Positions 1 to 40,042 of a stretch of 40,042 nucleotides of DNA are shown one piece after another. Source of the stretch: an uncultured Opitutaceae bacterium (GTDB lineage Bacteria > Verrucomicrobiota > Verrucomicrobiia > Opitutales > Opitutaceae); assembly GCA_903862595.1 (NCBI GenBank), contig CAIOYO010000106.1, positions 1-40,042 of the forward strand, given 5' to 3'. The number at the start of each line of letters is the position of its first letter. Position 1 is the stretch's first letter. The notes under the pieces are model-generated. The model saw only the letters and a list, made by a program, of their open reading frames with translations, was not told where the DNA came from and searched no databases. A program made the translations under genes and the position numbers.

Positions 1-312
1 ATAGCCTTCGGCCCCCGCCAGTTCGATCTCGGCCGCTGCGAGGTCTTCCTCGCTGGGGAGAAGGAACAAGTTGTTGTACGCCGTGGGTACGATTTTTTCG
101 ATCGCTGCGCCCTCGCCACGGAGCGGTCCGTACAAGCTCGCGCCCTCGCGTTTCTCCACCCCGACTGCACTCGTCGCATTCGCCTGCGGATCAAGGTCGA
201 CCAGCAGAGTGCGCACCCCTTTTTCCGCGAGCGCGGCGGAGAGATTCACGGCTGTCGTCGTTTTTCCGACGCCGCCCTTTTGGTTGGCGATAGTGAAGAT
301 GAGCGAGCGCAT
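1..312 (-). CDS. parA: ParA/Soj-family chromosome partitioning ATPase, 3' part cut by window edge
   Basis: The first 104 residues are visible; the C-terminus lies beyond base 1. The N-terminus reads as a ParA/MinD-type P-loop ATPase: beta strand, then the deviant Walker A motif KGGVGKTTT at residues 12-20 with the signature first lysine, then a DLDPQAN segment (Walker A') near residue 43. Proteins of this family bind DNA as ATP dimers and, with ParB, move replication origins or plasmids. The ATG at 312 fits the usual ParA start (short lead-in before the P-loop). parB would be expected next on the - strand, outside the window. Family is certain; a chromosomal Soj role is inferred from the housekeeping surroundings. 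Confidence 0.93.
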   Translation of the reverse strand, partial: MRSLIFTIANQKGGVGKTTTAVNLSAALAEKGVRTLLVDLDPQANATSAVGVEKREGASLYGPLRGEGAAIEKIVPTAYNNLFLLPSEEDLAAAEIELAGAEGY

Positions 313-458
313 GGGACGGGACGAGGGTGGCCTCGAGAGGGTCCGGGCCGCAAGCCCGCTTCGCGAGAACACGATTCGGAGTCTAGCCTCGACTTAGCGG
401 CCATGCTCCAGAGACTCTCCAGACGCGACTTAGCTGCATTGCCCGTCGCGCCCTCTCG

Positions 459-1901
459 ATGAAGATCGTTCACGTCGCCAGCGAAGTCTTTCCCTACGTC
501 AAGACCGGTGGGCTGGCGGATGCCGTCGGGGCGCTGGCGGGCACCTTGGCCGAGCGCGGGCATGAGGTGGCGGTGTTTCTTCCGGGCTATCGCCGGGCGC
601 TGGAGCACCCCGCGGCCCAGAAGCCGGAGCGGAGGTTGCGTCTGAAGATCGAGATGGGGGATCGCTTCGCCTCGTGTGACGTCCTCGCCCTGAATGCCGC
701 CCCGCGCCTCACTCTTTATTTCATCAGCCGCGAGGAGTTCTTCGATCGCCAAGGCATCTACGGCAATGGCGAGCGGGACTACGAGGATAACGACAACCGC
801 TTCATCTTCTTCGCCAAGGCGGTGGTCGAATCCCTCCGCCTGCTCGATCTGAAGGCCGACATCGTGCACGCGCATGATTGGCCGACGGGCCTCCTGCCGC
901 TTTTCTTGCGTTACGAGGAGAGGCGCCACGGGGTGATGCTGGCGCTGCGCACCGTCTTCACCGTCCACAACATCGCTTTTCAAGGCGTGTTCCCGATGAA
1001 GTCTTTTTCGCGCACCAATCTGCCAGAGGAGCTCATGGGGATCGACGGCCTCGAGTACTACGGCCAGATGAGCTTCATGAAGGGTGGTCTGTTGTTCGCG
1101 GACCACCTCACCACCGTGAGCCCGCAGTACGCGCGCGAGATCCAGACTCCGGAGTTCGGTTGCGGGCTCGACGGCGTGATCCAGTCGCGGGCCGCGGACT
1201 TGGTGGGCCTAGTGAATGGAATTGATTCCGCGATCTGGAACCCGGCGACCGACCCCGCGCTCGCGGCGAATTACTCGGCGGACGATCTGTCGGGAAAGAA
1301 GGCGTGTAGGCTGGACTTGCTGCGTCGGCTCGGGTTGGACCCCGCCTTCCCCGGGCCCATCTTCGGGATGGTGGCGCGCTTGACCGAGCAGAAAGGCATT
1401 CAGCTGGTCCTCGCTAATCGACGTTTCTTCGAGACGAGCCCAGTCGCCCTCGTCGTGCTCGGGACCGGCGAAGCCCGTTTCGAGGCGGGGCTGCGCGACC
1501 TCGTGGCCGCCATGCCCGGGCGCGCCGCACTCTCAACGCGCCTCGACGAGACGATGAGCCATGTCGTGGAAGCCGGTGCAGATTTCTTCCTGATGCCCTC
1601 GCTCTTCGAGCCGTGCGGGCTGAATCAGATGTACTCTCAGGCCTATGGGACGGTTCCGCTCGTCTCCCGCGTTGGCGGCCTCGTCGACACGGTCATTGAC
1701 GTGGAGGATGCTCCGCAGGACGGCACGGGAATCATGTTTCGACCGACCGCGGCCGGTCTGGCTGAAGGGCTGGAGCGGGCAGTGACTCTGTTCCGCAATT
1801 CCGCCGCGTTGCGCAAGGTGCAGCAGCGCGGCATGCGCCGTGACTTCAGCTGGCGGCAGGCTGCGGTCGCCTACGAGCGGCTGTATCAGGACGCACTCTG
1901 A
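459..1901 (+). CDS. glgA: Glycogen synthase (ADP-glucose type, GT5)
   Basis: Transfers glucose from ADP-glucose to the non-reducing end of alpha-1,4-glucan. It has 480 residues, the usual bacterial GlgA length. The N-terminus carries the KTGGLAD motif (residues 15-21) that binds ADP-glucose; HAHDWPTG and TVHNIAFQG are typical GT5 segments; the C-terminal domain holds the EPCGLNQMYSQAYG block, equivalent to the conserved E-x7-E-type retaining glycosyltransferase region. The start ATG at 459 gives the canonical MKIVHVASEVFPY opening, with no Shine-Dalgarno before it. No other glycogen gene is in the window; it is the first gene of a long + strand run, 69 bases ahead of the photolyase. Confidence 0.96.
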   Translation: MKIVHVASEVFPYVKTGGLADAVGALAGTLAERGHEVAVFLPGYRRALEHPAAQKPERRLRLKIEMGDRFASCDVLALNAAPRLTLYFISREEFFDRQGIYGNGERDYEDNDNRFIFFAKAVVESLRLLDLKADIVHAHDWPTGLLPLFLRYEERRHGVMLALRTVFTVHNIAFQGVFPMKSFSRTNLPEELMGIDGLEYYGQMSFMKGGLLFADHLTTVSPQYAREIQTPEFGCGLDGVIQSRAADLVGLVNGIDSAIWNPATDPALAANYSADDLSGKKACRLDLLRRLGLDPAFPGPIFGMVARLTEQKGIQLVLANRRFFETSPVALVVLGTGEARFEAGLRDLVAAMPGRAALSTRLDETMSHVVEAGADFFLMPSLFEPCGLNQMYSQAYGTVPLVSRVGGLVDTVIDVEDAPQDGTGIMFRPTAAGLAEGLERAVTLFRNSAALRKVQQRGMRRDFSWRQAAVAYERLYQDAL

Positions 1902-1970
1902 GTCGGGGGCGCTCGCTTTGTCGCGAGGGCTTGCGGCGCAGCGATTTCTGCGCACCCGTATCGTTTCTCG

Positions 1971-3422
1971 ATGTCCGGTGCTCCCACTCTCCTTTGGTTC
2001 CGACAAGACCTGCGTGTGCAGGACAACGCCGCGCTGGCGGCGGCGATTGAGCGCGGGCAGGCTATCGTGCCGGTGTACATTCTGGATGAGGCGGGGGAGG
2101 GGGCCTGGCGACTGGGTGGGGCGTCCCGCTGGTGGCTGCACGGCTCACTTGAGTCCTTGGATCGAGCGCTGCGACAACGCGGCCTCCGTCTAACGTTGGC
2201 GTGTGGAGACAGCGCACAGGTGCTAAACGAACTGGTGGCTGAGACGGGTGCTGGCGCGGTCTACTGGAATCGACGCTATGGGCCGTCCAGCATTGCCCGC
2301 GACAGTGCCATCAAGACCGATCTTGCTGCGCGTGGCGTTGAGGCGCGCAGCTTCAACACCAGTCTCCTCTTTGAGCCTCAGACGATCGCGAACAAGCAAG
2401 GACGACCGTTTCAAGTCTTCACGCCGTACTGGAGGCATTGTCTGACGTTGCCCGTCGGTGCACCGACGTTGATCAAGAGCGGCGCCCTCCGCGCCCCGGC
2501 TTCGTGGCCCGCGACGCGGCCGCTTGAGTCTCTCGAACTGCGACCCACGATTCCATGGGATCGTGGTTTCCATGGCGCATGGACGCCCGGTGAGGAGGGG
2601 GCGCGGCAGCGGCTCGCCCAGTTCCTTGCTCAGGCGGTCGCAGCGTACGGTGAGGCTCGCGACATCCCGTCGATCGACGGCGTCTCCCGGCTTTCCCCCC
2701 ATCTGCATTTTGGAGAGATCGGGCCGCGGCAAATCTGGGCGGCCGCTGCCGAGCTCGGCCGAGAGCGTGGAGTCTTCCCGGCCAATGTCGGCGTCGCCAA
2801 GTTCCTCGCCGAAGTGGGCTGGCGCGAGTTTGCCCACCACCTGCTCTATCACTTTCCGCAGACCGCGGCTCAACCCCTACGTGCTGAGTTCGCGCGTTTC
2901 CCCTGGCGCGCCGATCCGGGCGGTCACCTGCTGCGCGCCTGGCAACGCGGACGCACGGGGTACCCGATCGTCGATGCCGGGATGCGGCAACTTTGGACAA
3001 CGGGCTGGATGCACAATCGGGTGCGCATGATCGTGGCTTCTTTCTTGGTCAAGCACCTGCGGCTCTCGTGGACCGAAGGGGCGCGCTGGTTCTGGGACAC
3101 CCTCGTGGACGCGGATCTCGCCAGCAACACGCTGGGGTGGCAATGGAGTGCCGGCTGCGGCGCCGACGCGGCGCCTTATTTCCGGATTTTTGCGCCCGTG
3201 CTGCAGGGAGAAAAGTTCGACGGCGAGGGCGAGTACGTTCGGCGCTGGTGCCCCGAGCTGGCCCGCCTTCCCGCGCGGTTCATCCACCAACCGTGGGCGG
3301 CCCCGGAGTCGGTGCTGCAGGTGGCGGGCGTTCGCTTGGGTGAATCTTACCCGCGCCCCATCGTCGATCACGCGAAGGCGCGCGCCGAAGCCTTGAGCGC
3401 ATTCCAGAGCTTGCGCGCGTGA
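1971..3422 (+). CDS. phr: Class I deoxyribodipyrimidine (CPD) photolyase
   Basis: Light-dependent repair of cyclobutane pyrimidine dimers using FADH-. It has 483 residues. The N-terminal alpha/beta antenna domain opens with LLWFRQDLRVQDN, and the C-terminal FAD domain contains the family signature TGYPIVDAGMRQL followed by GWMHNRVRM and the NTLGWQWSAG segment, all canonical for class I photolyases. The gene overlaps the next one by 4 bases (GTGA), so the two photolyases are probably translated together. A photolyase-type cryptochrome with lost repair activity cannot be excluded from sequence alone, but the conserved FAD and substrate pocket make repair the default reading. Confidence 0.95.
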   Translation: MSGAPTLLWFRQDLRVQDNAALAAAIERGQAIVPVYILDEAGEGAWRLGGASRWWLHGSLESLDRALRQRGLRLTLACGDSAQVLNELVAETGAGAVYWNRRYGPSSIARDSAIKTDLAARGVEARSFNTSLLFEPQTIANKQGRPFQVFTPYWRHCLTLPVGAPTLIKSGALRAPASWPATRPLESLELRPTIPWDRGFHGAWTPGEEGARQRLAQFLAQAVAAYGEARDIPSIDGVSRLSPHLHFGEIGPRQIWAAAAELGRERGVFPANVGVAKFLAEVGWREFAHHLLYHFPQTAAQPLRAEFARFPWRADPGGHLLRAWQRGRTGYPIVDAGMRQLWTTGWMHNRVRMIVASFLVKHLRLSWTEGARWFWDTLVDADLASNTLGWQWSAGCGADAAPYFRIFAPVLQGEKFDGEGEYVRRWCPELARLPARFIHQPWAAPESVLQVAGVRLGESYPRPIVDHAKARAEALSAFQSLRA

Positions 3423-5023
3423 CGAATCCGCACGTCGCCACCATGCCTTCCGCTCGCCATCTCATCCTCGTGCTCGGAGACCAGCTCGACCTCCAGTCGG
3501 CTGCGTTCGACGGCATCGATCGGGCACGGGACGTCGTCTGGATGGCCGAGGTCGCGGGCGAATCGGAGAATGTGTGGTCGACGCAGGTCCGGACCACGCT
3601 GTTTCTCTCGGCCATGCGTCACTTCCGCGATCGTGCGGTCAAGGTCGGCTACCGGCTCGACTACACGCCGCTCGACGATCCCAAGAACAGCCAGACTCTC
3701 GCGGGTGAGTTGAGGCGCGCCGTCAGCCGGCTGCGGCCGGAGCGCCTTATCGTGGTGCAGCCGGGAGAGTGGCGGGTGCAGGAGGCCCTCAAAGAGGCGG
3801 CCGGAGCGCTCGGTCTTGCGCTTGAGATGCGCGAGGACCGACACTTTCTCTGTTCGCCCGCCGACTTCGCCCGCCACGCCAAGGGCCGCCGGCAGCTCCG
3901 CATGGAGTTTTTCTACCGGGAAATGCGGCGGCGGCACGACGTCCTTGTCTCCGCGGACGGTGAGCCGGAGGGTGGAGAGTGGAACTACGACCACGAAAAC
4001 CGCGAGAGCTTCGGGCGTACCGCGCCGACTCCGCCCGCCCCACGAGCATTCCCCCCTGATCGCGTCACGCAGGAGGTCATTGCGCTCGTGCGCGCGCGAT
4101 TCCCGGACCGACCCGGCGACTTGGAGCGCTTTGATTGGCCGGTGACTCCCGAGGAGGCGGAGGCGGCGCTGGAGGACTTTGTGGCGCAGCGACTGGTCCA
4201 GTTCGGGCGCTTTCAGGATGCGATCTGGCTCGGGCAACCGTGGCTTTATCACTCGCGTTTGGCGGCGGCGATGAATCTCAAGTTGCTGGACCCCCGGCGC
4301 GTCATCGCGGCAGCAACGGCTGCCTACCGCGCGGGCCGCGCAGAATTGGCTGCCGTGGAGGGATTCATCCGTCAAATCCTCGGCTGGCGGGAGTACGTCC
4401 GCGGCATCTACTGGCACTTGATGCCGGATTACCTCGAGCGGAATGCACTCGGGGCCAAGGAAGCATTGCCGGCGTTTTTCTGGACCGGTGAGGTGCCGAT
4501 GGCGTGCCTTCGCGACGCGATCGGTCAGAGCCTCTCGCTGGGCTATGCGCATCATATTCAGCGTCTGATGGTGACCGGCCTGTACTCGCTCCTGCTCGGA
4601 GTGAAGCCGCAAGCGGTGCACGCGTGGTACCTGGCGGTCTATGTCGATGCGGTCGAGTGGGTCGAACTCCCCAATACGCTCGGCATGTCGCAGTACGGGG
4701 ATGGCGGAGTGATGGCATCCAAGCCTTACGTCGCCACCGGACGCTACATCGAGCGAATGAGCAACGCCTGCCGCCAGTGCCGCTTTGATCCGGCGGAAGC
4801 GACCGGCCCGCGGGCTTGCCCGTTCACCACGCTCTACTGGGATTTTCTGCTGCGGCATCGCGACCAGTTGCAGAAGAATCCCCGCATGAGCCTGCAGGTG
4901 CGCAACGTGGAGAAACTGACTCCGGAGCGGGTGCACTTGATTCGCTCCCAGGCGGAGCAAATTCGCGCCAACGGCGGCGTGCCAACGGCACCCGGTGAGA
5001 CGGCTCTCTCTCTGTTCTCATGA
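3419..5023 (+). CDS. FeS-cluster cryptochrome/photolyase (FeS-BCP, PhrB/CryPro type)
   Basis: Member of the bacterial (6-4) photolyase group that carries a [4Fe-4S] cluster as well as FAD. It has 534 residues from the GTG at 3419, or 526 from the ATG at 3443, which is also plausible. Four cysteines at 363, 451, 454 and 467 have the 88/3/13 spacing known for the cluster ligands of Agrobacterium PhrB; they lie in MACLRDAIGQ, ACRQCRF and RACPF. The N-terminal half is the lumazine-antenna DASS-like domain opening with LILVLGDQL. Known members repair (6-4) photoproducts or act as photoreceptors. It overlaps both neighbours by 4 bases. Symbol left blank because phrB is used inconsistently for this family. 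Confidence 0.93.
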   Translation: MTNPHVATMPSARHLILVLGDQLDLQSAAFDGIDRARDVVWMAEVAGESENVWSTQVRTTLFLSAMRHFRDRAVKVGYRLDYTPLDDPKNSQTLAGELRRAVSRLRPERLIVVQPGEWRVQEALKEAAGALGLALEMREDRHFLCSPADFARHAKGRRQLRMEFFYREMRRRHDVLVSADGEPEGGEWNYDHENRESFGRTAPTPPAPRAFPPDRVTQEVIALVRARFPDRPGDLERFDWPVTPEEAEAALEDFVAQRLVQFGRFQDAIWLGQPWLYHSRLAAAMNLKLLDPRRVIAAATAAYRAGRAELAAVEGFIRQILGWREYVRGIYWHLMPDYLERNALGAKEALPAFFWTGEVPMACLRDAIGQSLSLGYAHHIQRLMVTGLYSLLLGVKPQAVHAWYLAVYVDAVEWVELPNTLGMSQYGDGGVMASKPYVATGRYIERMSNACRQCRFDPAEATGPRACPFTTLYWDFLLRHRDQLQKNPRMSLQVRNVEKLTPERVHLIRSQAEQIRANGGVPTAPGETALSLFS

Positions 5024-5211
5024 GCACGATGCGACGCAAGAGTGACCTCCCGACCAAGACCTGCGTGGCGTGCGGGCGTCCATTTGCTTGGCGTAAGAAG
5101 TGGGAGCGCTGCTGGAACGAGGTGCTCACCTGCTCGGAGCGTTGCCGGCGGGTGCGGCGCAGCGGTCCTCGGGCGGAGCGCGCGACGGGCGAAACGCCAC
5201 GGGCGCAATAG
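5020..5211 (+). CDS. DUF2256 small zinc-ribbon-like protein
   Basis: A 63-residue protein with five cysteines (15, 18, 31, 38, 42). A CxxC in TCVACGRPF, the basic WRKKWER stretch and the CSERCRR end match the DUF2256 family. The cysteine arrangement suggests one bound metal ion, probably zinc. The family is often found beside cryptochrome/photolyase genes of the FeS type, and here it starts inside the stop of that gene (ATGA), so joint expression is near certain. Function is not established; a role in cluster assembly or in handling the photolyase is a guess from context. The tail after residue 45 is low in conserved features. Confidence 0.88.
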   Translation: MSTMRRKSDLPTKTCVACGRPFAWRKKWERCWNEVLTCSERCRRVRRSGPRAERATGETPRAQ

Positions 5212-5232
5212 CGACAGCGTCCCCTTTAATTG

Positions 5233-6618
5233 ATGAAACTCACCTACCGCATTCGTCTTAAGCGCTCGGCCGCGGATGCGTTTGCCTGGCATGAGCGTCC
5301 GGGCGCGTTTGAGCGTTTCGCGCCGCCGTGGGTGCGGACCGAGGTGTTGCATCGCTCGGGTGGCATTCGCGACGGAGGACGGTTGACGATGGTGCAATAC
5401 CTCGGCCCGTTGCCGCTGCGCTGGGAAATCGAGCATGTGGATTTTATCCCGGGGCGTCAGTTCTGCGACGTGGCCCGGCGCTCTCCGTTCCGTCGCTGGC
5501 GGCATGTGCATCGCGTGGAGTCGATCGGTCCGGACGCCTGTGAGTGGATCGACGAAGTAGACTTCGCCTTTTGGGGCGGGGGGCTCGCGCGGGGCGTCCT
5601 GGGCGGCACGACGCGTTCTGAGCTGGACCGCTTGTTTGCTTACCGGCAGGCGCGACTGAAGGCGGACTTGGAGTCGAGGCCGCAAGCCGTGACGGGTCGA
5701 ATCGTCGTGGCGGGGGCATCAGGGCTCGTGGGCTCGGCGCTGACGGCCTTGCTCTCGACGCGCGGGTATGAGGTGGTCCGCCTGGTGCGTCGGCCGGCCC
5801 AGGCGAGCGATGAACGGTTCTGGGATCCGACGCGTCCGGAAACGCTGGGTGACGTGCTGTCCGGAGCTGCGGCGCTCGTCAGCCTCGGCGGGGCCGGGAT
5901 AGCGGACCGCCGCTGGTGCAAGGCTCGGAAAGCGGAACTCCGCTCAAGCCGATTGGAAGGCACCCGAGCGTTGGTTGAGGGATTGCGCCGAGCGTCCCGG
6001 CCCCCGTCCGTGTTTCTGTCGGCCTCCGCGATTGGGATCTACGGGGTCAATACGAATCGCTCAGTCGATGAGACGAGTGCGCGCGGAGACGGCTTCCTGG
6101 CCGAGCTGACGCAGGATTGGGAACAGGAGGCGGCGCTGGCCGAATCCGCGGGGGTGCGTCCGATTCTCCTTCGGACCGGCATCGTGCTTTCGCCGCGGGG
6201 TGGGGCACTGGCTCGCATGCTGCCGATATTTCGCTGTGGCCTGGGTGGTCCGATCGGGCGGGGCGAGCGGGGCATGAGTTGGATCTCGCTGGAGGACGAA
6301 ATCGCGGCGATCGCCTCCCTGCTGTCTCGGCCGGACGCGCGCGGAGCTTACAACCTCGTGGCGCCCAATCCGGTCAGCGGCGCAGAGTTCGCGCGCGAAC
6401 TCGGTCGAGCTCTGCATCGCCCGGCCTTCATGCCGGTGCCGGTTCCGGTGTTGCGTGCAGCATTCGGCGAAATGGCGACCGAAACGATCTTGGCCAGCCA
6501 GTGGGTAAGACCCGCGCGGCTGCTCCACGAGGGATTTGTCTTCCAGCATGCGTCCCTCGGCGACGCGTTGCGGGACATGCTCGGGACGAACAAAGCGTCA
6601 TCCCAACTCGAATCATGA
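5233..6618 (+). CDS. SRPBCC domain fused to TIGR01777/SDR39U1 epimerase-like protein
   Basis: 461 residues with two domains. Residues 1 to about 150 look like a SRPBCC (START-like) ligand-binding fold; residues from about 155 are an extended SDR with the nucleotide-binding GASGLVGSAL motif, the SASAIGIYG segment and the WISLEDE block typical of the TIGR01777 (YfcH/SDR39U1) family. The substrate of this family is unknown. The ATG at 5233 is chosen over the preceding TTG at 5230. The gene sits 21 bases after the DUF2256 gene and overlaps the flavoprotein by 4 bases. SDR39U1 and SRPBCC genes recur beside photolyases in other bacteria, so this is probably part of a light-response module. Confidence 0.88.
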   Translation: MKLTYRIRLKRSAADAFAWHERPGAFERFAPPWVRTEVLHRSGGIRDGGRLTMVQYLGPLPLRWEIEHVDFIPGRQFCDVARRSPFRRWRHVHRVESIGPDACEWIDEVDFAFWGGGLARGVLGGTTRSELDRLFAYRQARLKADLESRPQAVTGRIVVAGASGLVGSALTALLSTRGYEVVRLVRRPAQASDERFWDPTRPETLGDVLSGAAALVSLGGAGIADRRWCKARKAELRSSRLEGTRALVEGLRRASRPPSVFLSASAIGIYGVNTNRSVDETSARGDGFLAELTQDWEQEAALAESAGVRPILLRTGIVLSPRGGALARMLPIFRCGLGGPIGRGERGMSWISLEDEIAAIASLLSRPDARGAYNLVAPNPVSGAEFARELGRALHRPAFMPVPVPVLRAAFGEMATETILASQWVRPARLLHEGFVFQHASLGDALRDMLGTNKASSQLES

Positions 6619-7577
6619 AGCGAAACATTGCGATTATTGGCGCGGGCGTGGCCGGCTTGTCCGCGGCGAGCGTTCTTCAGGCATCCGGGGCGCGCCTCGT
6701 GGTCCTCGAAAAGAGCCGCGGTGTAGGCGGGCGCATGGCGACTAAGCGCGTCGGTGAGGCCGTCTTCGACACCGGTGCACAGTTCTTCACCGCGCGTGAG
6801 GACGGTTTCGCGTCCGAGGTCCAGCGTTGGGCGGATGCGGGCAAAGCTGACCGTTGGCCGGGCTCCGAGCATCGTTGGATTGGTCGCGGCGGCATGACGG
6901 CGGTACCGAAGCTTCTGGCTGAGGGCATTGATGTGGAGCGGGAGCGCAAGGTCACGGCGGCGCGGCATCATCCGAGCGGCTACTGGGAGCTGGATATCGA
7001 GAACGCGGAGATTCTTCGCGCTGAACGATTGGTTCTGACGGCGCCGATGCCGCAGGCGCTGGCCTTGCTCGAGGCCGGAGGCGTCCGACTGCCCGACGCC
7101 ATCGCGGCGGAGCTACGCAGCGTGACCTATCGACCCTGTCTGGCGGCGCTACTGGTGCTGGATGGCCCAAGCGCGGTACCGCAAGAAGGGGTCGCGCCCA
7201 GCGAGGGACCGCTGCGTTGGGTGGCGGACAACTCGCAGAAGGGCCTTTGTCGGCCGACGGCAGTCACCCTGCATGCCACCCCGGAGTTTTCCGCCCGGGA
7301 GTATGGGCGTCCGGAATCCGAGGTCCTCGAGCAGATGATTGCCGCCGCGCAGGCCTGGCTGGGGGGCCGCATTGTCTCCTCAGCGACCCTCCACCGTTGG
7401 CGATACAGCGAGCCGGTGGGTTCCTTGCCCAAGGCCTTCAGCTGGGTTCCTGAACTCTCTTTGGGCTTCGCGGGGGACGCTTTCCTCGGGGGACGGGTGG
7501 AGGCAGCTGCGCTCTCGGGGATCGCACTGGGTCATCACATCGCGTCCCAGCTCATCGCCGCGCCGGTAGACCTCTAG
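6615..7577 (+). CDS. Renalase-like FAD-dependent oxidoreductase
   Basis: 320 residues. The Rossmann dinucleotide motif GAGVAGLSAA begins at residue 9, followed by the LEKSRGVGGRMATKR segment, a hallmark of the renalase/amine-oxidase-like NAD(P)-binding family; DTGAQFFTAR follows it, and the C-terminal GFAGDAFLGGRVEAA block closes the FAD site. Human and bacterial renalases oxidise aberrant forms of NAD(P)H, but specificity cannot be read here. The start is the ATG at 6615, inside the stop of the preceding SDR gene (ATGA). Its presence at the end of a photolyase block agrees with the frequent pairing of this family with photolyases. Exact reaction unknown. Confidence 0.86.
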   Translation: MKRNIAIIGAGVAGLSAASVLQASGARLVVLEKSRGVGGRMATKRVGEAVFDTGAQFFTAREDGFASEVQRWADAGKADRWPGSEHRWIGRGGMTAVPKLLAEGIDVERERKVTAARHHPSGYWELDIENAEILRAERLVLTAPMPQALALLEAGGVRLPDAIAAELRSVTYRPCLAALLVLDGPSAVPQEGVAPSEGPLRWVADNSQKGLCRPTAVTLHATPEFSAREYGRPESEVLEQMIAAAQAWLGGRIVSSATLHRWRYSEPVGSLPKAFSWVPELSLGFAGDAFLGGRVEAAALSGIALGHHIASQLIAAPVDL

Positions 7578-7644
7578 TTGCCGCGAAAGATTGCGATTTC
7601 CTTCAGCCGCGCGACGTACACGCTCTCCGGGGTCATTGCGCCTC

Positions 7645-8115
7645 ATGTCCGACGCCGTCACCTCTCTCATCCCGCACCGTCCGCCCTTCCTTTTCGTCGA
7701 CGAGATCGTCAGCGAGACGGCTGATTCGCTCGTAGCGCGGCGAACCTGGCGAGCCGAGGAGGACTTTTACCGCGGCCACTATCCGGGCGCGCCGATTACC
7801 CCGGGGGTGCTGCTGTGTGAGGCGGTATTCCAGACCGGCGCCTTGTTCCTCGCCCGGGCGGCGGGTCCGGAGGGAGTCTCGACTCCCGGAGTGCCGCTTC
7901 TCGCCAAGATCAACGACGTGCGCTTTCGGCAGCCGATCTACCCCGGCGACACCGTGCTGATTGAAGTCCGCCGGAAGGAGCGACTGGGCGAGTTCAGCCT
8001 GATGACGGGATCCATGCGAAAGGCCGACGGCGCGCGGGTGCTCAGCGTGGATTTCACCGTGGCATGGAAGACACCGTCCTCCGACGCACCCGCCAACGGT
8101 CAACCCTCGACGTAA
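7645..8115 (+). CDS. fabZ: FabZ-like 3-hydroxyacyl-ACP dehydratase
   Basis: Hot-dog fold dehydratase of 156 residues that converts 3-hydroxyacyl-ACP to trans-2-enoyl-ACP. The catalytic histidine is in GHYPGAPITPG (His45) and the catalytic acid in LLCEAVFQTG (Glu59), equivalent to the FabZ His/Glu pair. The opening LIPHRPPFLFVDE is typical. The start is the ATG at 7645; there is no Shine-Dalgarno, only CGCCTC. Seven bases separate it from the FabI-like gene. Because it sits directly ahead of fabI-like, oleA and oleB, it may be a specialised paralog serving hydrocarbon or special fatty-acid synthesis rather than the general housekeeping FabZ. The rest of the genome would be needed to decide. 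Confidence 0.9.
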   Translation: MSDAVTSLIPHRPPFLFVDEIVSETADSLVARRTWRAEEDFYRGHYPGAPITPGVLLCEAVFQTGALFLARAAGPEGVSTPGVPLLAKINDVRFRQPIYPGDTVLIEVRRKERLGEFSLMTGSMRKADGARVLSVDFTVAWKTPSSDAPANGQPST

Positions 8116-8122
8116 GCCCTCC

Positions 8123-8938
8123 ATGTCGGACTTTCTCCACGTTTCCGGCAAGGTGTTCGTCGTGATGGGCGTAGCCAACCGCAAGAGCGTCGCTTGGGCG
8201 ATCGCGAGCGCCTTGGAAGAGCAGGGGGCGAAGGTGGTCTACAGCGTACGCAGCGAGACGCGGAAGGCCTCCCTCGCGACGCTCCTCGGTGACCGGCCGA
8301 CTTTCGTGTGCGACGTGGAGAAGGACGGTGCCGCGGCGACGCTGGCCAGCGCCATCGCGGCAGCGGGGTACGGACCGATCCACGGCCTGGTTCATTCCAT
8401 CGCCTTCGCGAACTATGCGCAGGGATTCAAGCCCTTCCACCAGACGGGGCGGGGCGACTTCCTGCAGGCGACCGCCATCTCGGCATTTTCGTTGGTCGAG
8501 CTCGCCGAGGCGTTCCGTCCGCTCTTCGCGCCGAATGCGTCCGTCGTTAGCATCGGCATCTCGTCGCTGCTCGTGACCCCTGACAACTACGGGTACATGG
8601 GACCGATCAAGGCGGCGTTGGAGTCGTGCTCCCGGTTTCTCGCGAAGTCCTTCAGCGCGTTTTCCGAGGTACGCTTCAATGTCGTCGGCGCCGGACCCCT
8701 CAAGACGAGCGCGTCGGCGGGGATTCCCGGTTACCTGGAGAGCTACCTGTACGCGGAGAAACTGACGTTCCGGAAGCGCGCGCTGGCCACCGCTGAGGTC
8801 GCGAACGCAGCGCTGTTTCTCCTCAGCGAGCGCAGCAGCGGAATGAACGGGACAACCGTCGTGGTGGACGCTGGATTGGGCTCGAATGAATTTGACGCCG
8901 AGGTCATCCGCCTGGCGATGCGGCCCAAGCAGCCCTGA
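8123..8938 (+). CDS. FabI-like enoyl-ACP reductase with an altered second tyrosine
   Basis: 271-residue SDR of the FabI group. The nucleotide-binding region GVANRKSVAWAIA resembles the FabI GVAS-type loop; the catalytic Tyr and Lys are in NYGYMGPIK at positions 156 and 163, the same numbers as in E. coli FabI; GAGPLKTSASAGI matches the substrate-loop start. The conserved second tyrosine (Tyr146 of E. coli FabI) aligns by ungapped counting with Ile146. It is flanked at 7 and 2 bases by fabZ-like and oleA, so all four genes are probably one transcript. It may reduce enoyl-ACP for this cluster, or be the general reductase; function beyond family is inferred. Confidence 0.87.
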   Translation: MSDFLHVSGKVFVVMGVANRKSVAWAIASALEEQGAKVVYSVRSETRKASLATLLGDRPTFVCDVEKDGAAATLASAIAAAGYGPIHGLVHSIAFANYAQGFKPFHQTGRGDFLQATAISAFSLVELAEAFRPLFAPNASVVSIGISSLLVTPDNYGYMGPIKAALESCSRFLAKSFSAFSEVRFNVVGAGPLKTSASAGIPGYLESYLYAEKLTFRKRALATAEVANAALFLLSERSSGMNGTTVVVDAGLGSNEFDAEVIRLAMRPKQP

Positions 8939-8940
8939 TC

Positions 8941-9981
8941 ATGGCGCGGTTCCATTTTCGCTCCACCTGCATTGACTCGTTGGCGGCGGTCCTGCCGCCC
9001 GAGCGTCTGAGCAGCGCGGAAATCGAGCAGCGGCTCGAGCCGCTGTACCGGCGCCTCCGCCTGCCCGAGGGGCGCCTCGAGCTGATGACAGGCATTCGCG
9101 AGCGGCGGGTTTGGCCGGTCGGCACGCGCCCCTCGGACGCGAGCGCGGCTGCTGGAAGAGCGGTGCTCGAACGTTCGTCCATTCCGGCGGAGGCAGTCGA
9201 GCTGTTCATTCATGCCGCCGTGTGCCGCGATATGCTCGAGCCCGCCACTGCGGCGTTTGCGCATCGCAAGATCGGCCTGCCGCCCAGTGCCCAGATCTTC
9301 GATCTTTCCAATGCGTGCCTCGGTTTTCTGAACGCGCTCACGGTTGCCGGAGGCTTGATCGAGTCCGGCCAGATTCGCTGTGCTCTGGTTGTGGCAGGGG
9401 AGAACGGCCGGCCGCTCGTGGACGAGACGATCCGCCATCTGGCGACGGCGCCGCTCACCCGCGATCAGATCAAGCCCTTCTTCGCGAACCTCACCATCGG
9501 TTCCGGCGCGGTCGGAGCGATGGTCTGCCACCGGGACCTCGCGCCCTCGGGTCACCGCCTGCACTCGGGCGTGGCCCGCGCTGCCACCGCGCACAGTGAG
9601 TTGTGTCAGGGTGACATGCATGGAGCCGATGCACTGGCGATGCAGACGGATTCGGAACGACTCCTCGAGGCGGGCGTGGCGCTCGCTGCGGAGACGTGGA
9701 GTGAGTTCCGCGAAACGTCGGGACGCGGCGCGGATGGATTCAGCCGCTTCGTGTGCCATCAGGTCGGCAGCGTGCACCGCCGGCGCCTTTACGAGCGCCT
9801 GGGGCTGGACGTCGCGCGCGACTTCTCGACCTTCGAGGAGTACGGCAACATGGGGTCTGTTTCGCTGCCAGCGACGTTGGCCGCCGCCGAGGCAGCAGGA
9901 GCGGTCGCAGCCGGCAGTCATGTGGGGCTCCTCGGCATCGGTTCGGGTTTGAACTGCCTGATGCTGGATCTCGAATGGTGA
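8941..9981 (+). CDS. oleA: OleA-type thiolase: head-to-head acyl-CoA condensing enzyme
   Basis: 346-residue KAS III-fold enzyme. OleA joins two fatty acyl thioesters by non-decarboxylative Claisen condensation to a beta-keto acid, the first step of long-chain olefin formation. Active-site Cys126 lies in SNACLGFLN, His273 in CHQVGSVH and Asn303 in YGNMGS. Glu100 in DMLEPATAA is the extra glutamate that distinguishes OleA from FabH, and the C-terminus LLGIGSGLNC is an OleA hallmark that I recognise from Xanthomonas OleA. ERRVW near residue 55 also fits. It starts 2 bases after the FabI-like stop and shares one base with oleB. An ordinary FabH is the alternative, but the Glu and C-terminus speak against it. 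Confidence 0.87.
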   Translation: MARFHFRSTCIDSLAAVLPPERLSSAEIEQRLEPLYRRLRLPEGRLELMTGIRERRVWPVGTRPSDASAAAGRAVLERSSIPAEAVELFIHAAVCRDMLEPATAAFAHRKIGLPPSAQIFDLSNACLGFLNALTVAGGLIESGQIRCALVVAGENGRPLVDETIRHLATAPLTRDQIKPFFANLTIGSGAVGAMVCHRDLAPSGHRLHSGVARAATAHSELCQGDMHGADALAMQTDSERLLEAGVALAAETWSEFRETSGRGADGFSRFVCHQVGSVHRRRLYERLGLDVARDFSTFEEYGNMGSVSLPATLAAAEAAGAVAAGSHVGLLGIGSGLNCLMLDLEW

Positions 9982-10874
9982 TGAACGACTGCGCTCCATT
10001 GCCCGACTGGCTGCTTCGGCTGTATCCGTTTACCCCGTCGTCACTCACTACGGCCCGCGGGGCACGCATGAGCTTTGTCGATGTCGGGCCGCGAAGTTCG
10101 GAAGCGGTGCTGTTTCTGCACGGCAATCCTACATGGTCATTCTTTTACCGCGATCTGATCGCCTCGCTGCGCGATGAGATCCGCTGCGTCGCGCCGGATC
10201 ACGTGGGAATGGGCCTGTCGGACAAGCCGGAGGGGTACACTTACACACTCGAACAACGCATCGCGGACATCGAGGCGCTCGTTGAGTCACTCGGGCTGAC
10301 GCGGATCCATCTGGTCGTGCACGATTGGGGTGGGGCGATCGGCTGCGGTTTTGCCGTGCGAAACCCCAGCCGCGTCGGCCGCATCGTGCTGCTGAACACC
10401 GCTGCATTCCGGTCACCCCTGATTCCGGCTAGCATCGCGCTGTGTCGCACGCATTTTCCCGGTACTGCGCTGGTGCGCGGGCTGAATGCGTTTGCCGGAC
10501 CCGCCGTGCGCATGGCCATGCATCGTCGGCGCCTCTCCGCCGATGAGCGCCGGGGGTATCTCTTCCCGTACGATTCTTGGGCCCATCGCGTGGCCGTAAA
10601 TGCGTTTGTGAAGGATATTCCGCTGCATCCGGACCACGTCAGCTACGCCACGCTCCGCGAGGTCGAGCAGGGGCTTCCTTCGCTCCGCTCGCATCCGGTG
10701 AGCATCGTCTGGGGTGGCCGCGACTTCTGCTTCCACGACGCCTTTCTCGCCCGCTGGCGCGAGATCCTCCCCGAGGCCCGGATCACGCGCCTCGCCGATG
10801 TCGGTCACTATGTCTTGGACGATGGTGGCTCCGAGGCGATCACGCTTTGTCGGCGGGGCGTGCTCGGGGCCTGA
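9981..10874 (+). CDS. oleB: OleB-type alpha/beta hydrolase (beta-lactone decarboxylase)
   Basis: 297-residue haloalkane-dehalogenase-like hydrolase. In the Ole pathway OleB decarboxylates the beta-lactone made by OleC to a cis-olefin. The oxyanion loop HGNPTWS is at residues 47-53, the aspartate nucleophile is Asp115 in VVHDWGGAIG, the probable acid is Asp248 in WGGRDFCF, and the base is His276 in VGHYVLDD. This is the dehalogenase-type Asp-Asp-His set. The start ATG at 9981 shares its A with the oleA stop (TGATG). A haloalkane dehalogenase is the alternative, but adjacency to oleA makes OleB much more likely. No oleC or oleD follows: a hairpin and a convergent gene come next. Confidence 0.83.
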   Translation: MNDCAPLPDWLLRLYPFTPSSLTTARGARMSFVDVGPRSSEAVLFLHGNPTWSFFYRDLIASLRDEIRCVAPDHVGMGLSDKPEGYTYTLEQRIADIEALVESLGLTRIHLVVHDWGGAIGCGFAVRNPSRVGRIVLLNTAAFRSPLIPASIALCRTHFPGTALVRGLNAFAGPAVRMAMHRRRLSADERRGYLFPYDSWAHRVAVNAFVKDIPLHPDHVSYATLREVEQGLPSLRSHPVSIVWGGRDFCFHDAFLARWREILPEARITRLADVGHYVLDDGGSEAITLCRRGVLGA

Positions 10875-10893
10875 ACGCACGGCTTCCTCAGTA

Positions 10894-10930
10894 GATCGGG
10901 TCGCGCCGCTTGGGCGAAGCCGACCCGATC
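10894..10930. terminator. Long hairpin between convergent oleB and deacylase genes
   Basis: A perfect 10-base stem GATCGGGTCG (10894-10903) pairs with CGACCCGATC (10921-10930); the 17-base loop can form a further CGCC/GGCG stem. It lies in the 60-base gap between two convergent genes, so it may stop transcription from both sides. There is no T-run on either side, so intrinsic termination strength is uncertain. Confidence 0.6.
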
Positions 10931-10934
10931 ACCG

Positions 10935-12560
10935 TCACGGAGTCGACAGGATACGGGCCTCACGGCGCACGGTGCGGCCGGGCCGGTGTCCGGTGAGCGT
11001 TCCGTCGCGGATCACGAATTGTCCCGCCACGATGACATGATCCATTCCCTCGGCGTGGTGGTGGGGGTCGCGAAAGGTTGATTGGGTTGCGAGCCGGGCG
11101 AGGTCAAACGAGACGAGGTCGGCGACGAATCCGGCACGAATGAGGCCGCGCTGTCCGAGTGGAAACTGCCGAGCCGGCAAGTCGGTCATGCGCCGAACCG
11201 CCTCCTCGAGGCTCATGAGCCGCTCGTCGCGAACGTAGTGGGCAAGGAAGCGAACATTGTTGCCGTAGCCACGCGGGTGGGGGACTCCGACTCCCATGCG
11301 ACGCGCGCCGGAATCCGAGGCGATCATCGTGAGCGGCAGCGCGAGAAACTCGCGGAGGTTCGGTTCGCTCATGCCATGGAACACGGCTGAAGCTCCGCCG
11401 CGCAGTTCGACCTGAAGAATCGCATCGAGTTGCGCCTCGAGGGAGTCGGAGCCGTAAAGCTTTCGGGCAGCCTCCGGGACGCTCATGCCGTTGAGCGAGG
11501 GGTCTTCGGTGAAGTTCGCGATCACGGCGTACGTGTAGTCGGACCGCTGGCCGCGTTGCAGAGTTGCCTTCATCTCGGAACGGATGCGGTTCCGCTCGGC
11601 GGGATCGTCGAGCCGTTCGCGTAGCCGCTCGCGCCCGCCTTCGCGCGCGAAGTCGGGGATGGTGGTACCGAGTGACGTACTCGAGGCGGTGTAGAGATAC
11701 TGGTCATGCGCCACCTGGATGCCCTCGGCGCGGGCGCGGGCGAGGCGTTCAATGACCGGCCGGGTCAGTCCCCACGCGGCCGGAGTCGAGAGCTTGATAT
11801 GGGAGATTTGGACCGGGGTGCCGGCCGCTCGACCGATCGTCAGAGCTTCCTCAATGGCCTCGAGAATGCGCGCGTTCTCGTAGCGCATGTGGCTCGCGTA
11901 CAGTCCGCCGGACTCGGCGGCCACCTTGGCCAACGCCACGATCTCGTCGGTCCGGGCGAACGTGCCGGGGAGGTAGATCAGTCCGGTACTGAGACCAACC
12001 GCGCCAGCGCGCATCGCGGCCGCGACCAAGGCCCGCATCTGGTCGAGTTCCGCAGCGGTGGGTGGCCTTGCGAAGCTACCGCCCATGACCTGAGCGCGAA
12101 CAGTGTTGTGGCCGACCAGTGTGGCGAGATTGAGTGACAGGCGCGCGGCTTCGAGTTCCCGGAAGAACTCCGCGACATCCAAGGCGGACCCGCCGCAGTT
12201 GCCCGTCACCAGCGTGGTCACGCCCATGCGGATGAAGTTTTCCGCGGCGGGAACCTCTGCGAGGTCCTCCACGTGCGTGTGCACATCAATGAAACCGGGG
12301 GCGAGGATGCGGCCCTGCAGGTCGATCTCCGTCGGAGCGGAGAACGGCACCGAGCCAACTGCGACGATGCGGTCTCCGCTGATTGCGACATCACCCCGAA
12401 CTGCGGGCGTGCCGCTCCCATCAATGATCGAGGCATTGCGCAGGATCACGTCCGCCCGGTTCGGCGCCGCCTCTGCGATCGAGACGAATGCGATAGCACA
12501 CAGGACAAAGGCCGCGACGGCGCGCTGCAGGCGAGGTTGAGCGGGGCGGGTGACGCACAT
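10935..12560 (-). CDS. Secreted N-acyl-D-amino-acid deacylase family amidohydrolase
   Basis: 541 residues from the ATG at 12560. Removes the acyl group from N-acyl-D-amino acids, or a related amide. A signal peptide is likely: basic start, hydrophobic stretch AAFVLCAIAFVSIA and an AEA cleavage site near residue 31. The amidohydrolase metal motif is GFIDVHTHVED, followed by TLVTGNCGG, a signature of the D-aminoacylase group; HISHIKLS and SDSGARRMG carry further metal/substrate residues. Upstream in-frame starts exist (ATGs at 12611 and 12698) but would put a long tail before the signal peptide. It diverges from the DeoR gene, so the two may share a control region. Some homologues act on dipeptides or peptidoglycan fragments. 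Confidence 0.88.
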   Translation of the reverse strand: MCVTRPAQPRLQRAVAAFVLCAIAFVSIAEAAPNRADVILRNASIIDGSGTPAVRGDVAISGDRIVAVGSVPFSAPTEIDLQGRILAPGFIDVHTHVEDLAEVPAAENFIRMGVTTLVTGNCGGSALDVAEFFRELEAARLSLNLATLVGHNTVRAQVMGGSFARPPTAAELDQMRALVAAAMRAGAVGLSTGLIYLPGTFARTDEIVALAKVAAESGGLYASHMRYENARILEAIEEALTIGRAAGTPVQISHIKLSTPAAWGLTRPVIERLARARAEGIQVAHDQYLYTASSTSLGTTIPDFAREGGRERLRERLDDPAERNRIRSEMKATLQRGQRSDYTYAVIANFTEDPSLNGMSVPEAARKLYGSDSLEAQLDAILQVELRGGASAVFHGMSEPNLREFLALPLTMIASDSGARRMGVGVPHPRGYGNNVRFLAHYVRDERLMSLEEAVRRMTDLPARQFPLGQRGLIRAGFVADLVSFDLARLATQSTFRDPHHHAEGMDHVIVAGQFVIRDGTLTGHRPGRTVRREARILSTP

Positions 12561-12700
12561 GACGGAACTGTTGTTTCCGACGGTCGCAGCGAGGGCGATT
12601 TCTTTTCGCATCCGAAAGCCCAGTGTGAGCGAAATTGAGCGGAACGAGCGAGTGTGATCTATGGCGTTGAAGCTTGGCGCCATCATTCCACGCTTCACTC

Positions 12701-13468
12701 GTGCTTACGGAGCAGCGCCGTCGATCGATTCTCCGCCTCCTTGCCGACCAGAACACGGTGCGGCTGGAGGAGATTTGCGCGCGTTTCGGGGTCTCGGCCG
12801 CGACGGCGCGTCGGGATGCCGAAGCGATCGCGCGCTCGGCCTTGGCTCACCGTACAAGGGGAGGGCTCCTGGCGCTGGATGCGGCGATGACTGAGCCCGC
12901 CTATTCGCGCAAAGCGGCGGCGGCCGCCGGGACCAAGTCGCGGCTCGGCCAACGCGTCGCGGAGCTGCTCCCGGAGGACGGCAGCATCTTCATCGACGGA
13001 GGAAGCACGTGCTTGGAAGTAGCGCGCGCGGTCCTCGATCGTCCGCAGCTCCGCGTCTACACAAATTCCGTCACGTTGCTCCAGCTCGCAACGGAAGGTC
13101 GGGCGAACGTCTACTCCATCGGCGGCGAGGTGCGGTCGGTGAGTTTGGCACTCGTGGGCGCGTTTGCGTTGAGTTGGCTGGAGCGGCTCCGCTTCGACGC
13201 CGCGGTGATTGGAGCCTCGGGCTTGGATGCTGAGCAGGGAGCGACGACGACTGAGCTCGCGGAGGCGGCGATCAAAGCCGAGGCGCTCAAGCGGGCTCGC
13301 TTGCGCATTCTCGTCGCCCATTCCGAGAAGTGGTCCAGGCCCGCTGCTTTGCGCTTTGCCCCGTGGTCGGCGTTCCACCACTTTGTTACGGACCGCGCCC
13401 CGCCGCGGTCCGACGCCGCGCCCCTCTCGGCTGCAGGCGTCGAGATCCATCTTCTATCTTCCTCATGA
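12701..13468 (+). CDS. DeoR-family transcriptional regulator of the sugar operon
   Basis: 255 residues from the GTG at 12701, which gives the typical LTEQRRRSILRLL opening; a TTG at 12674 would add 9 residues. The N-terminal winged helix has RLEEICARFGVSAATARRDA with the recognition helix near residues 31-41, then RTRGGLL. The C-terminal DeoRC sensor domain shows FIDGGSTCLEVARA and YTNSVTLLQL, and normally binds a phosphorylated sugar. The stop overlaps the aldolase start (ATGA). Family members usually repress their own operon until the pathway sugar phosphate builds up, so this is probably the local regulator. An unusual SAATARRDA replaces the common MTIRRDL. Confidence 0.9.
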   Translation: MLTEQRRRSILRLLADQNTVRLEEICARFGVSAATARRDAEAIARSALAHRTRGGLLALDAAMTEPAYSRKAAAAAGTKSRLGQRVAELLPEDGSIFIDGGSTCLEVARAVLDRPQLRVYTNSVTLLQLATEGRANVYSIGGEVRSVSLALVGAFALSWLERLRFDAAVIGASGLDAEQGATTTELAEAAIKAEALKRARLRILVAHSEKWSRPAALRFAPWSAFHHFVTDRAPPRSDAAPLSAAGVEIHLLSSS

Positions 13469-14295
13469 AATCCGCCCGTCTCAACCGGCTGTTCAACCCG
13501 CGCACTGGACGATGCTTCGACGTCGCTCTCGATCACGGCTTCTTCAATGAAGGTGCCTTCCTCCCTGGAATCGAGGACCTCCCGACGGCCGTGGCACGTC
13601 TCGTCGAGGCCGGCCCAGACGCGATCCAGCTCACGATCGGACAAGCGCGCCATCTGCAGGGTCTGCCGGTCCGTCCGAAGCCGGCGTTGGTCTTGCGCAC
13701 CGACGTCGCCAACGTGTACGGCACCCAGCTGCCCGAGGTTCTCTTCTCGCGCATGATCGAGGAGCCGGTCACGCAGGCCTTGCGTGTCGACGCCGCGTGC
13801 GTGGTCGTGAATCTGTTTCGCATTCCGGGTGCGCCGACCGTGACGGATCAGTGCATCCAGAACATTCTCCGCATCAAGCCCGCCTGCGATGCGTTCGGGA
13901 TGCCGCTCATGATCGAGCCTCTGGTTTTTCAGCCGAATGAGAAGGCCGGCGGCTACATGGTCGATGGCGACCCGAAGAAGATCATTCCCCTCGTTCGCCA
14001 AGCGGCGGAACTGGGCGCCGATGTGATCAAAGCGGACCCGACCGATGACGTCTCGATTTACCATCAGGTGATTCAGACGGCCGGCGGCGTGCCGGTCCTC
14101 GTCCGCGGCGGCAGCAAGGCACCCGAGGCCGAGATCCTCGCTCGCACCGAGGCCATCTTGAAGCAGGGGGCCGCTGGAATCGTCTACGGCCGCAATATCA
14201 TCCAGCATCCTCGTCCGGCAGCGATCACCCGGGCGTTGATGGCGGTGGTTCACGACGGCAAAACGGCGGCGCAGGCGATGGAGCATCTGCGATGA
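13465..14295 (+). CDS. Class I (DhnA/LsrF-type) aldolase
   Basis: 276-residue TIM-barrel Schiff-base aldolase of the DhnA/FbaB/LsrF group. The segment ALDHGFFNEG (residues 21-30) is the family's first active-site loop; Lys189 in GADVIKADPTDD is the expected Schiff-base lysine; VLVRGGSK and IVYGRNI are phosphate-binding loops. It therefore should cleave or form a phosphorylated keto sugar. Substrate is not readable: fructose-1,6-bisphosphate, a 2-keto-3-deoxy sugar phosphate or an autoinducer-2-type compound are all known in the family. The start ATG at 13465 lies inside the regulator stop and its own stop overlaps the dehydrogenase start (ATGA both times). Confidence 0.9.
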   Translation: MKSARLNRLFNPRTGRCFDVALDHGFFNEGAFLPGIEDLPTAVARLVEAGPDAIQLTIGQARHLQGLPVRPKPALVLRTDVANVYGTQLPEVLFSRMIEEPVTQALRVDAACVVVNLFRIPGAPTVTDQCIQNILRIKPACDAFGMPLMIEPLVFQPNEKAGGYMVDGDPKKIIPLVRQAAELGADVIKADPTDDVSIYHQVIQTAGGVPVLVRGGSKAPEAEILARTEAILKQGAAGIVYGRNIIQHPRPAAITRALMAVVHDGKTAAQAMEHLR

Positions 14296-15443
14296 GCGCC
14301 TCCGAACTCTCAACCGTCCGCGTCGCTGTCATCGGTGCCGGCCTCATGGGACGTGAGGTGGCCAGTGCGTTCGGGCGCTGGTTCGCGCTCCTCGACTCGG
14401 ATGTACGTCCGGAGCTGGTCGGAGTCTGCGACGTCAATCCCGAGGCCATCAAATGGTTCCGCGCCATTCCCGGCGTCCGCTACTTTGAGACCGATCCTGC
14501 GCAACTGCTCCGGCATGCGGACATCGATGTCGTCTACGTAGCTGTCCCGCATCATCTCCACGAAAATCTGTACCTGGACGTTCTGCGGTCCGGAAAGGAT
14601 CTTTTCGCGGAGAAGCCCTTTGGCATCGACTTGCCGAGCGCGCGGCGCGTCCGCGATGAGGCGGCGCGCTTGGGTCGGTTCGTGCGCATTTCCTCGGAGT
14701 TTCCGTTTCTACCGGGCGCGCTCCGGGCGCTCAACTACGCGCGGGAAGGGCGCCTCGGGCGTCCGATCGAGGCGCGCTGCGCGTTCCTGCACTCGAGCGA
14801 TCTTGATCCCAACAAGCCGATCAACTGGAAGCGCCAGTCGCGTTTCTGCGGCGAGGCCGGGGTCATGAACGATCTTGGCATGCACGTCGCGCACCTCCCG
14901 CTGCGGCTCGGCTGGAAGCCGGACCACGTCTTTGCGACGCTCCAGCGGGTGTACACCCAGCGGCCGGACGGGAAGGGTGGCATGACCTCGAGCGATACCT
15001 GGGATAACGCCACCGTGCGGGCCACGGCCACGATTCAGGGCGAGAGCGTGCCTCTCTGTCTCGAAATGAAGCGCCTCGCTCCTGGTGAGACCAACACGTG
15101 GATCTTCGAACTGCTCGGGACCGACGGCGGCGTGCGCTTCAGCACGAAGGAGCCAAAAACGTTTTGGACCTTCCAACGGGGTAGTGACCAGCTCTGGCTG
15201 CGCACCGACCTCGGCTTCGGTACGCCGTTCAAGACGATCACCGGCGGCATTTTCGAGCCCGGCTTCCCCGATATCCTCCAGCAGATGTGGGCGGCGTTCT
15301 TCGCCGAGCGCAAGGGGACCCTCGGATCCCGTGTCGGCTGCGCCACGCCGGACGAGGCCGTCGCCCAGCACGAGCTCTGGGCCGCCGCGCTCAAGTCCGT
15401 CGCCGAGCGCCGCTGCATCACGATTGCTGAAGTTTCCTCATGA
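14292..15443 (+). CDS. Gfo/Idh/MocA-family sugar or polyol dehydrogenase
   Basis: 383 residues. N-terminal Rossmann domain with GAGLMG at 15-20, and the family motif EKPFG with the catalytic lysine at residue 108. The C-terminal alpha/beta domain contains GVMNDLGMHVAHLPL, where the aspartate and histidine typical of the family's active site are seen. Members oxidise a hydroxyl of a sugar, inositol or related compound with NAD(P). The rather polar insertion QRPDGKGGMTSSDTWDN may shape the substrate site. Overlaps both neighbours by 4 bases, so it is part of the same pathway as the aldolase and kinase. Substrate unknown. Confidence 0.91.
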   Translation: MSASELSTVRVAVIGAGLMGREVASAFGRWFALLDSDVRPELVGVCDVNPEAIKWFRAIPGVRYFETDPAQLLRHADIDVVYVAVPHHLHENLYLDVLRSGKDLFAEKPFGIDLPSARRVRDEAARLGRFVRISSEFPFLPGALRALNYAREGRLGRPIEARCAFLHSSDLDPNKPINWKRQSRFCGEAGVMNDLGMHVAHLPLRLGWKPDHVFATLQRVYTQRPDGKGGMTSSDTWDNATVRATATIQGESVPLCLEMKRLAPGETNTWIFELLGTDGGVRFSTKEPKTFWTFQRGSDQLWLRTDLGFGTPFKTITGGIFEPGFPDILQQMWAAFFAERKGTLGSRVGCATPDEAVAQHELWAAALKSVAERRCITIAEVSS

Positions 15444-16492
15444 CCGACCCGCACGACACAGCAGGGCGCTCTGGCGTGATTGCCGGGGGAAATTGGATCG
15501 TCGACCACGTCAAGATTATCGACGCCTGGCCGCAGCAGGACACCTTGGCCAACATCCTCAGCCAGACGGACGCGAACGGCGGTTCGCCCTACAACATCCT
15601 CGTCGATCTGGCGAAGATGGGGGCCGATTTTCCGCTGGAGGCGGTGGGCTTGGTGGGTGATGACGCGGACGGGCGGCTGATCCGCGCCGAGTGCTCTGCG
15701 CTCGGCATCAAGACCGATGCGCTGCAGAGCACCCGGAAGGCGGCGACCAGCTATACGGACGTCATGAGCGTCCAGAGCACGGGGCGCCGCAGCTTCTTCC
15801 ACCAGCGCGGCGCCAATGCGCTGCTGGGTCCGGAGCACTTCGACTTCGCGACGACGCGGGCGAAACATTTCCACCTGGGTTACGCGCTGCTGCTCGATCG
15901 CCTCGACGGCCTGATTGACGGTGTACCCGGCATGCAGCTCGTATTCGCGGCGGCCCACGCGGCCGGCCTGACGACCTCGCTGGATTGTGTCAGCGAGAGC
16001 GGTGACCGCTTCGCGTCGGTCGTCACACCGGTGCTGCCTCAGGTCGACGTCTTCTTCGCCAACGATTTCGAGGCGGATAAGATCACTGGCATCGCGGTGC
16101 GAAAAGGAGATCGGCTGGATCGTGCCGGCACGGAGGCGGCAGCTCGCCGTCTGATTGAACTGGGGGTGCGGGCGTGGGTAGTGTTGCATTTTCCGGAAGG
16201 CAGCTGCGCCTGTAGCCGGCAGGGCGAAATCGTTTGGCAGGGCAGTCTGCAGGTACCACGTAGCGCGATCCGGGGCGCGGCTGGCGCAGGGGACGCCTTC
16301 GCCGCGGGCGTTCTCCTTGGCTGGCACAACGGCCACGATTTCTTGTGGAACCTCAAGCTTGGCGTCGGTGCGGCGGCGGCGTGCCTTCGGGATCCGACCT
16401 GTTCAGGAAGCATTCCCAGCTTGGCCGAGGTCGATGCGTTGGCCCGCGAGTGGGGCTACCGCGATCCGTTCGCGGATTTTGCCCCGCAGTAG
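15440..16492 (+). CDS. PfkB-family carbohydrate kinase (operon kinase)
   Basis: 350-residue ribokinase-like kinase. The nucleotide/anion-hole motif GAGDAF is at 282-287, with Asp285 as catalytic base; GGSPYNILVDLAKMG near residue 47 matches the substrate-binding GGxxxN region, and GLVGDDADG follows it. It phosphorylates a sugar or keto acid from ATP. As last gene of the deoR-aldolase-dehydrogenase-kinase operon, it probably makes the phosphate ester that the class I aldolase cleaves. The start ATG at 15440 overlaps the dehydrogenase stop. Specificity cannot be read; the IolC/KdgK analogy is by pathway logic only. Confidence 0.9.
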   Translation: MTDPHDTAGRSGVIAGGNWIVDHVKIIDAWPQQDTLANILSQTDANGGSPYNILVDLAKMGADFPLEAVGLVGDDADGRLIRAECSALGIKTDALQSTRKAATSYTDVMSVQSTGRRSFFHQRGANALLGPEHFDFATTRAKHFHLGYALLLDRLDGLIDGVPGMQLVFAAAHAAGLTTSLDCVSESGDRFASVVTPVLPQVDVFFANDFEADKITGIAVRKGDRLDRAGTEAAARRLIELGVRAWVVLHFPEGSCACSRQGEIVWQGSLQVPRSAIRGAAGAGDAFAAGVLLGWHNGHDFLWNLKLGVGAAAACLRDPTCSGSIPSLAEVDALAREWGYRDPFADFAPQ

Positions 16493-16863
16493 ATCGCATT
16501 GGCTCCGGATTAGGAGTGAGCGCGGGGTGTCCGGTAGAGGGACGTCTACGCGGGAGCCGATGCGTCCAGGTCAGGTTTGGTCAGCTGCGTCGAAGAGGGG
16601 GCACGTCGCTATCTTTCGGCAATGCGGCCGGTGGGATCCGCCCCTGATTGTGGTCCGTGCCGCTGGGCTGCCGGAGGCCGTGTCACGGCAAACCCTCTGC
16701 TGCGGCGTGTTTTGACTAAACATAATGTTTATTGTGCGAATCACGCGGAGATGGATCAAACTCCGAGTCGGTCGGGATCACAGGAGATTCAGAGGACTGA
16801 GCCGCAGCCGCTGGAGGCTGACCCGCGCCAACCGTACCGCGTGCGCCGCGCAACATCAGCCGA
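16493..16863. other. 371-base intergenic region between convergent pfkB-type gene and lepB
   Basis: The largest gap in the window. No convincing protein gene: reading frames here have poor family resemblance. It holds an AT-rich island around 16711-16740 with a palindrome (listed separately). A 49-codon reading frame begins with the ATG at 16751, directly after GCGGAG, and runs to 16900, overlapping the lepB 3' end; it is rich in Arg, Gln and Pro and is probably spurious. No clear terminator for either flanking gene was found. A short resemblance to the SRP RNA core (CAGGTCAGGT near 16568) is not sustained. Confidence 0.6.
16717..16731. promoter_or_regulatory. Possible operator: 15-base AT-rich palindrome
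   Basis: TAAACAT-A-ATGTTTA is a perfect inverted repeat of 7 bases around a central A, overlapping a TTGACT (16712-16717) that resembles a -35 box; a CATAAT inside it resembles a -10 box. It stands out in a roughly 65% GC neighbourhood. The form fits a dimeric regulator's operator, but no regulated gene is obvious, because both flanking genes point towards it. Confidence 0.35.
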
Positions 16864-18195
16864 TCAGCGCGCGGGACCGAATCGCCGAGTGAACGGATAA
16901 TAGATCACCAACGGACGCCCGACGACGTCCTTCTCCGGGATGAAGCCCCAGTAGCGACCGTCCGAACTGTTGCTCGAATTGTCGCCCAGCGCAAAGAATG
17001 CGTGCTCGGGAACCTCGACGACGCGCCCCGGCTGCAACAAACCCAAGGCCTGAAAGCCCCGGTATTGCCCTTCTGCCGCGTTGTTCTTCGTAAAGGCCGC
17101 CGCGCCGGTAATGGGCTCTCCGTTGCGCAGGAGCGTTCCGCCCGCGCTACGAACCCCGTTCACCGACCCTTGCCCGCCGGCTCGGCGGATCTCAAGGGTG
17201 TCTCCAGGCAGTCCCACGAGCCGCTTCACGTAATACTGGTCGCCGTAGGTATCGGCAATGCCGGGAATGTTCTTGGTCCGGAAAACGAAGCCGCTGCCGA
17301 CCGAAGGCTGCACGAAATGATAGCTCATGCGATCCACGAAGAGCTGGTCCCCGGTCAGGATGTCGAACGACAGCAAACGGTCTCCGGCGGAAACGGTGCG
17401 CCCGATTCGCACGAACTGCATTCGGACCCGGCGCCCGTCCTCAATCACTTCCCGCCACTCGAACTTCCCGGCCGCGATGAGCGGCATGATGGCTTCCTCC
17501 AGCTTCGCGGCTTGAGGAAAATACGCCTCACGAAGCGCCCAATCGAAGTCAAAGTCCAGCGGCACCTGGACCGACACGGGAGTGTCGTTGACGTAGATGC
17601 GGTACTCGCGCAGCTGCGTCGGGAAGACCAGCCAGTTGCGTCCCGGGACGACCTGATAGTGCGCTACGCCGGCGCGGCCGCCGAGGTTGCCGACGGGAAT
17701 CAGAATCTCTCCGGAAGTCGGCGCATCCAGTCGCCGCGAGCGTGCACCGAAAGCGGCGAACCGCACGCCTTGCTCGAGGGTTCCCGGCTCCTCGGCCGGC
17801 TCCCGGAAGACCTCCGGCGTCATGCCGTGATAGCTCGGCCACATCGAGTTCGTGGGAATCTTGAATGGCTGGACGAAGTACGCGCGGATGCCGAGGATGA
17901 CAATCGCCGCAACAAGGAAGAACTCGACGTTTTCGACGAGTGAGGACTTGGGGTAGATCTTGCCCCCGGTCCGCTGCAGTACCTGCTCAAGCGATGCGAT
18001 CGACAGCTTGAGCTTCGGAGCCTCGGCCTTGTCGCGGATCTCCGTCTGGACCTGAGCGCTGCGGGCGCGCAGCTCGGCGAGCTCCGTCGGCGAAAGGACG
18101 TCGCGACGGTAGTGCAGAACTTTCTCCGCCAGCTCGAGCCACGTTGACGCGTGCTCGCGCATCTTCTTGTCGCTGGAAGTGAAGAATCCGAACAC
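16864..18195 (-). CDS. lepB: Signal peptidase I with large internal insertion
   Basis: 443 residues, well above E. coli LepB (324). Cleaves signal peptides on the outer face of the inner membrane. Residues 1-85 are charged and helical (possible coiled coil), one membrane segment spans about 91-108, and the catalytic serine is Ser117 in IPTNSMWPS. The general-base lysine is Lys324 in YYVKRLVGLPGD, and GDNSSNSSDGR at 404-414 is box E. The serine-lysine distance of about 207 residues is far larger than in E. coli (about 55), so roughly 150 residues are inserted. Start GTG at 18195. It follows lepA by 26 bases in the classic lepA-lepB order. Confidence 0.93.
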   Translation of the reverse strand: MFGFFTSSDKKMREHASTWLELAEKVLHYRRDVLSPTELAELRARSAQVQTEIRDKAEAPKLKLSIASLEQVLQRTGGKIYPKSSLVENVEFFLVAAIVILGIRAYFVQPFKIPTNSMWPSYHGMTPEVFREPAEEPGTLEQGVRFAAFGARSRRLDAPTSGEILIPVGNLGGRAGVAHYQVVPGRNWLVFPTQLREYRIYVNDTPVSVQVPLDFDFDWALREAYFPQAAKLEEAIMPLIAAGKFEWREVIEDGRRVRMQFVRIGRTVSAGDRLLSFDILTGDQLFVDRMSYHFVQPSVGSGFVFRTKNIPGIADTYGDQYYVKRLVGLPGDTLEIRRAGGQGSVNGVRSAGGTLLRNGEPITGAAAFTKNNAAEGQYRGFQALGLLQPGRVVEVPEHAFFALGDNSSNSSDGRYWGFIPEKDVVGRPLVIYYPFTRRFGPAR

Positions 18196-18221
18196 GGCGT
18201 GGAGGCTCCGACGGTGGCGAC

Positions 18222-20015
18222 TCAGTTCTTGAGTACTTGGATGAAAGCGTCGGGCGGAATGGATACCCGCCCGATCTGCTTCATCTTCTTCTTACCTTCC
18301 TTCTGCTTGTCGAGCAACTTGCGCTTACGGGAGATGTCGCCGCCGTAGCACTTCGCCGTCACGTCCTTGCGCATTTCGCGGACGTTGTCTCGAGCGATGA
18401 TCTTGCCGCCGATGGCGGCCTGGATGGCGACCTTGAACATCTGCGGAGGAATGATGTCCGCGAGCTTCTCGCACAATTCGCGTCCTTTGCCCTCCGCCTT
18501 TTCCCGGTGCACGATGCTGGCGAAGGCGTCAACGGGGTCGCTGTTGATCAGGATCTCCATCTTCACCAGATCGCTGGCGCGGTACTCTCCGAGCTCGTAA
18601 TCCATCGAACCGTAACCGTGGGTGATGCTCTTGAGGCGGTCGTTGAAGTCGACGAGGATTTCGTTCAGCGGCAGCACGCAGCTCAGCATGACGCGGTTAG
18701 CATCCAGCGTGTCCGTGTGCTCGCAGGTGCCGCGCTTCTCCATGATCAGCGAGAGGATGTCGCCCATGCAGTCGTTGGGGAGGTGGATTGACGCCTTGAT
18801 CGTCGGTTCGCGGATTTCCGTGAAGGTGCCGGGGTCGGGAAGGTTGATCGGATTATCAACCTCAATGATGGATCCGTCGTGCTTGACGATCTGGTACACG
18901 ACGCTCGGGTAGGTTGAGATGATCTCCACGTCGTGCTCGCGGCGGATGCGCTCTTGGATGATCTCCATGTGCAGCAATCCGAGAAACCCACAGCGGAAGC
19001 CGAAACCGAGGGCCACGGAGCTTTCCGAGGCGTAGACGAAGGCGGAGTCATTGAGCCGGAGGCGACCGAGGGCCGCCTTCAGCTTCTCGTAGTCCGAGCT
19101 CTCAAGGGGGTACAAACCACAAAATACCATCGGTCGCACTTCCTTGTAGCCCGGGAGCATCTCGGAAGCGGGCTGCCGCGCGAGGGTGATCGTGTCGCCG
19201 GTCTTGATGTCAGCGGTGTCCTTGATGTTGGAAACGATGTACCCCACGTCCCCTGCCCCGAGGTTGGCGGACTTCTGCATCTTCGGCGTGAAGATGCCGA
19301 CTTCCTTCACTTCTGAGCGCTGGCCGGTGCTCATCAGCTGCATGATGTCACCGGCTTTGATGGAGCCGGAGAACACGCGGCAGTAAGCGATCACGCCGCG
19401 GTAGGAGTCGTAGAGAGAGTCGAAGACGAGCGTCCGCGTCTGCGCATAGTCCGCCCAGCGGGGAGGCGGGACCCGCGCAATGACTGCCTCGAGGATATCC
19501 TGGATTCCGATCCCGGACTTGCCGCTGGCCAGAATCGCCTCCTCGGCGGGAATAGTCAGGATGTCCTCCAGTTGCTTGAGGCAGAGCTCGAGGTTGGCGC
19601 TCGGCAGGTCGATCTTGTTGATCACCGGGATGACCTTCAGGTTCTGGCTAAAGGCGAGGTGGGCATTGGCGACCGTCTGCGCCTCCACGCCTTGGGCGGC
19701 ATCGATGAGCAGTACTGCACCTTCGCAGGCTGCGAGCGAGCGGGAGACTTCGTAGGAGAAGTCCACGTGCCCGGGCGTGTCCATCAGGTTCAGCTTATAG
19801 GTCCGGCCATCTTTCGCCGGGTAGGACATCGTGACCGGGTGGCTCTTGATGGTGATTCCGCGCTCCTTCTCGAGGTCCATCGAGTCGAGATGCTGGTCCG
19901 TCATCACGCGTTGTTGAACGGTGTTGGTAAACTCAAGCAGCCGGTCGGACAGCGTCGTCTTGCCGTGATCGACGTGGGCGATAATACAGAAATTGCGGGT
20001 AAGGGAGACGTCCAC
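18222..20015 (-). CDS. lepA: Elongation factor 4 (LepA) GTPase
   Basis: 597 residues, the normal length. Ribosome-binding translational GTPase that acts during elongation or initiation under stress. The G1 motif AHVDHGKTT is at 13-21, RGITIKS gives G2, DTPGHVDF G3 and NKIDLP G4, followed by domains II, III, V and the LepA-specific C-terminal domain (YGGDISRKRKLLDKQKEGKK), which is highly conserved in the family. Start GTG at 20015. It lies 44 bases behind fabD and 26 ahead of lepB, so fabD-lepA-lepB probably form one - strand operon. Confidence 0.97.
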   Translation of the reverse strand: MDVSLTRNFCIIAHVDHGKTTLSDRLLEFTNTVQQRVMTDQHLDSMDLEKERGITIKSHPVTMSYPAKDGRTYKLNLMDTPGHVDFSYEVSRSLAACEGAVLLIDAAQGVEAQTVANAHLAFSQNLKVIPVINKIDLPSANLELCLKQLEDILTIPAEEAILASGKSGIGIQDILEAVIARVPPPRWADYAQTRTLVFDSLYDSYRGVIAYCRVFSGSIKAGDIMQLMSTGQRSEVKEVGIFTPKMQKSANLGAGDVGYIVSNIKDTADIKTGDTITLARQPASEMLPGYKEVRPMVFCGLYPLESSDYEKLKAALGRLRLNDSAFVYASESSVALGFGFRCGFLGLLHMEIIQERIRREHDVEIISTYPSVVYQIVKHDGSIIEVDNPINLPDPGTFTEIREPTIKASIHLPNDCMGDILSLIMEKRGTCEHTDTLDANRVMLSCVLPLNEILVDFNDRLKSITHGYGSMDYELGEYRASDLVKMEILINSDPVDAFASIVHREKAEGKGRELCEKLADIIPPQMFKVAIQAAIGGKIIARDNVREMRKDVTAKCYGGDISRKRKLLDKQKEGKKKMKQIGRVSIPPDAFIQVLKN

Positions 20016-20059
20016 GAAGTCGGGGGAAAGGGATTATACTGTGCAGTCTGAAGATCGGC

Positions 20060-20971
20060 TCAAGCGGCGAGGTCGGAAAACTCGCTGAAGCTTCGTACGG
20101 TCCAAGCCTTGTCCGTGCGGCGGGCGAGTCCGGCGAGGACGCCTCCGGGTCCGAGCTCCCAGAACTCCGTCGCCCCGGCTGCGGCGCAGGTCCGCATGCA
20201 GTCCTCCCACAGTACCGATGACACGACTTGTCGGGCCAGCGCGGCACGCAGGTCCGTCGGCTCCGAGATTGCGGCCCCCGTGGTGTTCGAGAACACTGTG
20301 CACGTCGGGCGGGCAAACGGAACCGACTCCAAAAACGCCGCGAACTGCACCCGCGCCGGTTCCATGAGGCGAGAATGGTAGGCACCCGCGACATTGAGCG
20401 GGATCACGCGCTTCCATCCCCGCTCCTTGCACGCTGCCACCGCGGTATCGATGCGAGTCTTTTCGCCGGAGAGAATGATCTGCCCCGGCGCGTTGAAATT
20501 GGCCGCTTCGATCCCGAATTCCGCACACAGCTCGAGAACCCGCGCCCTCTCCTCGCCCACGACGGCCGCCATCGAGCCCACCGACTGCTCGCAGGCGAGC
20601 TGCATCAGGCGGCCGCGTTCGGCCACCACCTTGAGACCGGTCGCAAAATCGAACACGCCGGCGGCCGTATAAGCCGTAATCTCTCCGAGTGAGAGCCCCA
20701 GGGCGAAGGAAGGCGCTCCCGTCGGGAGGCGTCCGCTCTCGCGCAGGGCGGCCAGCAACGCCAGTCCGTGCACGAAAAGGGCCGGTTGACACACCTTCGT
20801 CTCGGTCAGCGCGGCCTCCGGACCATTGAAGCTCACCTCGCTCAGGCTCCAGCCCAGCGTGCGGTCCGCTTCGTCATACAACGCGCGTGCAGCAGGCGAC
20901 GCGTCGTAGAGCGAGCGTCCCATCCCGACTTTCTGGGCACCTTGGCCGGCGAAAAGCAGTGCGAGAGTCAT
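20060..20971 (-). CDS. fabD: Malonyl-CoA:ACP transacylase
   Basis: 303 residues from the ATG at 20971, giving the standard LALLFAGQGAQKVGMG opening. Transfers malonyl from CoA to ACP for fatty acid synthesis. The nucleophile is Ser94 in LGLSLGE; the usual GHSLGE histidine neighbour is replaced by Leu. Arg119 in AERGRLMQ binds the malonyl carboxylate and His199 in AGAYHSRLM is the catalytic base. An upstream ATG at 21016 would add a 15-residue tail and is less likely. First gene of the fabD-lepA-lepB run; divergent from the Fic-like gene across 192 bases. Confidence 0.95.
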   Translation of the reverse strand: MTLALLFAGQGAQKVGMGRSLYDASPAARALYDEADRTLGWSLSEVSFNGPEAALTETKVCQPALFVHGLALLAALRESGRLPTGAPSFALGLSLGEITAYTAAGVFDFATGLKVVAERGRLMQLACEQSVGSMAAVVGEERARVLELCAEFGIEAANFNAPGQIILSGEKTRIDTAVAACKERGWKRVIPLNVAGAYHSRLMEPARVQFAAFLESVPFARPTCTVFSNTTGAAISEPTDLRAALARQVVSSVLWEDCMRTCAAAGATEFWELGPGGVLAGLARRTDKAWTVRSFSEFSDLAA

Positions 20972-21163
20972 GGCGGCGAAACCGAATAGAAAACGCGCAC
21001 GCCCCCGAAAAACCAAGCCCGAAAGCGGCTCCGCGTGCCTTGCTGCAGTTTACTGGACTCAGCATACCGGACGTAAACGGTGGCGCAGGCTCCCTCGACC
21101 CCTTCGAACGTGGATCTGCTGCGTACGACAACGCCTGTCTGACCCCTCGGATAGGATGCTCAC

Positions 21164-22204
21164 ATGACTGCCAGCGTCTCCGAGGTCGCCACGTCCGATC
21201 CCGCCATTCCCCAATCCAACGCCGAGGTTCATGCCTTGGAACGCGCGGCGTACGCGCTCGGCTGCAATGAGGGTCTATTGAGCGAGGTTCCGGCGGCGTT
21301 GTGGGACCGCCGAGAGGCCGTGAGCGAAGCACATCATGCCGGAGGCCCGCTGACGCTTAAGGACTTGCTTGAGCATGAAGCGTTGCAGGGCGAGCGCGGG
21401 ATCAGCCCGCGCTCCGCTGCAGCCCGACGCTGGCTGAATGGTCTGTGGCTTGTGCGTGAGGCCTCTCCCGCCGCATCGCCTCTGAGTTTCCCCCATTGGC
21501 ACGCCGTGCTGTCGTGTCTCGATTCGCAGGTCCTCACGACGCAAGCGCTCGCTTCGCTGCGTCGGTGGAGCGAGGGATTGCGCGGACTTTGGGCGCGGCA
21601 CGGAGGACTAGCCGCGTCGTCGATGGTCGTCGCACCCTCGCATGAAGCCCCAGACAGCGTCCTCGCGGCGCAGCTCGGTCGTCTCGCGTCGCACGCCCTG
21701 CTCCACCACGCCGGCCTGTCGGCGGGCGTGGCTGCACCGTTGACCTCGGTAACGAAACTCGTACCGCCTCGTCCCGAGCGCATGTCCCACGCGCGCGACG
21801 GGAAGGCGCAGCGAGACCGGCCCTGCGCTCTCTGGCTTTCGGGCCTGCGGGCGGCACTCGAGGAGCGTCGCGCCGTGGTGCGCGCCTTGCGCGCTCACGC
21901 GGACCGGGACCGCACGCGGGTCGCTGGCTTGCCACGCTGCGCCGGATCTACCCTTGCCGTACTCGCGCAGCTGGAGCGAACGCCGGTCGCCACGCTGACG
22001 TCGGTGAGCGATGAATCGCGCATTTGCTTTCCCACGACGCTCCGGGCCATGCATCGATTGCTTGATGCTGGAATCGTCCGCGAAATCACGGGACGCCGGA
22101 GCAAGCGGGTCTTCGCCTACGAGGGATACGTACGACTGCTTGAGCCGGATCTCGGAAATGGAATGGCGGAGTCGCCGCCGGAACCGGCGGGTTCCCAGCC
22201 CTAG
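21164..22204 (+). CDS. Fic-like protein without the Fic catalytic motif
   Basis: 346 residues. The last 80 or so (about 255-332) read as the winged-helix domain found at the end of Fic-family AMP transferases: a PTTLRAMHRLLDAGIVREITGRR segment split by a turn, ending in VFAYEGYVRLL. The middle should hold HPFxxGNGR but has no such motif, and the N-terminus has only a loose likeness to the Fic_N region. It is therefore either an inactive Fic relative acting as a DNA-binding protein or a different family with a shared C-terminal domain. The stop overlaps the convergent methyltransferase stop by 4 bases. The first 20 residues are low-complexity. Confidence 0.55.
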   Translation: MTASVSEVATSDPAIPQSNAEVHALERAAYALGCNEGLLSEVPAALWDRREAVSEAHHAGGPLTLKDLLEHEALQGERGISPRSAAARRWLNGLWLVREASPAASPLSFPHWHAVLSCLDSQVLTTQALASLRRWSEGLRGLWARHGGLAASSMVVAPSHEAPDSVLAAQLGRLASHALLHHAGLSAGVAAPLTSVTKLVPPRPERMSHARDGKAQRDRPCALWLSGLRAALEERRAVVRALRAHADRDRTRVAGLPRCAGSTLAVLAQLERTPVATLTSVSDESRICFPTTLRAMHRLLDAGIVREITGRRSKRVFAYEGYVRLLEPDLGNGMAESPPEPAGSQP

Positions 22205-22836
22205 CTCCGGTGCTCGGCAGCGTTTGGGCGTCGGGCCAGCCACTGCACCACGTCAGCGCGACCGGTGTGGCCGCTGCCTTCGATCACGTCCCTCTCCTGC
22301 TCGCAGCCGATCAGGGTCTCGAGGTCGGGACACGCCGACTGCAAGTCAGCCAGCTCCACCAGTAACTCGGGGGCTTGGACGGGTCCTCCCGTGTTCCATC
22401 GCACCTGCCTCGGCGTGTAACACTCCACGACGAGCAGCCCGTCTGGCGTGAGGGCACGGGCGACACGCTGGAGCAGTTGCTGTCGATCTGGAGGAGCAAG
22501 ATGGAGGAAAATCCACACGACCGCGTCCCATGCGCCGTGGCCCAGTTCATGGTGGAGCAAATCGCAGACGACCGTTCCAACCCGCTCGCTCACCCCGCGA
22601 TCGCTTGCGAGCTGCCGCGCCTTCGCGAGGCCGACGGCCGACTGGTCGAGGGCGGTGACGTGAAAGCCATGCTCCGCGAGAAACACGGCGTTCCTTCCCT
22701 CCCCCTCCGCGACGCACAGTACGCGTCCGCCTGGCCGGAGCCGGTCAACCACGGAGCGCAGGAAGTCGTTCGGCTCGGTGCCGAAAACGTAGCCCGGTTC
22801 ACTCGCGTAGCGGGAATCCCAGAAGGAGGGGTGCAT
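22201..22836 (-). CDS. TehB-like class I SAM-dependent methyltransferase
   Basis: 211 residues from the ATG at 22836, giving MHPSFWDSRY; this start is chosen because FWDxRY is the usual opening of this group, and the in-frame ATG at 22914 would add 26 unrelated residues. The SAM-binding motif I is VLCVAEGEGRNAVFLAEHG, followed by the VTALDQS acidic strand end and VCDLL. Related proteins include TehB and thiopurine-type methyltransferases, and the substrate is not readable. The 3' end overlaps the Fic-like gene by the palindrome CTAG, which provides the TAG stop for both strands. It lies downstream of tRNA-Ala on the same strand. Confidence 0.88.
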   Translation of the reverse strand: MHPSFWDSRYASEPGYVFGTEPNDFLRSVVDRLRPGGRVLCVAEGEGRNAVFLAEHGFHVTALDQSAVGLAKARQLASDRGVSERVGTVVCDLLHHELGHGAWDAVVWIFLHLAPPDRQQLLQRVARALTPDGLLVVECYTPRQVRWNTGGPVQAPELLVELADLQSACPDLETLIGCEQERDVIEGSGHTGRADVVQWLARRPNAAEHRS

Positions 22837-22940
22837 GCTTGGTGAAGGCCCTCGGGCTCGACGGTCGCGATGGTCTCTGTGAGTGAGCCAAGAATGGCCG
22901 CAATAGATGGCCAAGCGTTACGTCCGTGAGACCTAAAAGT

Positions 22941-23016
22941 TGGTGGACCCGATCAGAATCGAACTGACGACCTCCTCAATGCCATTGAGGCGCTCTGCCA
23001 ACTGAGCTACGAGCCC
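22941..23016 (-). tRNA. tRNA-Ala (GGC)
   Basis: 76 nucleotides with a full cloverleaf and an encoded CCA end. The acceptor stem GGGCTCG/CGGGTCC contains the G3:U70 pair that specifies alanine; the D arm is GCTCAGTTGGCAGAGC; the anticodon arm CCTCA-ATGGCAT-TGAGG exposes GGC; the T loop is TTCGATT. It lies between the TonB-type gene and the methyltransferase, all on the - strand. Confidence 0.97.
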
Positions 23017-23043
23017 GACAACCAACGTGAGTGGCGAAAATCG

Positions 23044-23075
23044 CGCTTCCGCGGGGGAAGGCAAGCGGTTTTTTT
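23044..23075 (+). terminator. Terminator-like hairpin facing + strand
   Basis: CGCTT (23044-23048) pairs with AAGCG (23063-23067), with an alternative CTTCC/GGAAG stem inside, followed by seven T residues at 23069-23075. The T-run is on the + strand, but both neighbouring genes are transcribed on -, so it would end a + transcript entering through tRNA-Ala. On the - strand the same hairpin has only A residues before it. Confidence 0.4.
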
Positions 23076-23077
23076 GG

Positions 23078-24010
23078 TCAGTTCTCGTCGCTCATTCTCA
23101 GGTTCACGACGAACGTGCCCGCTTTCCGGTTGGGCGGAGGCCCCAGATTCGGAATGGTGCGGAAGGCATCAAGGATCGCGCGATCGAACTCGTTGCTCCC
23201 GCTCGACTCGCGGATACTGACCCCAGAAATCTCGCCGGAGGCGGACAAGGAAAATTGCACCCTCACCGACAGCTGGTCGCTGAAGTTGGCCTGCTCCATC
23301 GTCTGACGGATGCGCTGGAGGATGAGGGCGATGTAGGCATCGGTGAGCTCCATCTCCGCCCGCTCCAAGGCCTTTCCGCCGGCGCCGCCCTTGGTGTTCG
23401 CGGTGGATCCGCCGCTGACGCCGCCGCGGATGCCCTTGGCCACCGAAGGCACGTCGGCGGTGCGGCGGGATCCGCTGGGCGCCTTCTTTCCGGCGTTCAG
23501 TCGATCGAACTCCTCCTTCGACATCCGGCGCGACTGCTGCTCGGCCTCCTTCTTGGCCCGATCGGCGGCCGCCTTTTGCTCGGTCCGGAACTTCTTTTCG
23601 ATGTTGGCGGCCCGCTTCTCCGACAGGCGCTTGATGTCGCGCACGAAATTCGGCGGCGGTTCCGCCTTGGGCGTGGCCGTGGCCTTCGCGGCTGGTGCGG
23701 GCCGGCTGACCGGTTCCGGCGGAGTCGGCAGCGGTTCGACCGGCGCCGGCTCCGGCACGGGGTCGGGGCGGCGCGTGACGACGGGCTTCGGGAGCGAAAC
23801 GGCCGTTTCTCCTGGGGCGGCGTCGGGTTCGCCGAGTGCGGGAGCCTCCGTCGCGGCATAGTTGTCGCCCTCGCCGGCAACCAGCTCGAAGATGGCCGGC
23901 GGCTCGGCGGCACGCCGGGCGGAAAGCATGAAGGCGAGCGCGGCAAGCGCCACCACCAGCGCGTGAAGGCAAATGGACGCGAAATAAGCGCTGGGCGACT
24001 GAGCGGTCAT
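23078..24010 (-). CDS. TonB/TolA-family energy transducer
   Basis: 310 residues. One N-terminal membrane segment (about 10-30), then a proline-rich span (about 75-120), a charged Lys/Glu/Ala-rich helical stretch (about 125-180), and a C-terminal TonB-like domain with FSDQLSVRVQFSLSASGEI and FDRAILDAFRTIPNLG. The membrane protein couples the proton-driven ExbB/D or TolQ/R motor to the outer membrane. The long charged helix is TolA-like, while the C-terminal domain resembles TonB; I cannot choose between them. Start ATG overlaps the exbD/tolR stop by 4 bases. No tolB or pal is nearby, which slightly favours a TonB role. Confidence 0.86.
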   Translation of the reverse strand: MTAQSPSAYFASICLHALVVALAALAFMLSARRAAEPPAIFELVAGEGDNYAATEAPALGEPDAAPGETAVSLPKPVVTRRPDPVPEPAPVEPLPTPPEPVSRPAPAAKATATPKAEPPPNFVRDIKRLSEKRAANIEKKFRTEQKAAADRAKKEAEQQSRRMSKEEFDRLNAGKKAPSGSRRTADVPSVAKGIRGGVSGGSTANTKGGAGGKALERAEMELTDAYIALILQRIRQTMEQANFSDQLSVRVQFSLSASGEISGVSIRESSGSNEFDRAILDAFRTIPNLGPPPNRKAGTFVVNLRMSDEN

Positions 24011-24453
24011 CGACCCGGCGCACCCCCTGCCTGAGTATCAAACTGGATCTTCGAAAGCTTGTTCTTCGTCAGCTCATCCATGACGCGGACCACCTGCTGC
24101 CACTGCAGCGTGAGATCCGCGCGGATGCGGATCACCGGATGCTGGGCGGCCGGTCCAGCGGCCAGCGGCACCAACCGCGACGACAGCTCGCTGAACGACA
24201 CGGGCGTGGAGTCGAAGAAGTAACGGCCTTGGCGATCGATCGAGATCGAGACAAACCGCGTGTCCTTATCCGGCTTAGCCTGCTCACGACGCGTCTCGAC
24301 TGGAAGGTTCACCGGGATCGCCTGCTCCTGATTGATCAGCGGGGTCGCGATCATGAAAATCAGCAGCAGCACGAACGCCAAATCGACGAGATTCGTGACG
24401 TTGAGGTCGGCCAGCGGATGGGCCGTGCGATGCCTTCGGAAAGTGCGGGCCAT
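24007..24453 (-). CDS. ExbD/TolR-family biopolymer transport protein
   Basis: 148 residues. One N-terminal membrane helix, NLVDLAFVLLLIFMIATPL (about 21-39), carries Asp24, the conserved proton-relaying aspartate of ExbD/TolR. The rest is a periplasmic domain ending near IRADLTLQWQQVVRVMDEL. Works with the ExbB/TolQ-type protein encoded 12 bases upstream as a proton-driven motor, energising the TonB/TolA-like protein whose gene overlaps its stop. Confidence 0.93.
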   Translation of the reverse strand: MARTFRRHRTAHPLADLNVTNLVDLAFVLLLIFMIATPLINQEQAIPVNLPVETRREQAKPDKDTRFVSISIDRQGRYFFDSTPVSFSELSSRLVPLAAGPAAQHPVIRIRADLTLQWQQVVRVMDELTKNKLSKIQFDTQAGGAPGR

Positions 24454-24465
24454 GGCGCTCGCTCC

Positions 24466-25161
24466 TTACTTCTTCGACTCCAGCTCGATTCGGTCCGCGA
24501 GCGAACTCGCGAAGTTCTCGAGCTCCGTGATGAGGCGACGCGTGGTCGAAAGCAGGAAGTTGTAGCCGAACACGGAGGGGATCGCGACCACGAGACCGGC
24601 GATGGTGGTGAGCAAGGCCGCCGAAACGCCGGGCGCGAGATTCTGGATGCTCGCGGTCTGCGCGCCGGACGCGGTGATCGAATCGAACGCAAGCATCACG
24701 CCCCACACCGTGCCGAGCAGACCGAGGAAGGGAGCGCCAGAGACGATGGTTGCGAGAAAGATCATCGACGTCTCATAGCGAAGGGTCTGACGCGCGATCG
24801 CACGCTGGAGGGCGTTCTCCGCGTGCTCCAGTCGAGCGCGGCTCGAATCCTCGCCCTTTTCCTGCAAAATCGACGCGGCGCGCCAGTAGGATTCGACCGC
24901 ATCGGCGAACAGGTCGCCGTAGGGAATCCCGCGCTTGTTCTTGTACGATTCTGGGAGGTCCAGGAGCGTTCGCTCTTCGCGCAGGCGCTGCTCGAAGGCG
25001 AGGTTCAGGGTGCGCATCTGGCGGAGTTCGTTGCGCTTCCCCAGCATCACCGCCCATGCGATCATGCTGAAGATGCCCAAGCCGACCGTGAGGATCTGGC
25101 CGGCGAGGTCGCAGCGGAGGAAGATGTCGACGAGATTGACAGTGGCGATCGGGGGAAGCAT
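24466..25161 (-). CDS. ExbB/TolQ/MotA-family proton channel protein
   Basis: 231 residues with three membrane segments: one near the N-terminus (about 17-38) and two in the C-terminal half (about 130-155 and 175-200), the usual ExbB/TolQ layout. The segment APFLGLLGTVWGVMLAFDSI and the following LAPGVSAALLTTIAGLVVAIPS are the highly conserved MotA/TolQ/ExbB core lining the proton channel. It is the first gene of a three-gene - strand operon ahead of ExbD/TolR and TonB/TolA, and diverges from a PfkB kinase across 122 bases. Confidence 0.93.
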   Translation of the reverse strand: MLPPIATVNLVDIFLRCDLAGQILTVGLGIFSMIAWAVMLGKRNELRQMRTLNLAFEQRLREERTLLDLPESYKNKRGIPYGDLFADAVESYWRAASILQEKGEDSSRARLEHAENALQRAIARQTLRYETSMIFLATIVSGAPFLGLLGTVWGVMLAFDSITASGAQTASIQNLAPGVSAALLTTIAGLVVAIPSVFGYNFLLSTTRRLITELENFASSLADRIELESKK

Positions 25162-25212
25162 CGGGACCCAGTTAAAGCCGGAGTGTGTGTCATCCCGGGC
25201 GCCACGTTCAAT

Positions 25213-25243
25213 GGCAAACCCTCGCAGTCCGAATCTGTTTGCC
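25213..25243. promoter_or_regulatory. Inverted repeat in divergent promoter region
   Basis: GGCAAAC (25213-25219) and GTTTGCC (25237-25243) form a perfect 7-base inverted repeat, 17 bases apart, between the divergent exbB/tolQ and PfkB-kinase genes. Centre-to-centre distance is 24 bases. It could bind a dimeric regulator; no regulator is identified and chance is possible. Confidence 0.25.
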
Positions 25244-25283
25244 GCCCCGGAGCCCCGCTTTTGTCTGGTGGGGCCCTGTTCTC

Positions 25284-26396
25284 ATGAGCGATTTCAAGTC
25301 TTCCTGCCTTAGCGCACTCCGCCGCCACGCCAGCCGCATCGGCCAAACCCGGTCGTTGGTCGGACTCGATGGTTTCGTCGACACGATCGTCACCCCGGTC
25401 GGTCTCCGACGGGGGCAAGGGGATTCCTTCACGCCGATCGCCACCCTTTCCGAGTTCGGGCAGCGGATCGTCGCGGCGGCCGGGAAGAGCACGAACATCG
25501 AGCTCTATCCGAGGATGGACAAGCTCGGCGGAAACGGGCCCATCATGGCCAACGCTCTGCTGGCCCACGGGACCCAGCTCACCTACGTGGGGGCTCTGGG
25601 CGCGTCCGCGATCCACCCCGTTTTTGCCGATCTGGCGCGCCGGGCGACGGTCGTCTCGCTCGCCGCACCGGCCCATACTACCGCCGTCGAGTGCGAGGAC
25701 GGGAAGCTGATGCTTGGACAGATGCGCAGTCTGGATGACATCACGTTCGAACGTCTCCAGTCGTCGCTTGGTGAGGCGGGGCTGCGCACCGCCCTGACCT
25801 CCGCTGATCTCATCGCGCTGGTCAACTGGACGATGATTCCGAACATGACGGAGATCTTCGAGGCGCTCGTGGATCGGGTGCTGCCCTCCCTGAGCGGGAT
25901 GAAAGCGCGCTTCTTCTTCGACCTCGCCGACCCCGAGAAGCGCGCCGTCGAGGATCTTCGCCGGGCGCTTCGCGCCATCAGCCGCTTCGAGCAATTCGGC
26001 CGCGTGACGCTCGGATTGAACCTGAAGGAGGCCCAGCAGGTCGCAGCCGCACTCGGTGTCACGCCGGGCGACGAGAGTGAGGCCTCCCTGCGCGCGACCG
26101 CCGCGGCGCTCCGCGCCGCGCTCCGCATCGACACGGTCGTCGTGCATCCCCGCGCCGCCGCCGCCTGCGCGACGGCGTCAGGCACCGCCTGGGTGCCGGG
26201 GCCGTACACCGAGAAGCCGCTGATCACTACGGGGGCCGGTGACCACTTCAATGCGGGCTTCTCCACAGGCCAGCTCCTCGGTCTCGATGCTGAATCCTGC
26301 CTGACGCTCGGCGTGAGCACGAGCGGTCACTATGTCCGCACCGGGGAGAGCCCGACCCTGGGCCAGCTTGAATCGTTCCTCGCCAACTGGCGCTGA
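25284..26396 (+). CDS. PfkB-family kinase of unknown substrate
   Basis: 370 residues from the ATG at 25284. The ribokinase-fold C-terminal motif TTGAGDHFNAGF is present, with Asp320 as likely base; LVGLDGFVDTIV opens the domain and KLGGNGPIMANALLAHG corresponds to the sugar-binding GGxxxN region. It is longer than typical PfkB members, with an added helical segment (DPEKRAVEDLRRALRAIS). The function is not recognised beyond family. Upstream in-frame codons from 25185 run through the intergenic repeat and are not chosen. It is followed after 19 bases by tmk, so the two may be co-transcribed, but nothing links their functions. Confidence 0.85.
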   Translation: MSDFKSSCLSALRRHASRIGQTRSLVGLDGFVDTIVTPVGLRRGQGDSFTPIATLSEFGQRIVAAAGKSTNIELYPRMDKLGGNGPIMANALLAHGTQLTYVGALGASAIHPVFADLARRATVVSLAAPAHTTAVECEDGKLMLGQMRSLDDITFERLQSSLGEAGLRTALTSADLIALVNWTMIPNMTEIFEALVDRVLPSLSGMKARFFFDLADPEKRAVEDLRRALRAISRFEQFGRVTLGLNLKEAQQVAAALGVTPGDESEASLRATAAALRAALRIDTVVVHPRAAAACATASGTAWVPGPYTEKPLITTGAGDHFNAGFSTGQLLGLDAESCLTLGVSTSGHYVRTGESPTLGQLESFLANWR

Positions 26397-26415
26397 CCTC
26401 GATCATATTCCAGCC

Positions 26416-27063
26416 ATGGTAGCGAAACCCAAACGCGCCGGAAAACTGATTTCCTTCGAGGGGTCCGAGGGCAGCGGAAAGTCGACTCAGATCGCTCGGC
26501 TGGCCGCGCGCCTCCAGGAGATGCACCGCGACGTGGTGACCGTCCGCGAGCCCGGCGGGACCGAGATCGGTGAACAGATCCGCAATATCATCGTCCATAA
26601 TTCCCGCGGAGACGAGATGTGTGCGGAGACCGAGTTACTGCTCTTCGCTGCATCCCGCGCGCAGTTGGTCCGCGAGGTCATCGCCCCGGCCCTCCTGCGA
26701 GGCAGCGTCGTGCTCAGCGACCGCTTCCTTGACTCGTCCACGGTCTATCAAGGGGTCGCACGCAATCTGTCGCTCGATCCGGTCAATCAGATCAATCACT
26801 TCGCCGTCGGCAACGTGATGCCGGATCTCACCATCGTGATTGACGTGCCGACGGAGGTGAGCCTGCAGCGGATTCGGCAGCGCGCCTCTGATCTCCCGGA
26901 CCGCATGGAGCGTGAAAATATCGACTTCTACACGAAGGTCCGAGAGGGCTACCTCGTGCTCGCGCGCGGCATGCCGGAGCGCTTCGTGGTGGTGGATGGC
27001 ACGCAATCCGTGGAGACGATCGAGCACGCCATCTGGTTCGCGGTAAAGGATCGCCTCGTCTGA
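26416..27063 (+). CDS. tmk: Thymidylate kinase
   Basis: 215 residues from the ATG at 26416. Phosphorylates dTMP to dTDP. The P-loop is FEGSEGSGKST; VREPGGTEIGEQIR is the thymidylate-binding motif with the DRX-like partner VLSDRFLDSSTVYQG; the LID region is QRASDLPDRMERE. An upstream ATG at 26332 lies inside the kinase gene and would add an unrelated 28-residue leader. It lies 11 bases before the DNA polymerase III delta' gene, the classic tmk-holB pairing of DNA precursor and replication genes. Confidence 0.96.
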   Translation: MVAKPKRAGKLISFEGSEGSGKSTQIARLAARLQEMHRDVVTVREPGGTEIGEQIRNIIVHNSRGDEMCAETELLLFAASRAQLVREVIAPALLRGSVVLSDRFLDSSTVYQGVARNLSLDPVNQINHFAVGNVMPDLTIVIDVPTEVSLQRIRQRASDLPDRMERENIDFYTKVREGYLVLARGMPERFVVVDGTQSVETIEHAIWFAVKDRLV

Positions 27064-27074
27064 GGGTCGCCTCC

Positions 27075-28055
27075 GTGCCTGCTGCCCTTCCCCCCGTCCG
27101 ATCGTCGCCTGCACCCTGGCCCGAGGCCCTCGCCGGCACGCCGGCGGTTGCGGTCATCGAAACGGCGCTGGCGCGCGGTCGGCTTTCTCACAGCCTGCTG
27201 CTGACGGGCAGCGATCTTTCACTGCTGGAACAAGTCGCCCTCGGCATCGCCGACCGGCTGCTCAATGTGCCGGAGTCGTCGGCGCCCTTCCCGCCCGCGC
27301 AGCATCCGGACTGCCATGAACTGCGGCCGGCGGGAAAGATGCGGCAGATCTCAGCCGATGCCACGCGTACGCTGATCGGCAAGGTCCAGGTGTCGGCGAC
27401 GGTCTCCCCGCGCAAGGTGGCGATCCTCCACGAGGCGGACCGGATGAACGTCTATGCGGCGAACATCTTTCTGAAGACGCTCGAGGAGCCTCCCGCCAAC
27501 ACCACGCTGCTGCTGCTCACGACCAAGCCGTACAGCCTCCTGCCCACCATCCGGAGCCGTGTGTTGCAGTTTCGCTTTCCGCTGGCGGCGCAGATGGCGG
27601 GGATCGACGGATGGGCCGCGTGGATCACCGATTATCAGGCTTGGCTGAGCCAGCTAGAAATGGGTGTCGCTGATCGGAAAGCCGTCGCGGAATCCGTCTT
27701 CGGCGTCTACGGCTTGGTCGCTCGCTTCTCCGCCCTGCTCGACTTCGCCACGGCTGAGGCGTGGAAGCGTGAAAAGGAGCGGGTCACGGTCGAGCTCGAC
27801 GAAGATGAGGAGGCGGCACGGGAGACCGGGATCGCAAATGGAATCCGCGCTCGGATGTTCGCGGAGATTGCGGGAGCTACGCGCAGTTTTGCGTTGCCCC
27901 GCCTGTGCGAAGGCGACGAAACGTCGCGCCGGAATCTCGCGGCGGCCATCGCCCGTTTGGAGCAGTCCGCCGGGCTGCTCCGCGTGAACCTGAACGAATC
28001 GGCGGCCCTCGAGCACTTCCTGCTCTTCAGCCTGCGGCTCTGGTCACGGCGCTGA
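27075..28055 (+). CDS. holB: DNA polymerase III delta' subunit
   Basis: 326 residues from a GTG start. Clamp-loader subunit. SHSLLLTGSDLSLLEQ occupies the P-loop place but lacks GxGKT, which is acceptable for delta', a non-ATPase. VAILHEADRMNVYAANIFLKTLEEPPANTTLLLLT is the diagnostic clamp-loader core (written in part as HEADRMN and LKTLEEPP), followed by IRSRVLQFRFP. The usual zinc-binding cysteines are mostly missing; only one, in HPDCHEL, is left. It follows tmk closely. The last 12 bases overlap the convergent hydrolase gene. Confidence 0.9.
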   Translation: MPAALPPVRSSPAPWPEALAGTPAVAVIETALARGRLSHSLLLTGSDLSLLEQVALGIADRLLNVPESSAPFPPAQHPDCHELRPAGKMRQISADATRTLIGKVQVSATVSPRKVAILHEADRMNVYAANIFLKTLEEPPANTTLLLLTTKPYSLLPTIRSRVLQFRFPLAAQMAGIDGWAAWITDYQAWLSQLEMGVADRKAVAESVFGVYGLVARFSALLDFATAEAWKREKERVTVELDEDEEAARETGIANGIRARMFAEIAGATRSFALPRLCEGDETSRRNLAAAIARLEQSAGLLRVNLNESAALEHFLLFSLRLWSRR

Positions 28056-28871
28056 TCCGCCGCGGTGGAGAGCGACGGCGACGCGGTCCACGAATTCGGC
28101 GCGGGTGTCCATGTGCGGATTGTGCCCCGCCGACGCGATCGTCTCGATGACGGCGTTCGGAAAGTGATGTCGGATCATGGCGTGGTCTTCCGCCACGACG
28201 TAGCGGGAGCGGCCCCCCAGCAAAAACGTCGTCGGCCCCGCGAACTGCATGTCATTCCCGAGGGGACTCGATTCGAGCGTAGGGAGTGCGGAGGCGAGCC
28301 ACGGGAGCGGGACCAGCCAACGCCAGGAGCCATCGTCGGCGCGTCCCAGATTCGTGAGCAGGAACTTCCGCATCGCGAGGTCGGGCACGCGGCCCTCCAA
28401 GCGCATCTCTGCCTCCGCCCGCGTGGTCAGGCCCGCCAGCTCAAGATCGAGCAGCGCGGCGAGCTCGTGGCGATGCGACTGGAAAGCGTAGCTCTTCGGT
28501 GCGATGTCGACAATGACGAGATTCTCGACGAGCGCCGGCGCAACGCATGCCAGCCGCATCAAAATCTTGCCGCCGAGACTGTGTCCGAGGAACTGAGCGC
28601 GCGAGATGCCCTGCTCGGCGCACCAAGAGAGGACATCGGTGACCAGCGCATCCCAGCTCATGTCGGCCGCGCGCCCCGATTCGCCATGGTTGCGAAGGTC
28701 GAGGGCGCGCACATGAACGTGGGCGGACAGGTCGCGCCCGGTGAGTTGCCAGTTTCGGGAGGACCCCAGAAAACCGTGCACCACGACCAGCGGAACCTTC
28801 CCCGCGCCGCCGAAGTCGCGCGAAGCAAGGGGAACGGCGACCGCCGAGGGAGCGGGAGCGAAAGGCACCAC
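28044..28871 (-). CDS. YbfF-like alpha/beta hydrolase
   Basis: 275 residues if translation starts at the GTG at 28871 (others at 28868 and TTG at 28877); there is no ATG. GAGG lies 9 bases before the GTG, next to the antiporter stop, so re-initiation after that gene is likely. The core VHGFLGSSRNW holds the oxyanion loop, LGHSLGGKI the nucleophile Ser, and SAGHNPHMD the catalytic His, consistent with a serine esterase like YbfF. Substrate unknown. Overlaps holB at its 3' end. A very long same-strand open frame continues upstream across the antiporter gene, but this is a shadow of it. Confidence 0.85.
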   Translation of the reverse strand: MVPFAPAPSAVAVPLASRDFGGAGKVPLVVVHGFLGSSRNWQLTGRDLSAHVHVRALDLRNHGESGRAADMSWDALVTDVLSWCAEQGISRAQFLGHSLGGKILMRLACVAPALVENLVIVDIAPKSYAFQSHRHELAALLDLELAGLTTRAEAEMRLEGRVPDLAMRKFLLTNLGRADDGSWRWLVPLPWLASALPTLESSPLGNDMQFAGPTTFLLGGRSRYVVAEDHAMIRHHFPNAVIETIASAGHNPHMDTRAEFVDRVAVALHRGGSAP

Positions 28872-28882
28872 CGACAAAGCCC

Positions 28883-30421
28883 TCAAGTCGTGAGCAGGAA
28901 GACCACCGTCATCACGGCGGTGGGGGCGAGTGCGCCGAGAAAGAGGTTCAGCGGCGAGACGCCGCCGGGGAAGCAGCGGGAGAGAATCGACTGTCCGGCT
29001 GGATTCGGGGCGTTGGCAATCACGGTGAGTCCTCCGCCGATCACGGCTCCGGAGACGACCGCATACTTCAGCTCGGGCGTGAGCCCCGGCACCAACGAAG
29101 CCAGGTAGGTGATCGCGGCGTTGTCGTTGAAGGCGGTGAGGAAAATCGCGCCAAACTTCAGGGGTATTTCCGACAGACTCCCCAGGACGGGCGCGATCCA
29201 CCACTGTTGGAGCGAGCCGTGGACGACCAGGCCGGCGAGGAAGAACCCGACCAGCACGGGCGAGCGCAGCCCGATCGGATCTTGATGATGCGCGGTGGCC
29301 TGAGTGAACGCGAGGAACACCAGGAATCCACCGAGGAACAGCGGCACGTAGTGCGCGGTGAGGACGGTCCAAGCCAGTGCTCCGACGTGGACGGCGGTGA
29401 TCCAAGCCGGGACCCGGTCGCGGCGCTGGGTCGCGTGAGCCTCGACGACGTCCTCCTCTGACGGAGGATTGGACCCGGTGGCCAGCGCCTTGAATTCGCG
29501 TCGAAACACCGCGTAGTAGATTGCGTTCGAAATCACGATTCCGATAGCCGCCTTCCAGCCGAAGTGCTGGAGCATGAACGGGGTGTCCCAGCCCCACTTG
29601 GCTGCGACCATCAGCACCGGCGGCGCGGCAAAGTGCGTCAACGTACCGCCGACTGAGATGTTGACGAAGAGCAGCCCGAGGGTCGCGTACCGCAGCCGCA
29701 TGCTGGGGTTGAAGCGATAGAAATTCTGGAGGAGCAGCAGCGCCGCGATGGTCATCGCGGCCGGCTCCGTGATGAAGGAGCCGAGGAGCGGGGCCAAGGT
29801 GAGGATCGAGAACCACCACGCGAGCGGCGTGCCTCCGCCTAGCGCGGCGACGCGTCCAAGGACGGACTCGGACAACCGCAGAATCGGACGCGTGGCCGCG
29901 ATGGCCATGATCACCACCACGAAGAGCGGCTCCGTGTACTTCACGCCGTAGGTGACGTAGTTCTGCGCCGCATCCCAGCCCTTCGCGGCCGTGATTGCCG
30001 CCAGCAGCGGAATCACCCACAGGCCGAACACGGCCTCGATCTCTCCGAGAAAATGCAACAGCTCGGCCTTGAAGCTGACCGGGGGCCGAGAACCTGGACG
30101 CAGGCCGCCCGAGGCCTCCAGTGCCCGGAGCTTCGCCTCATGCTCCTCGCGGGCATGATGCGCCCACTGCAGGATCTTCGGCGAACAAAACGTGTGCAGG
30201 ATCGCGAGCAGGAAGATGCCCGAGGCGACGAGGTTGAAAGGTTGGACGCCGACGCGGTGCTTGAGTACCTCCCATAGGCTGAGTCCCTGCTCACCCGCCG
30301 TGTACGCCTCAAGGGGCAGCGGGAACGTGGGTCCACCGGAGCCCGCGGATGCCGCTGCGAGAGGGACCGAGCAGGCGGCAGCCGCAAGAGCCACCAAGGT
30401 GGGGCGAAAGAAGGCACTCAT
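28883..30421 (-). CDS. Putative Na+/H+ antiporter (Na_H_antiport_3 family)
   Basis: 512 residues, mostly hydrophobic with about ten or more membrane segments. The N-terminus resembles a signal-anchor (LVALAAAACSVPLAAASA), followed by a long polar loop. Segments such as LGSFITEPAAMTIAALLLL, VNISVGGTLTHFAAPPV and LTAFNDNAAITYLASLVPG match the putative Na+/H+ antiporter family PF07399 (predicted permeases), where acidic residues in the membrane probably carry the ion. Ion specificity is not shown here. The gene precedes the YbfF-like hydrolase by a few bases and follows the phosphatase gene on the same strand across 21 bases. Confidence 0.82.
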   Translation of the reverse strand: MSAFFRPTLVALAAAACSVPLAAASAGSGGPTFPLPLEAYTAGEQGLSLWEVLKHRVGVQPFNLVASGIFLLAILHTFCSPKILQWAHHAREEHEAKLRALEASGGLRPGSRPPVSFKAELLHFLGEIEAVFGLWVIPLLAAITAAKGWDAAQNYVTYGVKYTEPLFVVVIMAIAATRPILRLSESVLGRVAALGGGTPLAWWFSILTLAPLLGSFITEPAAMTIAALLLLQNFYRFNPSMRLRYATLGLLFVNISVGGTLTHFAAPPVLMVAAKWGWDTPFMLQHFGWKAAIGIVISNAIYYAVFRREFKALATGSNPPSEEDVVEAHATQRRDRVPAWITAVHVGALAWTVLTAHYVPLFLGGFLVFLAFTQATAHHQDPIGLRSPVLVGFFLAGLVVHGSLQQWWIAPVLGSLSEIPLKFGAIFLTAFNDNAAITYLASLVPGLTPELKYAVVSGAVIGGGLTVIANAPNPAGQSILSRCFPGGVSPLNLFLGALAPTAVMTVVFLLTT

Positions 30422-30442
30422 GGGGTGCCTACCTAGAACGTC

Positions 30443-31096
30443 CTAGGCCCAGCGCGCAAGCAAGCCCGGCAGGTCTGCGAGCGAATTGATGAAATGGTCC
30501 GCCTCCCGCCTTACTCGCTCCCGCGTCACATAGCGGCCAAACCCGACGAAGAGATCCGCCGCCGGCTTGGCCTCGAGGTCGCTCACTCCATCCCCCACCA
30601 TCACCACCGCCGAGGGTCGTAGCTCCGCCCGCAGTCGCTGCACGATGTCGGGTTTTCCGCCGGAACGCGTAGTCGGGTACGTTTCGTCAAACCCAGCGTA
30701 GCTTCCCTCTCCTGTGAAGTGCAGGTCGACCGCCTCGATGCGCTCGATGCCAAGATGATCCGCCAGCGGACGGATCGCGTTCCGGAATCCGCCGCTCACG
30801 ATCATGGGCGTCCACCCACTCCGTCGCAGGCCCGCCAGCGTCTGCGAAGCCGTCGGTTCCACAGTGGCCACATACCTGCGCCCGATCTCCGCGACGTGTG
30901 CGGCGGTGGGGCGAATGATTTCAAGCCGGCGGCTGAAGACCGACTCCACGGGAATGCGCCCCTCCATGGCTGCCGTCGTCATGGCCTCGACCTCCGCGAA
31001 GATCGCGGGTCCGCGCAGACGCCCCAGCTCGTCGATGCCTTCGATCGCCGAAAGGGTGCTGTCGCAGTCGAAGAGAATCAGGCGTGGGGCACTCAT
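30443..31096 (-). CDS. Phosphoserine phosphatase-like HAD hydrolase
   Basis: 217 residues. The HAD motif I is LFDCDSTLSAIEGIDELG with the nucleophile Asp and the +2 acid; motif II is IVSGGFR, motif III the lysine near GGKPDIV, and motif IV MVGDGVSDLEAKPAAD. DxDSTL followed by a short helical cap, and the GFDETYPT segment, are characteristic of SerB-type enzymes that dephosphorylate phosphoserine in serine synthesis. The N-terminal ACT domains of E. coli SerB are absent. The symbol is left blank because related HAD phosphatases act on other small phosphates. It precedes the antiporter on the same strand. Confidence 0.85.
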   Translation of the reverse strand: MSAPRLILFDCDSTLSAIEGIDELGRLRGPAIFAEVEAMTTAAMEGRIPVESVFSRRLEIIRPTAAHVAEIGRRYVATVEPTASQTLAGLRRSGWTPMIVSGGFRNAIRPLADHLGIERIEAVDLHFTGEGSYAGFDETYPTTRSGGKPDIVQRLRAELRPSAVVMVGDGVSDLEAKPAADLFVGFGRYVTRERVRREADHFINSLADLPGLLARWA

Positions 31097-31150
31097 GGAT
31101 GGCAGCGCGGGAGAGCGTGGAGAGGACAGGCGCGAGGTCCGGACAAAACA

Positions 31151-31174
31151 AAGCCCTCCGCTTGGGGAGGGCTT
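31151..31174 (-). terminator. Intrinsic terminator after rpmE
   Basis: A perfect 9-base stem AAGCCCTCC/GGAGGGCTT with a 6-base loop lies 28 bases after the rpmE stop. Read on the - strand it is followed by TGTTTTG, a T-rich tail. It probably ends the dCMP deaminase-yqgE-rpmJ-rpmE transcript ahead of the phosphatase gene. Confidence 0.8.
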
Positions 31175-31201
31175 CGGGACGCGATGCGGAAACGCTCGCG
31201 G

Positions 31202-31456
31202 TTACTTCTTCGCGGTGACGCGCTTGAACTTCGTCGTGAACTTCTCGACGCGGCCAGCGGTGTCGACGATGCGCTTCTCGCCGGTGTAGGCGGGATGCGA
31301 GTCCATGGTGACGTCGCGGACGATGACGAAGTGTTCCTGACCGTCGATGGTCTCCTTGCGGGGAGACTTCATGGTCGACTTGGTGAGGAAGCGACGGCCG
31401 GTTCCGATATCGAGGAAGCAGACGTCGTTGAGCGAGGGATGGCCTTCGGGCTTCAT
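31202..31456 (-). CDS. rpmE2: Ribosomal protein bL31, type B (zinc-independent)
   Basis: 84 residues from the ATG at 31456. GHPSLNDVCFLDIGTGRRFLTKST and the central SHPAYTG motif identify bL31. The four cysteines of the zinc form are absent: only one cysteine (VCFLD) is present, so this is the type B, zinc-free form, equivalent to E. coli YkgM. The gene follows zinc-free L36 by 25 bases on the same strand, as a small ribosomal pair. The start is chosen to match type B length; the upstream ATG at 31513 would overlap rpmJ. Confidence 0.94.
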   Translation of the reverse strand: MKPEGHPSLNDVCFLDIGTGRRFLTKSTMKSPRKETIDGQEHFVIVRDVTMDSHPAYTGEKRIVDTAGRVEKFTTKFKRVTAKK

Positions 31457-31481
31457 GGCGAAAGGGTTTAGTTTCCGGGTC

Positions 31482-31607
31482 TCAGCCCTGGCGAGCCTTG
31501 TAACGGGGCTCAACCTTGTTGATCACGTAGATCTTGCCGCGGCGGCGCACGACTTGGCACGCCGGGTGGCGCTTCTTCGCGGATTTGATGGAGGAAACAA
31601 CTTTCAT
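31482..31607 (-). CDS. rpmJ: Ribosomal protein bL36 (zinc-independent)
   Basis: 41 residues, [15 protein letters not shown] opening and [20 protein letters not shown] end (each under 21 residues), typical of bL36 of the longer YkgO-like form. The zinc ligands of the classic form (three cysteines and one histidine) are not kept: one cysteine remains at ACQVV. It is too short for many gene callers. The start ATG at 31607 is the only sensible one. It is the first of the rpmJ-rpmE2 pair, and lies 56 bases downstream of yqgE. Confidence 0.93.
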
Positions 31608-31663
31608 AAAAGGTCCAGAAAAGCCGCCGGGGCGGTAGGTTGTCAACTCGATACTCCTGCCTC

Positions 31664-32230
31664 CTAGTTGAGACTGGGATCGTCGGGTTCCTCGGCCAGG
31701 ATTCGCCACTCGGGGTGGAGGCCGGAGAGCAGTCCGCGCCAGAGCGTCTCGTCGGGCTGGAACTCCAGCAAGTCTGACCCCACCGGCATCACGACCCATG
31801 CGTCGCGGTCGAGCTCTTCCTCCAGTTGCCCGCCGCTCCATCCGGCATGCCCCAAAAACGCTCGGATCTCGAAGCCCGCCTCGCCGCGAAGCTCGATCGC
31901 CTTCTCAGGCTCGAGTCCGAAGTAGAGTTTGAGCTCCGTCCCGCTGGGTTCCACCTGCCACGCGCACAGGATCAACTGCTCTTCGCGCACCGGCCCGCCG
32001 CGGTAGACCGGCACCCCGGCCAGGGGTCCCAGAGCGAAAGCAGCGTCCAGCTCGCCCAGGGTCCTTCCCAACGGGCGATTCAACACCACGCCCATCGCCC
32101 CCTCGGAATCGTGGCTGGAAATCAGCACCACGCTTCGCCGGAAGGACGGGTCGCGCAGGGCGGGATGCGCCAACAGGAGCGAGCCGGAGAGTTCGGACTC
32201 CGAACGGGACGAGACGCGACGGGTGCGCAT
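31664..32230 (-). CDS. YqgE/AlgH family protein (DUF179)
   Basis: 188 residues. [22 protein letters not shown] at the start and the [12 protein letters not shown] segment are the conserved YqgE core; VYRGGPV and [16 protein letters not shown] follow, all in the family's order. The function of YqgE/AlgH proteins is not settled; some have been linked to regulation of exopolysaccharide or stress genes. It is placed 5 bases after the dCMP deaminase gene and 56 before rpmJ, so the four genes probably share a transcript. Confidence 0.93.
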
Positions 32231-32235
32231 CGGTG

Positions 32236-32739
32236 TCAGGTCCCGGCCGCCAGTTGGGTGACCTTGACTCCCGCATCCGCCAGCAGCGGCACAACGAGGG
32301 GATCGTTGTGGTAATCCTCACGGTAGCGAATCTCCGCGATCCCGGATGCGGCCAGAATCTTGGCGCAGTTGATGCACGGGAAGTGCGTCACATACGCGAC
32401 GCACCCTTCCACGGCACTTCCCCGCCGTGCGGCGTCCGCCACCGCGTTCTGCTCGGCGTGAACGGTGGCCTGTTCGTGCCCGTCGCGCACGCGTGAGGCA
32501 TGCGGCGTGCCGGGAAGGAACCCATTGTAGCCGGCGGCAACCAGCCGATTGCGGCGATCGCCCCCGCTGACAATGACGCAGCCCACGTGCAGCCGCTCGC
32601 ACGGAGAACGCGTGGAGATGAGCACGGCGGTCGCCATGAAGTATTCGTCCCACGAAGGACGGGTCGGAAAATGGGCCGTGGCCTCGGCGATCAGGTCGAC
32701 CGGACCGCCGGAGCCGGCGGAAGGAACCACCTCACTCAT
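32236..32739 (-). CDS. dCMP deaminase (ComEB-like)
   Basis: 167 residues from the ATG at 32739; the upstream ATG at 32850 would add 37 unrelated residues. Zinc-dependent deaminase with HAEQNAVADAARRG (His ligand and catalytic Glu) and PCINCAK (two cysteine ligands). WDEYFMATAVLISTRSPCERLHVGCVIV and GYNGFLPG match the dCMP deaminase family, which makes dUMP for thymidylate. It is the first gene of a - strand run to yqgE, rpmJ and rpmE2, and diverges from nif3 across 88 bases. Confidence 0.93.
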   Translation of the reverse strand: MSEVVPSAGSGGPVDLIAEATAHFPTRPSWDEYFMATAVLISTRSPCERLHVGCVIVSGGDRRNRLVAAGYNGFLPGTPHASRVRDGHEQATVHAEQNAVADAARRGSAVEGCVAYVTHFPCINCAKILAASGIAEIRYREDYHNDPLVVPLLADAGVKVTQLAAGT

Positions 32740-32827
32740 GGCGGTAGGCAAGCGGACCACGACGAGGCTGGCAAGTCGCCCGCGACGCCGCCTTGGCTTT
32801 TCTGCGGGACCCGTCACGCTCCCCGCC

Positions 32828-33580
32828 ATGGTTCCGCTGCACGATCTCACGGCCTACTGCGACGAGCGCACCCTGATGTCTTTGTACAAGGATGCGCCCG
32901 GTGCGTTCAACGGCCTCCAACTCGCCAATGCTCGAGGGGTATCGAAAATCGGCGCGGCGGTGGACGTGGGGGTGGCGCCCTTCCGGGCCGCGGTGGAGGC
33001 CGGGGTGGACTTCCTGATCGTGCATCACGGTATGTTCTGGGATCAACCGCGCGCCTTCACGGGTCCGCACTTTGAACGTCTCTCCACGCTGATCTCGGGC
33101 GGCTGCGCCCTGTACTCGAGTCACCTGCCCTTGGACGGACATCCGGAGTTGGGTAACAATGCGATCTTGGCGCGGCAGCTCGGACTCCACCCCACCCTGC
33201 CCTTTCTGGTGCGAGATGGCCAATCGATCGGCTGGGCCTCTGAGTCGCAACTGCACCGCAGTGCGCTGCGGACCTCACTTGAGAAGCTCTATCCGCGGGT
33301 GATTGCGGTGGAATACGGCGCGGCGACCCCGCAACGGGTGGCTTTTTGCAGCGGCAGTGGCAACAGCGCGGTACCAGAGTTACTGCGGTCGGGAATCGAC
33401 ACCCTGGTCACAGGGGAACTGCGCGAGGAGTGGTTTCCGGTGGCGCAGGACTACGGGCTCAACCTCTATCTCTGTGGCCACTATGCGACCGAAGTGCACG
33501 GCGTTCAGGCGCTCGCGGCGGACGTGGCGCGGCGCTTTGGCCTCCCTTGGACCTTCCTGCGCACGGACAATCCCCTCTAG
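32828..33580 (+). CDS. Nif3-like dinuclear metal-centre protein
   Basis: 250 residues, standard length for the NIF3/YbgI family. VHHGMFWDQP (His66, His67) gives two of the metal ligands and GHYATEVHGVQAL near the C-terminus gives the other histidine and glutamate. NGLQLAN and YSSHLPLDGHPELGNNAILA are further conserved blocks. The family folds around a two-metal centre and has a proposed GTP cyclohydrolase I-like or hydrolase role; the true substrate is unclear. The ATG at 32828 is used. It lies 61 bases ahead of aroQ on the same strand. Confidence 0.93.
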   Translation: MVPLHDLTAYCDERTLMSLYKDAPGAFNGLQLANARGVSKIGAAVDVGVAPFRAAVEAGVDFLIVHHGMFWDQPRAFTGPHFERLSTLISGGCALYSSHLPLDGHPELGNNAILARQLGLHPTLPFLVRDGQSIGWASESQLHRSALRTSLEKLYPRVIAVEYGAATPQRVAFCSGSGNSAVPELLRSGIDTLVTGELREEWFPVAQDYGLNLYLCGHYATEVHGVQALAADVARRFGLPWTFLRTDNPL

Positions 33581-33641
33581 CTCCGCGCGAAGAATCCCTT
33601 TGCCCTCCGAGGGGCGCCGCGATTGCCTGAACGAGTTCACG

Positions 33642-34079
33642 ATGAAGACTATCGCCATCCTCAACGGCCCCAACCTCGACCGACTCGGCAAGCGCGAACC
33701 AGAGATTTACGGACGCGCGACGCTGGCCGACATCGAGGCCGCACTGCGGGCGGAGTTCGGAGACAAGGTGAAGTTGGAATTTTTCCAGTCGAATCACGAG
33801 GGAGCGCTCATTGATCGGATCAATGCGCTGGCCGATGCCAACGATGCGAAGAGCGCGGCGATCGTGATCAATCCGGGTGGCTTCACGCATACGAGCGTTG
33901 CGCTTCGGGATTCCCTCGCTGGCTCATCCTTGCCGGTCGTGGAGGTGCACCTGTCGAACATTCACCGCCGAGAGGCGTTCCGCCAGCACTCCTACAGCGC
34001 CGGCGCTGCCGTCGGAGTGATTACGGGCTTGGGCGTTGAAGGCTATTTCGCCGCCGTGCGCTACCTGCTGCGTTCCTAA
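33642..34079 (+). CDS. aroQ: Type II 3-dehydroquinate dehydratase
   Basis: 145 residues, normal for AroQ. Converts 3-dehydroquinate to 3-dehydroshikimate in aromatic amino acid synthesis. LNGPNLDRLGKREPEIYG contains the catalytic Arg/Tyr loop (Tyr23), FFQSNHEG and INPGGFTHTSVALRD carry conserved substrate contacts, and EVHLSNIHRREAFRQHS holds the catalytic His/Arg region. Start ATG at 33642. The gene faces pgpA convergently across 19 bases. Confidence 0.97.
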   Translation: MKTIAILNGPNLDRLGKREPEIYGRATLADIEAALRAEFGDKVKLEFFQSNHEGALIDRINALADANDAKSAAIVINPGGFTHTSVALRDSLAGSSLPVVEVHLSNIHRREAFRQHSYSAGAAVGVITGLGVEGYFAAVRYLLRS

Positions 34080-34098
34080 GCGCGCACGCCGGGACCGT

Positions 34099-34617
34099 TC
34101 AGGGGCCACCGAGCCATCCCAGCGCCGCGAGCGCGTGCAGACTCGCGCACGCGGCGAGCGTGGCCGCGAGGTCGTCCGCCATCACCCCCCAGCCACCGGG
34201 CAGTCGCTGGAGCTGCGCGATGCCGAAGGGCTTGGTAATGTCGAACAGTCGAAAGAGCGCGAAGCCCACGGCGAACAGGACCCACGGTGTGGCGGCGGAC
34301 TCCAACCGCGACCAGCCCAGGAAACACAGGGGCATCGCCACCACCTCATCGATGATCACCTCGCCGGGGTCGGCCCGACCGAGGCCGCGCTCCGCCGCGG
34401 CGCAGATCCACACTGCCGGTAGCGCCAATCCCAGCGTCGTCCACGCGATTAAGTCCTCTGCCCCGGACCGAATGAGCCCGGCCGCCAACGCGAGTCCGAC
34501 GAGCGAGCCCCACGTGCCGGGCGCGGGCAAGCGACGGCCGATCGGACCGAGGCAGGCGATCTCCACCCACGGGTTGAGCCGAGTGGTCGCAGGAAGCGGC
34601 GAGCGGTCAGGATCCAT
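34099..34617 (-). CDS. pgpA: Phosphatidylglycerophosphatase A
   Basis: 172 residues. Inner-membrane enzyme that removes phosphate from phosphatidylglycerophosphate. APGTWGSLVGL is the PgpA opening motif, DPGEVIIDEVVAMPLCF the conserved acidic site (metal-binding Asp/Glu), and FRLFDITKPFGI with GGWGVMADDLAA the C-terminal active-site block. Four membrane segments are expected. The first 11 bases overlap pgsA on the same strand, so the synthase and the phosphatase of phosphatidylglycerol formation are translated in sequence. Confidence 0.95.
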   Translation of the reverse strand: MDPDRSPLPATTRLNPWVEIACLGPIGRRLPAPGTWGSLVGLALAAGLIRSGAEDLIAWTTLGLALPAVWICAAAERGLGRADPGEVIIDEVVAMPLCFLGWSRLESAATPWVLFAVGFALFRLFDITKPFGIAQLQRLPGGWGVMADDLAATLAACASLHALAALGWLGGP

Positions 34618-35218
34618 TCCGTGAGTTCGCTCCGTCCGCGTCGCTAAAGACGACCGTGCGGTGCTGGATCACGTAGCGAACCCCCGACCACACCGCGAGG
34701 ACGGTGCCCAGCACGAATCCGTAGAATCCGATCTGGTGCACGATCTGGACAAAGAGAGTCAGATCGACGGGGACGAAACGAGACCAGTCGCTCGCCGCCA
34801 TCGGGGCGCCGAGCAGGAAGCCCAGCGCGATCAGCTGGGTCATGGTCTTGGCCTTGCCCCCGCGATCGGCTGGCACGATCACGCCCTTCGAGGACGCCAC
34901 CATGCGCATGCCGGTGATCAGAAACTCCCGGCAGATCGTGATCAGCGCGAGGGGAACCGGAATTTCGTTTTTCTGCACGAACGCCACGACTAGCCCCACC
35001 ACCATGATCTTGTCCGTCAGCGCATCCATGAGCTTGCCGAACGTGGAGACGAGGCCCTGACGGCGGGCCAGGTAGCCATCAAACCAATCGCCCACCGCGC
35101 ACAGAATGAAGAGCCAGAAGGCAAGCGAAGGCGCCCCCGGGAAATCGCAGTACATCAGACCGACGATGACGAACATCGACGGGATGCGGGAAAGCGTGAT
35201 CAGGTTGGGGAGGTTCAT
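34607..35218 (-). CDS. pgsA: CDP-diacylglycerol--glycerol-3-phosphate 3-phosphatidyltransferase
   Basis: 203 residues with about four to six membrane segments. Makes phosphatidylglycerophosphate from CDP-diacylglycerol. The CDP-alcohol phosphotransferase signature DGYLARR preceded by GDWF and followed by GKLMDALTDK matches D-x2-DG-x2-AR-x8-G-x3-D-x3-D. NLPNLITLSRI is the usual N-terminus. It overlaps pgpA by 11 bases, giving the two consecutive steps to phosphatidylglycerol, and follows uvrA by 67 bases; the classical uvr-pgsA neighbourhood of many bacteria is echoed here. Confidence 0.95.
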   Translation of the reverse strand: MNLPNLITLSRIPSMFVIVGLMYCDFPGAPSLAFWLFILCAVGDWFDGYLARRQGLVSTFGKLMDALTDKIMVVGLVVAFVQKNEIPVPLALITICREFLITGMRMVASSKGVIVPADRGGKAKTMTQLIALGFLLGAPMAASDWSRFVPVDLTLFVQIVHQIGFYGFVLGTVLAVWSGVRYVIQHRTVVFSDADGANSRNGS

Positions 35219-35285
35219 CGCCGCGAAGCAGGTAAGACGACATCCGCCCGAGGCGGCGTTGGCAAGGTGATCCTCCCGGTGGTCT

Positions 35286-38177
35286 TCATCCGGATCGGCC
35301 TCTGCCCTCGCGACGGCCCGAACTCGCCCACTTCGCCAGCATCCGGCCCGTCAGGGAGCGGGGCTCTGCATCGATGCCAAGGCGGGGGCCCGCGTACACC
35401 AGTTCCCCACCGGCTGAACCGCCTCCCGGACCCAGATCGACGATCCAATCCGCGAGGTGGATCACGTCGAGATTATGCTCGATCACGATCACCGTGTTGC
35501 CTGCGTCGCGTAGCTTGAAGAGCAGATCAAGCAGGCGCTGGATATCCACCCAGTGCAGCCCGGTCGTCGGTTCATCGAGGATGTAAAGGGTTTCACCTTG
35601 CTGACGCTTGCTCAGTTCCAGCGAGAGCTTGAGGCGCTGCGCTTCACCACCCGACAGGGTCGTAGCCGACTGGCCCAGCCGCAAGTATCCGAGGCCGACC
35701 GCGTCGAGCGTCGCGAGTTTGTCGATCACGCGTGGGATATTCCGGAACAGGCCGAGAGCCTCGCGCACGGTGAGGTCGAGGACGTCGGCGATGGACCGGC
35801 CATGAAAAAGAACCTCCAGCGTCTCGCGATTAAAGCGCCGACCGCCGCAACTGGGGCACGGAGCGTAGGCATCCGCCATGAACAGCATGTCCAGCCGGAT
35901 CATGCCGTCGCCCTGGCAGCGCTCACAGCGGCCGCCTCGGACGTTGAACGAGAATCGGCTGGGTCGGTAGCCGCGGACGCGAGCGAGAGGAACCTGCGCG
36001 AAAAGATCCCGCAACAGGTCGAGCAGGCCGACAAAGGTCGCGGGGTTCGAGCGCGGGCTGCGCCCGATCGGTTCCTGATCCACCTGCACGAGCTTCTCGA
36101 ACAGGTCCAGATTCTCGATGTGGCGGTGCTTTCCGGGGATGCCTCGCGCGCCGTTGAGTTTCCGCGCCGCAGCGGTGGCGAGGATGTCGTTCACGAGCGT
36201 GCTCTTTCCTGAGCCGGAAACACCGGTCACGCAGGTGAGGAGGCCAACCGGGAATCGGACGTCGATGCCGCGGAGATTGTTCTCCCGGGCCTCGCGCACC
36301 GTGAGCCACGTGCCGTCGGGGGTCTTCAGCGCGGTGTCCCGGGTCACCGCGATCGAGCGGGCCAGATAAGGTCCAGTCCGCGAACGAGCCATGGGCAGCT
36401 TCGCGCAGGCGGCGGGAGTGCCTTGAAAGAGCAGCCGGCCGCCCTCCGCCCCCGCTTCCGGGCCCAGTTCGATCAACTCGTCCGCCGCCCGCAGCGTATC
36501 TTCGTCGTGCTCGACCACGACGACCGTGTTTCCGCGGTCGCGCAACGCCCGCAGGGTCTCGAGCAGCTTCTCGTTGTCATGGGCGTGCAAACCGATGCTC
36601 GGTTCATCGAGTACGTAGATCACGCCGATCAACCCCATGCCGAGCTGCGTGGCCAGACGGACGCGTTGTGCCTCGCCGCCGGACAGAGTGCCGTAGTCGC
36701 GTTGGAGCGTCAGGTACCCAAGGCCGGTCTCCTCCAGAAAGTGCAGTCGCTGCTCGATTCCCTGCACCACTTCGCGTACGGCTTCGTTTTCGCCGGCGGG
36801 CGCGGACCATTCGCGGGCCAGCGCGCGGGCCGAGCCCAAGTCGAGGGCGAGGAACTCCGGGAACGTGAGGCGCCGTGATCCGAGCGACAATTGGACTGCG
36901 CTGCTGAAGGCGCTGAGCCGGCGCCCCTGGCAGTCAGGGCAAGGCCCCGCCACCATGAACGTGCTGAGCCGAGCGCGAAAGCCCTCGCTGTCGGTCTCGA
37001 GGTAGCTGCGCTGCAGATCGGCGACCACGCCCTCGAACGCCATCGCCTTGGGCTCACGCATCCGTTTCAGCTTGAACGCGAACAGCCGATCCCCGGCGCC
37101 TTGGAGAAGAACGTCGCGGACCTCCGGAGGGAGATCCTGCCACGGCGTGTCGGGGTTGAAGGGAAGCTGCTCGGCCAGTTGCTTGAGCAGGGCGTTGTGC
37201 CGGATGATGAGGTTCTTCCCGCCGATCCGCCAGGGCTTGATCGCGCCCTCGCGAACCGACTTCTGCGCGTCAGGCACCATGAGCTCTGGCACGAACCGGG
37301 GCTTTCGGCCGAGCCCGCCGCAGCCCGCGCACGCGCCCTCCGCATGGTTGCACGAAAAGTGCCGCGGTGTGAGCCGGTCGAACACGTCGCCACACGTTTC
37401 GCAGGCCAGCGACTGACTCAGCGGCAGTTCGCGCCAAGGATCCTGTGCCCCTCGCTGCGCCAACACGATGGCGCGATCTCGGCCTTCGCGGAACGTCAAC
37501 TCAAGCGAGTCCGCGAGTCGGCTCCGTTGGTCTGCGGATGCAACCAGCCGGTCGATCACCACCTCCACCGCGCATTCACGACTTCCGGTTGGGATCAGGT
37601 TCGGCTCCTCGAGCGAGCGGACCTCACCGTTCAGGCGGACGCGCTGAAACCCGCGCTGACGCAGTCGCGGCAATTCATCCCGCAGGACGGACGGCTTCGC
37701 GCGCAATGCCGGAGCCAGAAGCATGATGCGCTCCCCGGCGCACTCCGTCAGCACCCGCTGCACATTGTCGTCCAGCGACCGCTGCACGATCCGGCCCCCG
37801 TCCTTGGGGCAACGGGGTTCCCCGCGAATCGCCCACAGCAGTTGCGCGTAGTCGGAGATCTCCGTGACCGTCGCGATGGTGCTCCGCGGCGAGCCCCCTC
37901 CGGTCCGCTGCTCGATCGCCAGCACGGGGGAAAGACCGTGGATGAAATCCACATCTGGACGCCGCAACTGATCCAAGACCTGTCGCGCCTGAGTGGAGAG
38001 CGACTCCATGTATTTGCGATAGCCCTCGGCGTAGAGGGTATCAAAGGCGAGCGACGATTTTCCCGAACCCGAAGGCCCGGTGACGACCACGAGCTTCCCG
38101 CGTGGAATGCGCACCTCGAGGTTCTTCAGGTTGTGCTCCCGGGCGCCTTTGATGTGGATATGGGTCGCGGGCTCCAT
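35286..38177 (-). CDS. uvrA: Excinuclease ABC subunit A
   Basis: 963 residues. Damage-sensing ABC ATPase of nucleotide excision repair. First Walker A GPSGSGKS at 34-41, second GVSGSGKS in the C-terminal half, and two ABC signatures [13 protein letters not shown] and [13 protein letters not shown] with LDEPSIGLH and LDEPTTGLH Walker B. Two zinc modules are visible: CETCGDVF...CAGC and CERCQGDG...CPSC. A UvrB-binding-like insert follows EPRCPKDGG, so it is not the truncated UvrA2 type. The interface [18 protein letters not shown] is more divergent than in proteobacterial UvrA. It is on the - strand ahead of pgsA/pgpA; light-dependent repair genes lie at the other end of the window. Confidence 0.94.
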
Positions 38178-38269
38178 GAAACAGCAGCGGATACCTTACG
38201 AACCCGCCCTCAAACGCAAATGAGATTGAGATGTTGCCCATCATCAGCAAAAAGCGAGGTCGCTTGATC

Positions 38270-38287
38270 TTGCGGCGTTTCCCGCAA
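38270..38287. repeat. Short hairpin upstream of the outer-membrane protein gene
   Basis: TTGCGG and CCGCAA (6-base stem, 6-base loop) in the 162-base gap between divergent uvrA and the DUF1302-type gene. It could be part of the + strand leader of that gene or a regulator site. No clear promoter boxes were identified. Confidence 0.3.
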
Positions 38288-38339
38288 ACCTCCCCTTTTC
38301 CGCTCGCACCCCTGCAAGCGGTCGATTGAACCCCTGACT

Positions 38340-40042
38340 ATGAATCAACCTCCGATCCCCCGGATCCGAGCCGCCGCATTGTCGGCTGGCCTGCTGTCCC
38401 TGTTCTGCGCGCTGGACCTCCATGCGGTCTCCTTCAACGAAGGTCGATGGAAGGGAAGCTTCGATACCACCTTTTCGTTCGGTGCCATGTACCGCATGGC
38501 GGACCCGGGCGCCGACTTCTTCGGCACCGCGAACGGAGGGCGGGCGCTGTCAGTCAACGCCGACGACGGTAACCTCAACTACCGCAAGGGATGGGTCTCA
38601 TCGCTCGTGAAGGGGACGCACGATCTTGAAGTTGAGTACGGCGAACACTTCGGCGCATTCGGCCGCGTCACCTACTTCTACGACAGCGTGAATGAAAAGG
38701 GCGTGCGTGACCGCACCCCGCTGAGCGACGAGGCGAAGGATCGCGTCGCCAAGCGCGCGGAGTACCTCGACCTCTACGGCCTGTGGCGTGGCGAGATCGG
38801 TGGACGCTCGGCCGACATCCGTTTCGGTCGCCAGGTGCTCAACCTCGGCGAGAGCACGTTCATCCCCAACGGCATTAACGTGGTCAACCCCGTGGACGTC
38901 GCCCGCCTGCGCTCCCCGGGCTCCGAGCTCCGCGAGGCGCTGCTTCCGGTCACCATGCTCAAGGGCAGCTTCAGCCTGAGCGACACGGTGACGATCGAAC
39001 CGTTCTGGCTCATGGAGTTCCGGCGCGTCGAAGTTGACCCGGCCGGCACGTATTTCTCCACGAACGACTTTGCGACCCGCGGCGGCCGCAACGTCTATCT
39101 CGGCTTCGGCGCGCTGAGCGACCAGACGCCGCTCGGCGCCATCCCGCGCACGCTGGATCGCGAGGGAAACAACTTCAATCAGTTCGGTATTTCGACGCGC
39201 GTGCTCGCGCCGGCGCTGAACGATACGGAGTTCGGTTTCTACCTCACGCGCTACCACAGCCGTCTCCCGGTGATCAGCGCCCGCACGCCGACGGCACCGA
39301 TCGACACGAACCTCACCGGGCCGCTCACCGCCGTGTTTGTTCGCGCGGGTCTCCCGGCCGCCCAAGCCGCCGCGCAGGCAGCCGGCGTTTTCCAACTCAT
39401 TGTGCTGTCGCAAACCAACCCGGCGGCACTCTCGCAGGTGCAGATCGCGACGCTGCAGGCTGCCCAGACGCAGGCCGCGATCGCCGGTGCCCGACAGATC
39501 GCGCTCCTGACGGCAGCCGGCTCCGGACGCTATTTCGTCGAGTATCCCGAGGATCTCACGATGCTCGGCGCCAGCTTCAACACGGACCTCGCCTCGACCG
39601 GCATCTCGCTGCAGGGCGAGGTGTCCTACAAGCAGGACGTTCCGCTGCAGGTGGACGACGTCGAGCTGCTGTTTGCCGCTCTTTCGACGCTGAATCCGGC
39701 CTTCGGTGCCAACAACCAAGTGGGCAACTACCTGGGCAAATACGGCCAGGAGATCTCCGGTTATCGCCGGCACGGCGTGTGGACGGGTCAGGCCACGGCC
39801 ACGAAGGTCTTCGGTCAGGTGTTGGGTGCAAGCCAACTCGCTCTGGTGACGGAGGCGGGCGGCGTCTACATCCCGGATCTGCCGGGCAAGGACAAACTCC
39901 GCTACGACGTCAACGGCACGTTCACCAGTGGCAACGGCGCGGCGATGGTCGGCACCGGGAGCACGCTTCCGGGCACTCCGCTGGACCAGTTCGCTGATCC
40001 TTTCTCCTGGGGTTACCAGATCCTCGGCCGCCTCGATTACAC
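38340..40042 (+). CDS. DUF1302-type outer-membrane protein, truncated by window end
   Basis: At least 567 residues; the gene continues beyond the window. The start is the ATG at 38340. A signal peptide is visible: basic start, hydrophobic ALSAGLLSLFCAL and an LHA cleavage site near residue 29. The mature part alternates aromatic and polar residues (VTYFYDSVN, GFYLTRYHSR) as in a beta barrel, and the opening SFNEGRWKGSFDTTFSFGAMYR and the IRFGRQVLNLGESTFIPNGINVVNP block match the DUF1302 family of porin-like proteins. An Ala/Gln-rich stretch near residue 340-385 is probably a loop or plug. In other bacteria DUF1302 genes often pair with DUF1329 genes, which could follow outside the window. Confidence 0.82.
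   Translation, partial: MNQPPIPRIRAAALSAGLLSLFCALDLHAVSFNEGRWKGSFDTTFSFGAMYRMADPGADFFGTANGGRALSVNADDGNLNYRKGWVSSLVKGTHDLEVEYGEHFGAFGRVTYFYDSVNEKGVRDRTPLSDEAKDRVAKRAEYLDLYGLWRGEIGGRSADIRFGRQVLNLGESTFIPNGINVVNPVDVARLRSPGSELREALLPVTMLKGSFSLSDTVTIEPFWLMEFRRVEVDPAGTYFSTNDFATRGGRNVYLGFGALSDQTPLGAIPRTLDREGNNFNQFGISTRVLAPALNDTEFGFYLTRYHSRLPVISARTPTAPIDTNLTGPLTAVFVRAGLPAAQAAAQAAGVFQLIVLSQTNPAALSQVQIATLQAAQTQAAIAGARQIALLTAAGSGRYFVEYPEDLTMLGASFNTDLASTGISLQGEVSYKQDVPLQVDDVELLFAALSTLNPAFGANNQVGNYLGKYGQEISGYRRHGVWTGQATATKVFGQVLGASQLALVTEAGGVYIPDLPGKDKLRYDVNGTFTSGNGAAMVGTGSTLPGTPLDQFADPFSWGYQILGRLDY

Follow-up and report, generated by a model that had tools for sequence, protein, structure and literature searches.

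A conserved fabZ-fabI-oleA-oleB cassette in Opitutaceae and relatives and its probable link to a dispersed OleABCD pathway

INTRODUCTION

Why should a dehydratase and an enoyl reductase of the fatty-acid synthesis type be joined to OleA and OleB, the first and last enzymes of olefin formation, at a locus where oleC and oleD are missing? The question is raised by four genes of an Opitutaceae-like (Verrucomicrobiota) draft genome, which lie in the stretch of 40,042 nucleotides analysed here as a whole (the window). The reaction steps catalysed by OleABCD are established in the literature. Verrucomicrobia are among the olefin producers according to Sukovich et al., as cited in the excerpt consulted of PMC7158056.

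RESULTS

Layout of the cassette and family assignment

The coordinates and families of the four genes (Table 1) agreed with the preliminary description, as did the intergenic gaps of 7, 2 and -1 bases. All four are on the plus strand, and a GTG at 9978 is an alternative start for oleB. That description also had a hairpin closing the operon. Its perfect 10-nt arms (10894-10903 and 10921-10930, with a loop of 17 nt) are real, but the terminator scan made no call of an intrinsic terminator there and the hairpin is not followed by a T tract.

Table 1. Features of the cassette in the window (predicted from sequence)
Feature	Position	Strand	Predicted product or role
fabZ	7645-8115	+	3-hydroxyacyl-ACP dehydratase, FabZ type; His45, Glu59
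fabI	8123-8938	+	divergent enoyl-ACP reductase; Tyr156, Lys163 kept; Ile at 146
oleA	8941-9981	+	head-to-head acyl-condensing thiolase; Cys126, Glu100, His273, Asn303
oleB	9981-10874	+	beta-lactone decarboxylase, haloalkane-dehalogenase fold; Asp116, His277 (numbered from GTG at 9978)
inverted repeat	10894-10930		possible end signal between oleB and convergent ORF 10935-12698 (minus)

The fabZ product contains a FabA-like domain (PF07977, 68 bits in the profile search) and scored 89-96 bits with FabZ models, every one of these scores being under the cut-off of its model. A special kinship to anammox FabZ was considered and rejected, because the best solved relatives were other FabZ entries (74 bits, versus 65 for 7qv0, which we take to be the anammox protein). 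The fabI product matched the enoyl-ACP reductase family PF13561 (188 bits), and its top NCBIfam model was a FabI (167 bits, below the cut-off of 362). The His and Glu of FabZ were present in 56/56 aligned rows and the Tyr, Lys and Ile146 of FabI in 54/54; all alignments include the query (the KS and ACP query, used below, is also row L035), and rows shorter than 80% of the query or with stops were dropped. Except for FabI position 146, the catalytic residues of both enzymes are canonical, as would suit spare or co-regulated general fatty-acid enzymes riding in the ole operon, with OleA using the ordinary acyl pool and yielding ordinary olefins.

The oleB product is an alpha/beta hydrolase (PF00561, 94 bits) that scored best among NCBIfam models with those of haloalkane dehalogenases (144 bits, short of the required 241). 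It shares 44% identity with the OleB of G036 (L104), a genome in which oleABCD forms one contiguous cluster, and its Asp and His were found in 82/82 rows.

As judged by profiles, structures and phylogeny, the 8941 gene is OleA, not FabH, as had been proposed. Its product reached 435 bits with PRK09258, a ketosynthase III family whose cut-off is 285, whereas no general FabH-type model exceeded 104 bits (PRK09352) and TIGR00747 (fabH) gave 86. Among solved structures, 3row and its kin gave 219 bits, and no other entry scored above the 78 bits of 4ryb. The entry 3row is labelled 3-oxoacyl-[ACP] synthase III in the structure listing; we take it to be X. campestris OleA. The Cys, Glu, His and Asn, whose roles we assume from general knowledge, were conserved in 112/112 rows. 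In a tree of 34 chosen rows, in which bootstrapping had not settled and the long branches were two KAS III rows and L078, the protein was separated from the genome's two other KAS III proteins with a support of 100/100.

OleC and OleD are encoded on other contigs

When the genome's own OleC and OleD were used as tblastn queries, no match above 60 bits was found in the whole window, so the reported absence of both genes holds for this stretch but not for the genome. The genome-wide search that had been suggested recovered both, on two separate contigs, in line with the option that they sit elsewhere. OleC, on contig C3, passed PRK09274 (642 bits, cut-off 478) and reached 550 of the 900 bits set for the NCBIfam olefin equivalog, staying under that cut-off. 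OleD, on contig C114, had oxyalk_red_OleD as its best model (379 bits, below the cut-off of 580); its top two models were both 2-alkyl-3-oxoalkanoate reductases (379 and 338 bits) and the next model scored 126. Because the OleD equivalog cut-off was passed by none of the 76 genomes searched, it looks lineage-bound. By these assignments, OleABCD is complete in the source genome, with its genes in three places.

It had also been suggested that the pathway stops at a ketone, or that unrelated genes take the place of oleC and oleD, the SDR at 5230 being a candidate for OleD. Nothing was found in favor of such readings except that the window lacks oleC and oleD, and we regard them as extremely improbable. 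A ketone end point and a substitute reductase are not needed once OleC and OleD are in the genome, where they co-occur with OleA. The SDR itself belongs to TIGR01777/YfcH (310 bits against a cut-off of 207), and its N-terminal part weakly matched Polyketide_cyc (22.4 bits, short of the required 23.4).

The cassette is conserved among relatives

Gene order was compared in 52 named loci (L027-L079 without L078, a Bacteriovoracaceae contig; the weak KAS III matches L080 and L081 were excluded, and L073 and L178, with identical OleA, were treated as one locus). These were counted as relatives by an OleA identity of 54-95%. Their labels are Opitutaceae, Opitutae, Opitutia, Verrucomicrobia(ta) or names of genera, among them Opitutus, Lacunisphaera, Cephaloticoccus and Ereboglobus, together with Akkermansia muciniphila for L037, L046 and L048 and 'bacterium' only for L056. 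All four genes occurred in the order fabZ-fabI-oleA-oleB in 47/52 loci. This recurrence and the dN/dS values of 0.04-0.11 for all four genes (against two relatives) indicate that the cassette is not a product of chance. oleB was downstream of oleA in every one of the 52, and neither oleC nor oleD was found in the fetched stretches. Since L054 and L070 start at oleA, the fair count for fabI beside oleA is 47/50, the exceptions being L061, L069 and L075. The cassette-bearing bacteria come from water, soil and gut, and some members of the group are in culture.

The cassette is not a phylum-wide feature of Ole loci. In other classes of the phylum, fabZ or fabI lay beside oleA in 0/47 loci, which are a subset of 108 OleA matches and include some shortened by contig ends; outside the family, gene context was obtained for 13 of 21 order-level genomes with OleA. 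That oleA-oleB occurs there without fabZ and fabI is a point for the spare-enzyme explanation.

FabI tracks OleA

FabI and OleA were present or absent together in 74/76 genomes (67 with both, 1 and 1 with a single one, 7 with neither, at the thresholds used), confirming that the proposed link between FabZ/FabI and OleA is real. These genomes probably include organisms of the named loci, so that the two sets of counts overlap. The corresponding counts, from both to neither, were 67, 1, 3 and 5 for OleA and OleD and 66, 2, 4 and 4 for OleA and OleC; Fisher p values on them take no account of shared ancestry, and some absences may be misses because two of the searches did not score all first-look candidates in each genome (in G005, for instance, 15/18). 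Four genomes from four families (G052, G054, G055 and G063), 93-98% complete, lacked OleA, FabI, OleC and OleD altogether and kept FabV. FabI lay within 500 bp of oleA in 62/68 genomes; in G053, G056, G059 and G072 both were present but unlinked. G073 had OleA and OleB and no FabI or OleC match.

No second FabI was apparent in the source genome, where the next best match had merely 32.8 bits. The idea that FabI is its only enoyl reductase was nevertheless ruled out by a FabV on contig C176. FabV was found in 70/76 genomes, including 7/8 of those without OleA, so that FabI would not be needed as a general enoyl reductase and apparently is dedicated to the Ole pathway, as far as these distributions tell. 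In 5/68 FabI-bearing genomes (G008, G009, G018, G053 and G060) there was no FabV match, and FabI may serve general synthesis there, which again suits spare general enzymes in the ole operon. We nonetheless consider that explanation unlikely, because FabI tracks OleA even in the four genomes where the two are unlinked, because FabV could cover general synthesis in most genomes and because the wider cluster described below brings its own condensing, carrier and CrtI-like proteins.

The cassette as the tail of a larger cluster

Thirty-two loci had at least 5.5 kb before fabZ. In 13 of them a FabF-like synthase (KS), an ACP and a CrtI-like flavoenzyme (CrtI1) lay upstream of the cassette, and a second such enzyme (CrtI2) did so in 15; in those 13 loci the CrtI2 match ended 6-62 bases before the fabZ match, with an overlap of 8 in L079. 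As judged by gene order, these relatives have a larger KS-ACP-CrtI cluster that ends with the cassette. None of the four genes was found upstream in the fetched stretches of 17/32 loci, including the nearest relatives L027 and L064, nor upstream of the cassette in the window, which counts against the main reading given below. In the source genome KS, ACP and CrtI1 are together on contig C31, which ends inside CrtI1; CrtI2 was not seen there. Three f57 genomes (L156-L158) also have KS-ACP-CrtI1 next to oleA, in divergent orientation. In 20 stretches around oleC or oleD, no close KS, ACP or CrtI match was found; one KS match of 29% occurred in L195. The Cys-His-His of KS was intact in 18/18 rows and the Ser of ACP in 21/21. 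The CrtI-like enzymes matched PDB entries weakly, the best hits (31 and 29.7 bits) being to a gamma-carotene desaturase.

DISCUSSION

Compared with OleABCD of Xanthomonas, Shewanella and Micrococcus, all four enzymes are present here, the catalytic residues of OleA and OleB are kept, and OleA scores above the cut-off of PRK09258 and OleC above that of PRK09274. In contrast, the genes occupy three sites, oleA-oleB is joined to fabZ-fabI, relatives add KS, ACP and two CrtI-like enzymes, and OleC and OleD are below the equivalog cut-offs of the Xanthomonas and Shewanella proteins.

Our reading, which we hold to be probable, is that a scattered but complete OleABCD pathway is joined to dedicated enzymes that build acyl chains and feed OleA; both the feeding and the nature of the chain are inferred. 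The FabF-like KS with its own ACP (on C31 in the source genome) would lengthen the chain, a housekeeping FabG would carry out ketoreduction, FabZ would dehydrate, and the dedicated FabI would reduce the 2-enoyl bond, either in every cycle or only in some. Double bonds of the chain on its carrier may be the target of one or two CrtI-like flavoenzymes. From two of these chains OleA would form a 2-alkyl-3-keto acid by condensation, OleD would reduce this product, OleC would close the beta-lactone, and OleB would remove CO2 from it to give a long internal olefin.

If FabZ and FabI instead acted after OleA and OleD, on the condensed product, a 2-alkyl (branched) acid would result, or some other lipid derived from the beta-lactone, and not an olefin. 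The dehydratase and reductase do share an operon with OleA and OleB, apart from OleC and OleD, and the latter two are under the strict olefin equivalog cut-offs. However, the substrates of FabZ and FabI are ACP thioesters, and OleA releases a free keto acid. In addition, OleB and OleC are kept with OleA though dispensable for a 2-alkyl acid, and L078 has the order KS-ACP-CrtI1-oleA-oleB-oleC with no FabZ or FabI match in its 8.7-kb stretch. This possibility therefore appears very unlikely, and chain building before OleA remains our preferred reading.

Two known systems resemble the larger cluster. In the Pfa-OleABCD systems of Shewanella and Geobacter bemidjiensis, which make C31:9, KS, ACP, dehydratase and enoyl reductase likewise accompany oleA, and the excerpt consulted of Allemann 2019 (PMC6463001) has OleA linking the Pfa and Ole pathways. 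Here, however, the proteins are small, separate and of type II, whereas Pfa proteins are giant and multidomain; FabZ and FabI stand in place of FabA-like and PfaD enzymes, and CrtI-like flavoenzymes are added. Within the same phylum, oleA of G119 lies directly behind a 2322-aa Pfa-like protein (TIGR02813, 594 bits, below the cut-off of 1010), and oleABCD of G036 lies behind a protein with FabA domains. A search for multidomain Pfa proteins by the ole genes, with a FabF-like KS query, gave no match above 60 bits in the window or in the oleC/oleD stretches L187 and L188.

By gene content, the cluster can also be likened to the extended FASII of Kuenenia (ladderanes) and Desulfotalea psychrophila, with which it has in common an extra FabF, an ACP, a FabZ and phytoene-dehydrogenase-like flavoenzymes; this set is together in relatives such as L035 and on two contigs in the source genome. 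The Kuenenia and Desulfotalea clusters hold radical SAM enzymes; visual inspection of the ORF lists revealed none here. In those organisms FabI is sited elsewhere, and no ole genes appear in the clusters as described in the excerpt consulted of PMC2649909. According to that excerpt (Rattray 2009), the anaerobe D. psychrophila, for which no PUFA polyketide synthase is known, contains C31:8 and C31:9 hydrocarbons, and an extended FASII has been proposed for it.

More tentatively, KS, ACP, FabZ, FabI and the two CrtI-like enzymes could together act as a type II synthase of polyunsaturated acyl chains that works without oxygen and replaces Pfa. It would supply OleA with C16-like polyunsaturated chains, and hydrocarbons of the C31:9 type would result. 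That chemistry might then also underlie the polyunsaturated hydrocarbons of Desulfotalea, and perhaps ladderane precursors. We regard this as possible, but rather less likely than not.

The earlier picture of an incomplete ole cluster is corrected by these results: oleC and oleD are simply on other contigs. Because the survey in PMC7158056 kept only OleA matches clustered with OleBCD, as far as the excerpt consulted describes it, genomes of this kind could be passed over. The results also bear on how polyunsaturated chains are made in bacteria that lack Pfa synthases and oxygen-dependent desaturases. Genome order and co-occurrence tie a gene set like that of extended FASII to OleA, the starter enzyme of C31:8 and C31:9 hydrocarbons. 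The CrtI-like enzymes become candidates, whether as a desaturase, an isomerase or a saturase, for a new activity on acyl-ACP. The cassette may mark a new oxygen-free route to the polyunsaturated chains of these hydrocarbons.

The third gene of the cassette encodes OleA rather than FabH

Rechecking upheld the coordinates, gaps and families that the preliminary description had given for fabZ, fabI, oleA and oleB, and the hairpin it had placed 3′ of them exists. The protein encoded at 8941 scored 435 bits against PRK09258 (cut-off 285), versus 104 for PRK09352 and 86 for the fabH model; PRK09258 exceeded its cut-off in none of 14 control genomes. A 34-row tree placed this protein on the OleA side together with the enzyme from the contiguous oleABCD cluster of the Opitutaceae genome G036, and separated it from the two other KAS III proteins of its own genome at 100/100. 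The gene is thus oleA, as had been proposed subject to phylogeny.

Catalytic residues were kept in every aligned row: Cys126, Glu100, His273 and Asn303 of OleA (112/112), Tyr156 and Lys163 of FabI (54/54), His45 and Glu59 of FabZ (56/56), and Asp116 and His277 of OleB (82/82). Rows were left out if they contained stops or fell below 80% of the query length. FabI position 146 was Ile in 54/54 rows; E. coli FabI has a second Tyr at the equivalent position. Purifying selection was strong on all four genes (dN/dS 0.04–0.11 against the related loci L064 and L027). The nearest named relatives of the window are Opitutaceae and Verrucomicrobiota MAGs, with the OleA of L064 95% identical.

The four consecutive ORFs directly 5′ of the cassette look like a light/UV-repair island. 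Two of their names were assigned by eye; the DPRP-type protein matched PF04244 (257 bits, profile search), and each ORF had counterparts in about five relatives within the fetched stretches. The ORFs at 12674-16492, named by eye, are probably a sugar catabolic operon.

Coordinates of the genes discussed (for locus L035, starts of tblastn matches)
Feature	Contig or locus	Position	Strand
Photolyase-like ORF; DPRP-type photolyase-related protein; TIGR01777 SDR; renalase-like flavoprotein	window	1971-7577	+
fabZ	window	7645-8115	+
fabI	window	8123-8938	+
oleA	window	8941-9981	+
oleB	window	9981-10874	+
DeoR-like regulator; aldolase-like, oxidoreductase-like, sugar-kinase-like ORFs	window	12674-16492
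oleC	C3 (L019)	1393-3045
oleD	C114 (L082)	1231-2388	-
fabV	C176	17962-18672
KS	L035	1351
ACP	L035	2604
CrtI1	L035	2929
CrtI2	L035	5284
fabZ	L035	6750
fabI	L035	7181
oleA	L035	8001
oleB	L035	9041

OleC and OleD are encoded elsewhere in the genome

For the missing oleC and oleD, the preliminary description had offered a location elsewhere, a pathway ending in a ketone, or replacement by unrelated genes. A whole-genome search of the source draft (3.34 Mb, 397 contigs including the window as C106, 94.8% complete) bore out the first option. Among 20 AMP-binding stretches, one lone gene on C3 fits OleC (PRK09274 642 bits, cut-off 478); its next-best models were two olefin beta-lactone synthetases (550 and 444 bits; cut-offs 900 and 850). 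The best of 11 3Beta_HSD stretches, on C114, is OleD: its top two models were OleD (379 and 338 bits; cut-offs 580) and the next scored 126.

OleC was found in 70/76 genomes (E up to 1e-80), above cut-off in 68, and OleD likewise in 70 (E up to 1e-60), above its strict cut-off in none; OleA exceeded its cut-off in 68/76. The 14 control genomes gave one OleC and one OleD match, neither above cut-off. Of the 68 genomes holding both genes, 44 have them no more than 2.5 kb apart; the nine such members of the window's genus all have them at separate places. With both genes located on other contigs and this spacing, the Ole pathway is complete but scattered as oleAB and oleCD, with oleC and oleD split further in the window's genus.

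Two other features of this genome may be recorded. FabZ-like (27%) and KS-like (29%) matches lie close together on C82 (L208), perhaps another secondary lipid locus, and numerous AMP-binding stretches sit inside very long open frames on C32, C202, C213 and C311, where there seem to be several NRPS genes.

FabI co-occurs with OleA

Among 52 named loci, oleB was present in all and fabZ plus fabI in 47; neither oleC nor oleD reached 250 bits at any of them in the flanking sequence retrieved, which spanned up to 8 kb to either side. At L061, L069 and L075, three related loci that have oleA-oleB, the 1.9–2.9 kb of sequence available upstream of oleA contained no fabI. Over the 76 genomes, 67 held both OleA and FabI, seven held neither and two were discordant (G073, and G040, where contig ends cut both genes); Fisher's test gave p = 2.9e-8, a value that ignores kinship. 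Those lacking both include five genomes from five families that are 93–98% complete (G052, G054, G055, G063 and G065), all with FabV. FabV occurred in 70/76 genomes, including the window's own, and was not associated with OleA over the 76 (p = 0.5). FabI lay within 500 bp of oleA in 62/68 genomes; of the other six, G053, G056, G059 and G072 hold the two genes at separate places, G019 has them on two contigs, and G040 is the truncated case. Because FabI was searched at E up to 1e-20, a very divergent FabI could be missed. By these gene patterns, the cassette is conserved and FabI is apparently dedicated to the Ole pathway.

G065 (95% complete) carries adjacent OleC and OleD on C120, and neither OleA nor FabI at the thresholds used; either the first enzyme of its ole pathway is lacking or the assembly has a gap there.

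A larger cluster includes a ketosynthase, an ACP and CrtI-like enzymes

Clustering of ORFs across loci and tblastn identified four genes upstream of the cassette in relatives: a FabF-like KS (fabF model 311 bits, under the cut-off of 494), an 87-aa ACP (PF00550 34 bits, cut-off 21), and CrtI1 and CrtI2 of the Amino_oxidase/CrtI type, whose best NCBIfam models, carotenoid desaturases and an isomerase, scored far below cut-off. Sequence reaching at least 5.5 kb beyond the start of fabZ was available for 32 loci, of which 13 had all four genes, two CrtI2 only and 17 none. All genes of the larger cluster run in the same direction, as in L035 (Table). The KS Cys-His-His was kept in 18/18 aligned rows and the ACP Ser in 21/21. 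In the window's genome, KS (82% identical), ACP (82%) and CrtI1 (69%) are on C31, which ends within CrtI1.

Cephaloticoccus capnophilus CV41 (L050) has a CrtI2 piece, fabZ, fabI, oleA and oleB in a row, yet PMC8277422 reports no biosynthetic gene cluster for strain Cv41; these genes seem to escape standard mining.

The cassette is mainly confined to one order

OleA was found in 108/387 genomes of the phylum, 61 in this order and 47 in other classes, and in no other order of the same class. All 47 outside-class loci were fetched; 20 had an oleB match and none a fabZ or fabI match, some contigs being short. For order-level loci outside the family, 13/21 were fetched and fabI adjoins oleA in eight. 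The cassette arrangement is thus mainly confined to this order.

The KS-ACP-CrtI1 link recurs elsewhere. On a Bacteriovoracaceae contig (L078), KS, ACP, CrtI1, oleA, oleB and oleC follow one another. Three f57 genomes of another class (L156-L158) have KS-ACP-CrtI1 diverging from oleA, and in one f96 genome (L152) KS-ACP adjoins oleA at a contig end. Since the L078 OleA falls, on a long branch, among Opitutales rows of the tree, horizontal transfer is possible. In G119 (L127), a 2322-aa Pfa-like protein lies directly 5′ of oleA (TIGR02813 594 bits, cut-off 1010), and in G036 contiguous oleABCD on C4 (L104, L108) stands behind a FabA-domain (PfaC-like) protein. Compared with the KS-ACP-CrtI loci, these loci indicate that OleA in the phylum can accompany either a type I Pfa-like synthase or this discrete-enzyme set. 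G036 also has a fabI-oleA pair on C200, so that one assembly holds two ole systems.

Discussion

From linkage and co-occurrence, we infer that the chain builders would feed OleA. OleABCD form an internal olefin by condensation, reduction, beta-lactone closure and decarboxylation. Dedicated KS, ACP, FabZ and FabI with a borrowed ketoreductase would make up an elongation cycle, and the CrtI-like enzymes may target double bonds in the chain while it is attached to the carrier. In an E. coli lycopene test, two anammox CrtI-like proteins showed none of the activity of CrtI (PMC4790861).

An oleABCD operon is reported in Opitutae MAGs (PMC5673642), olefin producers are said to include Verrucomicrobia (PMC7158056), and ole contexts are listed as contiguous oleABCD, oleBC fusions and oleACD (PMC7064751, in which the words enoyl and dehydratase are absent). 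No link of FabZ/FabI or KS-ACP-CrtI to OleA was found among the best-ranked open-licence literature. A further step, by analogy, is that the chain may be polyunsaturated: Pfa-Ole systems are one precedent (PMC6463001, PMC3098273, PMC4882568), and D. psychrophila is the other, producing C31:8 and C31:9 with no PUFA polyketide synthase but with phytoene-dehydrogenase-like enzymes in an extended FASII cluster (PMC2649909). The OleABCD chemistry is ordinary; its partner genes are unusual, and the bolder reading is testable.
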